From contig JAPKZJ010000075.1 of the NCBI GenBank assembly GCA_026393855.1, positions 1-58,708 on the forward strand: 58,708 bases of DNA, in the 5' to 3' direction. The notes under the pieces are model-generated. The model was not told where the DNA came from and ran no database searches. It saw only the letters and a list, made by a program, of their open reading frames with translations. How positions within the stretch are numbered: the first letter of the stretch is position 1; each line of letters opens with the position of its first letter. A program made the translations under genes and the position numbers. The DNA is from Candidatus Aminicenantes bacterium (GTDB taxonomy: Bacteria > Acidobacteriota > Aminicenantia > Aminicenantales > UBA4085). This document shows, one piece after another, positions 1 to 58,708 of this stretch.

Positions 1-351
1 AAGGTCATAGCCTTCAACCCAGGCCGCCTGCCCGCCCGTCCCGTCGCGGCCGCCCGCTCCCAATCCCACCGGGACGTCAGTCCTTCCGGCAAGAGTCAGA
101 ACCTTGGCGACGATCTTGGCCCGGTATTCGGACTTGCCGAAAGTGGTCGTTACAAGCTTGAGGTCCAGCTCCTGGCTCTTGAGCAGCATGACCAGGGCCC
201 AGGTGTCGTCGATGTCGTCGCCGATATCGGTGTCGAGAATGACCGGAGTTCGGACGGGAGCCTGCGCGACCGCGGTTTCTACGCGGCCGCCGGCTCCGTT
301 CGCCGCGAAGGACAAAGCCATCATGCCGACGAGAAGTCTTTGTTTCGCCAT
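1..351 (-). CDS. Inosine/uridine-preferring nucleoside hydrolase family protein, exported, 3' end missing
   Basis: Only the first 117 codons are present; the gene leaves the window at base 1. The product starts MAKQRLLVG with a short signal-like hydrophobic stretch. At residues 37-50 it has VILDTDIGDDIDD, the Asp-rich calcium-binding motif that opens the nucleoside hydrolase fold (family consensus DTDxGxDD). The family cleaves the N-glycosidic bond of ribonucleosides or similar compounds; the likely signal sequence suggests a periplasmic or surface role. The ATG at 351-349 follows the upstream membrane-protein gene by 47 bases on the same strand, so the two may be co-transcribed. The substrate cannot be told from this fragment. 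Confidence 0.85.
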   Translation of the reverse strand, partial: MAKQRLLVGMMALSFAANGAGGRVETAVAQAPVRTPVILDTDIGDDIDDTWALVMLLKSQELDLKLVTTTFGKSEYRAKIVAKVLTLAGRTDVPVGLGAGGRDGTGGQAAWVEGYDL

Positions 352-398
352 GTCTTACTTGCCCTTGAAGAATTCGATTCCATCGACGAAACGAACGT

Positions 399-1334
399 CT
401 AGACGCTTCCCCCGACCGCAAAGAAGGAGAGGGTGAAAAATACGGCCTCCGCGAGCAGGACCCAAAAAGCCGAAAAAAGGCGATCGATGGATTGCTTCCC
501 CCCCGCGGCCGTTTCGCCGAGCGGCTGGGAAACGGACTTGATGATCCTGGGTTCATCCTGACGCGGAATCGAGGCGCTTCGCAGGGCCCCGATCAGCTGA
601 TCGACATTTCTTAGGTCTCGCTTGCCCCAGGCCGTAGCGATCCAGATGAAGACGCTCGATCCGTCTTTGAACTTGAGGCCCAGCCCTTTTTCTTCGTTCG
701 CGGCCAGAGCCTGGCTGGCCGCGACGGAACCGTGGCGGCCCCTGTCCAAAACAGCGGAAGCGCTGCTCGCGGCGACCAGCCAGCCCGGCGCCTTGAGAAT
801 CAACGGCACAACCAGGCTCATCTCCGAGAATCGAAGGAGCGTTTGACTCTTCCAATTCGAAACGATTATGCCTTCGCCTGTGAGGTCGATCCGGTAGGAT
901 GCGTACCAAACCGCGTACCGCAGCAGCTTCAAGCCGGGAAAAACCAGAATCCAGAAAGCCAGGCCGATCAGCAATCCGGTGCCCAGGGAGGCGAGCGATC
1001 GGCCGATGGAAAATAACGGGAAAGTCAGGCCGGGTACAAGGAGAATCAGGGAGACGAGATCGATGAAGAAAGCCCGCCAAGCAGGATAACGGATCGCCGT
1101 CTGGGGGCGTTTGAGGCCCGGGAGAAAGAGGTAAAGGGCCAGCGCGACGACGAGGATGGGAAGGGCGAATCCACGGCCCGGATGGGCCGAGAGAGAGGGA
1201 TCGTTGAACCAATTGGCCGCCCCCGAACCGAACCCGGCGTCATGGCTGGATACGCCTTGCACGGGCGCGAAAAAGTACAGCCAGATGGCCATGACCACAC
1301 CCAAGATGAGAATAACCCGCCGCCAAAGCATCAT
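399..1334 (-). CDS. Multi-pass membrane protein of unknown function
   Basis: The 311-aa product has an N-terminal membrane segment (about residues 7-24), three or four more between 55 and 140, a soluble middle part (about 143-260), and a last membrane segment at the C-terminus. The soluble part, with phrases such as DLTGEGIIVSNWK, recalls the bacterial PH-like domains that follow membrane helices, but the match is weak and I do not name a family. The ATG at 1334 has a strong ribosome binding site (GAGGAGG) at the right distance. The gene lies between a 54-aa membrane protein gene and the nucleoside hydrolase gene on the same strand. Codon use looks like the G+C-rich host. Confidence 0.75.
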   Translation of the reverse strand: MMLWRRVILILGVVMAIWLYFFAPVQGVSSHDAGFGSGAANWFNDPSLSAHPGRGFALPILVVALALYLFLPGLKRPQTAIRYPAWRAFFIDLVSLILLVPGLTFPLFSIGRSLASLGTGLLIGLAFWILVFPGLKLLRYAVWYASYRIDLTGEGIIVSNWKSQTLLRFSEMSLVVPLILKAPGWLVAASSASAVLDRGRHGSVAASQALAANEEKGLGLKFKDGSSVFIWIATAWGKRDLRNVDQLIGALRSASIPRQDEPRIIKSVSQPLGETAAGGKQSIDRLFSAFWVLLAEAVFFTLSFFAVGGSV

Positions 1335-1466
1335 GGCAATCCTCCTCGTCGGACGGTTCGTCCGCAGGACTCATGGCCGACCAGATGACAGGCTGACTCC
1401 CTACGCGCGAGGCTTATCCACCCCGGCCTGATCCGGGAAAAGAACGAAACCGTGTTACGGCTTCGC

Positions 1467-1631
1467 TCAAAGACCGAGCAAGATCAAGGCGCCGGAGGCG
1501 ACGGCCAGGATCTCCATGACCAGCGGGAGGCCTTCGAAGTGCAGCTTGAGCAGCGGGATCAGCCCGTTCATGATCAGCCAGATAGCCAACAGGAGAAATC
1601 CCATGTTCTTAGTCACTTTCATTTTAGCCAT
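1467..1631 (-). CDS. 54-aa small membrane protein
   Basis: A short reading frame of 55 codons starts at ATG 1631-1629 and ends at TGA 1469-1467. The ribosome binding site is excellent (GAGGAGGGG, about 4 bases before the ATG), and a good sigma-70 promoter lies upstream at 1711-1740. The product begins MAKMKVTKN, then has two hydrophobic helices (about residues 10-28 and 36-54) joined by a short polar turn (KLHFEG), and ends directly in the second helix. No family is recognised. The combination of promoter, ribosome binding site and a clean two-helix hairpin makes this a real gene rather than chance. It precedes the 311-aa membrane protein gene by 132 bases on the same strand. Confidence 0.75.
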   Translation of the reverse strand: MAKMKVTKNMGFLLLAIWLIMNGLIPLLKLHFEGLPLVMEILAVASGALILLGL

Positions 1632-1710
1632 TTTCCCCTCCTCGAAGAATATCCTGATGTTCGAGGGACGGCCGCCGTCGTCGCGGGAAGCCCTCTCCTC
1701 ATTGGAACAG

Positions 1711-1740
1711 ACTATATCTTAGGCCGGATGTTGCTGTCAA
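1711..1740 (-). promoter_or_regulatory. Sigma-70-type promoter for the 54-aa membrane protein gene
   Basis: On the minus strand a consensus -35 box TTGACA (1740-1735) is followed after 18 bases by TATAGT (1716-1711). Transcription would begin near 1704, giving a leader of about 73 bases before the ATG at 1631. Confidence 0.65.
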
Positions 1741-1819
1741 AAAGTGCGGGCCAGGCGACGCGCAGCCCTATCCGCTGAGGCAGAAGAAAAGGGAGGGATT
1801 CGACGGCTCATCGGGAGAG

Positions 1820-1866
1820 GAGTGTTGGAGCTGACCAGGATCGAACTGGCGACCTCTTGAATGCCA
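1820..1866 (-). repeat. tRNA-Ala 3'-half fragment; distal attachment-site copy
   Basis: Bases 1826-1866 are identical, in the same orientation, to 5267-5307, which is the 3' half of the intact tRNA-Ala gene from the anticodon to the discriminator base. With one mismatch the match extends to 1820, and a weaker match (blocks near 1790-1800 and 1811-1819) continues into the tRNA's 3' flank. The copy has no 5' half, so it is not a tRNA gene. A 3'-terminal tRNA copy at the far side of A+T-rich DNA is the usual mark of integration by a tyrosine recombinase. The stop codon of the next gene lies only 9 bases beyond the repeat. Confidence 0.85.
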
Positions 1867-1874
1867 AATAATAA

Positions 1875-3095
1875 TCAATCCCGCGCAAGACGAAAACCTT
1901 GGTTGTTGCGTTTGAACGAGGGATCGTAGGAAGAGCGATACGGAGCGCGAACGAACCGGGCGTCTGGTTCGAGCCAGGAACTGCCTCGACAAACTCGGAA
2001 GGAGCCAGAAGAAGGCCCTTTCGGATTCGTCACCGATCCCGCCGAGTAAGCCCCATACCAGTCCGCACACCACTCCCAGACGTTTCCGAGCATGTCATAA
2101 AGGCCAAATCCGTTGGGCGCCTTCTCGCCGACATCGTGTGTCCGGTTTCCCGAATTGTTGCCGTACCAGGCGATCGAATCCAGTTCCCCATACCGGTCCT
2201 CCGTCGTACCCGCGCGGCAGGCGTACTCCCACTCCGCCTCCGTCGGAAGCCGGTAGTTCTTTCCTGTTAAAGCGTTCAGCCTTTGGATATACCATTGGAC
2301 ATCGTTCCAAGTCACGAGTTCGATGGGGCGCCCCTCTTCATGATCCGTCGACGGATACGACCCCATCACCGAAAACCACTCCGCCTGCGTTACCTCGAAT
2401 TTTCCCATCTCGAAGCCGGATAATGTGACCTGATGCACCGGCTTTTCATCTGCAAATGCTTCGCTCGATTCGGAGCCCATCATAAATGTCCCGCCCACAA
2501 GGCGGACCATTACAGGTTCTCGAGGGATAATGCTCGCGATCAAGGTCGCTGAGATCTTTGCTGTCTGCCCCACCTGGACCGTAACGGACTGTTCATAAGA
2601 ACCAAACCCATATAGAACGAGTTTTATCGTGTAATTTCCCGGAGCAATACTAGTCAATGTCGTATTAGTCGCTTTTCCAGTCTCATTTCCATCAAAAAAA
2701 ATGTTTGCCCCTGGCGGCGTTGATTCTACCTGGATACTTCCGGTCGTTACGCTTGGAACGATCGGCTGATTCGGATCCTTTTTCTTTTTTAAAAGCAGAA
2801 TCGTTGCGACTACGCCCGCCACCACGATCCCACCCACCAAAAGCCAGGGAAATTTCTTTTTCTTGACCTCGGTTACAGGACTCGACTTCCCGCTAAACGA
2901 AACCGGCGAAAATGTTTCTGCTTTTTTCGCTCCAATATTCTTAACTTGCGGCGGAGCGGTCTCGCTTTTTAACGCATCCGTCTGTTCGCCCTTCTTTACA
3001 GCGGATTTTGAATCTGTTTGTCCAAAGACCGCGCTATTTGAGGAAACCAATACAACAATAAGCATGACAGCGATAAGATTTCTAAATTTATCCAT
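1875..3095 (-). CDS. Exported PEGA-domain / SUMF1-EgtB-PvdO-like protein
   Basis: The 406-aa product has a signal sequence (residues 1-25, ending near AVFGQ), a low-complexity stretch, a second membrane helix (about 84-103) followed by KKKK, a PEGA domain (about 118-190; STPPGANIFFDGNETGKAT), and a C-terminal formylglycine-generating-enzyme-like domain (about 197-406). That domain shows RLPTEAEWEYACRAGT and GNVWEWCADWYG. The two catalytic cysteines of true formylglycine-generating enzymes are not seen in the last part (VCRGSSWLEPD), so sulfatase activation is unlikely; many relatives are structural or ligand-binding. ATG 3095 is preceded by AAGAGGC. It lies downstream of the FG-GAP gene (64-base gap) inside A+T-rich, probably acquired DNA. 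Confidence 0.85.
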   Translation of the reverse strand: MDKFRNLIAVMLIVVLVSSNSAVFGQTDSKSAVKKGEQTDALKSETAPPQVKNIGAKKAETFSPVSFSGKSSPVTEVKKKKFPWLLVGGIVVAGVVATILLLKKKKDPNQPIVPSVTTGSIQVESTPPGANIFFDGNETGKATNTTLTSIAPGNYTIKLVLYGFGSYEQSVTVQVGQTAKISATLIASIIPREPVMVRLVGGTFMMGSESSEAFADEKPVHQVTLSGFEMGKFEVTQAEWFSVMGSYPSTDHEEGRPIELVTWNDVQWYIQRLNALTGKNYRLPTEAEWEYACRAGTTEDRYGELDSIAWYGNNSGNRTHDVGEKAPNGFGLYDMLGNVWEWCADWYGAYSAGSVTNPKGPSSGSFRVCRGSSWLEPDARFVRAPYRSSYDPSFKRNNQGFRLARD

Positions 3096-3159
3096 TGATC
3101 TAGCCTCTTAAATGGAGCGGAACTGATAGGTCAAAAGCTTATTGAATCTCGCCGTAATA

Positions 3160-4485
3160 TCAGCCGATCCTTGGGCTCCCGCCGTAAACCGTGACATAAA
3201 TCCGGCCGAGCGTTCCCGCCCATTTGTAGATATTCAATCCATTGTTTCCATAGACGAACAGCTCTAAGGCGTCATCATAATCCAATGACCCGAGCGTGAC
3301 GTCCATCGGACCATAGTCGGGTATCATCTTAAGGAGTTGGATCATCGAGAGCGTCGAATCCGCATGTTTCGCAAATTTCAATACGTAAAGATACCTATCG
3401 GGATAATCGGCGGCCGTCACGACCTCGGGCCAGCCATCGTCGTCGATATCCCCCGCATCCACCGAGACGGTATATCCACCCAAATTCTCACTCAAGAAGA
3501 TTTTCGGATATGCGCCGTTCTTATATTTCCAGACGACGAGTTTAGAGCTGTTTCCGCCGGCGATGATCTCAGGCTCGGTATCTCCATCGATGTCCCTGGC
3601 GACAGCGCAGTCGATCGTAAACGCTCCTATGGACTCGGTCTCTTTGATGTCCCAGCCATTATTGCCAAGATACTTTAAAACGCTGACCTTCCCGATGCTC
3701 GGATGGGCGATCAGAATTTCGTTGCCGGGCTGCCCATCTGCATCACCGATCGAAAGGCTGTAACTTCCTGACGAAAATTCCGGGCTCATCCCAATGCAGT
3801 CGAGGGAGCCGGCGGAGGAATATTTATAGATCCAAATTCGATTGGAACGCGCCAATACGAGCTCATCACCCGGTTGGCCATCGACATCTCCAGCAATAAT
3901 GGCCCTACCGACCGTGGCCGAGGTCGTTTTTTCCAGGGGAATTGTAGAAGAGGGTTGACCCGTCGAACCGTTTTTAAAGAGATATACCGTCGGCGCATAA
4001 TAATTGACTTTGTTCTTTCCGCTGCCGACGGAGGTCATGACAGTGTTCACAGTCAGAATCTCTTTATCCGGATCGGCGTCAAATTGGCCGATGAGCGCTT
4101 GGAAATCATACATTGTCCCGACGGCATTGCTGCCCCACGGGATCGAATAATTACTGTTCGCAAAAGTGATTTGGAAGGTCCGACAAACATCGCCTATTGT
4201 GCCGACGATCTGCTTCCCCGGATCATTGAGAAGCGCTAGCGGAGAAAAAGCCGAAATCCGGCAATCAATACAAGGCTGGTCTTTCGGAGCAACCCCCGCC
4301 TTCCATTCCACAGACTCGCACATTTTATCGGTGTCGCAGGTCGTCGGGCTCGGTTTTCCCGCCGCTCGCACTTGGTCTTGCGAAGCCCAAGAACTTTTCT
4401 GGACAATACTGAATCCCCCGACGGCAAGAGTCAGAACAAGAACGAAGAAAATCACAGACTTCCATGACGCGTGAAAGCGGTTCAT
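3160..4485 (-). CDS. Exported FG-GAP/VCBS repeat protein
   Basis: The 441-aa product has an N-terminal signal sequence (hydrophobic core about residues 11-25), then five or six repeats with calcium-binding Asp loops such as DVDGQPGDE, DADGQPGNE, DIDGDTEPE and DIDDDGWPE. This is the pattern of FG-GAP/VCBS beta-propellers (integrin-alpha-like), which bind ligands outside the cytoplasm. An early Cys-containing stretch (residues about 48-76, with CDTDKMCES and PCIDCR) could form disulphides. The ATG at 4485 has a strong GGGGGGAGG ribosome binding site. A TTGACA promoter lies just upstream and the PEGA/SUMF-like gene follows, so the two probably form an operon. A+T content is clearly higher than in flanking genes. 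Confidence 0.85.
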   Translation of the reverse strand: MNRFHASWKSVIFFVLVLTLAVGGFSIVQKSSWASQDQVRAAGKPSPTTCDTDKMCESVEWKAGVAPKDQPCIDCRISAFSPLALLNDPGKQIVGTIGDVCRTFQITFANSNYSIPWGSNAVGTMYDFQALIGQFDADPDKEILTVNTVMTSVGSGKNKVNYYAPTVYLFKNGSTGQPSSTIPLEKTTSATVGRAIIAGDVDGQPGDELVLARSNRIWIYKYSSAGSLDCIGMSPEFSSGSYSLSIGDADGQPGNEILIAHPSIGKVSVLKYLGNNGWDIKETESIGAFTIDCAVARDIDGDTEPEIIAGGNSSKLVVWKYKNGAYPKIFLSENLGGYTVSVDAGDIDDDGWPEVVTAADYPDRYLYVLKFAKHADSTLSMIQLLKMIPDYGPMDVTLGSLDYDDALELFVYGNNGLNIYKWAGTLGRIYVTVYGGSPRIG

Positions 4486-4517
4486 TTAGACCTCCCCCCA
4501 AGAAATTGTTGACAGCG

Positions 4518-4546
4518 CAATGATAGAAAAAAAAAAACAATGTCAA
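4518..4546 (-). promoter_or_regulatory. Promoter of the FG-GAP gene with a long A/T tract
   Basis: On the minus strand TTGACA (4546-4541) is followed, past a run of T residues, by TATCAT (4525-4520, spacing 15) or TCATTG (4523-4518, spacing 17). The A/T run between the boxes would bend the DNA. The leader to the ATG at 4485 would be short and contains the GGGGGGAGG ribosome binding site. Confidence 0.5.
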
Positions 4547-4712
4547 TGCCTTACTGTCGGCATATCGATTCCTGCCGCAACTTGTCGTTATTCATACGGC
4601 CTTTTCCCGGCTGGTCCTTGAACGGGGAGCTCCTCCCGGCTCACCCGGCTCATTCTTATTGACTCCCGAAGCGTTTGCCGCTACAAATGAGCCGTACGCG
4701 AAGGAGGAAAAC

Positions 4713-5027
4713 ATGGCCAAAATCGAAATCCGTCATGATCCGGGTCTGACCAAGGACAAGCTGCTCGATCTGTTTCAGAAGAAGTTTCAGGGCAAGTACG
4801 AGATCTACCCGACCAAAAGCATGATCAACAGGGATTTTGTCGTGAAAAAGAGCGCCCGGTCGGGCATCTTTGTCAAGCTGGACCAGAAATCCGATAAAAC
4901 CGTCGTCGTCTTCAACAAGGATTGTCCATCGGTGTTCTGGAGGTCTTTTCCGATCCTCCGGATGATGGGCGGAAAAGACGTCAAGGCCGACGTGGAGGCC
5001 TTTCTGCAAACCATGGCGGAATCTTAG
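4713..5027 (+). CDS. Conserved-looking 104-aa protein of unknown function
   Basis: The start at 4713 is chosen because AAGGAGG lies a few bases upstream; an earlier in-frame start at 4659 lacks such a site. The product begins MAKIEIRHDPGLTKDK and ends DVKADVEAFLQTMAES. It is soluble, with no signal sequence or membrane segment, and looks like a small alpha/beta domain: an N-terminal strand, a helix (KLLDLFQKKF), three strands and a C-terminal helix. I do not recognise the family. It is transcribed away from the FG-GAP gene, within the segment bounded by the tRNA-Ala repeats, though its base composition is nearer that of the host than the FG-GAP and SUMF-like genes are. Confidence 0.7.
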   Translation: MAKIEIRHDPGLTKDKLLDLFQKKFQGKYEIYPTKSMINRDFVVKKSARSGIFVKLDQKSDKTVVVFNKDCPSVFWRSFPILRMMGGKDVKADVEAFLQTMAES

Positions 5028-5036
5028 AAGAAAAAC

Positions 5037-5057
5037 AGGGAGGGAATCGTCAGCGTT
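5037..5057. repeat. 21-bp direct repeat, copy 1 (tRNA-flank sequence)
   Basis: These 21 bases are identical to 5231-5251, which is the 3' flank of the tRNA-Ala gene. A related but diverged copy sits near 1790-1800 beside the tRNA fragment. This copy has no tRNA sequence next to it; the flanking bases differ from 5058 on. Confidence 0.75.
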
Positions 5058-5175
5058 CCTGATTGCCCAGCGCGCTACCAGCCAAAGACTCTTGGAATCT
5101 ACTCCCCTGCCCCCCTACAGAGAGAAACAAGCTCGTCTGAATATTGATGATGACCCTTTGTTGATGCAGGGCTTG

Positions 5176-5256
5176 CCCAAAACGCTTCCAGCTTTTTTTA
5201 AGGACTTACCCACCCTACCCTCCCTAAAATAGGGAGGGAATCGTCAGCGTTTTGGG
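5176..5256. repeat. Nested inverted repeats 3' of tRNA-Ala
   Basis: An outer perfect 11-bp stem pairs 5176-5186 (CCCAAAACGCT) with 5246-5256. Inside it a perfect 9-bp stem with a 3-base loop pairs 5218-5226 (CCCTCCCTA) with 5230-5238. The structure starts a few bases past the tRNA 3' end and contains the second copy of the 21-bp repeat (5231-5251). It could end tRNA transcription, but no T run follows directly, so it may instead be part of the attachment region. Confidence 0.6.
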
Positions 5257-5263
5257 AAAGGAG

Positions 5264-5339
<76 letters not shown>

Positions 5340-5361
5340 ACCGGGGAAAAGCCCGGCTATA

Positions 5362-6204
5362 TTACTCAAAGCGGCGGGATTCGTCAAGGTCATCCTCATC
5401 CAGAAAGCCGGCGAATGTCACCCCGTCGGAGAGAACCCCGATGGAGATGTTCACCGCTTGGCCCTTCGAATATGCGATAGTCTCGATACGATCGGAATCG
5501 TATTCCGTGTAATGCGTGACGTAATAGAACATCCCCCCGACTCCGGTCCGGTGCCTGGCCTCGGCATCGTAGGCCGTTTCCTCGTAATGGTACTCATTCA
5601 GGGTATAGCCGTAAGTCAGAACCTGGACCTCGATGCCCGAATCCTCCCCGAAGCGGAGTGCGATCCCGACGGCCGGCGTCCGTTTCACTAGCCCGATCTT
5701 GCTGACCGTCAGGGATTCGTTTTCTTCGAATTCTTCAAGGTCGACTTTAACTTTAGTCACCGGAAGGGGGAAGAAGTTCGAGAGGTAGATTTGCACCGGG
5801 AATCCAATCTCCACGTGCCCCTTGCGGAGGGTCGGCCTTACGCCGAGCCAGATGTCGCCCGTCACAAACGTTTGGACATTTTTCACCGGAGCGAAAGGGT
5901 CGGCCCTGGGTATATTGTAGAAGAGGTACCGGGGTAGATTGAAGTTGGTTTCCCAGCCCGGATAAGGCTCGAGCCCGTATTTGGATTGGCTGACAGCCGT
6001 GTCGACGCCGAGATTGAACCGGATCCCCGGAACGAGTTTTCTCGGCTCTTCCGCTCCCGCCGTCACAGCCAGGACGAGCGCCAAAATCCCGAGCCAAGCG
6101 CCCTTGCGGATGGTGGATTGAAGGCTTACGGAGCTCCCATGATCGCCTGGTATTCGCATGGAAGAGGATGGTATTCCCAAGCCGGGAACGCAGTCAAGGC
6201 GCAA
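5362..6204 (-). CDS. Exported protein of unknown function, beta-rich
   Basis: The product (280 aa from the TTG start at 6204, 265 aa from the ATG at 6159) has a hydrophobic signal segment ending near AVTAGAEE. It is followed by about 225 residues of alternating hydrophobic and polar strands (IRFNLGVDTAVSQ, FVTGDIWLGVRPTL, VEIGFPVQIYLSN), which suggests a beta-barrel or beta-sandwich. The C-terminus is acidic. The TTG start has a GAGGGAAG site at a good distance while the ATG has none, so I take TTG with moderate confidence. The gene is divergent from the lyxose-isomerase operon and ends about 22 bases from the tRNA-Ala gene. No family is recognised. Confidence 0.65.
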   Translation of the reverse strand: MRLDCVPGLGIPSSSMRIPGDHGSSVSLQSTIRKGAWLGILALVLAVTAGAEEPRKLVPGIRFNLGVDTAVSQSKYGLEPYPGWETNFNLPRYLFYNIPRADPFAPVKNVQTFVTGDIWLGVRPTLRKGHVEIGFPVQIYLSNFFPLPVTKVKVDLEEFEENESLTVSKIGLVKRTPAVGIALRFGEDSGIEVQVLTYGYTLNEYHYEETAYDAEARHRTGVGGMFYYVTHYTEYDSDRIETIAYSKGQAVNISIGVLSDGVTFAGFLDEDDLDESRRFE

Positions 6205-6211
6205 GGCCGAC

Positions 6212-6241
6212 TTCCCTCGGCAGGCCTGTTTTCATTATAAT
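6212..6241 (+). promoter_or_regulatory. Possible promoter of the lyxose isomerase operon
   Basis: A perfect TATAAT lies at 6236-6241. A weak -35 (TTCCCT, 6212-6217) stands 18 bases upstream. Transcription would start near 6248, just ahead of the GGAGAGGG ribosome binding site of the gene at 6259. Confidence 0.4.
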
Positions 6242-6258
6242 CGCGTCGGAGAGGGACC

Positions 6259-6816
6259 ATGAAGCGAGAAGCCGTCGAAAAAGCCAGGGAAAGGGCCGGC
6301 CGGATGCTGGATGCCGTCGGAATCGCCATTTCGCCCGCGGAACGAGCGGCGATCGAGGTCGCCGATCTCGGTCTCGGCGACCCGGATCACTACGGCCTCC
6401 AGATCGTGATCTACGAGAACAACGACCGCTACTGCGCCAAGGAGCTCATCCTCTTCCCCCGCCAGATCTGCCCGGAGCATCGCCATCCTCATTATGTCTG
6501 CCCCGGCGACACGGTTGAGAAGCCGGGCAAGCAGGAGACGTTTCGATGCCGTTGGGGGCACGTCTATCTCTATGTCGCGGGTGAGCCGACGCCTTCCCCG
6601 CAGGCGATTATTCCCGAGGGCGACGAGGCCTGCTTCACGGCCTGCCACGAGATCGTCCTCGAACCGGGCGATCAATACACCCTCTCGCCGGAGACGTTGC
6701 ACTGGTTCCAGGCCGGCGACGAGGGGGCCATCATCAGCGAATTCTCCACCACCAATACCGACGAATACGACGTCTTCACGGACCCCCGGATCAAGCGCCT
6801 GCCGGTCTACGAATGA
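6259..6816 (+). CDS. D-lyxose ketol-isomerase family cupin
   Basis: The 185-aa product matches the D-lyxose isomerase family, manganese-dependent cupins that interconvert D-lyxose and D-xylulose (and often D-mannose and D-fructose). Metal ligands are visible: H74 and H76 in CPEHRHPHY, E93 in KQETFRCRWG, and H148 in SPETLHWF. There is no signal sequence, so it acts in the cytoplasm. Length is about that of the short family members. The ATG follows GGAGAGGG. Its stop overlaps the next gene's start (ATGA), so it is translationally coupled to two URO-D-family genes, which suggests a joint role in sugar metabolism. The exact sugar is not shown by the sequence. Confidence 0.85.
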   Translation: MKREAVEKARERAGRMLDAVGIAISPAERAAIEVADLGLGDPDHYGLQIVIYENNDRYCAKELILFPRQICPEHRHPHYVCPGDTVEKPGKQETFRCRWGHVYLYVAGEPTPSPQAIIPEGDEACFTACHEIVLEPGDQYTLSPETLHWFQAGDEGAIISEFSTTNTDEYDVFTDPRIKRLPVYE

Positions 6817-7970
6817 GCGGCGGGGTCATCGAAATCGGCGTTCCGGTCGAGGAGATCGAGGCCCGCCGGGCCCGGGTGGAGAAGGCCAAGCGGTTCGAGC
6901 GGCCCGACCGGGTTCCCGTCCTGCCCGCTGTCGCCCATCGCTACCTTATCCCCCAGGTCGGCGTGTCTTTTCGCGAATACTACGCCGATCCAGAGACCAT
7001 GCTGCGGACCCAGATTCTGGCCCAGAAATGGCTGATGGAAAACATCCGCACGGACGCCCACGACATCACCGGACCCTGGGTCGGCGCCTGGACGGACTTT
7101 CAGAACACCTTCGAAGCCGGCAGCCTCGGCGTCCCCATCGTCTTCCCGAATGACGACATCCCCTGGGTCGGCCCCGGCTGGGTCAAGGACGAGACGGACC
7201 TGCGGCGGCTCGAAGCGATCAACTATGTTCATACCGGGATCAACGCCCGCCAATTCGAATACCGGCGGGCGATGATGACGGCAGCCGAAAAATATCCGGT
7301 GCGATTCCGGGGCGGGCCGGTCTTCTTTCCGGGCGCCGCACCGCACCTGACCCGTACCTCGGACGGCCCCTTCGGCGTTGCCGGCGACCTCATGGGCAAC
7401 ACCGAGCTTTTCCTGGCCTGTGCCGAGCGGCCCGACTTCGTCCGCGAGCTGCTACGGATCGTCGTGGATAAAATGATCGAGTACCTGGACGCCTGCTGGG
7501 CCGAGGAAGGGCGGACGGGCCCCCGTGATATCGCCTGGACCGACGACCTGGCGGTCTCGCTGTCGCGGGCCATGTTCGAGGACCTCGCCCTGCCGGCCAA
7601 TCGGCGCCTACGGGACCATTTCGACGGCTGGGCCATGCTCCATATGTGCGGCCACTCCGATCATCTGCTGGAGACCTTCCGCGACGGATTGCGCATCGAC
7701 GAGCTGCAGGGCTTCGGCTGGGAAGTCGATCTCGACCGGATCGCCGAGGTCATGGGCGGCCGGGTCGTCCTGCTGGGCAACGTCAACCCGATGCTGATCC
7801 GAAGCGGAAGTCCGGACGCGGTCCGCGAAGCAACCCGACGGGTCATCGAGAAGCTGGCCCCGCTCGGCGGGTTCATCGTCCAGGACGGCAACAACATCCC
7901 GCCCGGATCGCCGGTCGCGAACATCAACGCCATGATGGAAGCAGCCGAGAGGTACGGCCGGTATGAGTGA
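6813..7970 (+). CDS. URO-D-family protein (MtaA/UroD-like), copy 1
   Basis: The 385-aa protein has the uroporphyrinogen decarboxylase/MtaA fold signature: an N-terminal helix-rich opening (KRFERPDRVPVLPA), and H277-x-C279-G in LHMCGHSD followed by GNVNPMLI and a C-terminal PPGSPVANINAMMEAAERYG. The H-x-C-G pair corresponds to zinc ligands of cobalamin methyltransferases such as MtaA and is absent from true HemE. The third zinc cysteine expected near the C-terminus is not seen (FIVQDGNNI). It is unlikely to be heme-pathway UroD. It overlaps the lyxose isomerase gene by 4 bases and the next URO-D gene by 8. Function unknown; a sugar-linked role is inferred from context. Confidence 0.8.
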   Translation: MSGGVIEIGVPVEEIEARRARVEKAKRFERPDRVPVLPAVAHRYLIPQVGVSFREYYADPETMLRTQILAQKWLMENIRTDAHDITGPWVGAWTDFQNTFEAGSLGVPIVFPNDDIPWVGPGWVKDETDLRRLEAINYVHTGINARQFEYRRAMMTAAEKYPVRFRGGPVFFPGAAPHLTRTSDGPFGVAGDLMGNTELFLACAERPDFVRELLRIVVDKMIEYLDACWAEEGRTGPRDIAWTDDLAVSLSRAMFEDLALPANRRLRDHFDGWAMLHMCGHSDHLLETFRDGLRIDELQGFGWEVDLDRIAEVMGGRVVLLGNVNPMLIRSGSPDAVREATRRVIEKLAPLGGFIVQDGNNIPPGSPVANINAMMEAAERYGRYE

Positions 7971-9072
7971 CCGCAAAGAATTCTTAACCCGCCTCTGGAA
8001 CCTCGAGAACGACGAGCGGCCGGGATTTCTGATCGGCTACACCGGGCCGCGGCTCAAGGGCGGCACGCCCGTCCGCAGCGCGCTCTTCTCGACTGAGGGC
8101 CGGGACACGGTTCGGAAGCGCCTGCTCGACCCCGATAAATTCCTCGAAGCCCAGATCGAGGAGATCCACGGCCAGATGGCGTTCAAGGGCGATCTCGTCC
8201 CCGCTCTCTGCCCGACGCTGGGGGTCATCGCCATTCCCTCCGCTTTCGGATGCGAAGTCGTCTGGTGGGAGAACGACTTCCCCTCGGTCCGGCCGCTCGA
8301 GGGGGACGACCCTCGCCGCATGCTCGATCTCGCGATTCCGGCCGTCGCCGACGGCGTGCTCGGCCGCATCCTCGCCTATTCGCGCCTGTTTGTCGAACGG
8401 CTGGGCGGCCGCTACCCGGTCCGGCTGGCCGACATCCAAGGGCCGCTGGACAACGCCGCTCTCGTCATGGGCCACACCCAGCTCTTCGAGGCCATGCTGA
8501 CCCATCCGGCCGAGGTTCACCATCTGCTCGGGATGATCACCGACCTCATGATCGCCTTCGCTCGGGCCCAACGGAATCTCGTCCGGAGCCTGGGCGCAGA
8601 GTTTGTCCCCAGCGGCTTTCAGCCCTGGATCCCGGACGGGCGGGGCCTCTCGATCGCCAACGACACCGGGGTCATGCTCCCCCCCGCCCTGCACGATGAA
8701 TTCGCCGTTCCCTATATCAACCGCTTATCCGAGGAGTTCGGCGGCGTCTACATCCACTCCTGCGGCAACTGGACGCATCTCTTTTCGAGTCTGGAAAAAG
8801 TGCGGGACTTGCGGGGGCTGGAATTCGGGGCCAGCGAGACGCCGTTTGGCCCAGTGGCGGAGCGCTTTGGCGGCCGCATGGTGCTGGCCTGCCGCGTCGG
8901 CCAGCACAAAGACATCCGCTACGACGGCATGGCGGACTACGTGCGAAAGATTATGGCCGCGCGGACGACCAACCGCGGGCTGTTCATCCACGTCGACATC
9001 ACCAACGGCTTGCTCGACGACTCCTGGCCCGAAACGGACCTCGACGAAATCTACGGGCTTCTCGCCCCCTGA
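7963..9072 (+). CDS. URO-D-family protein (MtaA/UroD-like), copy 2
   Basis: The 369-aa protein is a diverged paralog of the gene before it. Near residue 265 it has HSCGNW (H265, C267), the H-x-C-G motif of the URO-D/MtaA family. The N-terminus (DRKEFLTRLWNLENDERPGFLIGY) and C-terminus (DITNGLLDDSWPETDLDEIY) differ from copy 1, and the usual C-terminal zinc cysteine is missing. The start overlaps the upstream gene by 8 bases (stop TGA inside the second gene), so the three genes from 6259 form one coupled operon. Neither copy has a signal sequence. The paired copies may form a heterodimer, but that is inference. Confidence 0.78.
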   Translation: MSDRKEFLTRLWNLENDERPGFLIGYTGPRLKGGTPVRSALFSTEGRDTVRKRLLDPDKFLEAQIEEIHGQMAFKGDLVPALCPTLGVIAIPSAFGCEVVWWENDFPSVRPLEGDDPRRMLDLAIPAVADGVLGRILAYSRLFVERLGGRYPVRLADIQGPLDNAALVMGHTQLFEAMLTHPAEVHHLLGMITDLMIAFARAQRNLVRSLGAEFVPSGFQPWIPDGRGLSIANDTGVMLPPALHDEFAVPYINRLSEEFGGVYIHSCGNWTHLFSSLEKVRDLRGLEFGASETPFGPVAERFGGRMVLACRVGQHKDIRYDGMADYVRKIMAARTTNRGLFIHVDITNGLLDDSWPETDLDEIYGLLAP

Positions 9073-9115
9073 CCCGGCCGGCGGCCGGGCCGCCAAAACG
9101 AACCGTCATTACTCG

Positions 9116-9145
9116 TTGACATCGAACGGGAGCCGGGGATATTCT
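9116..9145 (+). promoter_or_regulatory. Sigma-70-type promoter of the FHA protein gene
   Basis: TTGACA (9116-9121), an 18-base spacer and TATTCT (9140-9145). Transcription would begin near 9152, 23 bases before the ATG at 9175, with AAGGAGG in the leader. A 7-bp GC hairpin (CCCGGCC/GGCCGGG, about 9072-9088) lies upstream, past the URO-D stop codon, without a T run. Confidence 0.65.
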
Positions 9146-9174
9146 TTGACCATTCAGTCTCAAGGAGGACCGCC

Positions 9175-10152
9175 ATGACCCAATCCAACGTCCCCGCCAG
9201 CGTCGCTGCCCGGCTGGTCGGCCGCAACGGCGAATATCTAGGCAACGAATTCTTCATCAAAGGCGACGATTTCCTGATCGGCCGCGCCTTCGAATGCCAC
9301 CTCATGCTGAACGACGAGATGATCTCGAGCCAGCACGCCCGGATCGTCCGTTCGGGTGAGCATTACGAGCTGCAGGATCTCGGATCGACCAACGGCACCT
9401 TCGTCAACGGCGAGAAGATCGCCAAGAAGGTCCTGCGGACGGGCGACAAGCTCATGTTCGGGGCTTTAGAGTTCGAATTCTCGCGTCCGCTCGACGTCAG
9501 CCGGACGATGGTGGCGACCCCCGAGGCCATGGCCGAGCTGGCTAAGGCCAAGGCGCATGCCATCCCGGCCGCGGCTCCGGCTCCGGCCCCGGCCGCGGCG
9601 ATGGAAGTCGTCAAGATCCCCAAGGCGGCCCCAGGCCATCCGCTGGCCGGGCTGATCCCGGGCGTACTGATGGGCCTTCTCATTGCCTACATCGTGCCGC
9701 TCCTGGCTGCGGCTTTCCAGTTAAATAAGCTGGGCAATTTGACCGTTACGGGCGTCGGACAATTCTTGAAAAGCTGGGCCGGCACCTTCCCCGGCATGCA
9801 TACGCATGTCGGATTGGCATCCTTCGACCTGAGCAACATGACCAGCTTGATTGCCCTCATCGGCTTGGCCCTAGGGCCGTTCGTAGGCGGATTCCTCGCC
9901 CGCCGCTTGGGCCGCCGCGGTCAGATCGGTACAGCCTTGGCATTTGCCATCAGCTATGCCGTTGTCGCGCTCATCATCCAGATCGCCGTGTTTAAAGCGG
10001 CTTTCTCGGATCTGCCCTTGTCCTACCCGGGAATCGTTCGTTCGTTGGGCCCCTGGGGTAATTTCGTAGTCGTCCTGGCGTACTTCGTAGGGGTGGTTTT
10101 CGTCATCAGCCTCATCGGGGGGCTTTTCGGCCGAAGCCGCAAATCGGACTAG
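9175..10152 (+). CDS. FHA-domain membrane protein
   Basis: The 325-aa product has an N-terminal forkhead-associated domain (about residues 12-100) with the phosphothreonine-binding residues R37 (IGRAFECH), S51-S52 and H54 (SSQHARI) and N73 (LGSTNGTFVNG). An Ala/Pro linker (about 125-140) leads to about four membrane helices (about 157-178, 220-238, 250-275, 295-316). FHA domains read phosphothreonine marks, so the protein may tether a Ser/Thr-kinase signal to the membrane. No kinase gene is in this window. A good promoter and an AAGGAGG ribosome binding site support the start. The helical part resembles no transporter family I can name. Confidence 0.85.
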   Translation: MTQSNVPASVAARLVGRNGEYLGNEFFIKGDDFLIGRAFECHLMLNDEMISSQHARIVRSGEHYELQDLGSTNGTFVNGEKIAKKVLRTGDKLMFGALEFEFSRPLDVSRTMVATPEAMAELAKAKAHAIPAAAPAPAPAAAMEVVKIPKAAPGHPLAGLIPGVLMGLLIAYIVPLLAAAFQLNKLGNLTVTGVGQFLKSWAGTFPGMHTHVGLASFDLSNMTSLIALIGLALGPFVGGFLARRLGRRGQIGTALAFAISYAVVALIIQIAVFKAAFSDLPLSYPGIVRSLGPWGNFVVVLAYFVGVVFVISLIGGLFGRSRKSD

Positions 10153-10230
10153 CCGCGAGACGCGCCTGCGGGAGTAGGGGGGGATCCCGCCCTTCGCCCC
10201 CCGGCTATTCTGTATGTGTCTGGGTAATCG

Positions 10231-12564
10231 ATGAGACCTTATGATACGCCGCGGGAATTCGACTGGGTCAGGCGCGCCTTAGGCTGGAAGACGGAAGGGG
10301 GCACTCTTCGCTTCGACCTCGAAACGGCCTGGGGCCGGAGCGCCCGACTGTCGTTCCGTTTCATTGCCGTTGATATCGTCCGCTGGACGTTCGTCCCCAA
10401 AGGCTCGGCGGAACCCCGCCCGACGGAATCGATACACCCTTCGACCGGCTTCAAGCCGCCGGCCTGGCAGGTTCGGCCTCTGCCGGGCGGCTTAGAGGTC
10501 ACGGGTCTGCAAGGCGGGCTGAAAATCGATTTCGATCCCTGGGTCATGCGTTTCCTCGACCGCCGCGGCCGGCCCCTGCTGGCCGAAAATCCCGCGGACA
10601 TGGACGGCCTCGGCCATCCCTTCGTCCCGCCCCTCGGCTTCGTCCGCGACAGCCGTGCCGTCTCCCGGGTGACCCAGTCCTTCAAGCTCGGTCCGGACGA
10701 GCATCTCTACGGCCTGGGCGAAAAGTTCACCCGTTTGGACAAGGCCGGCGCCCGGCTCGTCTCCTGGACCCAAGACGCTCTCGGTTCGACCAGCGAACGA
10801 TCCCACAAGAACGTCCCGTTCCTCTGGAGCACCCGCGGCTGGGGCCTATTCGTCGACGGCGGCGCGCGGATCGCCTGGGACTTGGGCGCCCAAAGCACGC
10901 AATCGTTTACCGTGACCGCGGATCAAGGGACGCTGGATGCCTATGCGATCTTCGGTCCCGGGCCGGCCGCGATCCTCAAGCGCTACGCCGACCTCACTGG
11001 CTATGCGCCCGTGCCGCCGAAATGGAGCTTCGGGCTTTGGGTGTCGTCGGGCGGGACTTATCGGACCCAGGCCGCCATCGAGGCCCTCGTCGACGGATTG
11101 GGAGAGCACGGCATCCCGGCCGGCGTCGTCCACATCGATCCTTGGTGGATGCAGTGGCGGCGATACTGCGATTTCCGTTGGGACCGCGACGCCTTCCCCC
11201 ACCCCGACAGCCTGATCCGCAAGCTTCACGGCCTCGGGCTCAAGCTCTGCCTCTGGGAGCATCCCTACGTCTCGATCGAGAGCGACTTGTTCGAGCTGGG
11301 CAAACGCGAGGGCTTCTTCCTCAAGCGGCCTGACGGCGGAGTTTACGTTATCGACTATGGGCTGTCGCTGGCGCCCCGGCCGGACGGCATCGTGCGGCGG
11401 GCCCGGCGCGCGGACTCCTGGAACGCCCGCGTCGCGATTATCGATCTCACCAATCCCGAGGCGCGCCGGTGGTTCAAGGATCTTCACCGGCCGCTGCTCC
11501 GGCAAGGCGTCGATGTCTTCAAGACGGACTTCGGGGAGGACATTCCGGCCGACGCCGTCTTCCATGACGGAACGACCGGCGCGACACGGCATAATCTCTA
11601 CCCGCTCCTCTACAACCAGGCCGTGGACGAGGTGACGCGCGAGGAGCGCGGCTACGGGCTGGTCTGGAGCCGCTCCGGCACGGCCGGAAGCCAGCGCTTT
11701 CCCGTGGCCTGGTCGGGCGACCCGGCCGCCGACTGGGACAGCCTGGCGGCCACCATTCGGGGCGGACTGTGCGCCGGGCTCTCCGGCATCCCGTTCTGGA
11801 GCCACGATATCGGCGGCTACCGGGGCAAGCCGACGCCCGATCTCTATATCCGCTGGGCCCAGTTCGGGCTGCTCTGCTCACACAGCCGGATGCACGGCGA
11901 CGGACCGCGCGAGCCGTGGATCTTCGGACCCGACGCTCTGCGGATCGTCCGAAAATTCGTCCGCCTTCGCTATCGGCTTTTCCCGTATCTCTACAGCCTG
12001 GCCCATGAGGCGGCGGCGACGGGCCTGCCCGTAATGCGGGCGCTGCCGTTGGCCTTCCCTGATGATCCGAGCGTCCATGGCCACGACCTCGAGTTCATGC
12101 TGGGGCCTTGGCTTCTCATCGCCCCCGTCGTCGATCCGTCGGGGACAAGAACCGTCTACCTACCTCACCTGGATACAGCCAAGCAGGGGACAAAAGGCGC
12201 CAAGGGCGAAAAGAGAAAAACGGCCCCTTCACCGGAAAACGGCGAGGGCGGCGAGTGGATCGATTATTGGACCGGCGACCGATACGCCGCCGGACAGAGC
12301 CTCAAGCTCAAGGTGCCCCTATCGCGCATCCCGATCTTCGTCCGGGCCGGGGCCATTCTGCCGATGATGGCCGACGCCGAGCGGATTCCCGAAGGGCCGA
12401 TCGAAAAGCTGATTATCCATATCTACGCCGACGCCAAGTCCTCGTTCACGCTTTTAGAGGACGAGGGTCGGACGCGCTTCGATCTCGATCGGCGGGGAAA
12501 CCATTATGCGTTGGCCGTGAAAGGCTGGCGACCAAAGCACGACCTTAAGATCATCTGGCGATAA
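10231..12564 (+). CDS. GH31 glycosidase (alpha-xylosidase / alpha-glucosidase type)
   Basis: The 777-aa enzyme has the GH31 order: an N-terminal mutarotase-like beta domain (about 1-240), a (beta/alpha)8 catalytic domain (about 255-600) and C-terminal beta domains. The nucleophile is D433 in VFKTDFGED and the acid/base D497 in AWSGDPAADW, 64 residues apart as in the family. KTDFGE is the motif of YicI-like alpha-xylosidases, although alpha-glucosidase activity is also possible. No signal sequence is seen, so it probably works in the cytoplasm. A charged, low-complexity insert of about 25-30 residues (around 650-676, GTKGAKGEKRKTAPSPENG) splits the usual VYLP and WIDYW pair. The ribosome binding site at ATG 10231 is weak. 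Confidence 0.9.
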   Translation: MRPYDTPREFDWVRRALGWKTEGGTLRFDLETAWGRSARLSFRFIAVDIVRWTFVPKGSAEPRPTESIHPSTGFKPPAWQVRPLPGGLEVTGLQGGLKIDFDPWVMRFLDRRGRPLLAENPADMDGLGHPFVPPLGFVRDSRAVSRVTQSFKLGPDEHLYGLGEKFTRLDKAGARLVSWTQDALGSTSERSHKNVPFLWSTRGWGLFVDGGARIAWDLGAQSTQSFTVTADQGTLDAYAIFGPGPAAILKRYADLTGYAPVPPKWSFGLWVSSGGTYRTQAAIEALVDGLGEHGIPAGVVHIDPWWMQWRRYCDFRWDRDAFPHPDSLIRKLHGLGLKLCLWEHPYVSIESDLFELGKREGFFLKRPDGGVYVIDYGLSLAPRPDGIVRRARRADSWNARVAIIDLTNPEARRWFKDLHRPLLRQGVDVFKTDFGEDIPADAVFHDGTTGATRHNLYPLLYNQAVDEVTREERGYGLVWSRSGTAGSQRFPVAWSGDPAADWDSLAATIRGGLCAGLSGIPFWSHDIGGYRGKPTPDLYIRWAQFGLLCSHSRMHGDGPREPWIFGPDALRIVRKFVRLRYRLFPYLYSLAHEAAATGLPVMRALPLAFPDDPSVHGHDLEFMLGPWLLIAPVVDPSGTRTVYLPHLDTAKQGTKGAKGEKRKTAPSPENGEGGEWIDYWTGDRYAAGQSLKLKVPLSRIPIFVRAGAILPMMADAERIPEGPIEKLIIHIYADAKSSFTLLEDEGRTRFDLDRRGNHYALAVKGWRPKHDLKIIWR

Positions 12565-12633
12565 AGCTCGTTCGCGGTTTGACCCGCCGGGTGGCCTGTG
12601 ATAAAAAACCGCTTGAAAGCTCCGCACTTGGAT

Positions 12634-13521
12634 ATGCCTAAACGGCTTTTTATCCTTCTGGCGGCATCCGCCGTCGTAGCCATCTCGCTAGCCCACGCCC
12701 AACAGAAAACCGATGTTACGCCCGCTCCCTCCTACCGGGAAGACGCGGACTGGAACCGCCGCCATCCGGGCTTGGACACGGACGTCTCCCTTTATCTCAA
12801 CCAGTGGCGGGATTCGCCGCCTCACGAGGGTCACGGCGGGCTGGTCGAGCGGGAGATTCTCCGGCGGGGCGATCCCTTCAAGCCGGCACAGAAAGGCGCG
12901 GTCCTGCGGTTTCTGAAAACCTACAACCAGGCCGAGCTGGCCGGCGGGGCGGAGACGCGGGATTACAGCGATCCTCGCGAGCAGGTTTTTCTATACGTCA
13001 TGAACGGGCGCGGCACCCTGACGATCAAGGACAAAGCCGTCGCGCTCGAGGACGGATCGGCCGTCGTGATCCCGCCGGGAATCACATATCGACTGAAAAA
13101 CCCCGGCCTGGCGCCGCTCGAGCTCCTGCTAGCCGCCGAGGAGACACCGGCGGATTTCGTACCGAACCGGACGATCTCCGTCGGACGATGCGGCGATTCC
13201 CTGCCGCTGCTGGGGGCCCATTGGGCCCATATCGCCCGGCCGTTCATCTACGACATCGAGCCGAAATTCCGGAACCCCATGGGCTTCGTCCCCGTGTCGA
13301 TCGACGAGTTCGATATCGCCCAGCCGCACTCGCATCCGGCGGCCGCGGAGGAGATCTGGCTCCAGGTCAAGGGGCGCAGCCTTCTTCTGCTCGGGAACCG
13401 GCTTTTCAACCAGGAGCCCGGCGAAGCTTTCCTCGTTCCTCCGAACAATCTGGTTCCGCACAGCTCAATCAACGCCGGCGGTGAGCCGATGCTTTGGCTG
13501 TTCTTCGGATGCCGGAAGTGA
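12634..13521 (+). CDS. Exported bicupin protein, paralog 1
   Basis: The 295-aa product starts at ATG 12634, which gives a clean signal sequence (MPKRLFILL to SLAHA, then QQKTD); a GTG at 12598 would spoil it. Two cupin domains follow. The second (about 215-295) keeps metal ligands: QPHSHP with a Glu further on (EEIW) and a last His in VPHSS. The first (about 105-185) has lost its histidines. Roughly half the residues agree with the gene at 14632, including the shared N-terminal HPGLDTDV and EGHGG blocks. It opens a seven-gene operon encoding exported proteins and a transporter. Enzyme activity (dioxygenase, isomerase or binding) cannot be assigned. Confidence 0.8.
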   Translation: MPKRLFILLAASAVVAISLAHAQQKTDVTPAPSYREDADWNRRHPGLDTDVSLYLNQWRDSPPHEGHGGLVEREILRRGDPFKPAQKGAVLRFLKTYNQAELAGGAETRDYSDPREQVFLYVMNGRGTLTIKDKAVALEDGSAVVIPPGITYRLKNPGLAPLELLLAAEETPADFVPNRTISVGRCGDSLPLLGAHWAHIARPFIYDIEPKFRNPMGFVPVSIDEFDIAQPHSHPAAAEEIWLQVKGRSLLLLGNRLFNQEPGEAFLVPPNNLVPHSSINAGGEPMLWLFFGCRK

Positions 13522-13531
13522 GAGGAAACCA

Positions 13532-14593
13532 ATGAAACGCGAGCCCGCGCCTTGTGACCGGCGAACGTTCCTCAAAACGGCCGGCTGGGGTATGGTCGGA
13601 GCCGGCCTGGCTGGGAGCCCGTTGTGGAGCGGCGCCGGGAGACCCCGGATCGAGGCCGCCGCAAATCCGGCCGCCCGCCCGGCGGTGGGCGCTGCCTCCC
13701 GGGTCGCTCTGGTCAAAGGGCGGGATCGGCGCGAGATCATCTTCCAGTCGCTCAAGCTCATCGAGGACGACGTTTGGGCGGCCGTCGACCGGAAGAAGCG
13801 CGTCCTGATCAAGCCCAACATGGCCGTGGACAAGAACCCCCTGGCCATCACCCACGTCGACGCCGTGCGGGCGGTCCTGGAATTTCTCAAGCCGCGCTGC
13901 ACGAAGCCGATCACAGTAGCCGAGTCCGGCGTCCTCAACACCGCGGCCGGCTTCAAGGCCAACGGCTACGAAGCATTGGTCAAGGAATTCGGCGTCTCCC
14001 TCGTCGATCTCAACGCCTCGCCTTCGTGGAAGCCCTATTACGTCTTCACCAAAGATCAGGCGCCCCAGCCGATCCGGGTCTACGCCGATTTCGTCGATCC
14101 CAACGTCTGCCTCATCTCGCTGGCCCGGATGAAGACCCACGACACCGTGCTCGTCACACTCTCTCTCAAGAACGTGCTGATGGCCGCACCCGTCAACGAC
14201 TACAAGAAAAGCGACAAGGGCTTTCTCCACGGCGCGGAGAAGTCCCTCAACGACATCATGCACTTCAATCTCTTTCACATGGCCCACCGGGTCTGGCCCG
14301 ACCTGGCCGTCATCGATGGCTTCGAGTCGATGGAGGGCCACGGCCCGGCCTGGGGAACGCCGCTCGACACGCGGCTGGCCTTGGCCAGCCGCGATCCGCT
14401 GGCCGCGGACATCGTCGGCACAAAAATCATGGGCTTTGATTCGTCGCGCATCCTCTACCTCAGGACCATGGCCGAGGCGGGGCTGGGCGCGGGCGATGTG
14501 GAAAAAATCCCGATTCTGGGGACGCCGCTCGAGTCGTGCCTTTTCAAGTTCAAGGCCGGCCCAAAGATGACCGAGATCTATCATCTGACATAG
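13532..14593 (+). CDS. Tat-exported DUF362 protein, paralog 1
   Basis: The 353-aa product begins at ATG 13532 (AGAGGA upstream), 10 bases after the bicupin stop. The N-terminus has a twin-arginine signal (DRRTFLKTAGWG) and a hydrophobic stretch, so it is exported folded, often a sign of a bound cofactor. The body matches DUF362: VALVKG, VLIKPNM, THVDAVRAVLEFL, ARMKTHDTV, SLKNVLMAAP, and AADIVGTKIMGF near the end. It has no ferredoxin-type cysteine cluster, unlike some DUF362 proteins. The biochemical role of the family is unknown. A paralog lies four genes on (17502-18581) with the same operon, which suggests that two related substrates or subunits are handled. Confidence 0.85.
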   Translation: MKREPAPCDRRTFLKTAGWGMVGAGLAGSPLWSGAGRPRIEAAANPAARPAVGAASRVALVKGRDRREIIFQSLKLIEDDVWAAVDRKKRVLIKPNMAVDKNPLAITHVDAVRAVLEFLKPRCTKPITVAESGVLNTAAGFKANGYEALVKEFGVSLVDLNASPSWKPYYVFTKDQAPQPIRVYADFVDPNVCLISLARMKTHDTVLVTLSLKNVLMAAPVNDYKKSDKGFLHGAEKSLNDIMHFNLFHMAHRVWPDLAVIDGFESMEGHGPAWGTPLDTRLALASRDPLAADIVGTKIMGFDSSRILYLRTMAEAGLGAGDVEKIPILGTPLESCLFKFKAGPKMTEIYHLT

Positions 14594-14631
14594 AGGGCCG
14601 GGCCTGCGCCCACGGCCCCCGAGGAGTGATC

Positions 14632-15534
14632 ATGAAGCAAATCGTTCCCGTTCTGAGCGGAGCCGTCTTGCTGGCCATGGCCCTGGCCTTCGGCCAGGTC
14701 CAGTCGAAGCTCACCGTCGAGCCCGACCCGTCATTCGCCGAAGACGCGCTGTCCAATCACCGCCACCCCGGCCTGGACACGGACGTCTACCTCTACATCA
14801 ACCACTGGCGCAACTCCGTGCCTTACGAGGGCCACGGCGGCTTCATCGAGCGTGACATCCTGACGCCCGGCGACCCGCTCGCCCCGCCCAGGCGCGGAGC
14901 GGTGCTGAAATACATCAAGGCCTACAAGCGGGCGGCCCTGGAGCCCCGCACCAACTCCCGGCCTTTCAAGAGTGCCGACGAACAGGTCTTCCTCTACGTC
15001 AACGGCGGCTCGGGCAAGGTCGAATCGGCGGGCCAATCGAAGGAGATCAGCGACGGCACGGCCGTCTTTATCCCGGCCGGCGTCGAGTTCCGCGTCCTCA
15101 ACCCGAGCGATTGCTTCCTGGAGGCGATCATGGTCGTCGAGGGGACGACACCCGGCTTCGTCCCGAACAAGACGATTTCCGTCGGGGACTACCATAACTC
15201 CGTACCGAGCATCGGCATGCACTGGGCCCACATCGGGCGCGGCTTCGGCTGGGACACGCCGCCCAAGTTTGCCAACCCGGTGGGCTTCGCCATCGTCTCC
15301 ATCGACAAGTTCGACATCGCCCAGCCGCACGTCCACGGCCCCGGCTGCGAAGAGATCTGGTGCCAGCTCAAGGGCACAAGCCTCTTGTTGCTCGGCAACC
15401 GTCTCTTCCACCAGGAGCCGGGCGAGGCCTTCCTGATCCCGCCGAACCGGAAAGTCCCCCACAGCTCCATCAACGCCACGGACGAGCCTATGCTCTGGCT
15501 GTACATGGGCAATCGCCACGACCAGGCCAAGTAA
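14632..15534 (+). CDS. Exported bicupin protein, paralog 2
   Basis: The 300-aa product starts at ATG 14632 (GAGGAG upstream) with a signal sequence ending near AFGQVQS. It aligns along its whole length with the bicupin at 12634. The C-terminal cupin keeps QPHVHG with a following Glu (CEEIW) and VPHSS, matching a 3-His/1-Glu metal site; the N-terminal cupin lacks histidines. The spacing of gene pairs (bicupin then DUF362, again with a cupin ahead of DUF362) suggests a block duplication followed by divergence. It would act in the periplasm. No reaction can be named. Confidence 0.8.
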   Translation: MKQIVPVLSGAVLLAMALAFGQVQSKLTVEPDPSFAEDALSNHRHPGLDTDVYLYINHWRNSVPYEGHGGFIERDILTPGDPLAPPRRGAVLKYIKAYKRAALEPRTNSRPFKSADEQVFLYVNGGSGKVESAGQSKEISDGTAVFIPAGVEFRVLNPSDCFLEAIMVVEGTTPGFVPNKTISVGDYHNSVPSIGMHWAHIGRGFGWDTPPKFANPVGFAIVSIDKFDIAQPHVHGPGCEEIWCQLKGTSLLLLGNRLFHQEPGEAFLIPPNRKVPHSSINATDEPMLWLYMGNRHDQAK

Positions 15535-15546
15535 AGGAACGATCCG

Positions 15547-17481
15547 ATGAGAAAACAGCGAACGATCACTGCATCCATCCTGGCGGTCCTGCTGGCCGCC
15601 TTCGTGCTGGCCGCACTCCCCGCCTGCGCCAAGAAGCCAGCTTGGGCGGCCAAGAACGATAAACTGATCACCGAGAAAAATATCGTCGTCCGCACCCGCG
15701 GCGACATCCCTTCGCGCGGGGCGGTCCCGAACCTGGCCGACGGCGTCATGACGACCCTGGCCTCGCTCCCCGAGGTCCTTTTGGCGCCCGGCGTCAAAGC
15801 CAAGATGTACTGGGCCAAGGGCAATCTCGTTGCCTGGCTGACCCTCGATCCGGGCGCCTCGCTTCCCAAGGAGACCCTCCCAGCCGAGCGGATCATGGTC
15901 GTCATGAAAGGCGCGGTCAGCCAGTTCCTCGGAGGAGCGAACGTCGAAATGCGGGCCGAGACGCGCGAAGACCCCGACGGCACCCACGGCCGGACACCGC
16001 GTAACGACCTCCTGCTCCTGGAGAAAGGCACCGAGAACGCCGTGCAAGCCGGTGTCGCGGGGGCCGAGATCGTCGAAGTCTACTGGCCGGTGCGGGCCGA
16101 TTATTTGGCCAAGGCTGGGGTCGCGGACGCTCCCCCGGCTCCGGACGTCCAATTCCCGATCGCGCCCACGGTGACGCCCGGGACGGTCTACGACCTGAAC
16201 GACATTCAATTCACCGAGCTTCAGCCCGGGGCCAATTCCCGCCTGATCGGCGGGCACGGCGCGCAATTGAGCTTCCTGCGCATGGACCCGGGGATGAACT
16301 TCGCCGCCCACCTCCATCCCGAGGCGCAATTGATGTGCGTCCTGCGCGGAGCCATGGACGAGCTCATCCTGGACGCCACGGTGCCGATGAAGACGGGCGA
16401 TCTGCTTTACCTGCCGGCAACGATGGTCCACGGCGGGGCGGTCGGCGAAGTCGGCTGCGACGTCCTCGACGTCTTCTTCCCGCCGCGGCCGGATTACACG
16501 GCCAAGAAGGAAGCGCGCGACGCGGCCTTCCACGCCGTCATCCCCGCCTCGGCCGAGGTCGAGCTCTTCGTGGACGGGAGCAAGAGCGGCCCTGGCTTGA
16601 CCTTCAACGAAGGCCCCAAATGGCTTGCCGGCAAGCTCTATGTCTCGAGCATGTTCTTCGACCAGAAATGGAACGGGAGCCCGGCCAAGAGCAAGACGGT
16701 CGAGGTCGATCCGGACGGAACCTACCGCGTGATCTCGAAAGGCTTGCAGACCAACGGGCTGATGCCGCTCCCCAACGGCAACCTGGCCGTCTGCGACATG
16801 TTCGGCCACCGGGTTGTTGAGATGACCGTCAAGGGCAAGATCGTCAAGACGCTGGCCTCGACTTTCGAGGGCAAGCCGATCGACGGCCCCAATGACATCG
16901 TCACGGACGCCAAGGGCGGGATCTATTTCACCGACCCGCAGTTCACGCCCGAAGCCAAGAAGTTCCAGCCCGGACGGGCCGTTTATTACATCCGGCCCGA
17001 CGGAAAGCTCGTCCGGATCATCCCGCCCAACGACTTCGCCATGCCCAACGGCATCCTGCTCAGCCCGGACGGCAAGACCCTCTACGTCAACAACACCTAC
17101 GACAACGAGTCGTTCTGGAACGTGGACTCGGACAAGGACAATTGGATCTGGGCCTTTGACGTCAAGGACGACGGCGGTGTCGCGAATCCGCGCAAATTCG
17201 CCCTGCTCGTCCTGACGCCCGAAGTCGTCGCCCGCAAGGGCCGGTCGAGCGGCGCGGACGGCATGACCATCGACGCGAACGGCGGCCTCTATGTGGCCAC
17301 CTACATGGGCGTCCAGGTGTTCAGCGCCAAGGGCGAATTCCTCGGGATCATCAACACACCCGTCTATCCGGTTAGTTGCTGCTTTGGCGGCGACGACATG
17401 CAGACGCTTTTCATCGTCGGCTACGACAAGATCTTTAAGGTCCAGACGGCCGTCAAGGGCCTGAAGTACGGGCCGAAATAA
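15547..17481 (+). CDS. Exported cupin / SMP-30-gluconolactonase fusion, probable lipoprotein
   Basis: The 644-aa product has a lipoprotein-type signal (ALPACAKK, likely lipidated at C26). Two cupin-like domains (about 45-185 and 190-320) come next; the second has HLHPEAQ and MVHGG, with Gln where the usual metal Glu would be. Residues about 335-644 form an SMP-30/gluconolactonase beta-propeller with metal-site phrases FNEGPKW, DGPNDIV, FTDPQF, MPNGILLS and ADGMTID. The family hydrolyses sugar lactones or related esters. Fusion of bicupin and lactonase is unusual and implies the two steps act in turn on one sugar-acid-like molecule. The start follows AAGGAA, 12 bases after the preceding gene. 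Confidence 0.85.
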   Translation: MRKQRTITASILAVLLAAFVLAALPACAKKPAWAAKNDKLITEKNIVVRTRGDIPSRGAVPNLADGVMTTLASLPEVLLAPGVKAKMYWAKGNLVAWLTLDPGASLPKETLPAERIMVVMKGAVSQFLGGANVEMRAETREDPDGTHGRTPRNDLLLLEKGTENAVQAGVAGAEIVEVYWPVRADYLAKAGVADAPPAPDVQFPIAPTVTPGTVYDLNDIQFTELQPGANSRLIGGHGAQLSFLRMDPGMNFAAHLHPEAQLMCVLRGAMDELILDATVPMKTGDLLYLPATMVHGGAVGEVGCDVLDVFFPPRPDYTAKKEARDAAFHAVIPASAEVELFVDGSKSGPGLTFNEGPKWLAGKLYVSSMFFDQKWNGSPAKSKTVEVDPDGTYRVISKGLQTNGLMPLPNGNLAVCDMFGHRVVEMTVKGKIVKTLASTFEGKPIDGPNDIVTDAKGGIYFTDPQFTPEAKKFQPGRAVYYIRPDGKLVRIIPPNDFAMPNGILLSPDGKTLYVNNTYDNESFWNVDSDKDNWIWAFDVKDDGGVANPRKFALLVLTPEVVARKGRSSGADGMTIDANGGLYVATYMGVQVFSAKGEFLGIINTPVYPVSCCFGGDDMQTLFIVGYDKIFKVQTAVKGLKYGPK

Positions 17482-17501
17482 ACCCGGACGGGAGGATGAA
17501 C

Positions 17502-18581
17502 ATGGCCGATCGTTTTGCACTCCAACGCCGGGATTTCCTGAAGCGAATGGGCGGCGCCATCGGCGCGGCGGCGCTGGGAGGGAAAGCCTTGCTGACCCCG
17601 CTTCGAGCGGACGCGGCCGAGCCGGGACGGCCTGACGACCCTTACGGGCAAATCCATTTTCCCATCAACCGACTGGGCCAGGCCGCCCCCCAGGCCCGGG
17701 TTTCGCTGGTCAAAGGGGAAGGCCGCTACCAGATCGTGACCCGCTCGCTCGAGCTGATCAAGGACGAGATCCTGGGCTCGATCGGGAATAAAAAAGTCCT
17801 GATCAAGCCCAACATCGTCCTGGCCGACTGCGCCGCCTGCGTCACCCACGTCGATGCGATCCGGGCCGTTCTGGATTTCATCAGCCCCGTCGTCAAAAGC
17901 CAGATCCTGATCGCGGAATCCAGCTTCCACAACACCATGGAGGGATTCCGCTACAACAACTACCAGCGGCTGGAGAAGGAATACAACGCCCGCCTCTTCG
18001 ACCTCAACACGGACGGCTTCCAGAACCGCTATGTCCTGGGGCTGGACAACAAGCCCTCGCGCATCCGGATCGTCAACTCGCTCCTGGATCCCGACCTCTA
18101 CGTCATTTCGGTGGCCCGGATGAAGACCCACAACTACGTCTTTGTCACCCTGTCGATCAAGAACGTCATCATGGCCTCACCCCTCAACGACTACAAGGTC
18201 AACGACAAGGGCCTGATGCACCAGGCGGCCCCGGCCCGGAACGACCTGCTGCACTACAACATGTTCCACATCGGGCAGGAGGTCTTCCCCGATCTGGCCA
18301 TCATCGACGGCTACGTCGGCATCGAGGGCAACGGCCCGGCCTGGGGCGCGCCCATCGCCTCGCGGGTGGCCCTGGCCAGCCTGGACGCCGTGGCGGCCGA
18401 CGTCACCGGAACCCGGGTCATGGGCTTCGATCCCCGCATCGTCAACTACTTGAACGTCATGGCCGAAGCCGGGATGGGCCAGGGCAACCCCGACAAGATC
18501 GAGCTTCTGGGGACGCCGCTCGAAAAGTGCATCATGAAATACAAGCCCAACGAGAAGATGGCGGAGCTCTACAAGCTATGA
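17502..18581 (+). CDS. Tat-exported DUF362 protein, paralog 2
   Basis: The 359-aa product starts at ATG 17502, six bases past GGAGG; an ATG at 17496 would be too close to it. The Tat signal is QRRDFLKRMGG. The DUF362 blocks match those of the gene at 13532: VSLVKG, VLIKPNI, THVDAIRAVLDF, ARMKTHNYV, SIKNVIMASP and GTRVMGFDPR. Two adjacent cysteines near residue 107 (ADCAACVTH) are not present in paralog 1. The stop codon overlaps the BASS transporter start (ATGA), so the two are translated together and probably act on the same compound. Confidence 0.85.
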   Translation: MADRFALQRRDFLKRMGGAIGAAALGGKALLTPLRADAAEPGRPDDPYGQIHFPINRLGQAAPQARVSLVKGEGRYQIVTRSLELIKDEILGSIGNKKVLIKPNIVLADCAACVTHVDAIRAVLDFISPVVKSQILIAESSFHNTMEGFRYNNYQRLEKEYNARLFDLNTDGFQNRYVLGLDNKPSRIRIVNSLLDPDLYVISVARMKTHNYVFVTLSIKNVIMASPLNDYKVNDKGLMHQAAPARNDLLHYNMFHIGQEVFPDLAIIDGYVGIEGNGPAWGAPIASRVALASLDAVAADVTGTRVMGFDPRIVNYLNVMAEAGMGQGNPDKIELLGTPLEKCIMKYKPNEKMAELYKL

Positions 18582-19759
18582 GCGCCGAGGCCAAGCCCGC
18601 CGGCCGTTGGAGGCGGTTCTATGCCAAGTACAATTTCACCCTCTGGGTGCTGATATTCGTGGCCGCGTCCATGCTCCGGCCGGCGATCTTCCGGTCCTGG
18701 TTCGGGACGGACCTCAAAATCCTCATCGTCCCGCTCATCCAGATCATCACCTTCGGCGTCGGCACGACGCTCAGCGGCAAGGATTTCAAGAACGTTTTGG
18801 CCATGCCGGGACCGGTTCTGCTCGGGATTTTCCTGCAGTTCACGATCATGCCCCTGGTCGGCTACACGATCGCTATGACCTTCGGCTTTCCGCCGGAGGT
18901 GGCGGCCGGCATCATCCTGATCGGGTCGGTCTCCAGCGGCGTCGCCTCCAACGTCATGACCTACCTGGCCGGGGGCAACGTGCCCCTGTCGGTAACCATC
19001 ACCTCGGGGACGACCCTGCTCTCGCCGTTCGTGACACCCTTCTGGATGAAGACGCTGGCCGGGCGGCTCATCCCCGTCGACGTCACGGCCATGATGATGT
19101 CCATCTTCAATATGATCATCATCCCCATCGTGGCCGGCCTCGCCGCCCACGGAATCCTCTACGGCCGGAAGAGATGGACCCGGGAGGTGGGGACGCTGGC
19201 GCTGGCCAGCGCCGCTTTTCTGGCTGCGGGCTCGGCCGTCCTCCGAGCGCCGGGCGATTGGTGGGGCGCACTGTCGCCGCTCCGCTCCGGCCTCATCCTC
19301 GGCTTCGCCCTTCTGGCCCTGTCCACCTTGGCCAAGCTCGTCATCACGGTCTGGCTGCGCGGGCCCGAGCGGTGGATGGACAAGGCCTTGCCGGTCATCT
19401 CCATGGCCGCCATCTGCCTCATCATCGCCGTCATCACCGCCCAGTCGCGCGATCAGCTCCTCTCGGTCGGCCCGCTTCTCATCCTGGCCGCGATCGTCCA
19501 CAACGGGGCGGGATACAGCCTCGGCTACTGGGGCGCGCGCCTGGCCCGCCTGGATGAGAGCGCCTGCCGGGCCGTGGCCATGGAGGTTGGGATGCAGAAC
19601 GGAGGCATGGCCTCGGGCCTGGCCATCGACGTGCTCAAGAGCACCAGCGCCGCCCTCGCCCCGGCCATCTTCGGCCCGTGGATGAATGTGTCCGGATCGC
19701 TGCTGGCCGGCTGGTGGCGGCGGCGGCCGGTCAAGCCGCGGGCCGCGGCGAAAGCCTAA
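18578..19759 (+). CDS. Bile acid:sodium symporter (BASS) family transporter
   Basis: The 393-aa membrane protein starts at the ATG overlapping the DUF362 stop. It has about nine or ten membrane helices and the family marks GVGTTLSGKDF early and EVGMQNGGMASGLA near the end, the latter being the conserved sodium-site region of BASS proteins. Members carry bile acids in animals but organic anions, pantothenate or keto-acids in bacteria and plants. Within this operon of periplasmic enzymes it most likely imports an organic acid product using sodium. The substrate is not shown by the sequence. Confidence 0.85.
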   Translation: MSAEAKPAGRWRRFYAKYNFTLWVLIFVAASMLRPAIFRSWFGTDLKILIVPLIQIITFGVGTTLSGKDFKNVLAMPGPVLLGIFLQFTIMPLVGYTIAMTFGFPPEVAAGIILIGSVSSGVASNVMTYLAGGNVPLSVTITSGTTLLSPFVTPFWMKTLAGRLIPVDVTAMMMSIFNMIIIPIVAGLAAHGILYGRKRWTREVGTLALASAAFLAAGSAVLRAPGDWWGALSPLRSGLILGFALLALSTLAKLVITVWLRGPERWMDKALPVISMAAICLIIAVITAQSRDQLLSVGPLLILAAIVHNGAGYSLGYWGARLARLDESACRAVAMEVGMQNGGMASGLAIDVLKSTSAALAPAIFGPWMNVSGSLLAGWWRRRPVKPRAAAKA

Positions 19760-19772
19760 AGGAGGCTCGACC

Positions 19773-20651
19773 ATGAACAACGACAAATCCATTTCGCGGC
19801 GCGCGGCTCTTCGAAACACGGCCCTGATGGGAGCGGGCGCGGCCCTCGGCGCGGCCGCGCTTCCCGCCCGGCTGGAGGCCGGACCGGCCAAGGCCGACGT
19901 CCTGGCCGTGATCGGCGACCGCTGGCACAGCTTCGACTTCCTCCGGACCGCTTTCACCCGAACGCTGGTCAAGGAAGGCGGCGCGACTGTAGAGTTCGCG
20001 CCCGCGCCCTCCGATTTCGACGCGGCAAGGCTCGCCGGGCACAAGATCCTGCTCATGCTCTGCGACGGCCTGGCTTTCCCCGGCGGGTATACGACCACGT
20101 ATCCATTCATGGAGCCGGACAAGGTCAAGATCGTCAGCGATCCGCCCGTCGAGGGGCTGGACGAGACGGCCGTCAATTGGCTCGCACCCGCGCAGGGCAA
20201 AGTCATCCGCGAATTCGTCGAGGGAGGCGGGTCGGCCTGGTTTTTCCACAACGCCAACTACATCTCCGGCGGCAACATTGATTTCCGCCATGTCGAGGGC
20301 GCGCTGTTCACCGGGCACACGGGCTTTCGCCCCTACAAGATGAAGATCGTCGCCGATCATCCCATCACCCGCGGGGTTAAGGATTTCGTGGTCACCGAAG
20401 AACAGCACTATCTCATCTATGACAAGGACCCCAAGACGGTCCTAGTCCGCAGCGTCAACGAGGAAGGGCTGACCTACAAGACGGAAAAGTATGGCGACCA
20501 GGGCGCGACGTGCGAGGCCTGCTGGGCTTACGACCTGGGCAAAGGGCGGGTCTGCTACATGGCCCCCGGGCACACCATCCCCGGCCTGTGGAACCCCGAA
20601 TACATCAAGCTGCAGAAGAACGCCCTGCGCTGGCTGCTGCGCAAGTCGTGA
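19773..20651 (+). CDS. Exported ThuA-domain protein
   Basis: The 292-aa product starts at ATG 19773, just after AAAGGAGG. It has a Tat-like signal (SRRAALRNTALMGAG) and a body of the ThuA class (trehalose-utilisation, glutamine-amidotransferase-like fold): VLAVIGDRWHSFDF, LLMLCDGLAF, VIREFVEGGGSAWFFHNA, HPITRGVKDF and a late GRVCYMAPGHT. ThuA proteins take part in steps on 3-keto-sugars and related glycosides in several bacteria. It is the last gene of the run from 12634. In this setting it supports a sugar or sugar-acid pathway outside the cytoplasm. Confidence 0.82.
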   Translation: MNNDKSISRRAALRNTALMGAGAALGAAALPARLEAGPAKADVLAVIGDRWHSFDFLRTAFTRTLVKEGGATVEFAPAPSDFDAARLAGHKILLMLCDGLAFPGGYTTTYPFMEPDKVKIVSDPPVEGLDETAVNWLAPAQGKVIREFVEGGGSAWFFHNANYISGGNIDFRHVEGALFTGHTGFRPYKMKIVADHPITRGVKDFVVTEEQHYLIYDKDPKTVLVRSVNEEGLTYKTEKYGDQGATCEACWAYDLGKGRVCYMAPGHTIPGLWNPEYIKLQKNALRWLLRKS

Positions 20652-20720
20652 AGCGGCCGGGGCGGACTCGCCTCCGGCAAAAGTGTGTTATTTTCTAATT
20701 AATCCCACTCCGGAATAGAT

Positions 20721-23591
20721 ATGAGAATGCAATTACTCAGACGAATCAAGACGCTTTCATTCCTTTTAGGCATGTCATTGCTGCTGGTGCAGTGTGCCGC
20801 CAAAATGCCATCAGGGGGGAAATTAGAGGAAGGGTTTAAAAACCCTTCAACGGAATACAGGCCATTGGCCTTTTGGGCTTGGTTAAACGGTTACGTCGAC
20901 ACCGCAAAAATGGTTTATGAACTCGAAGAAATGAAAAAACAGGGCATGCGCGGAGCATTAATTTGGGATGTCGGCGCGCTCGCCGATCCCGGGAAAATGA
21001 TTCCCGCAGGTCCCGCTTTCCTAGGCGACCAATCGCTGGAAACCATTTCCCTGGCCTTGAAAACAGCAGGTCGGCTTGGGCTGGATCTGGGGATGGTAGC
21101 CTCCAGCAGCTGGAATGCAGGGGGTGATTGGATAGATGAGGCTGATGCAAGCAAGCAGCTGCTTAGTACAACCCAGCTAGTTGAAGGGCCATTAAAGAAG
21201 AAAATCAGGGTTGCGAGACCAGAAAACGGTGCCAAGGGAGCCAAAGCCTGCTTATTGATCACCTCGGTCGCCACGCCGCATTCCCAGGCCAAGGAGATCG
21301 ATTATTCCGGGAATAAGCCGGTTTGCTTGGATGAGTTCACGACGGCAGATCAGTCTATCGACTGGGATGTGCCCAAGGGGAAATGGGATGTCATCTCATT
21401 TTTCATGTGCAATACCGGTCAGAAGCTGGAATGCCCCAGTCCAAATTCCAACGGACCGATGATCGATCATCTGAGCCGAAGGGCGACGAAGATCCATTTC
21501 GATACGATCCTGACCCGGCTGGCCCGGGTCAGCACGCCGCCAAATCAATTGAAATTCCTGGAGGTCGACAGCTATGAGGTTTGGCCCGCGAAAGACTGGA
21601 CCCCCGGCTTCATTCAGGAATTTAAAGTCCGGTACGGATACGATCCCCGGTCATTCCTGCCTCTCCTGCAGGGATACCGCAGTAAGGACGGGATTGTTGG
21701 GGAGCGGTTCCAGGGAGATTACAGCCGCCTTGTAAGCGATATGATCATCGAAAACCATTTCGCCCAGTCCGTCGAGATCGCCCATAAGAATGGGATCAAG
21801 ATGTTCGCCGAGGCCGGCCATGGAGGCTATCCGCGGGTGGATCCGCTGAAAGGGCTTGGAAATTCCGATGTCCCCATGGGGGAGTTTTGGAACCGGGCGC
21901 AATTCTGGGTGACCCGGGAGGCCGCCAGCGCGGCCCATATCTACGGAAAGCAGGTGGTCGCCGCGGAATCATTGACGGGCTGGAACCATTGGCAACATGG
22001 CCCGGCCGACTATAAGCAATTGATCGACATCGCCTTCTGCCAGGGCCTCAACCAAATTGTTTTCCACACCTTCGCCCACAATCCCGAAATCGCCGGCAAG
22101 CCGGGATTTGCCTATCATGCCGGGGAGCACCTCAACGTCAACACCACCTGGTGGGATATGGCGCGGCCGTTCATGGATTATCTCAGCCGCTGCTCCTATC
22201 TCTTGCGACAGGGAAATTTCGTCGCCGACGCCTGCCTCTATTACGGGGACCAGGCGCCCAACCTGGTGCCGCCCAAACGGATCGACCCGAACATTACCCC
22301 GAAATACGACGACAGCCAGTGTCTGCATTGCGGGCAGCCCAAACCGGTCAATGTCGGAGCGTTGCCCGGGTATGATTATGACTACATCAATGCCGACGTC
22401 ATCACCACCGCCTTGCGGGTGGAAGACGGAAAGCTGGTGCTGCCCTCCGGCATTTCTTACCGGGTGATGTTGCTTCCGGACCGGGCCGATATTTCCTATG
22501 AAGTTTTAAAGAGCCTTGAGAAGCTGGTGTCCGACGGGGCCACCGTGATCGGTCCCAAGCCGGAAAGGACCACCTCTTTGGCGAATTATCCCGAATGCGA
22601 CGACGAAGTGAAAGCCATCGCCGCGAAGCTCTGGGGCCAGGCCGACGGCAAAAAGAATTTTTCAAACGCCTACGGTAAAGGGAAGGTTTACTGGGGCAAA
22701 TCGGTGAAAGAAGCATTGGAAGAGATGAATGTGAGGCCGGATCTTGAAGTCCAAGGCCTTGACAACAGCCGGTACACCATCGATTTCATTCATCGCCGGA
22801 CTGAGACAGAAGACATTTATTTCGTTTCCAACAGCAGCCCAAACGCCCAGCGGATCACATGCACCTTCAGGGTCGGCTCGAGCAGGGTTCCCGAATTGTG
22901 GGATTCGGAAACAGGCCTGATCCAACGGAAGGTCAGCTATGAAAAATCGGGCGTCGGGATCCGCATGGAATTGATGATGGATCCTTTGGCCTCCCGATTC
23001 GTCGTTTTTAGGGACAGGTCGTCGGGGAAGAACGATCCGGGGATCGGCGCAGATCTGCAGTTTGGATTTTCGGGCAGCGCCCATGAAGTCGCCAAGATCG
23101 ATATCACCAATAACTGGAAGGTCCGTTTCAATCCCGGAATGGGTGGCCCCGCGACCTATCAGATGGATCGGCTTACCAGCTGGCCGGATATCGATTCAGC
23201 CGGCGTAAAATACTACTCTGGGGCCGCAACCTATAGCAGGGAATTTTGGGTTACCGAGGAGACGCTCGCAGAAACGCCGGTTGTTTACGTTGCTTTCGGG
23301 GACATTCAGGAAACAGCCAGGGTCATCATCAATGGATATGATGCCGGGATTATCTGGACCCCGCCCTACCGGGCCAACATGACCGGGCACCTCAAACCGG
23401 GAAGCAATGAAATCAAGGTTGAGGTCATCAATACCTGGAACAACCGGATCGTGGGGGATCTAAGAAATCCAGACAAGCCCGCCTATGCCAGAACAAATGT
23501 GAAAAACAAGTTCAATGAAAAAAGCGCCTTGCTGCTGTCGGGTTTGATTGGAAAGGCCGAGATAATCTTTTTAGCTCCTCGCCCCAAGTAA
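20721..23591 (+). CDS. GH106-like alpha-L-rhamnosidase-type glycosidase, lipoprotein
   Basis: The 956-aa product has a lipoprotein signal (LLLVQCAAK, lipidation at C25). The opening of the mature part (RPLAFWAWLNGYV, MVYELEEMKKQGMRGALIW) is typical of GH106 alpha-L-rhamnosidases, with a long TIM-barrel region and C-terminal beta-sandwiches, the last with INGYDAGIIWTPPYR as in carbohydrate-binding jelly rolls. Family members remove rhamnose from plant polysaccharides such as rhamnogalacturonan II. The start of the gene is A+T-rich (23 G+C of 60 in 20881-20940), unlike the operon before it, which suggests acquisition. The ribosome binding site is weak; the start could be ATG 20721 or 20727. Confidence 0.8.
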   Translation: MRMQLLRRIKTLSFLLGMSLLLVQCAAKMPSGGKLEEGFKNPSTEYRPLAFWAWLNGYVDTAKMVYELEEMKKQGMRGALIWDVGALADPGKMIPAGPAFLGDQSLETISLALKTAGRLGLDLGMVASSSWNAGGDWIDEADASKQLLSTTQLVEGPLKKKIRVARPENGAKGAKACLLITSVATPHSQAKEIDYSGNKPVCLDEFTTADQSIDWDVPKGKWDVISFFMCNTGQKLECPSPNSNGPMIDHLSRRATKIHFDTILTRLARVSTPPNQLKFLEVDSYEVWPAKDWTPGFIQEFKVRYGYDPRSFLPLLQGYRSKDGIVGERFQGDYSRLVSDMIIENHFAQSVEIAHKNGIKMFAEAGHGGYPRVDPLKGLGNSDVPMGEFWNRAQFWVTREAASAAHIYGKQVVAAESLTGWNHWQHGPADYKQLIDIAFCQGLNQIVFHTFAHNPEIAGKPGFAYHAGEHLNVNTTWWDMARPFMDYLSRCSYLLRQGNFVADACLYYGDQAPNLVPPKRIDPNITPKYDDSQCLHCGQPKPVNVGALPGYDYDYINADVITTALRVEDGKLVLPSGISYRVMLLPDRADISYEVLKSLEKLVSDGATVIGPKPERTTSLANYPECDDEVKAIAAKLWGQADGKKNFSNAYGKGKVYWGKSVKEALEEMNVRPDLEVQGLDNSRYTIDFIHRRTETEDIYFVSNSSPNAQRITCTFRVGSSRVPELWDSETGLIQRKVSYEKSGVGIRMELMMDPLASRFVVFRDRSSGKNDPGIGADLQFGFSGSAHEVAKIDITNNWKVRFNPGMGGPATYQMDRLTSWPDIDSAGVKYYSGAATYSREFWVTEETLAETPVVYVAFGDIQETARVIINGYDAGIIWTPPYRANMTGHLKPGSNEIKVEVINTWNNRIVGDLRNPDKPAYARTNVKNKFNEKSALLLSGLIGKAEIIFLAPRPK

Positions 23592-23680
23592 AATATGTGG
23601 TTGAACTCCGTTCTTTTGTACAAGGACCGGGCCGAAGGTCCGCCTCGGCTTGGCATTCCTGAAGGCCTGAGGGCGCGTTG

Positions 23681-24511
23681 ATGGGAGGGCAGAATCGCCG
23701 TCTCCTTTCCAGGGTGGCGTCCGCCGTTTACGATCGGATCGACAACGCCGTTTACAATACCGAAAGCGAGACTTGGTGGCAGCCCGACTCGGCTTTTCAC
23801 CAGATGAAGCATGTATTCAATCCCGCCCGGGTGGGCTATGCCAAGAGGAAATTATTCGGAGACCTTAAAATCAATCCTTCCGGGAAGCAGGCCTTGGAGA
23901 TCGGGTGCGGAGGGGGGATTTTAAGCGAAGAGATCGCCCGCATGGGGTTCGATACCACGGGGATCGATCCTTCAGAACCCTCCCTGCGCGCGGCGGCCGA
24001 TCATGCCCGATCCGGGGGGTTGAATATTCGATATTTGAAAGGGGTGGGCGAATCGCTCCCCTTCCCCGACGGCTCCTTTGACGCGGTGTTTTGCTGCGAC
24101 GTTCTGGAACACGTCCGGGATTTGCCGAAGGTCGTTTCCGAAATCTCGCGGGTTTTAAAAACGGGCGGGGTGTTTATTTATGACACCTTCAACCGCACCC
24201 TGATCAGCAAGCTGGTGGCCATTAAAATAGGCCAGGAATGGAAGCCCTGGGCGTTCATGCCGGCCGATCTTCACGTCTGGAAGATGTTCATTAAACCGCG
24301 CGAACTCAAGTCGCTCCTCCCAATGAACCATCTCCGGTGGATGGAGCATCAGGGACTGAAGCCGGACAATTCCATTCTCCGGATTCAACGCTTTTTGCGC
24401 CAAAGGGCCGGCGGTAGAATGTCGTATCGAGAGCTGGGCGAAAACATCCGGATGGTCGAAGGCCGCAGCCGGGCGGTGATGTACATGGGCTATGCCGTCA
24501 AAAGCTCCTGA
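23681..24511 (+). CDS. SAM-dependent methyltransferase, UbiG-like
   Basis: The 276-aa protein starts at ATG 23681. It contains the Rossmann SAM site LEIGCGGGILSEEIA (motif I, about residues 70-85), an acidic loop (GIDPSE), and FCCDVLEHVRDL (motif II/III region), which match UbiG-type O-methyltransferases. The C-terminal part with PADLHVWKMFIKP is also UbiG-like. UbiG methylates two hydroxyls in ubiquinone synthesis, but no other quinone gene is here, so a different hydroxylated lipid or aromatic substrate is possible. It converges with an SDR gene (24-base gap) and may belong to a small lipid-modifying group with the two genes on the other strand. Confidence 0.8.
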   Translation: MGGQNRRLLSRVASAVYDRIDNAVYNTESETWWQPDSAFHQMKHVFNPARVGYAKRKLFGDLKINPSGKQALEIGCGGGILSEEIARMGFDTTGIDPSEPSLRAAADHARSGGLNIRYLKGVGESLPFPDGSFDAVFCCDVLEHVRDLPKVVSEISRVLKTGGVFIYDTFNRTLISKLVAIKIGQEWKPWAFMPADLHVWKMFIKPRELKSLLPMNHLRWMEHQGLKPDNSILRIQRFLRQRAGGRMSYRELGENIRMVEGRSRAVMYMGYAVKSS

Positions 24512-24535
24512 AGCGCCCTTCCGGCGTCGGCCGCC

Positions 24536-25717
24536 TCAGAGCCCCGGGGAAAACAATTTCTTGCCCCATTGGACCTGGGAGGCGAAGTCCATGCAGCGCT
24601 CGAATATTTCGTAAGTGAATTCCGGCGGCTGGATTCCGCCGCTGGCGGCATCCGTATGCGTTCGTTGGAAGACCCGAGTGTCGGAGAAATAGGGCCGGTA
24701 AGGCTCTATCAAGCCATCGAACAGCTCTTCCGCGGCATTGCGCGGGACAAGATCACCGGCCCGGCCGTAAGCGATCTCCAGGCCCCGGACGTTCATGAAT
24801 CGTTCGGTGTAGGCGGCCAGAGTTTTCGGGCTCATCGGAGAGGAATTCGTCAGATGAAAAACGCCCCCGTCCGGGCTGTCCTCAATGAGGGCCATGGTCG
24901 TGGCCACAAAGTAATCCACGGGAATGAGGTTGATCGAGCCCTTCCGCGGCAAAACCATCCTCAGCGGCAAATTGAGCCGGCCCTGGGGATCGAGCGATAT
25001 TCCGACTTCCCGCGCTCTTTTGCCTTCATGGAGACGGATGTCGTTCAGATAGATCTCCTTGATATGCTGGAGCGATTTGATGGGAAAATAGAGCGCGTTG
25101 AATTTGAGCGAACGGCCCGTCCGTGAATCTCCGTAGACGATGGACGGCCGGTTGATGGTCAGAGGGATCGAATTCAGGGCGCAATGGGCGGCGATGATCT
25201 TTTCGGCCCGGGCCTTGCTTTCCTCATAGACATTGACGAACACGGAAGCTTCGGGGAGTGTTTCCCGGCAGAGGGTATCGTCGGCGCCGGCCACATATGC
25301 GGTGCTGATATAGTGGAAATTCGTCGCCCGGCTGCGGGCCGCCATCTCCAGGATGCCCTGCAAACCGTTCACGTTGGCCTCAAAAACGAGGTCCCGTTTG
25401 CGTTCCGAAAAATTCGTATCGGATGCGCAGTGGATGATCTGATCGGTCCTGGCGCAGAGCTCCCGGTATTGCGGCTCCGGAATTCCGAGCAGGGGTTTGC
25501 TGAAGTCAATGTCCATCGTCTCCGGCCGGTCGACGGACTCGTCCATCCCGAACCATCCTAAAAGCCTGGTGATTCTTTGCCCCAGGGTTTCGGATTTCGC
25601 GGACCGGCCGAGAATGATGACGGTATATCCCTTTCGGAGCAGCGCGGCCATGATGTGGCTTCCTAAAAAGCCGGTGGCCCCGGTGAGGGCGATGATGGGT
25701 TTGTCTTTTCCCGGCAT
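24536..25717 (-). CDS. SDR / thioester-reductase-like oxidoreductase
   Basis: The 393-aa product has the NAD(P)-binding TGATGFLGS (residues about 13-21), IIHCASDTNF, and the active-site YEESKAR with an upstream Ser/Thr (HYISTAYVAG). Sequence and length fit the NAD_binding_4 group, which includes fatty acyl-CoA and thioester reductases, as well as extended SDRs. The usual product of that group is an aldehyde or alcohol from an acyl thioester. It lies 20 bases downstream of the FAD gene at 25738-27576 on the same strand, so they are an operon. No signal sequence is present. The substrate is not shown. Confidence 0.78.
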   Translation of the reverse strand: MPGKDKPIIALTGATGFLGSHIMAALLRKGYTVIILGRSAKSETLGQRITRLLGWFGMDESVDRPETMDIDFSKPLLGIPEPQYRELCARTDQIIHCASDTNFSERKRDLVFEANVNGLQGILEMAARSRATNFHYISTAYVAGADDTLCRETLPEASVFVNVYEESKARAEKIIAAHCALNSIPLTINRPSIVYGDSRTGRSLKFNALYFPIKSLQHIKEIYLNDIRLHEGKRAREVGISLDPQGRLNLPLRMVLPRKGSINLIPVDYFVATTMALIEDSPDGGVFHLTNSSPMSPKTLAAYTERFMNVRGLEIAYGRAGDLVPRNAAEELFDGLIEPYRPYFSDTRVFQRTHTDAASGGIQPPEFTYEIFERCMDFASQVQWGKKLFSPGL

Positions 25718-25737
25718 AAAGCGCCTTCTTCAGCCGA

Positions 25738-27576
25738 TCAGGAATACAAGAGGTTTTCTTTCCGGCAGCAGCCCTGATTGACTACGTAACGGACCTGGCG
25801 GATCGTGCCGGTTTTCAGGGAGTATTCGTCCAACAGGGCCCCGGCTTCCTGGGTCGCCTGTTGAACCCTGGAAATCTCGGCCGGATCATGATGGTCGAAA
25901 TAATAATCGTATTCCCAAACGCACCGTTTACCGTTGTCGAACGGGGTGATGAATCCTAATTCGCTTTTCAGGTGGTGCTTCGCTCCGATTTCTCTCAGCT
26001 TGTCCTGCATTTCCAGGATCAGCGGGGCCTCGATCGGGAGGTACAAAACCAGCGCAACGCAGGGCATTTCCCGGCAATATCGGGAGCTCATGATCCGGAA
26101 CGTGTTCAGCCAGACCAGATCGGTCATTTCCGGCCTGGAGTAAAGCTCTTCAAAAAACGAGCTCAACTCGGGATCCATGTCCCGGGTCAGCTGTTGGGGA
26201 GAAGGCGCCAAGGCCGTTTCGGCAAGCTCGGCGAATCGCCCGAGCTTGAGATAGGAGTAGGGATCTTCATCCGAAAGATCCTTCAGGAGGTCCAGCCAGG
26301 GCGCGGATTTCAAGGCCGATAGTCCATGAAAGAGGATTTTAAAAAGCTTCTGGTCGATGACGGGGTGCCCCATATCATGGACGGAGCGGATCGCGTACCG
26401 GTCTCCGATGAGAAGGACCAGATAGGGCATGCCCAATATATGGGCAAAGACATCCTTCGCTTCAGCGGCCCGTTTTTTTGTCGGGGCCAGGAAAGAGGAT
26501 GCAAACTCGCTGCCCAGGATTCCGATGGCCAGGCCGATATGGCGGGTGGCGCACTCTCGGGAGAAATCGAGGGCTTTTTCAAGCGATTCGAACGGCACAA
26601 GAATGCCTTTCTCGTCGGCGGTAACCGGATGGAGCTTCATGCTGACCGATACGCAAACGGCAGTGGCCTCATGCTCGGCAAGGGAATTCCGGAAGGAGAA
26701 AAGATTGGGCGCGGTCGGATCATTCAGGCTGAATAATGAGCCGTCCTTGGCGATGAACTCCGCGTCGATGAAGTTGTCGGCGGAGATGCCGTAGGTCGTG
26801 GAAAATGTGGACAGCAGGCCGGATGTCATGATATTGGCGCAAACGAGGGCCGCCGGCTCGGCTGTATGCACCCGATAGCCGCGCTTTTGAGCCTCTCTTT
26901 GAAGATCGAATGCGGCAGTCCCCGGACCGACTTTGACGGACCAGTTCTTTTCCTCAAAATCGATGGTTTTCATGCGGTTGAGGTCCAGGATGACGCCTTC
27001 GCTGAACACCAATCCATGGCTGGACGCTCCGTTGCCCCGCACGACATAGGGTATTTCCTTTCTATTCAGGAGCCTGATGAGGGAAGAAATTTCTTCCTTG
27101 GAATTCGGCATGACGACATAGGTCGGCATTTTGAAAGTGACATGGGGGCAAAGGTCATGATGATAGGCGATCCTGATGGCGGCATCGGCGGTGGCCCACT
27201 CATCGCCGACGATCTCCTTCAATTCGGCCAGAAATCCGTCCTCTTTCGCGGGGACTATTTTGCCTCCACTTCGACGAAAAGCCGCGACATGATCTTTCAA
27301 CGCTTTCATGACTATCGAGGGACGCATCTCATTGACAAAGTAACAGGGATAATCGCATTTTCCGCAGAGGTTGCAGCTATCGGCAATCTCCAGGCATTTT
27401 TCGGTGATGGGGATCGCATTTTCGACCAGGGCCGCATAGAGGTCCATGCGGCCTTCGGGATAAAAGCTCACATACTGTTTTTCCAGACCTGACGCGCAAA
27501 CCCCTTTTCCCAGAAAATCGATTTTGCACATGGCGAAATGCCGGCAATTTCTGGCCGTCTTCAAAGCGTCATCCAT
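25738..27576 (-). CDS. Fe-S / FAD-linked oxidoreductase (FAD_binding_4)
   Basis: The start at ATG 27576 is chosen for its AGGAGGG site; an earlier start at 27627 lacks one. The 612-aa product has an N-terminal cysteine region with C68-x2-C71-x2-C74-x3-C78 (CNLCGKCDYPC), a likely 4Fe-4S site, plus C11, C17 and C27. A FAD_binding_4 domain follows (about 160-340) with VVRGNGASSHGLVFSEG. The rest resembles the C-terminal cap of this family and ends with CCRKENLLYS. The family contains glycolate/lactate oxidases and alkyl-DHAP synthases. The order FAD gene then SDR suggests a joint redox step, perhaps on lipids, but this is inference. Confidence 0.8.
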   Translation of the reverse strand: MDDALKTARNCRHFAMCKIDFLGKGVCASGLEKQYVSFYPEGRMDLYAALVENAIPITEKCLEIADSCNLCGKCDYPCYFVNEMRPSIVMKALKDHVAAFRRSGGKIVPAKEDGFLAELKEIVGDEWATADAAIRIAYHHDLCPHVTFKMPTYVVMPNSKEEISSLIRLLNRKEIPYVVRGNGASSHGLVFSEGVILDLNRMKTIDFEEKNWSVKVGPGTAAFDLQREAQKRGYRVHTAEPAALVCANIMTSGLLSTFSTTYGISADNFIDAEFIAKDGSLFSLNDPTAPNLFSFRNSLAEHEATAVCVSVSMKLHPVTADEKGILVPFESLEKALDFSRECATRHIGLAIGILGSEFASSFLAPTKKRAAEAKDVFAHILGMPYLVLLIGDRYAIRSVHDMGHPVIDQKLFKILFHGLSALKSAPWLDLLKDLSDEDPYSYLKLGRFAELAETALAPSPQQLTRDMDPELSSFFEELYSRPEMTDLVWLNTFRIMSSRYCREMPCVALVLYLPIEAPLILEMQDKLREIGAKHHLKSELGFITPFDNGKRCVWEYDYYFDHHDPAEISRVQQATQEAGALLDEYSLKTGTIRQVRYVVNQGCCRKENLLYS

Positions 27577-27783
27577 CGCGTCCCTCCTGCCCGGCCCGGG
27601 ACATCGCTTCCGGATGGGCGGGATCAATTGGAATCATATTTCGGTCGGAGAGCTTTATCTTTTTCATGGAAGCTTTCTTTTCGGAACGCTGCCGAGACTG
27701 CCCGTATTTTATCACCCCTGCTGCGAAAGTACGAAGCCTCGATGAAAACCGGCGGCTGCTCTTGGCCATCCCTATTTGAGTTC

Positions 27784-27813
27784 TTGACACAAATCCGCGG
27801 CCGGGAATACCAT
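27784..27813 (+). promoter_or_regulatory. Promoter left in front of the diacylglycerol-kinase-like stub
   Basis: TTGACA (27784-27789), an 18-base spacer and TACCAT (27808-27813). AGGTGA (27819-27824) stands before the ATG at 27828. The expression signals remain although the gene body is lost. Confidence 0.5.
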
Positions 27814-27827
27814 CGCTAGGTGACGGC

Positions 27828-27980
27828 ATGAAGATCCTGGTCATCCTCAATTCCCGCGCAGGTCGGCGATCTTCCCCCGGCTGTGAAAACCGGACCGAAC
27901 ACGGCTCTGCGGCCTCCATCAGCCGCAAATCACCTGAGCTTCCTCCTATGCGCTGGAGAACAATCAGGGAAAATATTTAG
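27828..27980 (+). pseudogene. 5' remnant of a diacylglycerol kinase / lipid kinase-like gene
   Basis: The frame from ATG 27828 opens MKILVILNSRAGR, which is the usual N-terminus of the diacylglycerol kinase catalytic family (hydrophobic strand, then N-x-x-A-G). After about 16 residues the sequence loses all likeness to a kinase and ends at TAG 27978-27980, where about 300 residues would be expected. The break is near 27880, close to the copy of a repeat at 27899. The rest of the gene is not found downstream. A short unrelated peptide cannot be fully excluded since the match is only about 14 residues. Confidence 0.5.
27899..27933 (+). repeat. Direct repeat, copy A (flanks antitoxin locus)
   Basis: Bases 27899-27914 (ACACGGCTCTGCGGCC) equal 28449-28464. 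After a gap that is longer in copy B, the end (AGCCGCAAATCAC, 27921-27933) matches 28483-28495 with one difference. The two copies bracket the antitoxin gene and its promoter. Confidence 0.55.
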
Positions 27981-27983
27981 TCG

Positions 27984-28011
27984 CGCTTTGCAGCGGCAAT
28001 CGCTGCAAGCG
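27984..28011 (-). terminator. Inverted repeat downstream of the antitoxin gene
   Basis: The arms CGCTTTGCAGCG and CGCTGCAAGCG pair over 11 bp with one bulged base around a 5-base loop. On the minus strand it lies about 28 bases past the antitoxin stop codon and is followed by an A/T-rich stretch rather than a clean T run, so the terminator call is tentative. Confidence 0.4.
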
Positions 28012-28038
28012 TTTAGCCTGGAAGCCTCCCTTTTCGAC

Positions 28039-28332
28039 TCAACGAGCGGCTCTGGATGTCCGCGCCGGAAGCATGGATTCCGCGTGCAATTTTAAACCGA
28101 GCGCTTTAATCACCTTAAGGATCGTATCAAAGCCTGGGCTTCTCTCGCCCGAAAGGGCCTTATAAAGGCTCTCCCGGGACAGACCGGCATCCCGCGCCAC
28201 TTGGGACATTCCTTTAGCCCGAGCGATTTCGCCCAGAGCCTTGGCAATGAAAGCGGCGTCGCCATCCGCCTCCTCGATGCAGGCTTCGAGATAAGCAGCC
28301 ATTTCCTCAGGGGTACGAAGGTGTTCGGTCAC
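28039..28332 (-). CDS. HigA-type addiction-module antitoxin, apparently without toxin
   Basis: The 97-aa product (from GTG 28332) matches the antidote family of HTH proteins: EHLRTPEEMAAYLEACIEE, then ALGEIARAKGMSQVARDAG and LSRESLYKALSGERSPGFDTILKVIKALGLKL. This is a helix-turn-helix of the HigA/XRE kind. The family motif normally begins a few residues earlier, and the in-frame codons before the GTG do read ITTKYDV, but there is no ATG, GTG or TTG there, so the real start is GTG 28332 or a rare ATT near 28351. The RelE/HigB-like toxin that usually precedes it is absent: its own promoter lies directly upstream. The antitoxin may be an orphan regulator. Confidence 0.8.
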   Translation of the reverse strand: MTEHLRTPEEMAAYLEACIEEADGDAAFIAKALGEIARAKGMSQVARDAGLSRESLYKALSGERSPGFDTILKVIKALGLKLHAESMLPARTSRAAR

Positions 28333-28395
28333 ATCATATTTGGTCGTAATGGTTTTTGCGAAGATCTCAGCTTAGCGAATCTCCCGCGCAGTTGG

Positions 28396-28424
28396 ATTGT
28401 AGCCAGTAGGCTACACGTTGTCAA
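28396..28424 (-). promoter_or_regulatory. Promoter with internal palindromic operator for the antitoxin gene
   Basis: On the minus strand TTGACA (28424-28419) and TACAAT (28401-28396) are 17 bases apart. An 18-base palindrome (28398-28415; arms TGTAGCC and GGCTACA, 4-base centre) covers the spacer and overlaps the -10 box, as expected for autoregulation by the HTH antitoxin. The leader to the GTG is about 57 bases. Confidence 0.75.
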
Positions 28425-28448
28425 GCGCTTGTACTGGACGACGACGCG

Positions 28449-28495
28449 ACACGGCTCTGCGGCCCTCCGTCGGAGAAGGATGAGCCGGAAATCAC
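28449..28495 (+). repeat. Direct repeat, copy B
   Basis: Partner of 27899-27933: 16 identical bases at 28449-28464, then 12 of 13 at 28483-28495, separated by a longer middle. It stops about 9 bases before the 3' end of the beta-propeller gene. Confidence 0.55.
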
Positions 28496-28504
28496 TCGTC
28501 GCCG

Positions 28505-29689
28505 TCAGCGTTCGACGATCCGATATTGATGATAGGCGACGCCCCGGTCGCGGTCGAGAAGGTAGAGCCGGTCGCCGAAGATCCAAATCCCGTCGACGAA
28601 TTGCGAGACGGGGAGGCTTCCCAAGAGAGCGCCCTCGCCGTTGAAGACGTCCAATTGATACATGTCGGTGGTTCGAAGGTCCGTGTTCCCTTCCACTTTT
28701 CGAGTCGAGCCCGACTGATTCCCGGACATGGATATGCGGATGACTTCTTCGGGCTTGATCTGCCGTCGATAGGTGACCACCCAGATGCGGCCGGCCGCAT
28801 CGACCGCAACTCCGTTGGAGCAGCGGTTCATATTAGGTCCTCGATAGGTGGAGGAGCGAGCCGTCCTCTTGAACTCCCCCTTTTCGATCACTTTGGTGTC
28901 GAAGTTCAGCGGCCGGTCCGCGCTCCAAATAATTTGACCTGCTGGCGTATATTTCTCAATCCGATTCTGATAGCTGAAGGAAGCCACGGGACCGCCATCC
29001 CGCCCGACCGCAAAATAAACGGAATTGCCGACTTGATTTGTGACCGGCTCTCCGAAATCGACCGGCTGTCCGAACTCGGCCCGGACCGCCTCCTGATCAT
29101 CGAATACTTTGAGCAGAATCTTGGGCGAAAGCGGCTCCGGGTATGAGGAAAGCGGCTCTGCGGCCAGGAAGGCGCCGTCCTTCATTAGCCCCAGGCCGGA
29201 GATGGGGGTCTTGACGAACTTGATTGTCCGTACTTCCTTGCCATCGGTCGTCAGGACCGTCAGCCGACGCTGCCTGTCGTCGAAAGCGAACAGATGGTCG
29301 TCCGCATCGACGGCCAGCGAACTGACCGAGCCGAACTCGCCCGGCCCCTGCCCTTTGCGGCCCAGAGAGGCCAAGAACATTCCCGCCGGAGAGAACTTCT
29401 GGATCCGACCGTTCGAGCTGTCCGCAATGTAGATGTTGCCCCGACTGTCTTCAGCCAGGTCTTTGGGCATGTTGAAGGCAAGATTCTCAGCATCGGTATC
29501 GACATCCCCAATGACGCGGATCGGATCGAGGCGGACCTTGGGCGTCGACCCCCATTTGCCCGGCTGGACGTTATGGATGATTCGGATGCCGTCCTTGGTT
29601 TCGATCTTCTGCGGAAAAGAGACAGAGGGCGTCATAAGCAGGACAAGAACGGCAAGGATTCCGGCCATCGCGACGGTTCGATTTTTCAT
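28505..29689 (-). CDS. Exported 6-bladed beta-propeller (NHL-like) protein
   Basis: The 394-aa product starts at ATG 29689, six bases past GGGGGG. It has a signal sequence (MKNRTVAMAG to SVSFPQ) and NHL/6-bladed propeller repeats: DLAEDSRGNIYIADSSNGRI, KFSPAGMFLASLGRKGQGPGEF, SLAVDADDHLFAFDD and GVAVDAAGRIWVVTY. GRKGQGPGEF is a hallmark of the 6-bladed propeller proteins that are numerous in Bacteroidetes- and Acidobacteria-type genomes. It is exported and probably binds ligands or partners. Two similar lipoproteins lie at 37630 and 39329. It follows the M6 peptidase gene by 130 bases on the same strand. Confidence 0.82.
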   Translation of the reverse strand: MKNRTVAMAGILAVLVLLMTPSVSFPQKIETKDGIRIIHNVQPGKWGSTPKVRLDPIRVIGDVDTDAENLAFNMPKDLAEDSRGNIYIADSSNGRIQKFSPAGMFLASLGRKGQGPGEFGSVSSLAVDADDHLFAFDDRQRRLTVLTTDGKEVRTIKFVKTPISGLGLMKDGAFLAAEPLSSYPEPLSPKILLKVFDDQEAVRAEFGQPVDFGEPVTNQVGNSVYFAVGRDGGPVASFSYQNRIEKYTPAGQIIWSADRPLNFDTKVIEKGEFKRTARSSTYRGPNMNRCSNGVAVDAAGRIWVVTYRRQIKPEEVIRISMSGNQSGSTRKVEGNTDLRTTDMYQLDVFNGEGALLGSLPVSQFVDGIWIFGDRLYLLDRDRGVAYHQYRIVER

Positions 29690-29819
29690 GTTCATCCCCC
29701 CCGGCCGCGGACGGCCACGGAAAATTTGCGCCTTTCCGGGAACAGCGCCCATCGCCAAATATTACGCTGGTCTCGATGCTTCCGTTTATTCTACTAAAAA
29801 ATATTGATTCCCCAAACGG

Positions 29820-31841
29820 TCAACGCGTCACCTTGATCGAAGCGGAGGCGATCTTCGTCGGATCGCTCTCGGAGACGGCCCGAATCGTCACGGTCGCCGT
29901 TTTGGCGGCGCCTTCGCCGGCCGCGACGCCGGCCGTGAGGCGCTTGGACGCCCCGAAATCGACAGCCGCCAAAGCGTTGAGAAGCTCCACCGTCCAACCC
30001 TCCCCCTCCACCGACGCGGAAAGCCGATAGAGGTCGGCTCCGAGATAGGCGCGTGCGTCCATGGGATGAAGGGCGGGGTCGGTTCCGGCGGCCGCACCCA
30101 CGTTGATCAGGTCGAAGTCGAAGGAGGCTTCGACCCCCTTAACGGCCACAGCCTTGGGTGTCGTCAGGGCGACGCCGCGCTTCTGCGGGCCCGCGCCATC
30201 CAAGGACCGGACGGCCAGGGTATAGACGAGAAGCCCGTCCTTGTCCCGACGCAGATCCACAACAAAGAAATGCAGCCGGTTCGGCTCATCGATCCACTCG
30301 CAGGCGCTGCCCGAGCCGAGGCCGGCGTGGAACAGGGCGTCGTTGAGCTGGCGGTAGTCGGCGACCGTCCGCATCACCTTTTGCCCATTCGGCTTGATGT
30401 AGTCGACCTTGTTGATGTCCTCGGGGTGGGCGTCGATGACCCAGATGTAGCTGTTAAAACCGTTGGGCCCGCCGTTTCCGCCGCGCAGGCCGTCCTTGTT
30501 CTTGGCGATCAGGACGCCGTTGTCAGGAGTGAACGAGTCGTATCCGATCCGCTGCACAACCTCCATCGTGTAATAAGCGTAGTTCGGCGTCCCTGGAGAA
30601 AGAGGGTTCAAAGCCGAGTCGTCGGCGGGAGTGCGGTCGACCGGCAGCGCGCCGTCCATCCGGACCATGATCCCGGTGAACGTCCCGGGAAGCGGCTCCA
30701 CCGCGCGGGCCGTGACCTCGGCGACGGCCAGGCCGGATTTGGCCAAGCCTTCGCGGCTCAAGCGCAGGAAAGCGTCCTCGGTGATGAACTTGTTCTCGAG
30801 GCGGTTGCGGACCATGAGTCCCGCCGGCATGGCTGCGCCCTGGATGGGCGGCACCACCCAGCGGCGGTGCGGGCCGCCCGGCCCGTTGAAGCTGCCCCGG
30901 TCCATCATGTCCCAGGGCCCCGCCGCGACGCGCCGGTAGGGTTTCACGTAGGGATTGTTGTTGAGATCGGGCAGGTTGAAGGCGAAATGCCCCAGCTCGT
31001 GGGTGATGGTGCCGGAGTTCTCGCCCTGCCGCATCGAGGACAGTCCCCACTGCCGCGATCCGGCCAGCCAGCTCGTCCACTCGACATAGCGGGTGGAAAT
31101 CCAACGGGGCATCGCGGGGTTGGGATTGCCCCACTCGGGCGGGATGTCCTCTTTGGAATTGAACTTCATCTCGCCGAATTCCTGCCAGACGCCCGTCTCG
31201 TCGTAGCCGGCGTACATGCGCAGGACGGCGTCGTAATCCTTGCGGAGGTCCCGGCCGACTGCGGCCGTCCAGATCTCGTCGCAGTCGCGCTCCATGCGTC
31301 CCTCGGGCTTGCTGCCGTCGGGGGTCGAGGCGTTCTGATTGAACTCGTTCAGTCCGTAATGCCAGATCGGTTTGGGCATGCGGTAGGGACCGAAGGCCTC
31401 GACCTCGGTGATGCCGAACTGGCCGCGCGACTGCTCCATCCAGTAGCCGTTGATCGTCTGGCCGTGGTTGGCCTCGCCGGGCTTGACGAAGAAGTCGGCA
31501 TAGAAGCGGGCCACGTCCGCGCGGGCGATGGGGTCGAGCTGGGGGTTGCCGAACGGGTCCGAGCCCTTGGGCAGGGTGATGACGAAAGGCTGGTCGGGAA
31601 AGTCGATGGCCACGACGGCCAGCTTGAACCCGCGCCCGGGCTTGAGCGAAGGGTCGGCCCATTCCCGGCCGGGGATGGGGCGATAGTCGGCCCAGGTCAT
31701 GTCGTCCTGGTCCTGGACGCGCTGCGGGTCGATGGGCGGGCGGAGGCGGCCTTGCGACGCCGGCGGATCACCGGGCAGCGCGGCGAACAACAACAGAGCC
31801 GGGACGACGAGAGAGGCGAATAAAGCGGCTTTTCTTGGCAT
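29820..31841 (-). CDS. Exported M6-family-like zinc metallopeptidase
   Basis: The start at ATG 31841 has GAGGAGCG upstream and gives a clean signal sequence (MPRKAALFASLVV to ALPG). The 673-aa product has the zinc motif HELGH (ITHELGHFAFNLPDL) with a following Asp, and AGPWDMMDRGSFNGPGG downstream, which matches immune-inhibitor-A type M6 peptidases (Met-turn in the WDMMD stretch). A C-terminal region of about 200 residues looks like beta-sandwich domains. The enzyme would digest proteins outside the cell. It lies between the MBL gene (76 bases upstream) and the beta-propeller gene on the same strand. Confidence 0.85.
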   Translation of the reverse strand: MPRKAALFASLVVPALLLFAALPGDPPASQGRLRPPIDPQRVQDQDDMTWADYRPIPGREWADPSLKPGRGFKLAVVAIDFPDQPFVITLPKGSDPFGNPQLDPIARADVARFYADFFVKPGEANHGQTINGYWMEQSRGQFGITEVEAFGPYRMPKPIWHYGLNEFNQNASTPDGSKPEGRMERDCDEIWTAAVGRDLRKDYDAVLRMYAGYDETGVWQEFGEMKFNSKEDIPPEWGNPNPAMPRWISTRYVEWTSWLAGSRQWGLSSMRQGENSGTITHELGHFAFNLPDLNNNPYVKPYRRVAAGPWDMMDRGSFNGPGGPHRRWVVPPIQGAAMPAGLMVRNRLENKFITEDAFLRLSREGLAKSGLAVAEVTARAVEPLPGTFTGIMVRMDGALPVDRTPADDSALNPLSPGTPNYAYYTMEVVQRIGYDSFTPDNGVLIAKNKDGLRGGNGGPNGFNSYIWVIDAHPEDINKVDYIKPNGQKVMRTVADYRQLNDALFHAGLGSGSACEWIDEPNRLHFFVVDLRRDKDGLLVYTLAVRSLDGAGPQKRGVALTTPKAVAVKGVEASFDFDLINVGAAAGTDPALHPMDARAYLGADLYRLSASVEGEGWTVELLNALAAVDFGASKRLTAGVAAGEGAAKTATVTIRAVSESDPTKIASASIKVTR

Positions 31842-31917
31842 GATCCGGTCGCTCCTCGAGCGATGTCCGGATTCTATACCGAATTCGGGCGTCATGGCCA
31901 GACGCCTGTAGCCGGCG

Positions 31918-32772
31918 CTATTTTCTGAATTCTTTAGCCGGCATCCCCGGTAAAAGCAGGAAGATATCCTTGTAGTACTTACGGACCTGGTCGATCTTGC
32001 CGGGCGCATCGCTCTCCAGGCGGATGGGCAGATGCATCAGGGCGATATGATCCGGCGCAAGCTCCTCCTGCAGGAACTTCGCCGCGTTCGGCTCGAGGGG
32101 GAACCAGAAATGGACCAAGGCCAGGTCAACCGGCTTGCTCCCCAGCCCGAAGGCCCGGATGGCCTCGATTTTCTCCGGCGAGTCCCCCTCATGAAAGATG
32201 CGCCAGCCGCCAAGATCGATAAATAACACGAGATTCATCGGCGCTTCCCGGTCGCCGCTGTGCAAGGTGCGTAAGGCTTTGACGGGAATCCCGCCGATAT
32301 CCCTGGATGTTTTCTCCCCGACCTTGAGGTCGAGCGAGACGACGCGAGACTCGATCTTTGCCCACTCCGCGGCCTTCCTCAGCTCGGCCACGGCATCCGC
32401 GGGCGCCACGCACACGGTTTTCGCGGAGGCAACCATGAACTTAGCGGCCAAAGGGGCCTCGAAATGGTCGGGGTGGTTGTGTGTGACGAGCAGCAAGTCC
32501 ACGCCGTCAAAAGGCGCCTCTCCCTTCATCATCTTGGCGAGGATGTCGGGAGCGGGCGCCCGGTAATCCGGATGGGGTTTGTCGAGGACGGCGTCGATCA
32601 GGACCTTGGTCCCGCCGCAGGACAACAGAACGCCCTCGTTGGCGAGATAAGTCAGCTGGAGCGGAGCCGCCAGCCTTGAGCCGCTGCAAGAACCGGCCGG
32701 ATTTCCGGCGGCCATCGCGGCGAGCCCGAGGATAACCACGCAACGGCACGCCTGTATGATCCATCGTTTCAT
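31918..32772 (-). CDS. Exported MBL-fold metallo-hydrolase
   Basis: The 284-aa product starts at ATG 32772 with GAGGAG upstream and a signal sequence (MKRWIIQACRCVVILGLAAMAAG). The metal site THNHPDH (H-x-H-x-D-H) is present, followed by HSGDREAPMN and EGDSP, which fits the MBL fold of the UlaG/RNase-Z-like class that opens lactones and esters. It is probably periplasmic. The gene lies between a small cupin (34 bases upstream) and the M6 peptidase, in one direction, so the three may share a transcript. The substrate is not shown. Confidence 0.82.
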   Translation of the reverse strand: MKRWIIQACRCVVILGLAAMAAGNPAGSCSGSRLAAPLQLTYLANEGVLLSCGGTKVLIDAVLDKPHPDYRAPAPDILAKMMKGEAPFDGVDLLLVTHNHPDHFEAPLAAKFMVASAKTVCVAPADAVAELRKAAEWAKIESRVVSLDLKVGEKTSRDIGGIPVKALRTLHSGDREAPMNLVLFIDLGGWRIFHEGDSPEKIEAIRAFGLGSKPVDLALVHFWFPLEPNAAKFLQEELAPDHIALMHLPIRLESDAPGKIDQVRKYYKDIFLLLPGMPAKEFRK

Positions 32773-32806
32773 GATAGTCTCCTCATGCTTTAACCGCCGC
32801 TCTTGA

Positions 32807-33172
32807 TCAGAGCCTCGGAAACTCCTTGACGGTTCTCTCATCGTGGATTTGGCCGGTATGGGTCGTGCCGAGAGGTTCGATCACCAAGACATGCACTTCT
32901 TCACGAGGGTCGGTTTTCGGACAATGCGCGACTCCCCGCGGCACCAAAATGACCTCACCTTGCCGGACCATGACGGTACGGCTTTCGAAACACATCTCCA
33001 TATCGCCTTTGACGACGTAAAAAAACTCGTCGCCGTTATCGTGCCTGTGCATGACGAATTCGCCTTGGATTTTCGACAGGTACACCTGCAGGCTGTCGCC
33101 CTCCGCGATCACGTGCGGATGCCATTGTTTCGTAAAAAGCGCTAGCTTCTGAGCCAGGTTGACGGATTCCAT
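32807..33172 (-). CDS. Small cupin-domain protein
   Basis: The 121-aa product is a single cupin domain with metal ligands HRHDNGDEFFYV (H-x-H, then Glu) and a late His in VPRGVAHCP, so it keeps the 3-His/1-Glu pattern. It has no signal sequence. The ATG follows GAGGAGG. It sits at the start of a run on the minus strand that continues with the exported MBL protein. Such lone cupins include small dioxygenases, isomerases and binding proteins; I do not choose among them. Confidence 0.82.
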   Translation of the reverse strand: MESVNLAQKLALFTKQWHPHVIAEGDSLQVYLSKIQGEFVMHRHDNGDEFFYVVKGDMEMCFESRTVMVRQGEVILVPRGVAHCPKTDPREEVHVLVIEPLGTTHTGQIHDERTVKEFPRL

Positions 33173-33401
33173 TGATGGACCTCCTCAAGGACCGTCGGTC
33201 CGGTTTCCGATCGCCCCTGGGTTTCCGGGGATGGCTTTCGACCAGACCGTTCTTGGGCCTCTCGCCATGTATAACGACGCCAGGGCCGCAAATTGAAATG
33301 CCGGGATCCCGGGGATTTCGTATTTTATTCTTTTTCTATCGCTTAAGGAAAGCCCGGGAGTTCGCCCCAAGGGCCGGCCCCCCGCGGGCCGTGATTCGAT
33401 G

Positions 33402-33429
33402 TTGCGTCCAGTCCTCGAATGCGTATGAT
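33402..33429 (+). promoter_or_regulatory. Possible promoter of the KAS III-like gene
   Basis: TTGCGT (33402-33407) and TATGAT (33424-33429) are 16 bases apart, just ahead of CGGAGG (33445-33450) and the GTG start at 33460. The rest of the gap from 33173 shows no gene. Confidence 0.4.
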
Positions 33430-33459
33430 ATATTTGGAAATTCACGGAGGCCGGATATC

Positions 33460-34542
33460 GTGAGCGACAAACTTCACTCGATCATCGTGGGAACTGGCAG
33501 CTACATCCCGGAGCGCCGAGTGGCCAACTCGGATTTCCTCAATCATCAGTTCTACGACGCCTCCGGGAACCGGCTGACCAAGTCCAACGAGGAGACGATC
33601 CGCAAGCTGGAGGAGATCACCGGGATCGCCGAGCGCCGCTACGTAAACGACGACCAGTTCGCCTCCGACATCGCCGCCCTGGCCGCCGAGGGCGCCCTGG
33701 CCGGCTCGGGGATCGACCGCGAAAGCCTGGACTATATCATTGTGGCCCATGATTTCGGGGATGTCCGATCCGACAACCCCCGCTCCGATTTCGTGCCCAC
33801 CCTGGCCGCGCGCGTCAAGCACCGCCTGGGCATCGCCAACCCCCGCACCGTCGCCTACGACCTGGCCTTCGGCTGTCCGGGCTGGCTGCAAGGAGTAATT
33901 CAGGCCGATTATTATCTGCGGTCCGGCGACTGCCGGCGGGCCATGGTCATCGGCACGGAGACCCTGTCGCGCGTCTCCGACGCCCATGACCGGGATTCGA
34001 TGATCTACGCCGACGGAGCCGGAGCGACGATCCTGGAAGCCGTCGCGGGCGAAAAGCCCGTCGGCATCCTGGCCCATGCCGTCCGGTCAGATACCATCGA
34101 CCACGCCTATCTGCTTTCGATGCAGCGCTCCTACCATCCCGAGCCGGGCGACGAGCGGATCTACCTCAAGATGGACGGCCACAAGCTCTACGAATACGCC
34201 CTGAAGACCGTGCCGATCGTCATCCGGGAGTGCCTGGACCGGGCCGGCCTGGCGCTCGGCGACATCCGCAAGGTGTTGATTCACCAAGCCAACGAGAAGA
34301 TGGACGAGGCAATCCTGAAGCGCGCCTTCAAACTGGCCGGCATCGCCGAAGTCCCGACAGACATCATGCCCATGACGATCTCCTGGCTGGGGAACAGCTC
34401 CGTAGCCACCCTGCCGACGCTGCTGGATCTGCTGATCAAGGGCCGGCTGGAGGATCATACCCTGCCCGACGGCTCGGACATCCTCTTCGCCTCGGTCGGC
34501 GCGGGCATGAACATCAACGTCGTGGCGTATCGCCTGCCCTGA
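33460..34542 (+). CDS. 3-oxoacyl-ACP synthase III-like protein (KAS III / FabH family)
   Basis: The start at GTG 33460 is set by CGGAGG; the long in-frame extension upstream (to 33172) is not protein-like. The 360-aa product has the full KAS III triad: C139 (AFGCPGW), H275 (LIHQANEKM) and N312 (GNSSVATLP). The N-terminus SIIVGTGSYIPERRV and the arrangement match FabH-like enzymes that condense an acyl-CoA with malonyl-ACP. No other fatty-acid gene is next to it, and a role in a special lipid or starter unit is as likely as FabH itself, since the essential FabH is usually within a fab cluster. Confidence 0.88.
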   Translation: MSDKLHSIIVGTGSYIPERRVANSDFLNHQFYDASGNRLTKSNEETIRKLEEITGIAERRYVNDDQFASDIAALAAEGALAGSGIDRESLDYIIVAHDFGDVRSDNPRSDFVPTLAARVKHRLGIANPRTVAYDLAFGCPGWLQGVIQADYYLRSGDCRRAMVIGTETLSRVSDAHDRDSMIYADGAGATILEAVAGEKPVGILAHAVRSDTIDHAYLLSMQRSYHPEPGDERIYLKMDGHKLYEYALKTVPIVIRECLDRAGLALGDIRKVLIHQANEKMDEAILKRAFKLAGIAEVPTDIMPMTISWLGNSSVATLPTLLDLLIKGRLEDHTLPDGSDILFASVGAGMNINVVAYRLP

Positions 34543-34564
34543 ATCGGACGGGGCCGCCGGCTGG

Positions 34565-35008
34565 TCAATATTTCAAAAGCCCGGTGTGGTAGACGAGCTT
34601 CCAGCCCTCGGGCATGAGGGTGTAGCCTTTACAGGCCCGCCCATACCAATGGAAATCCTCACCGCTCGTCTTGTGCCGCCAGAGGGTGTCCACATCGACC
34701 ACGGCCAAGGCGCCGTCGCCTTCCACGGAGAGCTGAATGCGGCGGGTGACGCGGCGGTTATGCACCAGCCGGTAGTCATCGAAAAGCTTCTGCCAGCCTT
34801 CTCGCCAGCGCTCCCGCTGGAAGCGCCCTTGGGGGAAGACCCAGGCGACGGGGTCGTGGGCCAGGTTGTCCGGAGGCCAGGGCCAGACCATGTCCGGATG
34901 GAAGAGGGAAACCAACAGCTCCGCGTCCTGCGTGTCCCAGGCCCTGGTCTCCAGGTCCACCAGGCCCTGAATCGTCGCTTCCAGCGCGTGTTTTTCCGTC
35001 TCGTTCAT
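34565..35008 (-). CDS. SnoaL/NTF2-like protein
   Basis: The 147-aa product shows the NTF2/SnoaL pattern: an N-terminal helix (EATIQGLVDLETRAWDTQDAELLVSLF), HPDMVWPWP, and the beta-sheet with DVDTLWRHKTSGEDFHWYGRAC and GWKLVYHTGLLKY. The fold is shared by ketosteroid isomerases, dehydratases and binding proteins, and no catalytic Asp can be proved here. There is no signal sequence. The ATG follows GGGAGG. It lies 22 bases after the upstream DUF1579-like gene on the same strand, so the two form a short operon. Confidence 0.78.
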   Translation of the reverse strand: MNETEKHALEATIQGLVDLETRAWDTQDAELLVSLFHPDMVWPWPPDNLAHDPVAWVFPQGRFQRERWREGWQKLFDDYRLVHNRRVTRRIQLSVEGDGALAVVDVDTLWRHKTSGEDFHWYGRACKGYTLMPEGWKLVYHTGLLKY

Positions 35009-35030
35009 GATCGTCCTCCCGAGCCCCCGG

Positions 35031-35570
35031 CTATTTCTTGATCAGCCAGCCCCGCGTGTACTCCTTGAAATCCTGTCCGGGCATAGCCATGGAGAAGATG
35101 TTCAGCACTTTACCGTCGGCGGCGAGTTCGTAGCTCAGGCGGAAACGCGGTCCCTTGGTCCCCGGCGCAGACTCGAAGACGGCCCGGCCGGGTCCCGTCG
35201 GCGGCAGTAGGACGTAATGGATGACATGGCTTTCCATGTCGAAATAGTCGGCCTTCAAGCCCGGCTCGCCCGCCTCGCCATAGAGGATCATTAGATCCTG
35301 ATGGGAGACGCCTTTGGCCTCGCCCGGCTTGGGTGCATATTCGGCCCAATTCTTGCGAACCAGAATGTTCTCATTCAGCTCGAAGGCAAACGTGCAGCCG
35401 CCGCGGCCTTCCCCGGGCGCCCCGGATCCCAGCCCCTCCCAGGTCCCGACCAAAAACTTCAGCGGAGTCCAATTCGGGGGTACGGGGGCAGGGGCCTGGG
35501 CAAAGGCCGGGGAAGCCGCCAGGGCCAAGAGGGCGGCCCAGCCGATCACGCGCATCATTTTCTTGTTCAT
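35031..35570 (-). CDS. Exported DUF1579 / lipocalin-like protein
   Basis: The 179-aa product has a signal sequence (MNKKMMRVIGWAALLALAASPAFAQA) and a beta-barrel-like body that begins LKFLVGTWEGLGSG, the usual first strand of DUF1579 and the heme-binding THAP4-type beta-barrels. A second strand pair (SHQDLMILYGEAGEPGLKA) fits. The function is unknown; small hydrophobic ligands are likely in this fold. The following SnoaL-like gene overlaps in role by position only. Nothing odd in composition. Confidence 0.72.
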   Translation of the reverse strand: MNKKMMRVIGWAALLALAASPAFAQAPAPVPPNWTPLKFLVGTWEGLGSGAPGEGRGGCTFAFELNENILVRKNWAEYAPKPGEAKGVSHQDLMILYGEAGEPGLKADYFDMESHVIHYVLLPPTGPGRAVFESAPGTKGPRFRLSYELAADGKVLNIFSMAMPGQDFKEYTRGWLIKK

Positions 35571-35699
35571 GAATCTAGTTTATCAAAAATCCCCAAGCCG
35601 CGCCTGCCCCCGGGCCCGGCCTGGCAATCCATGCCCAGACGCGGTATCGTACGCTTCCGGCGCCGGCCGCCGGAGATTCTCGTAGCCGGGAGGTGGACG

Positions 35700-37205
35700 A
35701 TGCCGAAATCGGAAAGGACGCGTGTGCGACGGGCTCTATGGGCCACCGCAATTCTCGGAAGCCTGTGCCTTCCCGTCGGAGCCCAGTCGCGTCCCGACGC
35801 CCGGTCGGGACTGGATTCGATTTTCGCCGACGCCAAGCAGGCCTTCTTCGAGACCCTGGGCGGGATCCTCGAGCGCCATCCCATGAAGCCCCAGCTCGAT
35901 CCCAACGATCTGTCCAGGCTGTCGAAGGCCTCGACGGAAATCCCCTTTCTGTTCGAGCGGTTGATGGTTTTCGCTTATCAGAAAGACGAGCCCCGCTACC
36001 TGCAATGGGCCGCCCGCGGAGACGCGGAATCGATGGCGGCCTTCCGCCGCGCCTTCACGGAGCTGGCCCGGGACTATGCGGCCCGCTTCGTCGGCTCGCT
36101 TTTTCGCAAAAACCGCCTATTCGACTTCGAGATGGCGCTCCCCCACAACCGCGGCAAGTCCCGACTCGGGTTGGTCCTTCAGAGCCTCGGATGCGAGGCC
36201 CGGAGTGACCGCCCCGACATCCCTAAGGACCGCTGGTTCAGCAACGCGATTAAGCCGGAATACACTTCCCAGTGGGCCATCGACGCTCTCAACGTCCGTC
36301 CCTGCTGGCCCCAGAGCAAGGGCGCCGGAGTCGTGGTCGCGGTCATCGATTCGGGCATCGATCCCTTCAATTCGCTGTTCAAGGACAGGACCGTCCCCGG
36401 CTTCAACTTTCTGCCGCGGACCACACCGCCCTGGTCCGGCGAGAATCCCCCGATGATCGACTGGGGCATGCACGGCACGGGCTGTTCCTCGGCGGTCCTG
36501 GCCGTGGCGCCGGACTGCCGGATCATGCCCGTCCGGGCCCATGACGGGGACACGATGAACGATCCGGCCTACGATTACTGGATCTACGAGTCCATCGCGG
36601 CCGGCATCTATTACGCCGTCCACCACGGAGCCCAGGTTATCTCGCTGAGCGCGCCCTTGCCCGCGACCGAGCGGATCTTGGTCGAGGCGGTCCGGTACGC
36701 CTATCGCGAGAACGTCCCCCTCTGCACCTCGGCGGGAAACATCTCCCGGGTCCAGTTCGGTGTGCGCCTGGAGGATCAGCAGTTCAAGGCCATCGGTAAA
36801 GAAGTCATCCTCGCGGGCGGCGTGGCCCGGGAGGGCGCCTTGATCCGGCCTTGGCCGATCACGGTCCCGCACGAAGAGATCGACGTCGCCACCCCCTCGG
36901 AGGACGTCTACGTGATCGTCCCGGTCTATATGAAAGACCTGCAGGACATGGCGGTGGCCGGGACATCGCTGTCGGCCCCCCTGGCGGCGGGTGTCGCGGC
37001 GCTCCTGCGGAGCGCAGCTCCGCCATCGCCGGACCTCCTGAAAACGCCCGGCGGATACGCCCGCCTGGTCGAGCGGAGCCTGACCGAAGCGGCCCGGCTG
37101 GATGTTCTCGGCTTGACCGAGCCGGACGACGTCGTCGGCCACGGGCTCGTCGACGCCTTCGGCTCGCTACGGATCATCAGCGAGCTGCTCTCTGGAAAAC
37201 GCTGA
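35700..37205 (+). CDS. Exported subtilisin-family serine peptidase (S8)
   Basis: The 501-aa product starts at ATG 35700, after GGGAGG; the long extension before it is not protein-like. It has a signal sequence (hydrophobic core about residues 11-25), a roughly 180-aa N-terminal region of helical character, then the peptidase domain with D217 (VIDSGID), H258 (GMHGTGC), Asn of the oxyanion hole (TSAGN) and S423 (AGTSLSAPLAAG). All catalytic residues are present, so it should be active. The N-terminal part may be a propeptide or a binding domain. It is separated from neighbours by about 130 and 425 bases, so it is transcribed on its own. Confidence 0.9.
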   Translation: MPKSERTRVRRALWATAILGSLCLPVGAQSRPDARSGLDSIFADAKQAFFETLGGILERHPMKPQLDPNDLSRLSKASTEIPFLFERLMVFAYQKDEPRYLQWAARGDAESMAAFRRAFTELARDYAARFVGSLFRKNRLFDFEMALPHNRGKSRLGLVLQSLGCEARSDRPDIPKDRWFSNAIKPEYTSQWAIDALNVRPCWPQSKGAGVVVAVIDSGIDPFNSLFKDRTVPGFNFLPRTTPPWSGENPPMIDWGMHGTGCSSAVLAVAPDCRIMPVRAHDGDTMNDPAYDYWIYESIAAGIYYAVHHGAQVISLSAPLPATERILVEAVRYAYRENVPLCTSAGNISRVQFGVRLEDQQFKAIGKEVILAGGVAREGALIRPWPITVPHEEIDVATPSEDVYVIVPVYMKDLQDMAVAGTSLSAPLAAGVAALLRSAAPPSPDLLKTPGGYARLVERSLTEAARLDVLGLTEPDDVVGHGLVDAFGSLRIISELLSGKR

Positions 37206-37629
37206 AATTAGGTCGGCCCGGGAGAAGAGGCCCGAATAATTTGAATCATTTCCCATCGCCGGGGGATGGTCAGGCGGAACATTGATCGGCCAACGGCGAA
37301 ACCGCGCGGGTTTAGTCTTTTTCGCGAACCTCTTCGAGGGAACCTGGCTTTGCAGGCGCCGAGGGATGTTTTTAAATTCCGAAGGCGCTCAACACTTTTG
37401 ATTTTATTGATATCACCACCCCGGCCCCTCCTTCAAGGAGGGAGCAGGTCTGCGCCTTCGGCTGCAAGTGGCGAGGCGAGTAGCGTGAAAAAGGCGTGAA
37501 AAACCCGCGCCGCCGGGCCGATCACTGTGACGCCAGGCCCCGGCGATGGGAGCCGCACAAAAATACGTTCCTCTAGAAGTGATGAGACAAGGTGCTGCAT
37601 CGTTTAATAAATGAGAGGACAGGACGGCC
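37206..37629. other. Intergenic region without a recognised gene
   Basis: No open frame here looks like a protein. The clearest structure is the 17-base palindrome at 37426-37442 (arms CCCTCCTT and AAGGAGGG around one base), followed by a G+C-rich stretch to about 37520. A weak -10-like TTTAAT near 37603 and the GAGAGGA site belong to the gene at 37630. Confidence 0.5.
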
Positions 37630-38748
37630 GTGTCACATATTAAATATTGGATTCTCGGGCTGTTTATCCTGGCCGGCGCGGCTTTCGGCCCGGCCTGCTC
37701 CAAGTCGCGAACGGACCAGCCGACGACGGTCACAGAATCGGGCCTCCAAGTCGTCAAGAATCCGTCCCGGCCGACGCACGGGAAAGCCTCTTTGAGCCTG
37801 ACGGAGGAGTTCGCCTTGAGCGGCCGGACGGAGGGGGACGACTCCTTCGAGACCATCGACAGCTTCGCCGTGGACGCAGATGGGACGATCTTTCTGTGCG
37901 ACGAAGAAGCGGCCCTGATCAAGGTCTTTTCGGGCGAGGGCGCGCTCCTGGGCTCGTTTCCGACGTCCGGCCCGGAGCAAGGCGGACTGGAGCGCCCGCA
38001 TATCGCCGGGATCTCCTCCGGCGGGGAGCTGGCCGTCGAGAGCGGGGGGCACCGGAAGCTCGTCTTCTACTCCAGGGACGGACGCCCGGTGCGAGAGACT
38101 TCGCTGGCTGGCCGCAACATCTTCCGCCTGAGTGTCGACGGCCGAGGCCGCATCCTGCTCCATCATTACCGTTACGTCCGGCCGAACGTGCTTTATTATG
38201 TCCGCCTCTATGACGACGGCCTCAAGGAGATTAAGACCTACGGCCAGTCCTGGGAGCCGCAAAGCGTCGGCAACGCTCTCTACGCCTATCTTCCGATTCT
38301 GTGGTGGACGATCGACGCCCGGGGCGGAGTCGTCTATGGCAATCCTCAAAGATATGAGATCCAGGTCTTCGACCCCGAGGGTGTGACCGTCCGTATCATC
38401 CGCAAAGAGCATCACGCCGTCCCGATCAGCGAAGCCGAGAAAGAGGCTTACCAGAGGGAATACGCCAAGGCTCCCTATGTGCGTATCCATTTTCCGGAAG
38501 CCCATTCGGCCTATCAAAAATTCACGGTCGACGAACAAGGCCGGATCTATGTCATGACCTGGGAGCGGGCCCCGGGCGGGGTCGGTTATTGGTACGATGT
38601 CTTTGACGAGAAGGGTATCTACACGGCCCGCATCCCCCTGAGCCGGATGCCCCAGATTTGGTCCGGCGACCGTCTCTACACGCTGGAGCGATACGCCTCC
38701 GGGAAAGTGGTCCTGACGCGGAACCGCTTCGAATGGACGCTGCGCTGA
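37630..38748 (+). CDS. 6-bladed beta-propeller lipoprotein
   Basis: The 372-aa product starts at GTG 37630, with GAGAGGA upstream. It has a lipoprotein signal (GPACSKS, lipidation at C23) and 6-bladed propeller strands: FAVDADGTIFLCDEEAALIKVFSGEGALLG, IDARGGVVYGNPQRYEIQVF and VDEQGRIYVMTW (each cited in part). The family is common in Bacteroidetes- and Acidobacteria-type genomes. A second lipoprotein of the same kind is at 39329-40501 on the other strand, with only a cyclophilin gene between them. A surface or periplasmic binding role is inferred. Confidence 0.75.
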   Translation: MSHIKYWILGLFILAGAAFGPACSKSRTDQPTTVTESGLQVVKNPSRPTHGKASLSLTEEFALSGRTEGDDSFETIDSFAVDADGTIFLCDEEAALIKVFSGEGALLGSFPTSGPEQGGLERPHIAGISSGGELAVESGGHRKLVFYSRDGRPVRETSLAGRNIFRLSVDGRGRILLHHYRYVRPNVLYYVRLYDDGLKEIKTYGQSWEPQSVGNALYAYLPILWWTIDARGGVVYGNPQRYEIQVFDPEGVTVRIIRKEHHAVPISEAEKEAYQREYAKAPYVRIHFPEAHSAYQKFTVDEQGRIYVMTWERAPGGVGYWYDVFDEKGIYTARIPLSRMPQIWSGDRLYTLERYASGKVVLTRNRFEWTLR

Positions 38749-38824
38749 AGCGGGCGCCGATAGGCAAAACCCGCCGATTCTGGTATCTTGGACGGGCCGA
38801 TAATTCAAACAGGAGTCCCCATCC

Positions 38825-39310
<486 letters not shown>

Positions 39311-39328
39311 GGCCGAACGGTCCGAGCC

Positions 39329-40501
39329 TCAGTTCCAAATCATACGCAAGACTTGGAGCTGTTTGAAACCGCCGGGCTTTTCTTGGACTAAATACAAGCG
39401 ATCGCCCCTGATGAGGGCTTGGACCATGCCCACTCCCTCGGCGCGAACATTCAGGCTCCGCCGGGCGACAAAGACCCCGGTCTGATCAAAAACGTCAAAA
39501 ATGAATTCGTTGGGGCTAGCACCGAGTTCATAAGTCATGACCCAAAGCCGGCCATGATCATCGGGGAAGAAGGCTTGGAAGGGATGCCAAGAGTCTGGGA
39601 AATACACCTTTTTCGCGTAGGCCGGCATGCCCTCTTCATACGGTTTGAGAAATTTTAGCCGATATTCGTCGGAGACCGGAACGGGGGCGAACTCTTTCCG
39701 GATCTTTCGGATCAACCTGCCTCCGAAATCGAAAACGAGAATCTCGTAGCCTCGCTCGGAGTTGCCGACATAAATCCGGTCGCTCGACGCCTGCCCCAGG
39801 AATATCCATTTGATTCCGTTGATGTACTTTTCAGGGATTTTCTCGAGGACTCGGGAATTGGGCGCCTTCTCGAAGCGATCCAGTTCCTTCACGAGCTTGA
39901 AATTCGAGTCATACAGGCCGAGGCTGAGCGCGAAATATTTGGCTTGGGGGTTCCCGGCATCCAACCGGGTAGCCAGACACCCTCCGCTGGCGAGAGGCAG
40001 GATTGTCTCGAAGCCGAACGGACTTATATCCTCGGCGAACTTGCCCTCCGGAGTGAAAGCGTGGACTTTATTTTTGGGCGATTCTAGGATCCATATCCTC
40101 CCACCGGAAGCGGCCCGGAGATCGTTGGGGTATTCCGACTCGCCGGGACCTTGTCCGACGCGGCCGAAGGAGCCGATGAATTTGCCCTCGGCGGAAAACC
40201 GGCGGACGAGGTTTCCTTGCCGATCGGGGGGAGCGAGAATATAAATGCGCCCGTCGGCATCCGCGTCGAAGCGATAGATATCCGTCAGGCCCGAGGCGGC
40301 CACGGCGTCGTCTTCGGTATCGATCCGAAAGATCTCCTGGAGAGAAAGATTCAAAGTCCCTCTCTCCGGGAGGTTGGGCAGCTGATGATTCGTAACGATT
40401 TCGATGCCGTTTTCAACGATTTTATCGACCGCCTCTCGCTTCCCGCCGCAAAAACATGTTGATAAAACAACCAAAGCCAAGAAAATCGTTTGCGGTTTCA
40501 T
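39329..40501 (-). CDS. 6-bladed beta-propeller lipoprotein
   Basis: The 390-aa product begins MKPQTIFLALVVLSTCFCGGK, a lipoprotein-type signal with lipidation at C16 or C18. Repeats include YRFDADADGRIYILAPP, FSAEGKFIGSFGRVGQGPGE and DDHGRLWVMTYELG. GRVGQGPGES is the same hallmark as in the propeller at 28505. The ATG at 40501 follows GGGGGG. A perfect 22-bp palindrome lies 57-78 bases upstream of the start and may control it. It converges with the cyclophilin gene (18-base gap). Likely on the cell surface. Confidence 0.82.
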   Translation of the reverse strand: MKPQTIFLALVVLSTCFCGGKREAVDKIVENGIEIVTNHQLPNLPERGTLNLSLQEIFRIDTEDDAVAASGLTDIYRFDADADGRIYILAPPDRQGNLVRRFSAEGKFIGSFGRVGQGPGESEYPNDLRAASGGRIWILESPKNKVHAFTPEGKFAEDISPFGFETILPLASGGCLATRLDAGNPQAKYFALSLGLYDSNFKLVKELDRFEKAPNSRVLEKIPEKYINGIKWIFLGQASSDRIYVGNSERGYEILVFDFGGRLIRKIRKEFAPVPVSDEYRLKFLKPYEEGMPAYAKKVYFPDSWHPFQAFFPDDHGRLWVMTYELGASPNEFIFDVFDQTGVFVARRSLNVRAEGVGMVQALIRGDRLYLVQEKPGGFKQLQVLRMIWN

Positions 40502-40557
40502 GTCGCCCCCCCTTTAAACACGACATTCCTCCCTGCCCGGGCGGGATTTTTAAGCAC

Positions 40558-40579
40558 TTCGATCGTATATACGATCGAA
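40558..40579. promoter_or_regulatory. Perfect 22-bp palindrome upstream of the propeller lipoprotein gene
   Basis: The arms TTCGATCGTAT and ATACGATCGAA meet without a spacer. The site is 57-78 bases upstream of the ATG at 40501 and is A+T-rich within its context, as expected for a dimeric regulator operator. It is also a possible transposon or regulatory end; nothing else supports that. The rest of 40502-40724 has no recognised gene. Confidence 0.55.
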
Positions 40580-40724
40580 ATACCTATCATCGTACACATT
40601 TGCTAAATTAATGGGGAGTTGGATTCTCTCGATTGCCAACCTAGGTGGAATCAAACCCCTCCGGCCGAGACACGGCCCAATCCATTAAACGCCGTTCAAT
40701 ATTTGGGGATGCACCGTTAGAAGA

Positions 40725-41738
40725 TTAGGCCAGGGCCGCCTCGGCCATGGCGGCCACGTTGCGAGGCGGGATGTTGGGCAGGATGGCCTCGTGGCTGGGG
40801 CTGCAGATCCAGCGCGGCCCGAAGAGCCCGCGCAGACGCCTGACTTCGGCTCGGATCGCCTCCGGCGTGCCGTTGACCAGCAATTCCTGAGTATCCACAC
40901 CGCCCAAAAAAGCGATTTTTCCACCGAACTCCGCGGCCAGCCGCTCGGCCTCCATCCGTCCCGCCCTCGCCTGGAGCGGGTGCAGGCATTCGACACCGGC
41001 CTCGATAAGCCTGGGGATGACCCGGTAGATCGAGCCGCAGGAGTGGAGGATGACCTGATGGCCGGCCGCGTGGGCCTGGTCCGTCAGGCGCCGGAACCAG
41101 GGCAGGATGAACTCGTCGAAGTGGCGGGGGCTGATCAGGCAATCGATCTGGGTTCCGAAGTCGTTGCCGAAAAAATATCCGTCCATGAGGCCTCCGGCCC
41201 GGGCGAAGAACCGGCGGTTGGCTTCCAGATAGAATTCGCAGACCCGGGCCGTGACCGCGTGGACAACCTCGGGGTGGGTCTGCATCTTGATGAAATAAGC
41301 CTCCATGCCGAGCAGGTCCATGACGTTGTGGAAGAAGGGGGCCCAGAAGCCGCTGGCCCGGTAGTAGGAGCCGGTCGCCTCGAGCTCGGCCAGGCATTCG
41401 TCGAAGTTCAGGTATTCGGGGTCGGGCCACTCAAAGGCGGCGACATCGGCCTCGGTCTCCGCTCCCGCCAAGGGTCCCGCCTCGCCGTGGAACCGCTTGA
41501 ACTCCGAGGCGTCGAACAGCCCGCGCCCGCGCGGATCGCGGTATCCGGAGGCGCGGTATTGCGGCGTGATCCAGCGGAAATCGTCACCCAGCTTGCGCCG
41601 CAGCTCCTCCTCGCCCCCCGTGCCGAAGTAGCGGTGCAGGATCGGCCAAGTCTCGGGATGCGGGTTGCCCAGCCAGAAGCCGCAGCGGTCGACGGGCCGG
41701 CCGGCAATGATCCCGCGGACGATGTCGCGGCCGGTCAT
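40725..41738 (-). CDS. URO-D-family protein (MtaA/UroD-like), copy 3
   Basis: The 337-aa protein has H232-x-C234-G (ILHSCGSIYRVI) and, near the C-terminus, RWICSPSHEAILPNIPPRN. This copy alone keeps a cysteine at the place of the third zinc ligand of MtaA-like methyltransferases. It is clearly of the URO-D/MtaA family and unlikely to be HemE. The start overlaps the GH2 gene's stop by 4 bases (ATGA), so it is the last gene of an ABC-transporter/GH2 operon. No corrinoid-binding gene is in the window, so a cobalamin methyl transfer is not proved. Confidence 0.82.
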   Translation of the reverse strand: MTGRDIVRGIIAGRPVDRCGFWLGNPHPETWPILHRYFGTGGEEELRRKLGDDFRWITPQYRASGYRDPRGRGLFDASEFKRFHGEAGPLAGAETEADVAAFEWPDPEYLNFDECLAELEATGSYYRASGFWAPFFHNVMDLLGMEAYFIKMQTHPEVVHAVTARVCEFYLEANRRFFARAGGLMDGYFFGNDFGTQIDCLISPRHFDEFILPWFRRLTDQAHAAGHQVILHSCGSIYRVIPRLIEAGVECLHPLQARAGRMEAERLAAEFGGKIAFLGGVDTQELLVNGTPEAIRAEVRRLRGLFGPRWICSPSHEAILPNIPPRNVAAMAEAALA

Positions 41739-44700
41739 GGCCCGTTTTTTTTCGGCGACGCGGCCGTCAGGGTCCGCGGCGCTAAAAACTTCAAGGCGTT
41801 CGAGATGAGCCGGGCCGCCATGACGGGCTGCAGGCCGTCCCCGGTCCCCTTAAGCCCGGCCAGAATCGGCAGGCCGAAGAACAGGACCCGGCCTTGGCCC
41901 AGCCGGGCCGCGAAACCGGCCGCCCCCACGTTGCGATCGTGATCGCGGCCGTAGCCGATGAAGACGTCGACGTCCCGTCCCTCGACGATGACGCCGGAAG
42001 TCCCGTCCACGGGAATTTGATAATCGCTTTTCATGGCCTGGTCGGCCGGCAATCCGTCCAGAACCGGATGCTTGCGGCTGAAACACCAGGAACCCATCCA
42101 AGGCGCCCGCGACTCGCCCACTGCGGCCCGGAACTGGAACGCCCCGGCCTCGGCCAGGCGTCGGGCATAGGCCTCCACGGCCTCCTGCCCCTCCGGCAGG
42201 ACGAGGAGCGAGGCTCCGCGCCGGACCCGCGCCAGCACGGCCTCATCCAGAGCCGTCGGCCGGGCATAGGCGCCCCAGAGGAGCCCGGCTTTGTCCAGGT
42301 ACGGCCGACCGCCGCAGTTGACGGCGATCGTCTTGCTGCCCGCTTCAATTTTAATGGCGCTGAACTTGGCGTAGTTGACGGTTCGGCGGGGCACGGTGAT
42401 CCGGACGATCCCATCGGCGGCCTCGACGTCGAAGACGCGGTCGACCGCTTTCCGGATGCCCCCCGCAGCGGCGGAGACGTCGAAATCCTTGAGCACCGTC
42501 TGGCCGTTGACGGCCACGTCAAAGACACGCTTGCCCGGCCCGCTCAAAGTGACTTCGGCGAACCGCAGGGTGACCCGGGCCGGGCCTTTGGGCAGGCCGT
42601 CGAAGACGAATTCGAGGTTCTCAGCATCGCCCCAGCTCTCGGACCTGTAGAGCTCGTCGTCGTCGGTGCCTTCGATCTCCATGGCCGGGTCGATATCGGG
42701 CGAGGTCCAGCCGTACAACAGCCGCTCGCCGGCGATATAGAGATCATATTCGCGGGCCGGGTTGTAAGCCTCAAAAGCCACCCCCGGGAACTTCGCTTGC
42801 AGGGCGGCCGTGACCTTGGGGCCGGCAGCGATCACGGCCGCGGTCCGCGGCATGGGCGCGGACCGGCCCGCCGGATCGACGACAGGGATCTCTTCGCTCC
42901 AGGAGATTTCAGGCATCCCCTCGACGACCGCGAAGACGCGGTAGACCCCTTCGAACTCCAGGACCGGCGTTTCGATACCGGCCTTGACCGGGTAGACGAA
43001 GCGGTCTTTGTGAAACGGCGGAATCTCGAAAATCCCCAGCTCGGTCCGGGCATAATGCGGGTCCTCGAGCCAGATCGTCATCCGGGATCCGGCCGCAGTC
43101 CCCGTCTCGTTCAGGAGATAGGCGTCCACGACGGCCCGGCCGCCGAGCGGGAAGACGGCCGCCCGCGGCTTAAGCACAGGACGCAGCGGAGCCATCCGCC
43201 GGGCCATGAGCTGAGGATTCCCCTTGAACCGCCGCAGGTTGTCGACCAGGCCGGAGTGCTGCTCCATGGCCGTCGACTCCCAGCCGCTGACGACCAGCAG
43301 ATCGTTGGATTCCGACAAGCGGGCCGTCTCGATGACCCGGCCCCAGAAATCGTAGCTTTTATCACCGAGGGCCAGGAAGAGCTTCTCGGCCGTCGGGAAA
43401 GCGTCCCGGAAATCCCAGCGGGTCAGGAACTTTTCATAGGCCGCCAGGACTTGCTCGTGGTCCTCCAGGTCGTAGCTCGACCCGGCCCGACGCTTGATTT
43501 CGCGGACCATGCCGGCGTGGTTGTCCGGGACGCCGACACCCAGCATCTCGCCCCAGGCCACGATCTCCTTGTCGACGGTCGAGCGGTGGGTAAAATCATC
43601 GGGGCCCTTATAGAGCGCGTCCGTCCAGACGCCCGGCCCGCCCACCGTATGTTCATCGCGCCAGCCGGAGACGCCGTCGCCGCCGTCGGCCAAGATGCTC
43701 TCTTCATAGGGCTTCATCCAGGCCTGGTTCACGGCCGGAACGCCCGACTTGAGCAAAACGATCCGGCTGGGGTCTTCGGCGTGGACACGGCGCAGGAGCC
43801 GGGCCGCGCGCGGATTGCGCAGGTCGGGGTGGATCTCGTTTTGCAATTGGTAGAGCGCCAGCGAGGGCCGGCTGCGGTTTTGGCGGACCATCCGGAGGAC
43901 CTTCTCCTCCATGTAGCGTTCGGCGAAGCTCGCCGCATCGCCCCGCGCACCCGAGAGGTCGAGCCGGCCTGCGGGCGATTTGGCGTAGAGCGGGAACGTC
44001 TCGCCCAGGGCGGACTGACCGCCTCCGGGCTCCATGATCCGCAGCAGGCCCAGGCGGTCCTGGGCGTCGAAGACCTCGGCCTTGCCGATGGCGCGGTGGA
44101 AGTGGAGCATGGTCAGACCGAGCGTCTTGGCCGACCAGACCTCGCGCTCGGCCAGCTCGGGCGAGGGCCACAGGCCGTTGAAGCCCCAATAGCCCCAGGA
44201 GATGGCCGAGACCGGCCGGATGCGGCGCCCGTTGAGCCGCAAAACGGCGTTCGTGCCGACGCCGTCGGCTTCGAACCAGCGGAAGCCGAATTTCGTCTCG
44301 GCCGCGTCGCGCCAGGACTCCGGAGTCGACGCGGCGGGGGCGGAAGGCGCGTCGCCCGCCGCGGCCGGACACGAAATCCGGGCCCGCAAGACATACAGCT
44401 TGGGCGAATCCAGGTTCCAGAGCTCGGCCGTCACGGCCTCCAGCGTTTCCGATACATCCACCGTGCCGCCGGCCGGCATCGCCACACGCTTCGCGCGTGA
44501 AGCAAGCGCGGCCCCGTCCCTGGCAGGATCGATGATCTCAAAGACCAGATCGCCTTGGACGGGCGAGGGCGAGGCGTTGCGAACCCGGGCGGCGGCCCGG
44601 ATGCGGCGGACCTGGGGGGTGTTCAAGGCCCAGACATCCTCGATGGAAACCGGATCATGGGCGCTCAGTGCGAGCCCGCGATCGAGACCTCCGAAGCCGT

Positions 44701-45352
44701 GCCCGGCGTAGAACGAGACAGTTCCCCACTGGAGGAGCTTCGTGTCGGCCCAATCCAGCCGGCCGCCGGGATTGGTGATCCGGACGGCTAACAAGTTTTT
44801 CTGCCCGGGCAGGATCGCCTCGCTGACATCGCAGTCGAAGGCGGTCTCGCCGAGGATGTCGTAGCCGACCAATTGGCCGTTGAGAAAGACCTCGGCCCGC
44901 AGCCGGGCCCCCCGCACGTGCAGCCGGACGCTCTTGCCGGCGAACCGGGGCGGCACGGCGATCTCCTTCCACCACCAGGACACGCCGCGATAGGCGCCGT
45001 TCAGAACGTCTCCATCCGTCCGCTCGAACCAATACTCGTCCCTGTACGGGCGCCGGCCGGCTTCGCCCCAGTAATGCTCTTCGACGGTCGAAGGCAGCGT
45101 CACCGGGATGCCGGCCGAACGGTGCAGGCCGCTCCAGCCGCCGGTCGGAATGTTGAGGGGCAGGCTCTTCAGATCGGCATCGGCCGGCAGGAAGATCGCG
45201 TCGTCCTTCCAGGCGGCGTCCCGGTCCAGCCAGAGCCGCCAGCCGATGTCGGCGATGGGCAGCGTTTCCTGAGCCCGGGCCGGGGCCGGGCGGACGGCCA
45301 GGACTAGGGCCGCGGCCAGAAGGGCTTCGACGAGAATGCGGCGTGCGTTCAT
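41735..45352 (-). CDS. Exported GH2-family glycosidase with malectin-like domain
   Basis: The 1205-aa product has a signal sequence (to about residue 28), a GH2 sugar-binding N-domain (FERTDGDVLNGAYRGVSWWWKE), an Ig-like domain and a catalytic domain with the acid/base E506 in LQNEIHPD and a likely nucleophile E602 in AWGEMLG. After about residue 860 come a malectin-like domain (VFDVAVNGQTVLKDFDV) and a C-terminal ThuA/amidotransferase-like segment (DYQIPVDGTSG, GRVLFFGLPIL). GH2 covers beta-galactosidases, -mannosidases and -glucuronidases; the substrate is not shown. It lies one base after the ABC permease stop and overlaps the URO-D gene by 4 bases. Confidence 0.85.
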   Translation of the reverse strand: MNARRILVEALLAAALVLAVRPAPARAQETLPIADIGWRLWLDRDAAWKDDAIFLPADADLKSLPLNIPTGGWSGLHRSAGIPVTLPSTVEEHYWGEAGRRPYRDEYWFERTDGDVLNGAYRGVSWWWKEIAVPPRFAGKSVRLHVRGARLRAEVFLNGQLVGYDILGETAFDCDVSEAILPGQKNLLAVRITNPGGRLDWADTKLLQWGTVSFYAGHGFGGLDRGLALSAHDPVSIEDVWALNTPQVRRIRAAARVRNASPSPVQGDLVFEIIDPARDGAALASRAKRVAMPAGGTVDVSETLEAVTAELWNLDSPKLYVLRARISCPAAAGDAPSAPAASTPESWRDAAETKFGFRWFEADGVGTNAVLRLNGRRIRPVSAISWGYWGFNGLWPSPELAEREVWSAKTLGLTMLHFHRAIGKAEVFDAQDRLGLLRIMEPGGGQSALGETFPLYAKSPAGRLDLSGARGDAASFAERYMEEKVLRMVRQNRSRPSLALYQLQNEIHPDLRNPRAARLLRRVHAEDPSRIVLLKSGVPAVNQAWMKPYEESILADGGDGVSGWRDEHTVGGPGVWTDALYKGPDDFTHRSTVDKEIVAWGEMLGVGVPDNHAGMVREIKRRAGSSYDLEDHEQVLAAYEKFLTRWDFRDAFPTAEKLFLALGDKSYDFWGRVIETARLSESNDLLVVSGWESTAMEQHSGLVDNLRRFKGNPQLMARRMAPLRPVLKPRAAVFPLGGRAVVDAYLLNETGTAAGSRMTIWLEDPHYARTELGIFEIPPFHKDRFVYPVKAGIETPVLEFEGVYRVFAVVEGMPEISWSEEIPVVDPAGRSAPMPRTAAVIAAGPKVTAALQAKFPGVAFEAYNPAREYDLYIAGERLLYGWTSPDIDPAMEIEGTDDDELYRSESWGDAENLEFVFDGLPKGPARVTLRFAEVTLSGPGKRVFDVAVNGQTVLKDFDVSAAAGGIRKAVDRVFDVEAADGIVRITVPRRTVNYAKFSAIKIEAGSKTIAVNCGGRPYLDKAGLLWGAYARPTALDEAVLARVRRGASLLVLPEGQEAVEAYARRLAEAGAFQFRAAVGESRAPWMGSWCFSRKHPVLDGLPADQAMKSDYQIPVDGTSGVIVEGRDVDVFIGYGRDHDRNVGAAGFAARLGQGRVLFFGLPILAGLKGTGDGLQPVMAARLISNALKFLAPRTLTAASPKKNGP

Positions 45353-45353
45353 G

Positions 45354-46520
45354 CTATTCCTTGCGCCATTGGGTGCGGCGATAGATCCAGACGGCGGCCG
45401 CGAAGTAGACGACGGTCAGCCCGGCCAGCATCGCAAGCTCATAGGCGACGTCGCCGAGCGAAGCCCCAAACGAAAGAATCTTGTTCAGGGCGATCACGGC
45501 GTGGGTCGGAGGCAGAAAATCGTTGAGGGCGATCGGCCGAGCGCCGACGACGAACAGGGTCAGCCGATTGAGAGGCATGGCCGCCCCGGAGAACCACATC
45601 AGCAGGAAGAAAGGCAGGGTGCCGATGGTCAGCACGGCCGTGGCGTTCTTGCAGAAGCAGGCGGTGAGGAGGCCGACCGCGACGACCGAGCCGACGCACA
45701 TCAGCGCAACCAGGCCCGCGGCGAGGAACGATCCCCCGCTCCGGAATCCGAGCAGCGCGGCGACGGCGAAGGTCAGGGCGATCGAGGCGGCTCCGATCAC
45801 GATCTGGGCCAGGCTGACGCCCCCCAGCAGGTCGAAGACAGTCAGGCGCGAGACACGCAGGCGCCGCAGCGTCCGCTCCTCCCGCTCCCGGATGAGCGGC
45901 AGGGCCGTGGTGAAGAGCAGCAGGAGGATGGATAGGATGAGGAGTCCCGGAACGTAGGCTTCGAACTCGGTGCGAGGGGCGGCGCCGGAGACGAACTCCT
46001 CCCGCCAAGGGAAGGGGGGCTCGGCCCCGCCCGCCGCCCGGACGGCCGCGTCGAGGGCGGTGAAGACGAAGACGGAGGCCACGGCATAAGCGACGTTGCC
46101 CGCGTCGCCGGACAGGACGACCGGGGCGAACCGGGACCGCTCGGCCGGCGGGGCGTGGAGCATGCGGCTGAAATCTTCCGGCAGGATGAGAAGGGCCGCC
46201 GCGTATCGGTTGCGCAGGTCGGCGTCGGCCGCGGCCCGGTCCGCGACCGGCCGGACGCGAAGCATCGGATCGCCGCTCGGGTATTTCAGCCCGCGCAAGG
46301 CCTCCACGACCCGATCCCCTTCCTTGACCGGCTCTCCGCCCGCGAGGACCACTCCGCCGTCCCGGTTGAGGACCAGAACCTTATAAGAAGTCGAGCCGCC
46401 GCCCGCGATCAGCCAGTAGAGAAAGACGAAGAACGGACAGAGGACCAGGACCATGGACAGCGACGCCAAGTCGCGGACTTGTTCGCGAACGGTCTTGCCG
46501 AAGTATGCCAGGAGCCTCAT
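45354..46520 (-). CDS. ABC-2-type transporter permease
   Basis: The 388-aa protein has one N-terminal membrane helix (about 20-40), a soluble loop of about 130 residues and five membrane helices in the second half, with LIREREERTLRRLRVS, the hallmark of ABC-2 permeases. It overlaps the ATP-binding gene by 4 bases (ATGA) and is followed one base later by the GH2 gene. Together with the ATPase it forms an exporter of the drug/polysaccharide/lipid class. Its position ahead of an exported glycosidase and URO-D gene suggests the transporter serves the same physiology, but cargo is unknown. Confidence 0.88.
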   Translation of the reverse strand: MRLLAYFGKTVREQVRDLASLSMVLVLCPFFVFLYWLIAGGGSTSYKVLVLNRDGGVVLAGGEPVKEGDRVVEALRGLKYPSGDPMLRVRPVADRAAADADLRNRYAAALLILPEDFSRMLHAPPAERSRFAPVVLSGDAGNVAYAVASVFVFTALDAAVRAAGGAEPPFPWREEFVSGAAPRTEFEAYVPGLLILSILLLLFTTALPLIREREERTLRRLRVSRLTVFDLLGGVSLAQIVIGAASIALTFAVAALLGFRSGGSFLAAGLVALMCVGSVVAVGLLTACFCKNATAVLTIGTLPFFLLMWFSGAAMPLNRLTLFVVGARPIALNDFLPPTHAVIALNKILSFGASLGDVAYELAMLAGLTVVYFAAAVWIYRRTQWRKE

Positions 46521-47503
46521 TCGCGAAGCCTCCGCCCGGTCAGGGCGATGAAGACATCCTCCAGGCTATTCTCCCGGAGACGAACCTCGCCGGCGGCCTG
46601 GCCGGAGGACCGCAGCCGGTCCAGGACGACCGGCAGGCAGGCGACGACGTCCGCGCCCCGGACGACAAGTGTCCGGTCGGCCGCCACGGCGCTCATGCCC
46701 AGGACTTCGAGCTCGGCCACAAGCCCCGGCGCCACCGGCCCGGCCAGCATGATCTCCAGAACGCCGCCCGCGCCGATCGTCTTCTTCATCCGCTCGGGCG
46801 TGTCGAGCGCCAGCAGGCGGCCGTGGTCGATGACGGCCACCCGGTCGCAAACCCGTTCGGCTTCATCCATGTTGTGGGTGGTGAAGAGCACGGTCTTGCG
46901 GGCGGCCATGGCCCGGATGTACTCGCGGACCATGACCCGGCTCTGAGGGTCGAGGCCGGCCTCGGGCTCGTCCAGGATGACCACGGAGGGATCATGGACG
47001 AGGGCCAGAGCCAGATTGAGGCGCCTCTTCATCCCGCCGGACAGGGTGCCGGCCAATCGGCCGCTCTTTTCGGCGAGTCCGAGGTCATTGAGGAGGGCGG
47101 CCCCGCGGGCCCGGGCGGCGGCGCGCGGCATCCCGTACATGCGGCCGGAGAATTCCAGCTGCTCTAGGCAGGTGAGCTTGGGCCAGACGACGATCTCCTG
47201 GGGACAGATCCCAACCCGGCTGCGGACGACGTCGGACCCGGGACGGACGGCCTGGCCGAAAATCCGGACGACTCCGCCGTCGGCCGCCAGAAGACCGCAG
47301 ATCAGGTTGATCGTGGTGCTCTTACCGGCCCCGTTGGGACCAAGCAGCCCGAAGACTTCGCCCTCGAAGATTTGGAGCTTCAGCCCGGCCACGGCCAGGA
47401 TGTCCCCGAAGCGCTTGGTCAGCCCGGACGTCTCGACGGCCATCCGGCGGGTGGGCGCGGATGCGGCCTGAACAGCCGTCGCGGAGCTGGGTTCTTTTGG
47501 CAC
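46517..47503 (-). CDS. ABC transporter ATP-binding protein
   Basis: The 328-aa product starts with GTG at 47503 (GGAAG upstream) or with ATG 47443. It has Walker A GPNGAGKST (residues 55-63), signature LSGGMKRRL, Walker B VVILDEP with EAGLDPQS after it, and the switch His in LFTTHNMDE. All parts needed for ATP hydrolysis are present. The C-terminal 90 residues are the usual extension of the ABC-2 exporters. It is the first gene of the operon that continues with the permease, the GH2 enzyme and the URO-D protein. Confidence 0.93.
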   Translation of the reverse strand: MPKEPSSATAVQAASAPTRRMAVETSGLTKRFGDILAVAGLKLQIFEGEVFGLLGPNGAGKSTTINLICGLLAADGGVVRIFGQAVRPGSDVVRSRVGICPQEIVVWPKLTCLEQLEFSGRMYGMPRAAARARGAALLNDLGLAEKSGRLAGTLSGGMKRRLNLALALVHDPSVVILDEPEAGLDPQSRVMVREYIRAMAARKTVLFTTHNMDEAERVCDRVAVIDHGRLLALDTPERMKKTIGAGGVLEIMLAGPVAPGLVAELEVLGMSAVAADRTLVVRGADVVACLPVVLDRLRSSGQAAGEVRLRENSLEDVFIALTGRRLRE

Positions 47504-47667
47504 TTTAGCTTCCCCGGTCCCCGCGGATGCAAAGCCGCAGCGGGTCCGACGGGGGCATTATATCCGCTTTCCGGCGCCCGGAGAATAAACCCGCTCGATA
47601 CCCCGGGCGGCGATTTGACAGCGAAGCTTTTTTAGCACAAGAATAGAGGCAAGGGAGGAGTACCCAC

Positions 47668-48324
47668 ATGAAAACTAGAGTCTCGGTCTTTTTCTTCGCC
47701 GCCTTGTTTCTGGCCCTTTCGGCCATGGCCGTCGGCCAAAACCCGAAACCGCAGGTTCCCCAGAAGATCGATACAGTCAAAATTCCCGTTCTTGCCCCCC
47801 GCATTTCGTCGGTGAAATGTACCCATGACGGGAGCCCGATTCCGGAAATCGATCTCAGCGGCCTGGCCTTTGGCGCCGCCCGGGGCAGCCGGCGCGTCAT
47901 GATGGACGGCGTCCCGGCCACGAACTATCTGCACTGGACCAATACCGGAATCACGATCGGTCCGCCGATCACCCCGGTCATCAAGTGGACCCACGAGTAC
48001 ACCTTCGCCATCGACGACGGGGCAGGAAATATCCTGTCCAACCAATTCAAGGTCAAGTTCCTAATCGATTGGGACGGCGCGTCGCCTGGAAGCGCGGCTC
48101 CCGGGACCGAGATCACGCTCAATGGCTGGGGACCGGGGCCGAATCTGGGAGGGAAAGTCCTGATGATGGACAATGTCGCCCTTCCGATCTTGGGCTGGAC
48201 CGGCTCGCCAAGCGCGACCCAGATCCGGACCAGGGTTCCGGCCATTGCCGCCGGCCCCCACAGAATCTTCTTCATGGATGGGGGGGTCAAAGCCTCCAAG
48301 GACCTGTCCTTTACGGTGCTCTGA
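47668..48324 (+). CDS. Exported two-domain Ig/IPT-like protein, paralog 1
   Basis: The 218-aa product has a signal sequence (MKTRVSVFFFAALFLALSAMAVGQ) and two beta-sandwich modules. Each has the type of IPT/TIG domains: PRISSVKCTHDGSPIPEIDLSGLAFG, then GTEITLNGWGPGPNLGG and HRIFFMDGG (cited in parts). AGGGAGGAG stands before ATG 47668. A TTGACA lies at 47615-47620 but no good -10 follows. The next gene, 3 bases on, codes a full-length paralog, so the pair arose by tandem duplication. The role is unknown; such domains bind sugars or other proteins. Confidence 0.7.
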   Translation: MKTRVSVFFFAALFLALSAMAVGQNPKPQVPQKIDTVKIPVLAPRISSVKCTHDGSPIPEIDLSGLAFGAARGSRRVMMDGVPATNYLHWTNTGITIGPPITPVIKWTHEYTFAIDDGAGNILSNQFKVKFLIDWDGASPGSAAPGTEITLNGWGPGPNLGGKVLMMDNVALPILGWTGSPSATQIRTRVPAIAAGPHRIFFMDGGVKASKDLSFTVL

Positions 48325-48327
48325 AAC

Positions 48328-48999
48328 ATGAAAAAGAAACTCGCCATCATTCTGATCGCCGGGCCGCTGCTGGCCATGACGGCCTTAGCCGCCGGTTTGT
48401 CCCAGAATCCGCCGGTCCAGGCCAAACCGCAGGTCGAGCTCAAAAAGCTGCCGGCCTTTCCGCCCACCATCATGTCCGCGACATCCAGCATCCACGTCAT
48501 GCCCGTCCCGTTGATCGATCTAGGAGGCAAGGGCTTCGGAAACGCCCAGGGCGCCCGGCGCGTCCTGATAGACGGTATTCCGGCCGTGGGCAATAGTGTT
48601 TTGGCTTGGACGGACAGCCGCATCAGCTTCGAGCCTCCCGTCTTTCCATTTATCGCCTGGTATCACGAGTACACGTTCACCCTGGATGATGGGGCGGGCA
48701 AGATCCTGTCCAATCAATTCAAAGCCAAGTTTTTAGTCTTCTGGGTGGAGGGTTACGAGGGTTCGAGCGCACCCGGAGGAGAGACCGGCGTTCGATGCTA
48801 CGACGCGGGCGCGGCTCGCGGCTCGAAAGCCTTAAAAATGGACGGCCAGGACATGGAGATCGTGAGCTGGACCGACGAAGGTCGGAGCGGGATCCGGATC
48901 AGGGCCCGCATCCCCGCCATGGCACCCGGCTGGCACAAGGTCTACCTGATGGACGGGGCCGACAAGATCAGCAAGGATTTGAACTTTCAAGTTCGCTGA
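48328..48999 (+). CDS. Exported two-domain Ig/IPT-like protein, paralog 2
   Basis: The 223-aa product is a full-length relative of the gene at 47668, with a signal sequence (to AAGLSQN) and matching blocks: PVPLIDLGGKGFGNAQGARRVLIDGIPA, HEYTFTLDDGAGKILSNQFKAKFL and HKVYLMDGADKISKDL (cited in parts). The start is 3 bases after the previous stop. The middle differs (EGSSAPGGETGVRCYD). The two proteins may form a heterodimer or bind two ligands. It converges with a URO-D gene with 17 bases between. Confidence 0.7.
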   Translation: MKKKLAIILIAGPLLAMTALAAGLSQNPPVQAKPQVELKKLPAFPPTIMSATSSIHVMPVPLIDLGGKGFGNAQGARRVLIDGIPAVGNSVLAWTDSRISFEPPVFPFIAWYHEYTFTLDDGAGKILSNQFKAKFLVFWVEGYEGSSAPGGETGVRCYDAGAARGSKALKMDGQDMEIVSWTDEGRSGIRIRARIPAMAPGWHKVYLMDGADKISKDLNFQVR

Positions 49000-49016
49000 G
49001 CGGCCGCTCGCTCAGC

Positions 49017-50264
49017 TCAGCGAAAGTCGCGCGCGGCCCCGACCATGGCCGCGATGTTGGCGGGTGGCACGTGCGGCATGATGTTGTGGATCTGATTGAA
49101 GACGAAGCCGCCGCCCGGCGATAAAATCTGGATTCGCTCTTCAACGTGATCCCGGATTTCGTCCGGCGTCCCTTCGGACAGGACGCGTTGGGTATCGCAG
49201 CCGCCGCCCCAGAAGACGAGGTCGCGGCCGAACTCGCGCTTGAGCCCCGCCGGATCCATGCCGCGGGCGCTCGTCTGGACCGGGTTCACGATCTCGACGC
49301 CGATCTCGATCAGGTCGGGTAGGATGTCGACGATCGAGCCGCAGGAGTGAAGGAACAGCCGCAGGCCGGACTCGCGCCGGATCTTGTCGTAGAGGATCTT
49401 CTGGCGCGGCTTGAAGACCCGGCGGTAGAGGCGAGGCGAGATCTGGAGGGCGTTCTGGGTGCCGAAGTCGTCGCCCATCTGGATGATGTCGACCAGGCCG
49501 TCGACGGCCGGCAGGATCTTGTCCAAGTTGGCCAGGTGCATCTCGGTCAGCGCGTCGAGAAGCGCCTCCGCCTTGGCCGGGCTCTCGATCAGGTCGACCA
49601 GGAACTGGTCCATGGAGCATAGATACTGGCCCCATTCGAGGAGATTTCCCCCGAAAGCGATCATGACGGCATAGTCCGTCGTCTCGCGCAGAACGCGGGC
49701 CCCCCGGGTGATCTCGGCCAGGTGGGCCGGCGTCAGAGGCGCGTGGTAGGGAGCGCAGGGCAGGGCCGACCAGGTGACCTGGTCCATGAGCTCCGGCAAG
49801 CGGTCAAGGACGGAGAGGTCGGCGCCGTCCCAGTCGCGCAGGGGGAAACGCTTTTGGCTTAGGTAGTACGCACCGCGCGGCATGGCCCCGATCGTCAGCC
49901 CATCCGCCGCTTTGGCCAGCCAGCCGCCCTCGCCGTCCGGCGCGACCGGCATGAACGAAGGGATACGGGCGGACTGGCCGTCGGGCAGCGTGAACGGCTT
50001 CCAGTCGGCGTCTTCGGTCAGGAAGACGCGGCCCAGGTCGACGACGTCGGCATCCCAGTAATCGAGGACGGCCTGTTCGGGCTGGGCCAATTGCTGGACG
50101 ACGTCATAGACGTCCGTGTGTCCCGCTTCGATTCCCAGGTGGCGCTTGAGCTTGCCGTAGGCCGCGGCCGTGATCCCCGTCGAGCGCATAGCCGCCAAGT
50201 CCATGGGGACGCGGTCGGCCTCGCGGTGGTCGATCGCGGCGAGGACTCGTTCGCGGCGGGTCAT
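49017..50264 (-). CDS. URO-D-family protein (MtaA/UroD-like), copy 4
   Basis: The 415-aa protein begins MTRRERVLAAIDHREADRVPMD, a standard URO-D/MtaA opening, and has H306-x-C308-G (FLHSCGSIVDIL). At the C-terminus FVFNQIHNIMPHVPPANIAAM replaces the third zinc Cys with Asn or Phe, which makes a zinc-thiolate methyl transfer less sure. It follows the two-thioredoxin gene by 16 bases on the same strand. It has the longest N-terminal domain of the four copies here and no signal sequence. Not HemE; the reaction is unknown. Confidence 0.82.
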   Translation of the reverse strand: MTRRERVLAAIDHREADRVPMDLAAMRSTGITAAAYGKLKRHLGIEAGHTDVYDVVQQLAQPEQAVLDYWDADVVDLGRVFLTEDADWKPFTLPDGQSARIPSFMPVAPDGEGGWLAKAADGLTIGAMPRGAYYLSQKRFPLRDWDGADLSVLDRLPELMDQVTWSALPCAPYHAPLTPAHLAEITRGARVLRETTDYAVMIAFGGNLLEWGQYLCSMDQFLVDLIESPAKAEALLDALTEMHLANLDKILPAVDGLVDIIQMGDDFGTQNALQISPRLYRRVFKPRQKILYDKIRRESGLRLFLHSCGSIVDILPDLIEIGVEIVNPVQTSARGMDPAGLKREFGRDLVFWGGGCDTQRVLSEGTPDEIRDHVEERIQILSPGGGFVFNQIHNIMPHVPPANIAAMVGAARDFR

Positions 50265-50280
50265 GGCCTCGGCTCCGGGG

Positions 50281-51273
50281 TCACTTGCCGGCCGCCGTCA
50301 GCGAGGCCAGCAGGGTTTGGATATCGGCCGCGGTTAGACGCTTGGCGCTCTTTTCCAGGAACCCGCCGAAAGCCGCGATCTCGCCCGCGTTGGCCGGGAA
50401 GCCCGTGTTGGCGCCGGAGTCGGTGCTCGTGGCGACGACTTTCCCGTCCAGGTCCAGGGCGGCGAACCAGGGGATGCCCGACTTCTCGGCGCCGGGGTAG
50501 TCTCTCTTCATGACCAGGCCGCCGTTGGTCCGGTCCTGGTCGATCTTGAGGTCGACAAAATCCTTCTTGAGCAGGGCGGCGATTTCGGGCTGGGCCATCC
50601 AGGCTTCGAGCTTCTTGCACCAGCCGCACCAGGGGGCGCCGAAGTGCATGAAGACGCGGCGGCCCGAGGCCTTGGCCTCGGCCAGTCCCTTGGCCAGGAG
50701 GACGGAGGCGTCGAGGTAGGCGGCCTTGTTCTTGACCAGAAAATCGACGACCTTTTTGGGATCGTGCCCCTGGCCCGCTTCGAGGCTGTTCGTGTCCTGG
50801 TTGGCGACCACGTTGCCGGCGCCGTCGAGGACGGTCAAATAAGGAACGCCGGCGCTCTTGAAGCCTTCGGTATAGGCTTTGTTGTACCGGTCGGCCACGT
50901 CCAGGTTCTTGTTGAAGTTGCCGATATCGACCATCACGACGTCGTATTCGTAGAGAAGCACCTTGGCAATAGCCTGGTTTTCGTTGAACAGCTTGTGGAG
51001 CAGGCGGCACCAGCCGCACCAATTGCCTCCCCATTGGATCAGAACCCGGCGGTTTTCCTTGGCCGCGCGGGCCAGGGCGGCGGCGATATCGGCCTTGGCG
51101 TCGGCCTTCTCGTCATAGATCGGTCCCTCGGGCGCTATGGGGGCGGCTTGGGGCGCGGCTTGTTGCGCCGCACCCGTCTTAGTGGCGGGAATCGAGGCGA
51201 CTTGGCCGAAGGCCGACGCCGAAAGGGCGGCTGTAAACAGCATGATCACGAAGGCGGCGATTATTTTCTTCAT
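50281..51273 (-). CDS. Exported protein with two thioredoxin-like domains (CGWC twice)
   Basis: The 330-aa product has a signal sequence (MKKIIAAFVIMLFTAALSASAFGQ) and two thioredoxin-like domains with identical active-site motifs: CGWCRLLH (about residues 80-90) and CGWCKKLE (about 215-225). Cys-Gly-Trp-Cys is redox-active in thiol-disulphide exchange. A linker of about 40 residues lies between them. An exported double thioredoxin can reduce or oxidise disulphides in the periplasm. The following gene, after 16 bases, is a URO-D protein. The ATG follows AGGAGAAA. Confidence 0.85.
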   Translation of the reverse strand: MKKIIAAFVIMLFTAALSASAFGQVASIPATKTGAAQQAAPQAAPIAPEGPIYDEKADAKADIAAALARAAKENRRVLIQWGGNWCGWCRLLHKLFNENQAIAKVLLYEYDVVMVDIGNFNKNLDVADRYNKAYTEGFKSAGVPYLTVLDGAGNVVANQDTNSLEAGQGHDPKKVVDFLVKNKAAYLDASVLLAKGLAEAKASGRRVFMHFGAPWCGWCKKLEAWMAQPEIAALLKKDFVDLKIDQDRTNGGLVMKRDYPGAEKSGIPWFAALDLDGKVVATSTDSGANTGFPANAGEIAAFGGFLEKSAKRLTAADIQTLLASLTAAGK

Positions 51274-51440
51274 CGTCTTTCTCCTGACCGATTCGACCCG
51301 TTGATGATATCAGAATTTCTATCCGGCGAGAACCGCGCCACCCCAACCATCCGCCGAATGAGAATCTCGATGCCCCTGGTCCGTCTATTATAATTGGACG
51401 GCGGATGACCGACATCCAAAGCTTTGCTTTTTGCCCTGTT

Positions 51441-51478
51441 TTGCGTTTTTTCGGCTAGGTATGATATATTGTCATACC
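51441..51478 (+). promoter_or_regulatory. Promoter and palindromic operator of the MazEF-type module
   Basis: A -35-like TTGCGT (51441-51446) and TATATT (51465-51470) are 18 bases apart. The inverted repeat GGTATGA/TCATACC (51458-51464 and 51472-51478, 7-base centre) covers the -10 box. AGGAG stands at 51479-51483, ahead of ATG 51489. The operator placement fits autorepression by the ribbon-helix-helix antitoxin. Confidence 0.6.
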
Positions 51479-51488
51479 AGGAGCCGAA

Positions 51489-51731
51489 ATGCCGAGCCGC
51501 AAAATCGCCATCACGATCGAGGCGGGAGTCCTCCATGAGGTGGATCGCTTAGTGCTGGAAAAAGTATTCCCCAACCGCAGCCGGGCCATTCAACGGGCCG
51601 TCGAAGAAAGTCTGGAAAAGTTCGGCAAGCGCCGGCTGCAGCGCGAGTGCCGTAAGCTCGATCCGCACGAAGAGCGGGCGGCGGCCGAGGAAGGCTTGTC
51701 GGAGGACTTCAAGGCATGGCCCGAATATTGA
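51489..51731 (+). CDS. Antitoxin of the MazE/ribbon-helix-helix type
   Basis: The 80-aa product has the RHH opening RKIAITIEAGVLHEVDRLV, helix and a central NRSRAIQRAVEESLEKF, as in CopG/MetJ-like antitoxins. The C-terminal part (from about residue 45) is charged and would embrace the toxin. It represses its own promoter through the operator just upstream. The toxin gene overlaps it by 16 bases, the usual order of antitoxin then toxin. A strong AGGAG supports the start. Confidence 0.85.
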   Translation: MPSRKIAITIEAGVLHEVDRLVLEKVFPNRSRAIQRAVEESLEKFGKRRLQRECRKLDPHEERAAAEEGLSEDFKAWPEY

Positions 51732-52054
51732 GGGGAGAGATCCGCTGGGCCGATCTAAATCCGGTCCGCGGGCATGAACAAGGCGGCGCCCGTCCCGTGC
51801 TGATCCTAAGCCAGGATGTTTTCAACGATCATTCGGGCACGGTCATCGCGGTCGCGATCACCAGCCGAGAACAACGGGCGGGCTTTCCCCTGACGCTCCG
51901 CTTAAAGGACGGGCTCCTGCCGAAGCCGTCATGGGTCAAGATCAGCCAGGTCCGGACGCTCTCCTCCGACCGGATCGGCGGCCGCCTGGCCGTAGTCGAG
52001 CCCGAGGTCTTGGACCAGGTCGTTGCCGGCCTAGACGAAATCATCGGCCGGTAA
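51716..52054 (+). CDS. MazF/PemK-family endoribonuclease toxin
   Basis: The 112-aa product has the MazF core: RGEIRWADLNPVRGHEQGGARPVLIL, VIAVAITS, and later KPSWVKISQVRTLSSDRIG (each cited in part), including the Arg in GGARPVL and the Ser/Thr in VAITS expected for the mRNA-cutting site. It cleaves single-stranded RNA at short motifs and stops translation when freed from its partner. The start overlaps the antitoxin gene by 16 bases. No disrupting mutation is seen, so it should be active. Confidence 0.92.
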   Translation: MARILRGEIRWADLNPVRGHEQGGARPVLILSQDVFNDHSGTVIAVAITSREQRAGFPLTLRLKDGLLPKPSWVKISQVRTLSSDRIGGRLAVVEPEVLDQVVAGLDEIIGR

Positions 52055-52090
52055 ACGGGAGAGGCACGAAAACGGTCCTCCCAAGCGTCT

Positions 52091-52630
52091 CTATTTACCG
52101 ATGGGGAAGCTGTTCATCCATTCATCGAGAAGCTTGGCCTTCCGGTCCCGATTCTCGATATGAAGCCTCAAGTTGACGATTTCTTCGGCCAACGCACCGG
52201 TCATAGCGCCCAAGCCGACCTCGCCCGCTTTATCAAAAACCGGACGCGCGCCGGTCACATCTTCCACGAAATCTGTTGTGAGCCGATTGACGGCGTCCTT
52301 TAATATGCCTTTAGAATCTGCCAAAAAGTTCAATCTCATGATCATCAAGAGCCGATTGAACCGGAAGAAGAACGCGGGATCGATCTGCGCCTTGGCCTTG
52401 GCCTGGACGGCTTCGCTCATGATGTCTTCCAATCCCTTGGCCACGGCCTCTCGACCGCCAGAGCCTGTTCTGGCCAGATTCTGGAAAAGAACGAGGACCC
52501 TGTCCAAAAGAACAAATCCCGGCTCTGCCTTACCGGCCGCGGCCGCCGCGGGCCAGGACTGACCGCCGGCCAGGGCCGTTCCTCCCGCCAAAAACGCTGC
52601 CAGCATCCAAACCATCATCTTGCGTTTCAT
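52091..52630 (-). CDS. Exported helical protein of unknown function
   Basis: The start at ATG 52630 (GGGAGGG six bases upstream) is preferred over the overlapping ATG 52636. The 179-aa product has a signal sequence (MKRKMMVWMLAAFLAGGTALAGG) and a mostly helical body: EPGFVLLDRVLVLFQNLART, DPAFFFRFNRLLMIMRLNFL and ALAEEIVNLRLHIENRDRKA (each cited in part). No family is recognised. It is the last gene of an operon with a sigma factor and a membrane protein, so it may be part of the signal input or the first target. Confidence 0.68.
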   Translation of the reverse strand: MKRKMMVWMLAAFLAGGTALAGGQSWPAAAAAGKAEPGFVLLDRVLVLFQNLARTGSGGREAVAKGLEDIMSEAVQAKAKAQIDPAFFFRFNRLLMIMRLNFLADSKGILKDAVNRLTTDFVEDVTGARPVFDKAGEVGLGAMTGALAEEIVNLRLHIENRDRKAKLLDEWMNSFPIGK

Positions 52631-52632
52631 CG

Positions 52633-53187
52633 TCATCCCTCCCGTATGGATTTGTAGACCTGCGAAAAAAACCGGGAAAATCTCGTTGGCCGAATGGGTT
52701 CCCTTAGAACCGGTTCTCGCCAGGGCTTTTCCTTGGCCCGCGTTTTAAGCAACGCGTTCTCGATCAGAGACGCCAGAGCGCCGGACGTCTCGTCGGCCAA
52801 GTGGGTCCGACAAAGCACTTGCTGAATCGACCAGGCGAAATCCGTCATCCCGGCAGGCTTGAAATGAATATCCTCTGGTTCCAACGCCGGGCCTTCCGCC
52901 CGGGCGTCTTCAAAGGCCCTGAGGAAAACGGATGTGGGCCCCACGCCCTTAGGCGGACGGGATGCACCTTCCCATCTCACCAAGAGAACGGCCGCAAGGA
53001 CGAGCACGGTGCAGGTCACCGTGATCCATCTTATTCGCCGCCAGACCCAAAACCTCGGCTTCCGCGCGTGGGCTATGGGCGCAACGGGTCCGTCCCTCCT
53101 TGCGAGCCAGGCCCGAGCCGCCGCCTTTTCGTGCTCGATCGCATCCCGGCCCAGAGCCCACTGTTCCTCATCTTGGATTCGGTTCAT
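52633..53187 (-). CDS. Single-pass membrane protein, candidate anti-sigma factor
   Basis: The 184-aa product has an N-terminal cytoplasmic part of about 45 residues (EEQWALGRDAIEHEKAAARAW), one membrane helix (about 50-70, ITVTCTVLVLAAVLLV) and an extracytoplasmic part. It overlaps the ECF sigma gene by 20 bases and the exported-protein gene follows. The topology and order match many sigma/anti-sigma pairs, but the N-terminus shows no zinc-binding HxxxCxxC motif, so this is a candidate only. GGAAGGG precedes ATG 53187. Confidence 0.62.
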   Translation of the reverse strand: MNRIQDEEQWALGRDAIEHEKAAARAWLARRDGPVAPIAHARKPRFWVWRRIRWITVTCTVLVLAAVLLVRWEGASRPPKGVGPTSVFLRAFEDARAEGPALEPEDIHFKPAGMTDFAWSIQQVLCRTHLADETSGALASLIENALLKTRAKEKPWREPVLREPIRPTRFSRFFSQVYKSIREG

Positions 53188-53731
53188 ATTCCCTTCCTAT
53201 GGAGACAAGTCTCGCTAAACGGAGAACGATCCCCCGCGCCCGGCTCAGCCGCGACATGACTGTTCCCAAGTCCAGATCAAGGACTTCCGCGATCTCCCGA
53301 TAAGAAAGCTCCCCGTATTCCCGCAGGACCAGAACGGACCGAAGCTTCTCGGGCAACCGGGAAACCGCAGACTTGACGGACTGCACCATCTCGGTGCGGA
53401 CAATTAAGTCCTCGGGAGTCTCCATCTCGGTTGTCTCAGGTCGATTCCGGTTCAGGAGAAGCCCGCGCAGACGCGCCGTTCGAAAATGCTCCCGGCATCG
53501 GTTGCGGGTCAGGACGATGAGCCAACGGCCTAAGTGTTCGATGTCGTAGAAAGATCCGGCTCTCTCCCAAGCGCGGCAAGAGACGTCCTGGGCCAGTTCC
53601 TCGGCCTCGACAGGATTCCGGGTGTAGCCGAGACAGATCAAGAAAATCTGCTCCCGCCGCGTCGCAAGCTCTTTGGCCAGAAAAGCACGATCGGAGCCCC
53701 CAGCCTCGATTAAAGGACGTTCGGTTCTCAT
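53168..53731 (-). CDS. ECF-type RNA polymerase sigma factor
   Basis: The 187-aa product has region 2 (QIFLICLGYTRNPVEAEELAQDVSCRAWERAGSF, cited in part; DxxAED-like VEAEELAQDV, with RWLIVLTRNRCREHF) and region 4 (LPEKLRSVLVLREYGELSYREIAEVL, and the helix LDLGTVMSRLSRAR), matching ECF sigma factors. It binds core RNA polymerase and directs it to a small regulon. The next gene (20-base overlap) encodes a single-pass membrane protein, likely its anti-sigma factor. ATG 53731 has only a weak, close-set ribosome binding site. Confidence 0.92.
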   Translation of the reverse strand: MRTERPLIEAGGSDRAFLAKELATRREQIFLICLGYTRNPVEAEELAQDVSCRAWERAGSFYDIEHLGRWLIVLTRNRCREHFRTARLRGLLLNRNRPETTEMETPEDLIVRTEMVQSVKSAVSRLPEKLRSVLVLREYGELSYREIAEVLDLDLGTVMSRLSRARGIVLRLARLVSIGREYEPNPR

Positions 53732-53863
53732 CCGCTCATTTGATTAACGATCATGCGGGCGGTTTATTCCATCGGATTCTCTCTCGCCGCACGCCGGGCT
53801 GACCGAGAATCCTTATCAAAGTCCTCCGCCCGTCGATAAGTTGGTCGGAGACTTGGAAGGAAA

Positions 53864-56497
53864 CTATCGTTCTTTGATCAAATCCACGATCCGCCAGCGC
53901 CCGCTTCGGCCCACTCGAAAGGTCTTGATCTCGAAGGGTGAGAACGCAGTCTCGATCTCGATCGGGCCGGAGTGCTTCCCGGTCGGGGGCGCCACGGACA
54001 ATCGCGCCTTGGTTTTCCGGCCGGCCGATTCCTGAACCCGAATGATGAGCGCCTTTCCGTCCTCGGAGCGCCTGCAGGCCAGGAGCCGGATATTGGGTGG
54101 CGAAATCGTGATCATCGCCGCGTTCGTAACTTCGCCGTTCGAATGTCCCTCCCACGATCCGAGCCCCTCCGAAACGGCCGTAACGGCGCTCCCGTTCGGC
54201 TTGGATGCCCTGCCGGCGGTCGCCTGCCCGAACGGCAGATGGGCATAGACGGCGGGCGGGGCGGATAACCAGTCGGCCAGTCCCGGCAGAATCCGCCTGA
54301 CCTCCTCGGGAGAGCCCGCGGTTACCGCCAGCCGGATCTCGTGCACGCCTTGGTCGGCAAACTTGTAAGGCCGTTCCGGCCTCAGCTTGAAGCCCTGCTC
54401 GTGGCAATAGGCGGAACCCCGCAGCGCCGACAACCGGACCTCCCCTGACTTGAAATCGAACCCGTGGAGACCGATGTGGGCGATCCCGAACGCCGCTCGG
54501 GAACAGTCCGCAACGCCCTCGGCCAAACACCACCGGCCATGGACATATTCTTGTCCGTCGGCCGGCCGGGTGATCGCACCGCCGGGGACTTCGCACAGGA
54601 TTCCATCCGCGGCCCGGAACTCGGTCGGGAACCCCAGCTTCAGACGCGTTTTCGCTTCGTTCCAATGCACCCGCAGGCGGATCTCCACGACCGGCCAGGA
54701 TGGATAGAAGATCGCCTGCTGGACGATGCGGCTGGATTTGAAGGAGGCCTTCATCTCGACGATCGTCCGGACGGGGCCGCGCTCCACGATCCTGGCCGTG
54801 GCGGACGGCTTGAACTCCCCCACGACCCGGCTATAGCTCCAACGATCCGTGCCCCACGAATCGCCGTCGTCCTCGACTACAAGCAGCTTGGGCAGAGGCC
54901 CGGCCAGCATGCCGACAGCATCCGTTTTCAGAAATGCCGTCCGGCCCGTCCGCCGATGGCATCCGAGCCAAAGCCCTTGCTCCCGCGTCCACGGCCGGAC
55001 GGACCCGGCCGAATCGACGGACGTCCAGCGGGGCGCACGAAAGAGCCAAACCTCGCCCGATCGCTCCGGACGAAGCGGCGCGGGAGCCGGCTCTTCGACC
55101 GGACGGACCTCGTAGAAAGCCGGGCCGACGCCGGGGAGATGGGCCATAAAGGCGATTTTTCTCCGCCAGCCGTTGAACGGCAGCAGCGCTTCGGGCTGTT
55201 CCTCCTGGCAGACGACTTCGCGCCCGGCGCCGTCGAACAGGCGCGAATCCCAGACCCCGGTCCACTTGGGGCGATGCTCGATCATGAACTCGGCTTCGAC
55301 CGGCACCCGGGCCAGGGCCGGATTGGCGTTGAGGATGGTCAGCGGGATTTCGGCCGCTGACTCTCGACTTCGGGCGAACGCCGCCGCCGCCTCAAGTCGC
55401 AGGCAACGCGCCTCCGCTTCGGACTTGCCGTAGAGGTCGAGGGCGTCGCGTTCGGCCGGCTCGACGCAGCTTCCCGGAAGAATGTCATGGAAGTCGTTGA
55501 ACAGATGAGCCCGCCAGGCGCCGGCCAGCTTATCCGCGGGATAATCCAGCCCGTTCCTCCACCAGGCCGCCGACCGCAGGACTTCGGTCTGGACAAGAAG
55601 GCCGAGATTGGATTGGGCCCGCCGCTTCAGCCGCGACAACGAGGTGTAGCCGCCGGTGAAGCAGCGCTGCAGGTCGCCGGTCACGACGGGAGCTTCGCGC
55701 CCGGCCGCCGCGACGGCCGCATAAAACCGATCGGGGGTGCTGTGGATGATTCGGGCCAGGCCCTCCGTGGCCCGAAAGACGTCGATCCGGGCCAGATCGC
55801 GGCGGGTCGGCCCCCCCCCATGGTCGCCGAGGCCCCAAAAGACCGGCACGTCGCGGCCAAGCTCAAGGGCCAGTTCGACGCCCTTGGCCAGGCGCTCCTC
55901 GATGTTGTCGTATTCGGTATGGTAGAGCCCGACTGCGATCCGATAAGCCAGGATCTCCGAGCCGTCGGCGCCGCGCCAGCGGAAGAGGTCGGAGGGGAGG
56001 CTCAACTCGTGCGCCTGCGGCCGCATGTGGATATACATCCGGTAGCCGGCCTGTCGAAGCACTTGGGGCAAGCCCGCGCCATGGCCGAAGGAATCGAAGT
56101 TGTAGGCGACGCGCGGGAGGACGCCGAAGCGGTCGCGGAAGAATTCGCGGCCTTCGGCGATCTGGCGGACGACGGACTCGATCCCAGGCAGGTTGGCATC
56201 GGGCTGGAGATACCAGCCGCCGGCGATGGCCCAGCGGCCGGCCTTGACCAGGCGCCGGATCGTACCGAAGAGAGCGGGATCGAGCCGCTCGATCCACCGG
56301 TAGAGGACGGCTTCGTTATGGCAGAAGATGAGATCGGGATGCTCGGCCAGGATCTCGGCCGCAATCCGGAACGTGGCTAAAGCCTCCGACGCCCCCTCTT
56401 CCCAGCGCCACTGCCAGACCGGGTCGAGGTGGGAGTTGCAGATGAGATGGACGGTCGGGCGCCTCTTCGAAGTCCCGGTTCGAGTCGTTTTGTTCAT
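53864..56497 (-). CDS. GH38 alpha-mannosidase
   Basis: The 877-aa enzyme shows GH38 marks: HLICNSHLDPVWQW with metal ligands H23 and D25, the catalytic nucleophile D135 in AYNFDSFGHG, and NDFHDILPGS further on. The C-terminal beta domains are present. GH38 enzymes trim alpha-linked mannose from N-glycan-like or polysaccharide chains. There is no signal sequence, so it probably works in the cytoplasm on imported sugars. GGGGAG precedes ATG 56497. It is divergent from the DUF5916 gene across a 130-base gap and lies upstream of the sigma factor gene on the same strand. Confidence 0.93.
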   Translation of the reverse strand: MNKTTRTGTSKRRPTVHLICNSHLDPVWQWRWEEGASEALATFRIAAEILAEHPDLIFCHNEAVLYRWIERLDPALFGTIRRLVKAGRWAIAGGWYLQPDANLPGIESVVRQIAEGREFFRDRFGVLPRVAYNFDSFGHGAGLPQVLRQAGYRMYIHMRPQAHELSLPSDLFRWRGADGSEILAYRIAVGLYHTEYDNIEERLAKGVELALELGRDVPVFWGLGDHGGGPTRRDLARIDVFRATEGLARIIHSTPDRFYAAVAAAGREAPVVTGDLQRCFTGGYTSLSRLKRRAQSNLGLLVQTEVLRSAAWWRNGLDYPADKLAGAWRAHLFNDFHDILPGSCVEPAERDALDLYGKSEAEARCLRLEAAAAFARSRESAAEIPLTILNANPALARVPVEAEFMIEHRPKWTGVWDSRLFDGAGREVVCQEEQPEALLPFNGWRRKIAFMAHLPGVGPAFYEVRPVEEPAPAPLRPERSGEVWLFRAPRWTSVDSAGSVRPWTREQGLWLGCHRRTGRTAFLKTDAVGMLAGPLPKLLVVEDDGDSWGTDRWSYSRVVGEFKPSATARIVERGPVRTIVEMKASFKSSRIVQQAIFYPSWPVVEIRLRVHWNEAKTRLKLGFPTEFRAADGILCEVPGGAITRPADGQEYVHGRWCLAEGVADCSRAAFGIAHIGLHGFDFKSGEVRLSALRGSAYCHEQGFKLRPERPYKFADQGVHEIRLAVTAGSPEEVRRILPGLADWLSAPPAVYAHLPFGQATAGRASKPNGSAVTAVSEGLGSWEGHSNGEVTNAAMITISPPNIRLLACRRSEDGKALIIRVQESAGRKTKARLSVAPPTGKHSGPIEIETAFSPFEIKTFRVGRSGRWRIVDLIKER

Positions 56498-56546
56498 GGC
56501 TGCTCCCCTGGCCCCATTCTATTCGGTTGCACGGACGGTTTCCAGA

Positions 56547-56575
56547 TTGAATTCCGCCCCATAACCGGGTATCAT
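56547..56575 (+). promoter_or_regulatory. Sigma-70-type promoter of the DUF5916 gene
   Basis: TTGAAT (56547-56552) and TATCAT (56570-56575) are 17 bases apart. Transcription would begin near 56582, about 46 bases before ATG 56628. A GGAG site lies at 56609-56612, rather far from the ATG. Confidence 0.5.
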
Positions 56576-56627
56576 GTCGGACTTATCCGTTTTTTCGACT
56601 CATTCTACGGAGCTGTAAGAAATCACT

Positions 56628-58708
56628 ATGAGAAAAGCCTCTCTCATCCTATTCGCCCTGATCCTGCTCGCGGGAATGGGGACGGCCCAGATCAAGGCCG
56701 TCCGCGTCCCGCTCGGTCCCAAGATCGACGGCAAGCTGGACGACGCCGCTTGGCAGGCGGCCACCGCCTTCACGGAGTTCCGGATGGTCGAACCGACCCC
56801 CGGCCAGGCCCCCACGGAACGGACCGAAGTGCGGGTCGTCTACGACGACGCCAACATCTATATCGGCATCATCTGCCGCGACCGCGAGCCGGGCCGGATC
56901 ACGGCCAACACCATGGCCCATGACAGCTATGGAACGTCCTCGAGCTCGGGCTACGGCTATGGCCACGGCCCCAGCAACCCGACCAACGACCTCGTCCGCG
57001 TCCTGTTGGACCCCTTTCAGGACAAGCGCACCGCCTACGTCTTCTTCGTCAATCCCAAGGGCGCCCGCGGCGAGGGCCTGGTCTATGCCGGCAGCACCAG
57101 CCTGAACTGGGACGGCATCTGGGAAGGCGACGCCGCCGTCGACGGGGAAGGCTGGAGCGCCGAGCTCCGCATCCCCTTCAAGACCATCTCGTTCAAGCCG
57201 GGCCTGACGGTCTGGGGAATCAACGTCGAGCGCTACATCCCGCGCAAGCAGGAGACGATCCGGATGTCGGGCCTGACCCGGGACAGCAATTTCAGCAACC
57301 CCAACGAGGCGGCCGCCCTGGAGGGGATCGAGAACATCCGGCAAGGCAGCGGCCTGACCATCCGGCCCTACGCTCTGGCCGGGCTGGACAAGGACCATGC
57401 CGCCGGAACGGCCGCCGAAGCCACGGCCGACATCGGCCTCGACGTCTACAAGAGCTTCACCCCCAACCTCGTCGGTGTCGCCTCGGTCAACATGGACTTC
57501 GCCGAGACCGAGGCGGACGAGCGGCGCATCAACCTGACCCGCTTCCCGATGTTCTTCCCGGAAAAGCGCATGTTCTTCCTGGAGGGCTCGGAGAACTTCA
57601 GCTTCAGCTCCAGCGTCAGCTTCACCCCATTCTTCAGCCGCACCGTCGGTCTGGTCAACGGCGAGCCGGTGCCCCTGCTGTTCGGTTCCAAGCTCTACGG
57701 CAAGGTCGGCGACTTCAACCTCTCGGTGCTCGACGTCCAGACCGGCTCTACCGACGACCTCGCCAGCCGGAACCTGCTGGCGGCCCGGGTGACCAAGAAC
57801 ATCTTCGCCCAGAGCAAGGTCGGCCTGATCTTCACCAACGGCAGCCAGACCGGCGGCAAGAACTCCCTGGCCGGGATGGACTTCAACTATTCGTCCTCCA
57901 AGTTCCTGGGCAATAAGAACATCATGCTGGCGGCCTGGGGGGTTTACAACTGGAACGAGCATGTCGAGGGCCGGCACCACGGCTTCGGCTTCCGGGCCGA
58001 CTACCCCAACGATCTGTGGAACGTCCAGACCACCTACGCCTACTACGGCGAGTCCCTCGACCCCGGCCTCGGCTACATGATGCGCCCGGCCATCCAGACG
58101 GCCTTCGCCATGGTCTCCTTCCAGCCGCGTCCGACCGGCGGCTTCCTCGACGCCTGGGTCCGCCAGTTCTACTTCAGCGCCAGCGCCGACTATTACTGGG
58201 ATCTCAGCAGCGTTCTGGAGACGCGCCGGTTGAGCCTGTCGCCCATGAGCTTCCGGACCGAGAGCGGCGAGATGATCAGCTTCAACATCAACTCGACCCG
58301 GGACGTCCTGCCGTACAACTTCGAGGTGGCCAAGGGGGTCGTCCTGCCCTCCGGCGGCTACGACTTCACCAGCTTCAGCCTGGGCGCCACCACGGCCGCT
58401 CACCGGCCCGTGTCCTTCACCGGCACCTGGACCTTCGGCCAGTTCTACTCCGGCCATTACGACGACATCCGCCTGGGCGTCAGCGTCAAGCTCGACGGCT
58501 TCGCCAGCCTGTCCTTCGACACCGACATGGTCCGCGGACGCCTGCCGCAGGGCAATTTCGACGAGAACGTCTACCAGCTCAAGGCCGACGTCTTCCTCTC
58601 GCCCGACCTGGGGCTGATGAACTACATCCAGTACGACGACATCTCCCGCCAGCTCGGCTGGAGCTCGCGCCTGCGCTGGCGCATCTCGCCCGGCAACGAG
58701 ATCTACCT
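56628..58708 (+). CDS. DUF5916 outer-membrane-type protein with CBM9-like domain, 3' end missing
   Basis: The frame from ATG 56628 stays open for 693 codons to the window edge. The product has a signal sequence (MRKASLILFALILLAGMGTAQ), an N-terminal CBM9-like domain (about 25-215; PKIDGKLDDAAWQAA, NIYIGIICRDREP) and then a DUF5916 beta-barrel region with RFPMFFPEKRMFFLEG, the most conserved block of the family. The loop between two CBM strands (TSSSSGYGYGHGPSN) is Ser/Gly/Tyr-rich. DUF5916 proteins are thought to sit in the outer membrane and are numerous in Bacteroidetes and Acidobacteria. The gene is divergent from the GH38 gene, which could make them a glycan-uptake pair. Confidence 0.85.
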   Translation, partial: MRKASLILFALILLAGMGTAQIKAVRVPLGPKIDGKLDDAAWQAATAFTEFRMVEPTPGQAPTERTEVRVVYDDANIYIGIICRDREPGRITANTMAHDSYGTSSSSGYGYGHGPSNPTNDLVRVLLDPFQDKRTAYVFFVNPKGARGEGLVYAGSTSLNWDGIWEGDAAVDGEGWSAELRIPFKTISFKPGLTVWGINVERYIPRKQETIRMSGLTRDSNFSNPNEAAALEGIENIRQGSGLTIRPYALAGLDKDHAAGTAAEATADIGLDVYKSFTPNLVGVASVNMDFAETEADERRINLTRFPMFFPEKRMFFLEGSENFSFSSSVSFTPFFSRTVGLVNGEPVPLLFGSKLYGKVGDFNLSVLDVQTGSTDDLASRNLLAARVTKNIFAQSKVGLIFTNGSQTGGKNSLAGMDFNYSSSKFLGNKNIMLAAWGVYNWNEHVEGRHHGFGFRADYPNDLWNVQTTYAYYGESLDPGLGYMMRPAIQTAFAMVSFQPRPTGGFLDAWVRQFYFSASADYYWDLSSVLETRRLSLSPMSFRTESGEMISFNINSTRDVLPYNFEVAKGVVLPSGGYDFTSFSLGATTAAHRPVSFTGTWTFGQFYSGHYDDIRLGVSVKLDGFASLSFDTDMVRGRLPQGNFDENVYQLKADVFLSPDLGLMNYIQYDDISRQLGWSSRLRWRISPGNEIY

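Follow-up and report, generated by a model that had tools for sequence, protein, structure and literature searches.

Genes of the locus

Three consecutive genes form the locus under study within the 58,708 nucleotide stretch of Candidatus Aminicenantes DNA that was analysed as a whole (hereafter the window). LI (P0001; 6259..6816, + strand) codes for a 185 amino acid D-lyxose isomerase of the cupin type, while U1 (P0002; 6813..7970, +) and U2 (P0003; 7963..9072, +) encode URO-D-family proteins of 385 and 369 amino acids, respectively. The open reading frames confirm the overlaps reported in the initial annotation, with four bases shared by LI and U1 and eight by U1 and U2. Gene overlap of this kind is ordinary in itself, and it is the conservation of the neighbourhood that exceeds chance.

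The LI product belongs to the family PF07385 (Lyx_isomer; 39.1 bits against a Pfam cut-off of 20.8), and its nearest solved relatives are the D-lyxose isomerases 7nzo (e-value: 8.9e-72) and 2y0o (e-value: 1.9e-57). All catalytic positions, including the metal ligands, are retained (K62, H75, H77, K86, E88, H143, E156 and D163). LI shares the cupin family and all catalytic residues with TsLI of Thermofilum, as well as an equivalent (R180) of R175, the arginine which makes the latter enzyme lyxose-specific, but differs from it in being linked to URO-D genes and, in relatives, to corrinoid genes. The R175 equivalent is found in 37 of the 38 LI rows of the alignment, the remaining row being truncated. 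Its retention in LI favours a pentose as the substrate, and D-lyxose is, judging from the sequence, the most likely aldose freed for this enzyme, with D-mannose less likely. Mannose had been the first guess from the GH38 neighbours and was demoted when the R175 equivalent was found; it is still entertained because of the nearby GH38 genes.

An FHA-domain protein with no visible role in the pathway proposed below is encoded (9175-10152) between U2 and a gene for a GH31 family glycosidase (10231..12564, +; PF01055; 300.9 bits). The latter protein is α-xylosidase-like, scoring 552 bits against the PRK10658 α-xylosidase model, below the cut-off of 606. A GH31 gene follows U2 in other phyla too. 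Two further URO-D-family genes are located in the window, namely U4 (40725..41738, −; PF01208; 78 bits), of the HSCGS type (58% to the HSCGS reference), and U5 (49017..50264, −; PF01208; 86.9 bits), of the HSCGA type (70% to the HSCGA reference). A GH38 α-mannosidase-family glycosidase (53864..56497, −; PF01074; 176 bits) is a relative of the GH38 protein whose gene adjoins U5, U4 and LI in other genomes. Pfam annotation furthermore shows the window to be populated by GH106, GH31, GH38, cupin and SGL genes.

Conservation of the neighbourhood

LI is present in 22 of the 59 genomes of the order, and a URO-D gene is located within 4 kb of it in 19 of these, against 0.47 expected by chance. The 22 genomes include G045, with an LI of only 32% identity, while G018 was counted as having LI near URO-D although its U1 is a fragment, and the U4 gene of G052 ends at a contig edge. 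In other genomes of the order, LI is adjoined by U4, and U5 adjoins both LI and GH38. A survey for LI only, covering 294 genomes of the class of the Melioribacteraceae genome G074, identified LI in fifteen, with a third URO-D clade, U3, adjoining it in ten. In several genomes LI, a kinase, RbsD and U3 are encoded on one strand with short gaps between them. U3 is the clade most closely tied to LI and the corrinoid protein; it is absent from the window, with a 40% relative found on contig C140. LI occurs without a nearby URO-D gene in 3/22 genomes of the order, 5/15 of the G074 class and 3/3 examined in other Acidobacteriota.

Orthologs of U1 extend to the Chloroflexi, Ignavibacteria, Planctomycetes and Calditrichaeota. 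With L062, L066 and L067 (≤36% identity to U1) excluded, 33 of 36 loci found were taken; together with L030 and the window itself they make up the 35 U1 loci considered here. U2 adjoins U1 in 21 of these, while only twelve contain LI; GH31 is encoded in sixteen, and GH38 in four by strict bit score and in twelve by cluster. Many Chloroflexi U1 loci harbor transporters and glycosidases but no LI. The association noticed in the initial annotation is thus conserved beyond its own genome, both within the order and in other phyla. Its description as a pair is too narrow given the U3 clade elsewhere and U4 and U5 in the window, and U1, U2 and U3 are three clades within a larger URO-D set.

URO-D-family proteins and corrinoid genes

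Both U1 and U2 belong to PF01208 (URO-D; 119.3 and 63 bits, respectively; Pfam cut-off: 23.9). They are distant paralogs only (28% in the alignment), U1 falling in a well-supported clade (support: 0.999) and U2 in a separate one (support: 1.0). About sixteen URO-D genes are encoded in the genome, and none exceeds the cut-off of 302.95 bits for the HemE model TIGR01464, the best scoring 76.5 bits, while U1 reaches 37.9 bits and U2 has no match. With no HemE above the cut-off anywhere in the genome, heme synthesis was rejected as an explanation, in agreement with the initial annotation. Judging from sequence, the URO-D copies would probably not complement a hemE mutant. The motif HxCG, which takes the form HMCG in U1 (H277, C279) and HSCG in U2 (H265, C267), is present in all full-length U1, U2 and U3 copies examined, while E. 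coli HemE lacks HxC.

Similarity to the methylcobalamin:CoM methyltransferases MtaA and MtbA lies in the HxC motif and in the fold. The zinc site of these enzymes consists of His, Cys and a distal, third Cys. HxC is retained in both U1 and U2, but the distal Cys of MtaA aligns with Asn in U1, and for U2 the alignment gives no clear placement of this position. Scores against the NCBIfam models are far below the family cut-offs, both for U1 (PRK06252: 80.6 of 244 bits; TIGR01463: 63.8 of 235.4; MtaA: 64.8 of 400) and for U2 (46.9, 28.3 and 19.3 bits against the same models and cut-offs). AlphaFold models of U1 (pLDDT: 92.6) and U2 (pLDDT: 91.7) have MtaA 4ay7 as their best VIA match (Z: 27.5 and 23.5, respectively), tied in each case with HemE, so that neither protein can be placed with MtaA rather than HemE on the basis of fold; MetE and ApcE rank lower with both models. 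CdmB is not among the matches listed in these fold searches, which rules out nothing; at the sequence level, U1 matches CdmB 9rui (e-value: 3.4e-5). U5 and U3, each searched singly against PDB sequences, gave no match at 0.001. We propose that U1 is a corrinoid-linked methyltransferase and U2 its partner or a second methyltransferase.

In the G074 class, the LI cluster of 7/15 genomes also encodes a corrinoid protein, a Met_synt_B12 activation domain and a sugar kinase, although the kinase gene is broken in G074 itself. A Calditrichaeota contig carries genes for a corrinoid protein, LI and U3. The Chloroflexi contig L056 carries, near U1, genes for a corrinoid protein and an FGGY sugar kinase that share 4 bases, and a pterin-binding fragment lies behind them. 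A gene for a homocysteine S-methyltransferase is present in L050, as is one for a MetH-type activation domain. The DxHxxG motif is present in 12/12 corrinoid proteins checked. A corrinoid protein is, however, encoded near U1 in only 5/35 U1 loci; no such gene was found in the window by Pfam and tblastn searches, nor next to LI or U1 in the scanned flanks of the Aminicenantes loci. Two corrinoid proteins and the reductive activator RACo are encoded at other loci of the genome, which also contains pterin-binding/MTHFR genes (folate-methyltransferase homologs); in relatives, the clusters themselves encode Met_synt_B12 domain proteins. Since 56/59 genomes of the order have a corrinoid protein match, genome-wide presence is uninformative as a marker.

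Proposed pathway and alternatives

Methyl ethers are present on many polysaccharides and glycolipids. We suggest, with somewhat more confidence than doubt, that LI, U1 and U2 contribute to a pathway in which a methylated sugar undergoes corrinoid-dependent O-demethylation. GH31 and GH38 glycosidases would liberate a methyl-ether sugar, whose O-methyl group the URO-D-fold proteins (U1 and U2, and elsewhere U3 to U5) would place on the cobalt of a corrinoid protein; in this genome, the latter would act from another locus. A second enzyme would pass the methyl group to tetrahydrofolate or homocysteine, while LI would convert the freed aldose into a ketose, the substrate of a ribokinase-like or xylulokinase-like kinase. 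The initial annotation had raised the release or transfer of a one-carbon group on a sugar, and the corrinoid and Met_synt_B12 genes beside LI and URO-D in other phyla, along with the single co-localized homocysteine S-methyltransferase gene, argue for it; its other suggestion, a sugar lyase-like pair, found no support. More tentatively, the system may be an oxygen-independent, B12-dependent sugar-ether demethylase in which several URO-D-fold methyltransferases, each perhaps acting at its own position on the ring of a methylated pentose (or mannose), share one corrinoid protein; folate or, directly, homocysteine would receive the methyl group, and the demethylated sugar would go on to LI and the sugar kinase.

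The demethylation reading is weakened by the lack of a corrinoid protein gene in the window and scanned Aminicenantes flanks, by the rarity of corrinoid protein and LI in U1 loci, by the occurrence of LI without nearby URO-D genes, by the Asn of U1 at the third zinc ligand position of MtaA and by the tie between MtaA and HemE in the fold comparison. The sugar clues furthermore conflict, GH38 pointing to mannose and R180 to lyxose, and the clade closest to LI and the corrinoid protein, U3, is not in the window. An island for general carbohydrate utilization, in which LI and URO-D genes, both frequent in islands of this type, adjoin for regulation only and share no pathway, would suit the many glycosidase, cupin and SGL genes of the window and the Chloroflexi U1 loci that lack LI, but is improbable in view of the tight overlaps, the observed excess over chance in the order and the placement of LI beside different URO-D clades (U1/U2, U3, U4 and U5) in separate phyla. 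Still more remote is a decarboxylase role, whereby a D-mannuronate-like uronate would lose C6 to give D-lyxose for conversion to D-xylulose by LI. In configuration, D-lyxose corresponds to mannuronate without C6, the lyxose-specifying Arg is kept in LI and the superfamily includes a true decarboxylase; however, HemE lacks the HxCG motif, every member tested fails the HemE model and the clustered corrinoid protein and Met_synt_B12 genes would have no evident role.

An unlikely explanation, if less so than the two preceding ones, is that the URO-D proteins are corrinoid methyltransferases for a non-sugar donor, or act in methylation, with LI and the kinase as neighbours in a general catabolic island. 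The gene content of L050 and the LI genes without URO-D are compatible with this, as are the Type 1 mlp clusters of Kountz and Balskus, which, in the available text, likewise encode several MtaA-like URO-D-family proteins, a corrinoid protein and an activation protein, with methyl-selenide recycling or methionine salvage as proposed roles (PMC10418091). Arguing against it are the close spacing of LI, kinase, RbsD and U3 on a single strand in several genomes and the recurrence of glycosidases, such as GH31 in the U1 loci. The portion available requires of a Type 1 cluster that Mlp2 and Mlp3 exceed 25% identity to a characterised SCMT and that a corrinoid protein and Ram/RACE be encoded (PMC10418091), while U1 shares about 20% identity in structural alignment with MtaA 4ay7, the sole SCMT compared. 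The activase is Ram/RACE there and a Met_synt_B12 domain here, and no connection to sugars is made there, words beginning with 'sugar' or 'glycos' being absent from the available text (PMC10418091).

If the demethylation reading is correct, some of the many URO-D paralogs of uncultured anaerobes that have no assigned role would receive one, and methyl sugars would be named as a substrate class open to panel testing. Literature searches for a link between LI and URO-D returned nothing on point, and those for corrinoid-dependent or oxygen-free sugar demethylation found no such enzyme system. Known corrinoid demethylases or dehalogenases of the URO-D fold include MtvB, OdmB, VdmB and CdmB, and in these three-component systems and that of MtoB, as far as described in the part of the source available, the URO-D-fold methyltransferase I relies on a corrinoid protein separate from it, on an activator and on a second methyltransferase (PMC13222342). 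That source names methoxylated aromatics or haloalkanes as substrates (PMC13222342), while the neighbours here are a sugar isomerase, a sugar kinase, RbsD and glycosidases; unlike MtvB-type systems, several URO-D clades occur together, and the best-conserved clusters use a Met_synt_B12-type activator domain. The sugar demethylation found in the literature is oxidative, the cytochrome P450 acting on 6-O-methyl-D-galactose likewise stripping a sugar O-methyl group but, according to the available text, yielding formaldehyde (PMC10033563), whereas the system proposed here would need no oxygen.

The lyxose isomerase cluster and its host genome

The predicted D-lyxose isomerase (LI; P0001; 6259-6816), a cupin protein whose best matches are the solved Thermofilum (7nzo) and Bacillus (2y0o) enzymes, is encoded on the forward strand together with two URO-D family proteins, U1 (P0002; 6813-7970) and U2 (P0003; 7963-9072). 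The overlaps of 4 and 8 bases among these genes, described in the initial annotation, are borne out by the ORF coordinates. Both U1 and U2 score far below all HemE and MtaA cut-offs among the NCBIfam models matched. In a tree of 118 URO-D sequences, U1 (33 sequences), U2 (20) and U3 (18), the last found beside LI elsewhere, form separate, well-supported clades, and two further relatives from the window, U4 (HSCGS type) and U5 (HSCGA type), fall in a mixed clade with other URO-D sequences. The HxCG motif is kept in the full-length copies of U1 to U5 examined; HxC is absent from E. coli HemE. The AlphaFold models of U1 and U2 (mean pLDDT: 92.6 and 91.7) are closest to MtaA 4ay7 (U1: Z 27.5, rmsd 3.5, 320 aligned residues; U2: Z 23.5, rmsd 3.4, 308 aligned), with HemE structures tied. 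An Asn in U1 aligns with the distal Cys of MtaA, which we take to be a zinc ligand. CdmB is described as lacking zinc, which is thus dispensable in some URO-D-fold methyltransferases (PMC13222342).

The assembly holding the window (contig C75) is 3.68 Mb in size and 95% complete. It contains 17 PF01208 matches, two of them parts of U2, which gives a count of 16 URO-D genes, and in this 95%-complete assembly none of the approximately 16 genes reaches the hemE cut-off (best: 76.5 vs 302.95 bits). Two corrinoid proteins (PF02607) are encoded, and two loci combine pterin-binding with MTHFR domains. On contig C62 (L074; 6965-11137), a RACo-type activator gene is followed directly downstream by one of the two corrinoid protein genes and then by a candidate MttB-type methyltransferase gene, identified by eye. 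Components of a corrinoid route that passes methyl groups to folate therefore exist in this genome, away from LI.

Distribution of the LI and URO-D association

LI is present in 22 of the 59 genomes of the Aminicenantales, and 19 of these 22 have a URO-D gene no more than 4 kb away from it, against a chance expectation of 0.47 derived from URO-D counts and genome sizes, with placement taken as random and genomes as independent. Because of these assumptions, the tail probability of the estimate should not be read literally. The 19 comprise six genomes (that of the window, G013, G018, G027, G034 and G050), where the URO-D gene of G018 is a fragment only, and 13 from further loci. No URO-D gene was found near LI in G044, G045 and G046, either initially or with an HMM built from our own alignments; the G045 LI is a 32% relative only. 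URO-D proteins resembling U1 are matched in all 22 genomes with LI vs 19/37 without it. Other families of the order have U3 or a URO-D gene of type U4 or U5 as the neighbor, with GH38 frequently accompanying the latter two; GH38 is found in 7/16 further LI loci. U4, U5 and GH38 are also encoded in the window, approximately 32 to 47 kb downstream of the LI cluster. In two Aminicenantes genomes, RES-domain and HTH genes on the opposite strand separate LI from U1 (L047:6631-7907; L033:3806-4890), an arrangement resembling a RES/Xre toxin-antitoxin pair (Pfam on L047 only).

A scan of the species-genome collection gave 36 U1-related loci; adding the window and one more contig and removing three distant loci left 35. 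Beside U1 are found U2 (21 loci), GH31 (16), U3 (13), LI (12), U4 (8), RbsD (7), a corrinoid protein (5), a PfkB kinase (5), an activation domain (3) and a homocysteine S-methyltransferase (1). Local LI genes occur at 8/9 Aminicenantes and 4/7 Bacteroidetes/Ignavibacteria loci, and at 0/16 in Chloroflexi, 0/2 in Planctomycetes and 0/1 in Calditrichaeota (one contig). When the 30 U1-locus genomes were searched whole, 13 had an LI match, and three LI genes on contigs other than that of U1 (G078, G082 and G086) adjoin U3. The association, for which the initial annotation had proposed a neighborhood survey, hence recurs both within the order and in other phyla.

Corrinoid proteins and the proposed methyl transfer

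Six Bacteroidetes/Ignavibacteria/Calditrichaeota loci combine a corrinoid protein with other cluster parts. L050 encodes, on one strand, a corrinoid protein, a Met_synt_B12 domain, a homocysteine S-methyltransferase, broken PfkB pieces, RbsD, LI, U3, U1, U2 and GH31; L049, L063, L044 and L145 are variants of this order, and L146 has a corrinoid protein, LI and U3. The L050 kinase gene (5447-5825) is split into two PfkB fragments that overlap but are read in different frames, possibly through a frameshift or assembly error, in an otherwise complete cluster. As these loci had been picked via U1, LI alone was used as query against 294 genomes of the class to which G074, the source of L050, belongs. 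LI is present in 15, with U3 adjoining it in ten and with a corrinoid protein, Met_synt_B12 domain and kinase in the cluster in seven (the G074 kinase being broken), while no URO-D gene was found in the fetched stretch around LI in five. Without G074, G085 and G086, which were known before this search, the counts are 7/12 for U3 and 4/12 for the corrinoid protein, Met_synt_B12 domain and kinase. The DxHxxG motif is present in 12/12 corrinoid proteins checked. In a Chloroflexi locus (L056), corrinoid protein and FGGY sugar-kinase genes sharing 4 bases are separated from U1 by approximately 2.6 kb and followed by a pterin-binding fragment.

MtvB, OdmB, VdmB and CdmB are described as URO-D-fold first methyltransferases (MT-I), for which methoxylated aromatics or haloalkanes serve as methyl donors and a corrinoid protein as the acceptor (PMC13222342). 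We infer that U1 to U5 would likewise transfer the methyl group of a methylated sugar to a corrinoid protein. U1 and U2 may both be MT-I, each acting at its own position, or may divide the roles of MT-I and second methyltransferase (MT-II) between them. In modular corrinoid enzymes, the methyl group can be transferred onward to folate or homocysteine (PMC12478193). A literature search covering few subscription journals found no paper joining lyxose isomerase with uroporphyrinogen decarboxylase, and, among the papers listed, none on corrinoid demethylation of sugars; the nearest sugar demethylation found is oxidative and P450-dependent. The proposed chemistry is known, and the substrate class would apparently be new.

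Candidate sugars and additional genes of the window

The lyxose specificity of the Thermofilum LI, with less than 2% activity on mannose, is ascribed to R175 (PMC8378251). Arg occupies this place in P0001 and in 37/38 LI rows of the alignment, the last being truncated; as it is also found in LI genes without URO-D neighbors, it marks the subfamily and not the cassette. The L049 kinase exceeds the ribokinase cut-off (TIGR02152; 382.1 vs 299.65 bits), RbsD belongs to the RbsD/FucU family, and the GH31 protein of the window is closest to α-xylosidase, with the cut-off not passed. Together with the Arg, these features favor a pentose, while GH38 favors a manno-configured sugar. The C2 to C4 configuration of D-lyxose is that of mannose, and the two readings are therefore compatible.

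A 1,205 amino acid protein with malectin and GH2 N-terminal domains is encoded on the reverse strand (41735-45352) by a gene sharing 4 bases with that of U4. Similarly, the gene for a 256 amino acid protein without a Pfam match at 0.001 (50261-51034, reverse strand) shares 4 bases with the U5 gene. Two DUF362 proteins are encoded amid cupin proteins and an SGL/gluconolactonase-like protein (12598-18581, forward strand), and a DUF362 protein is also found near LI in L033.
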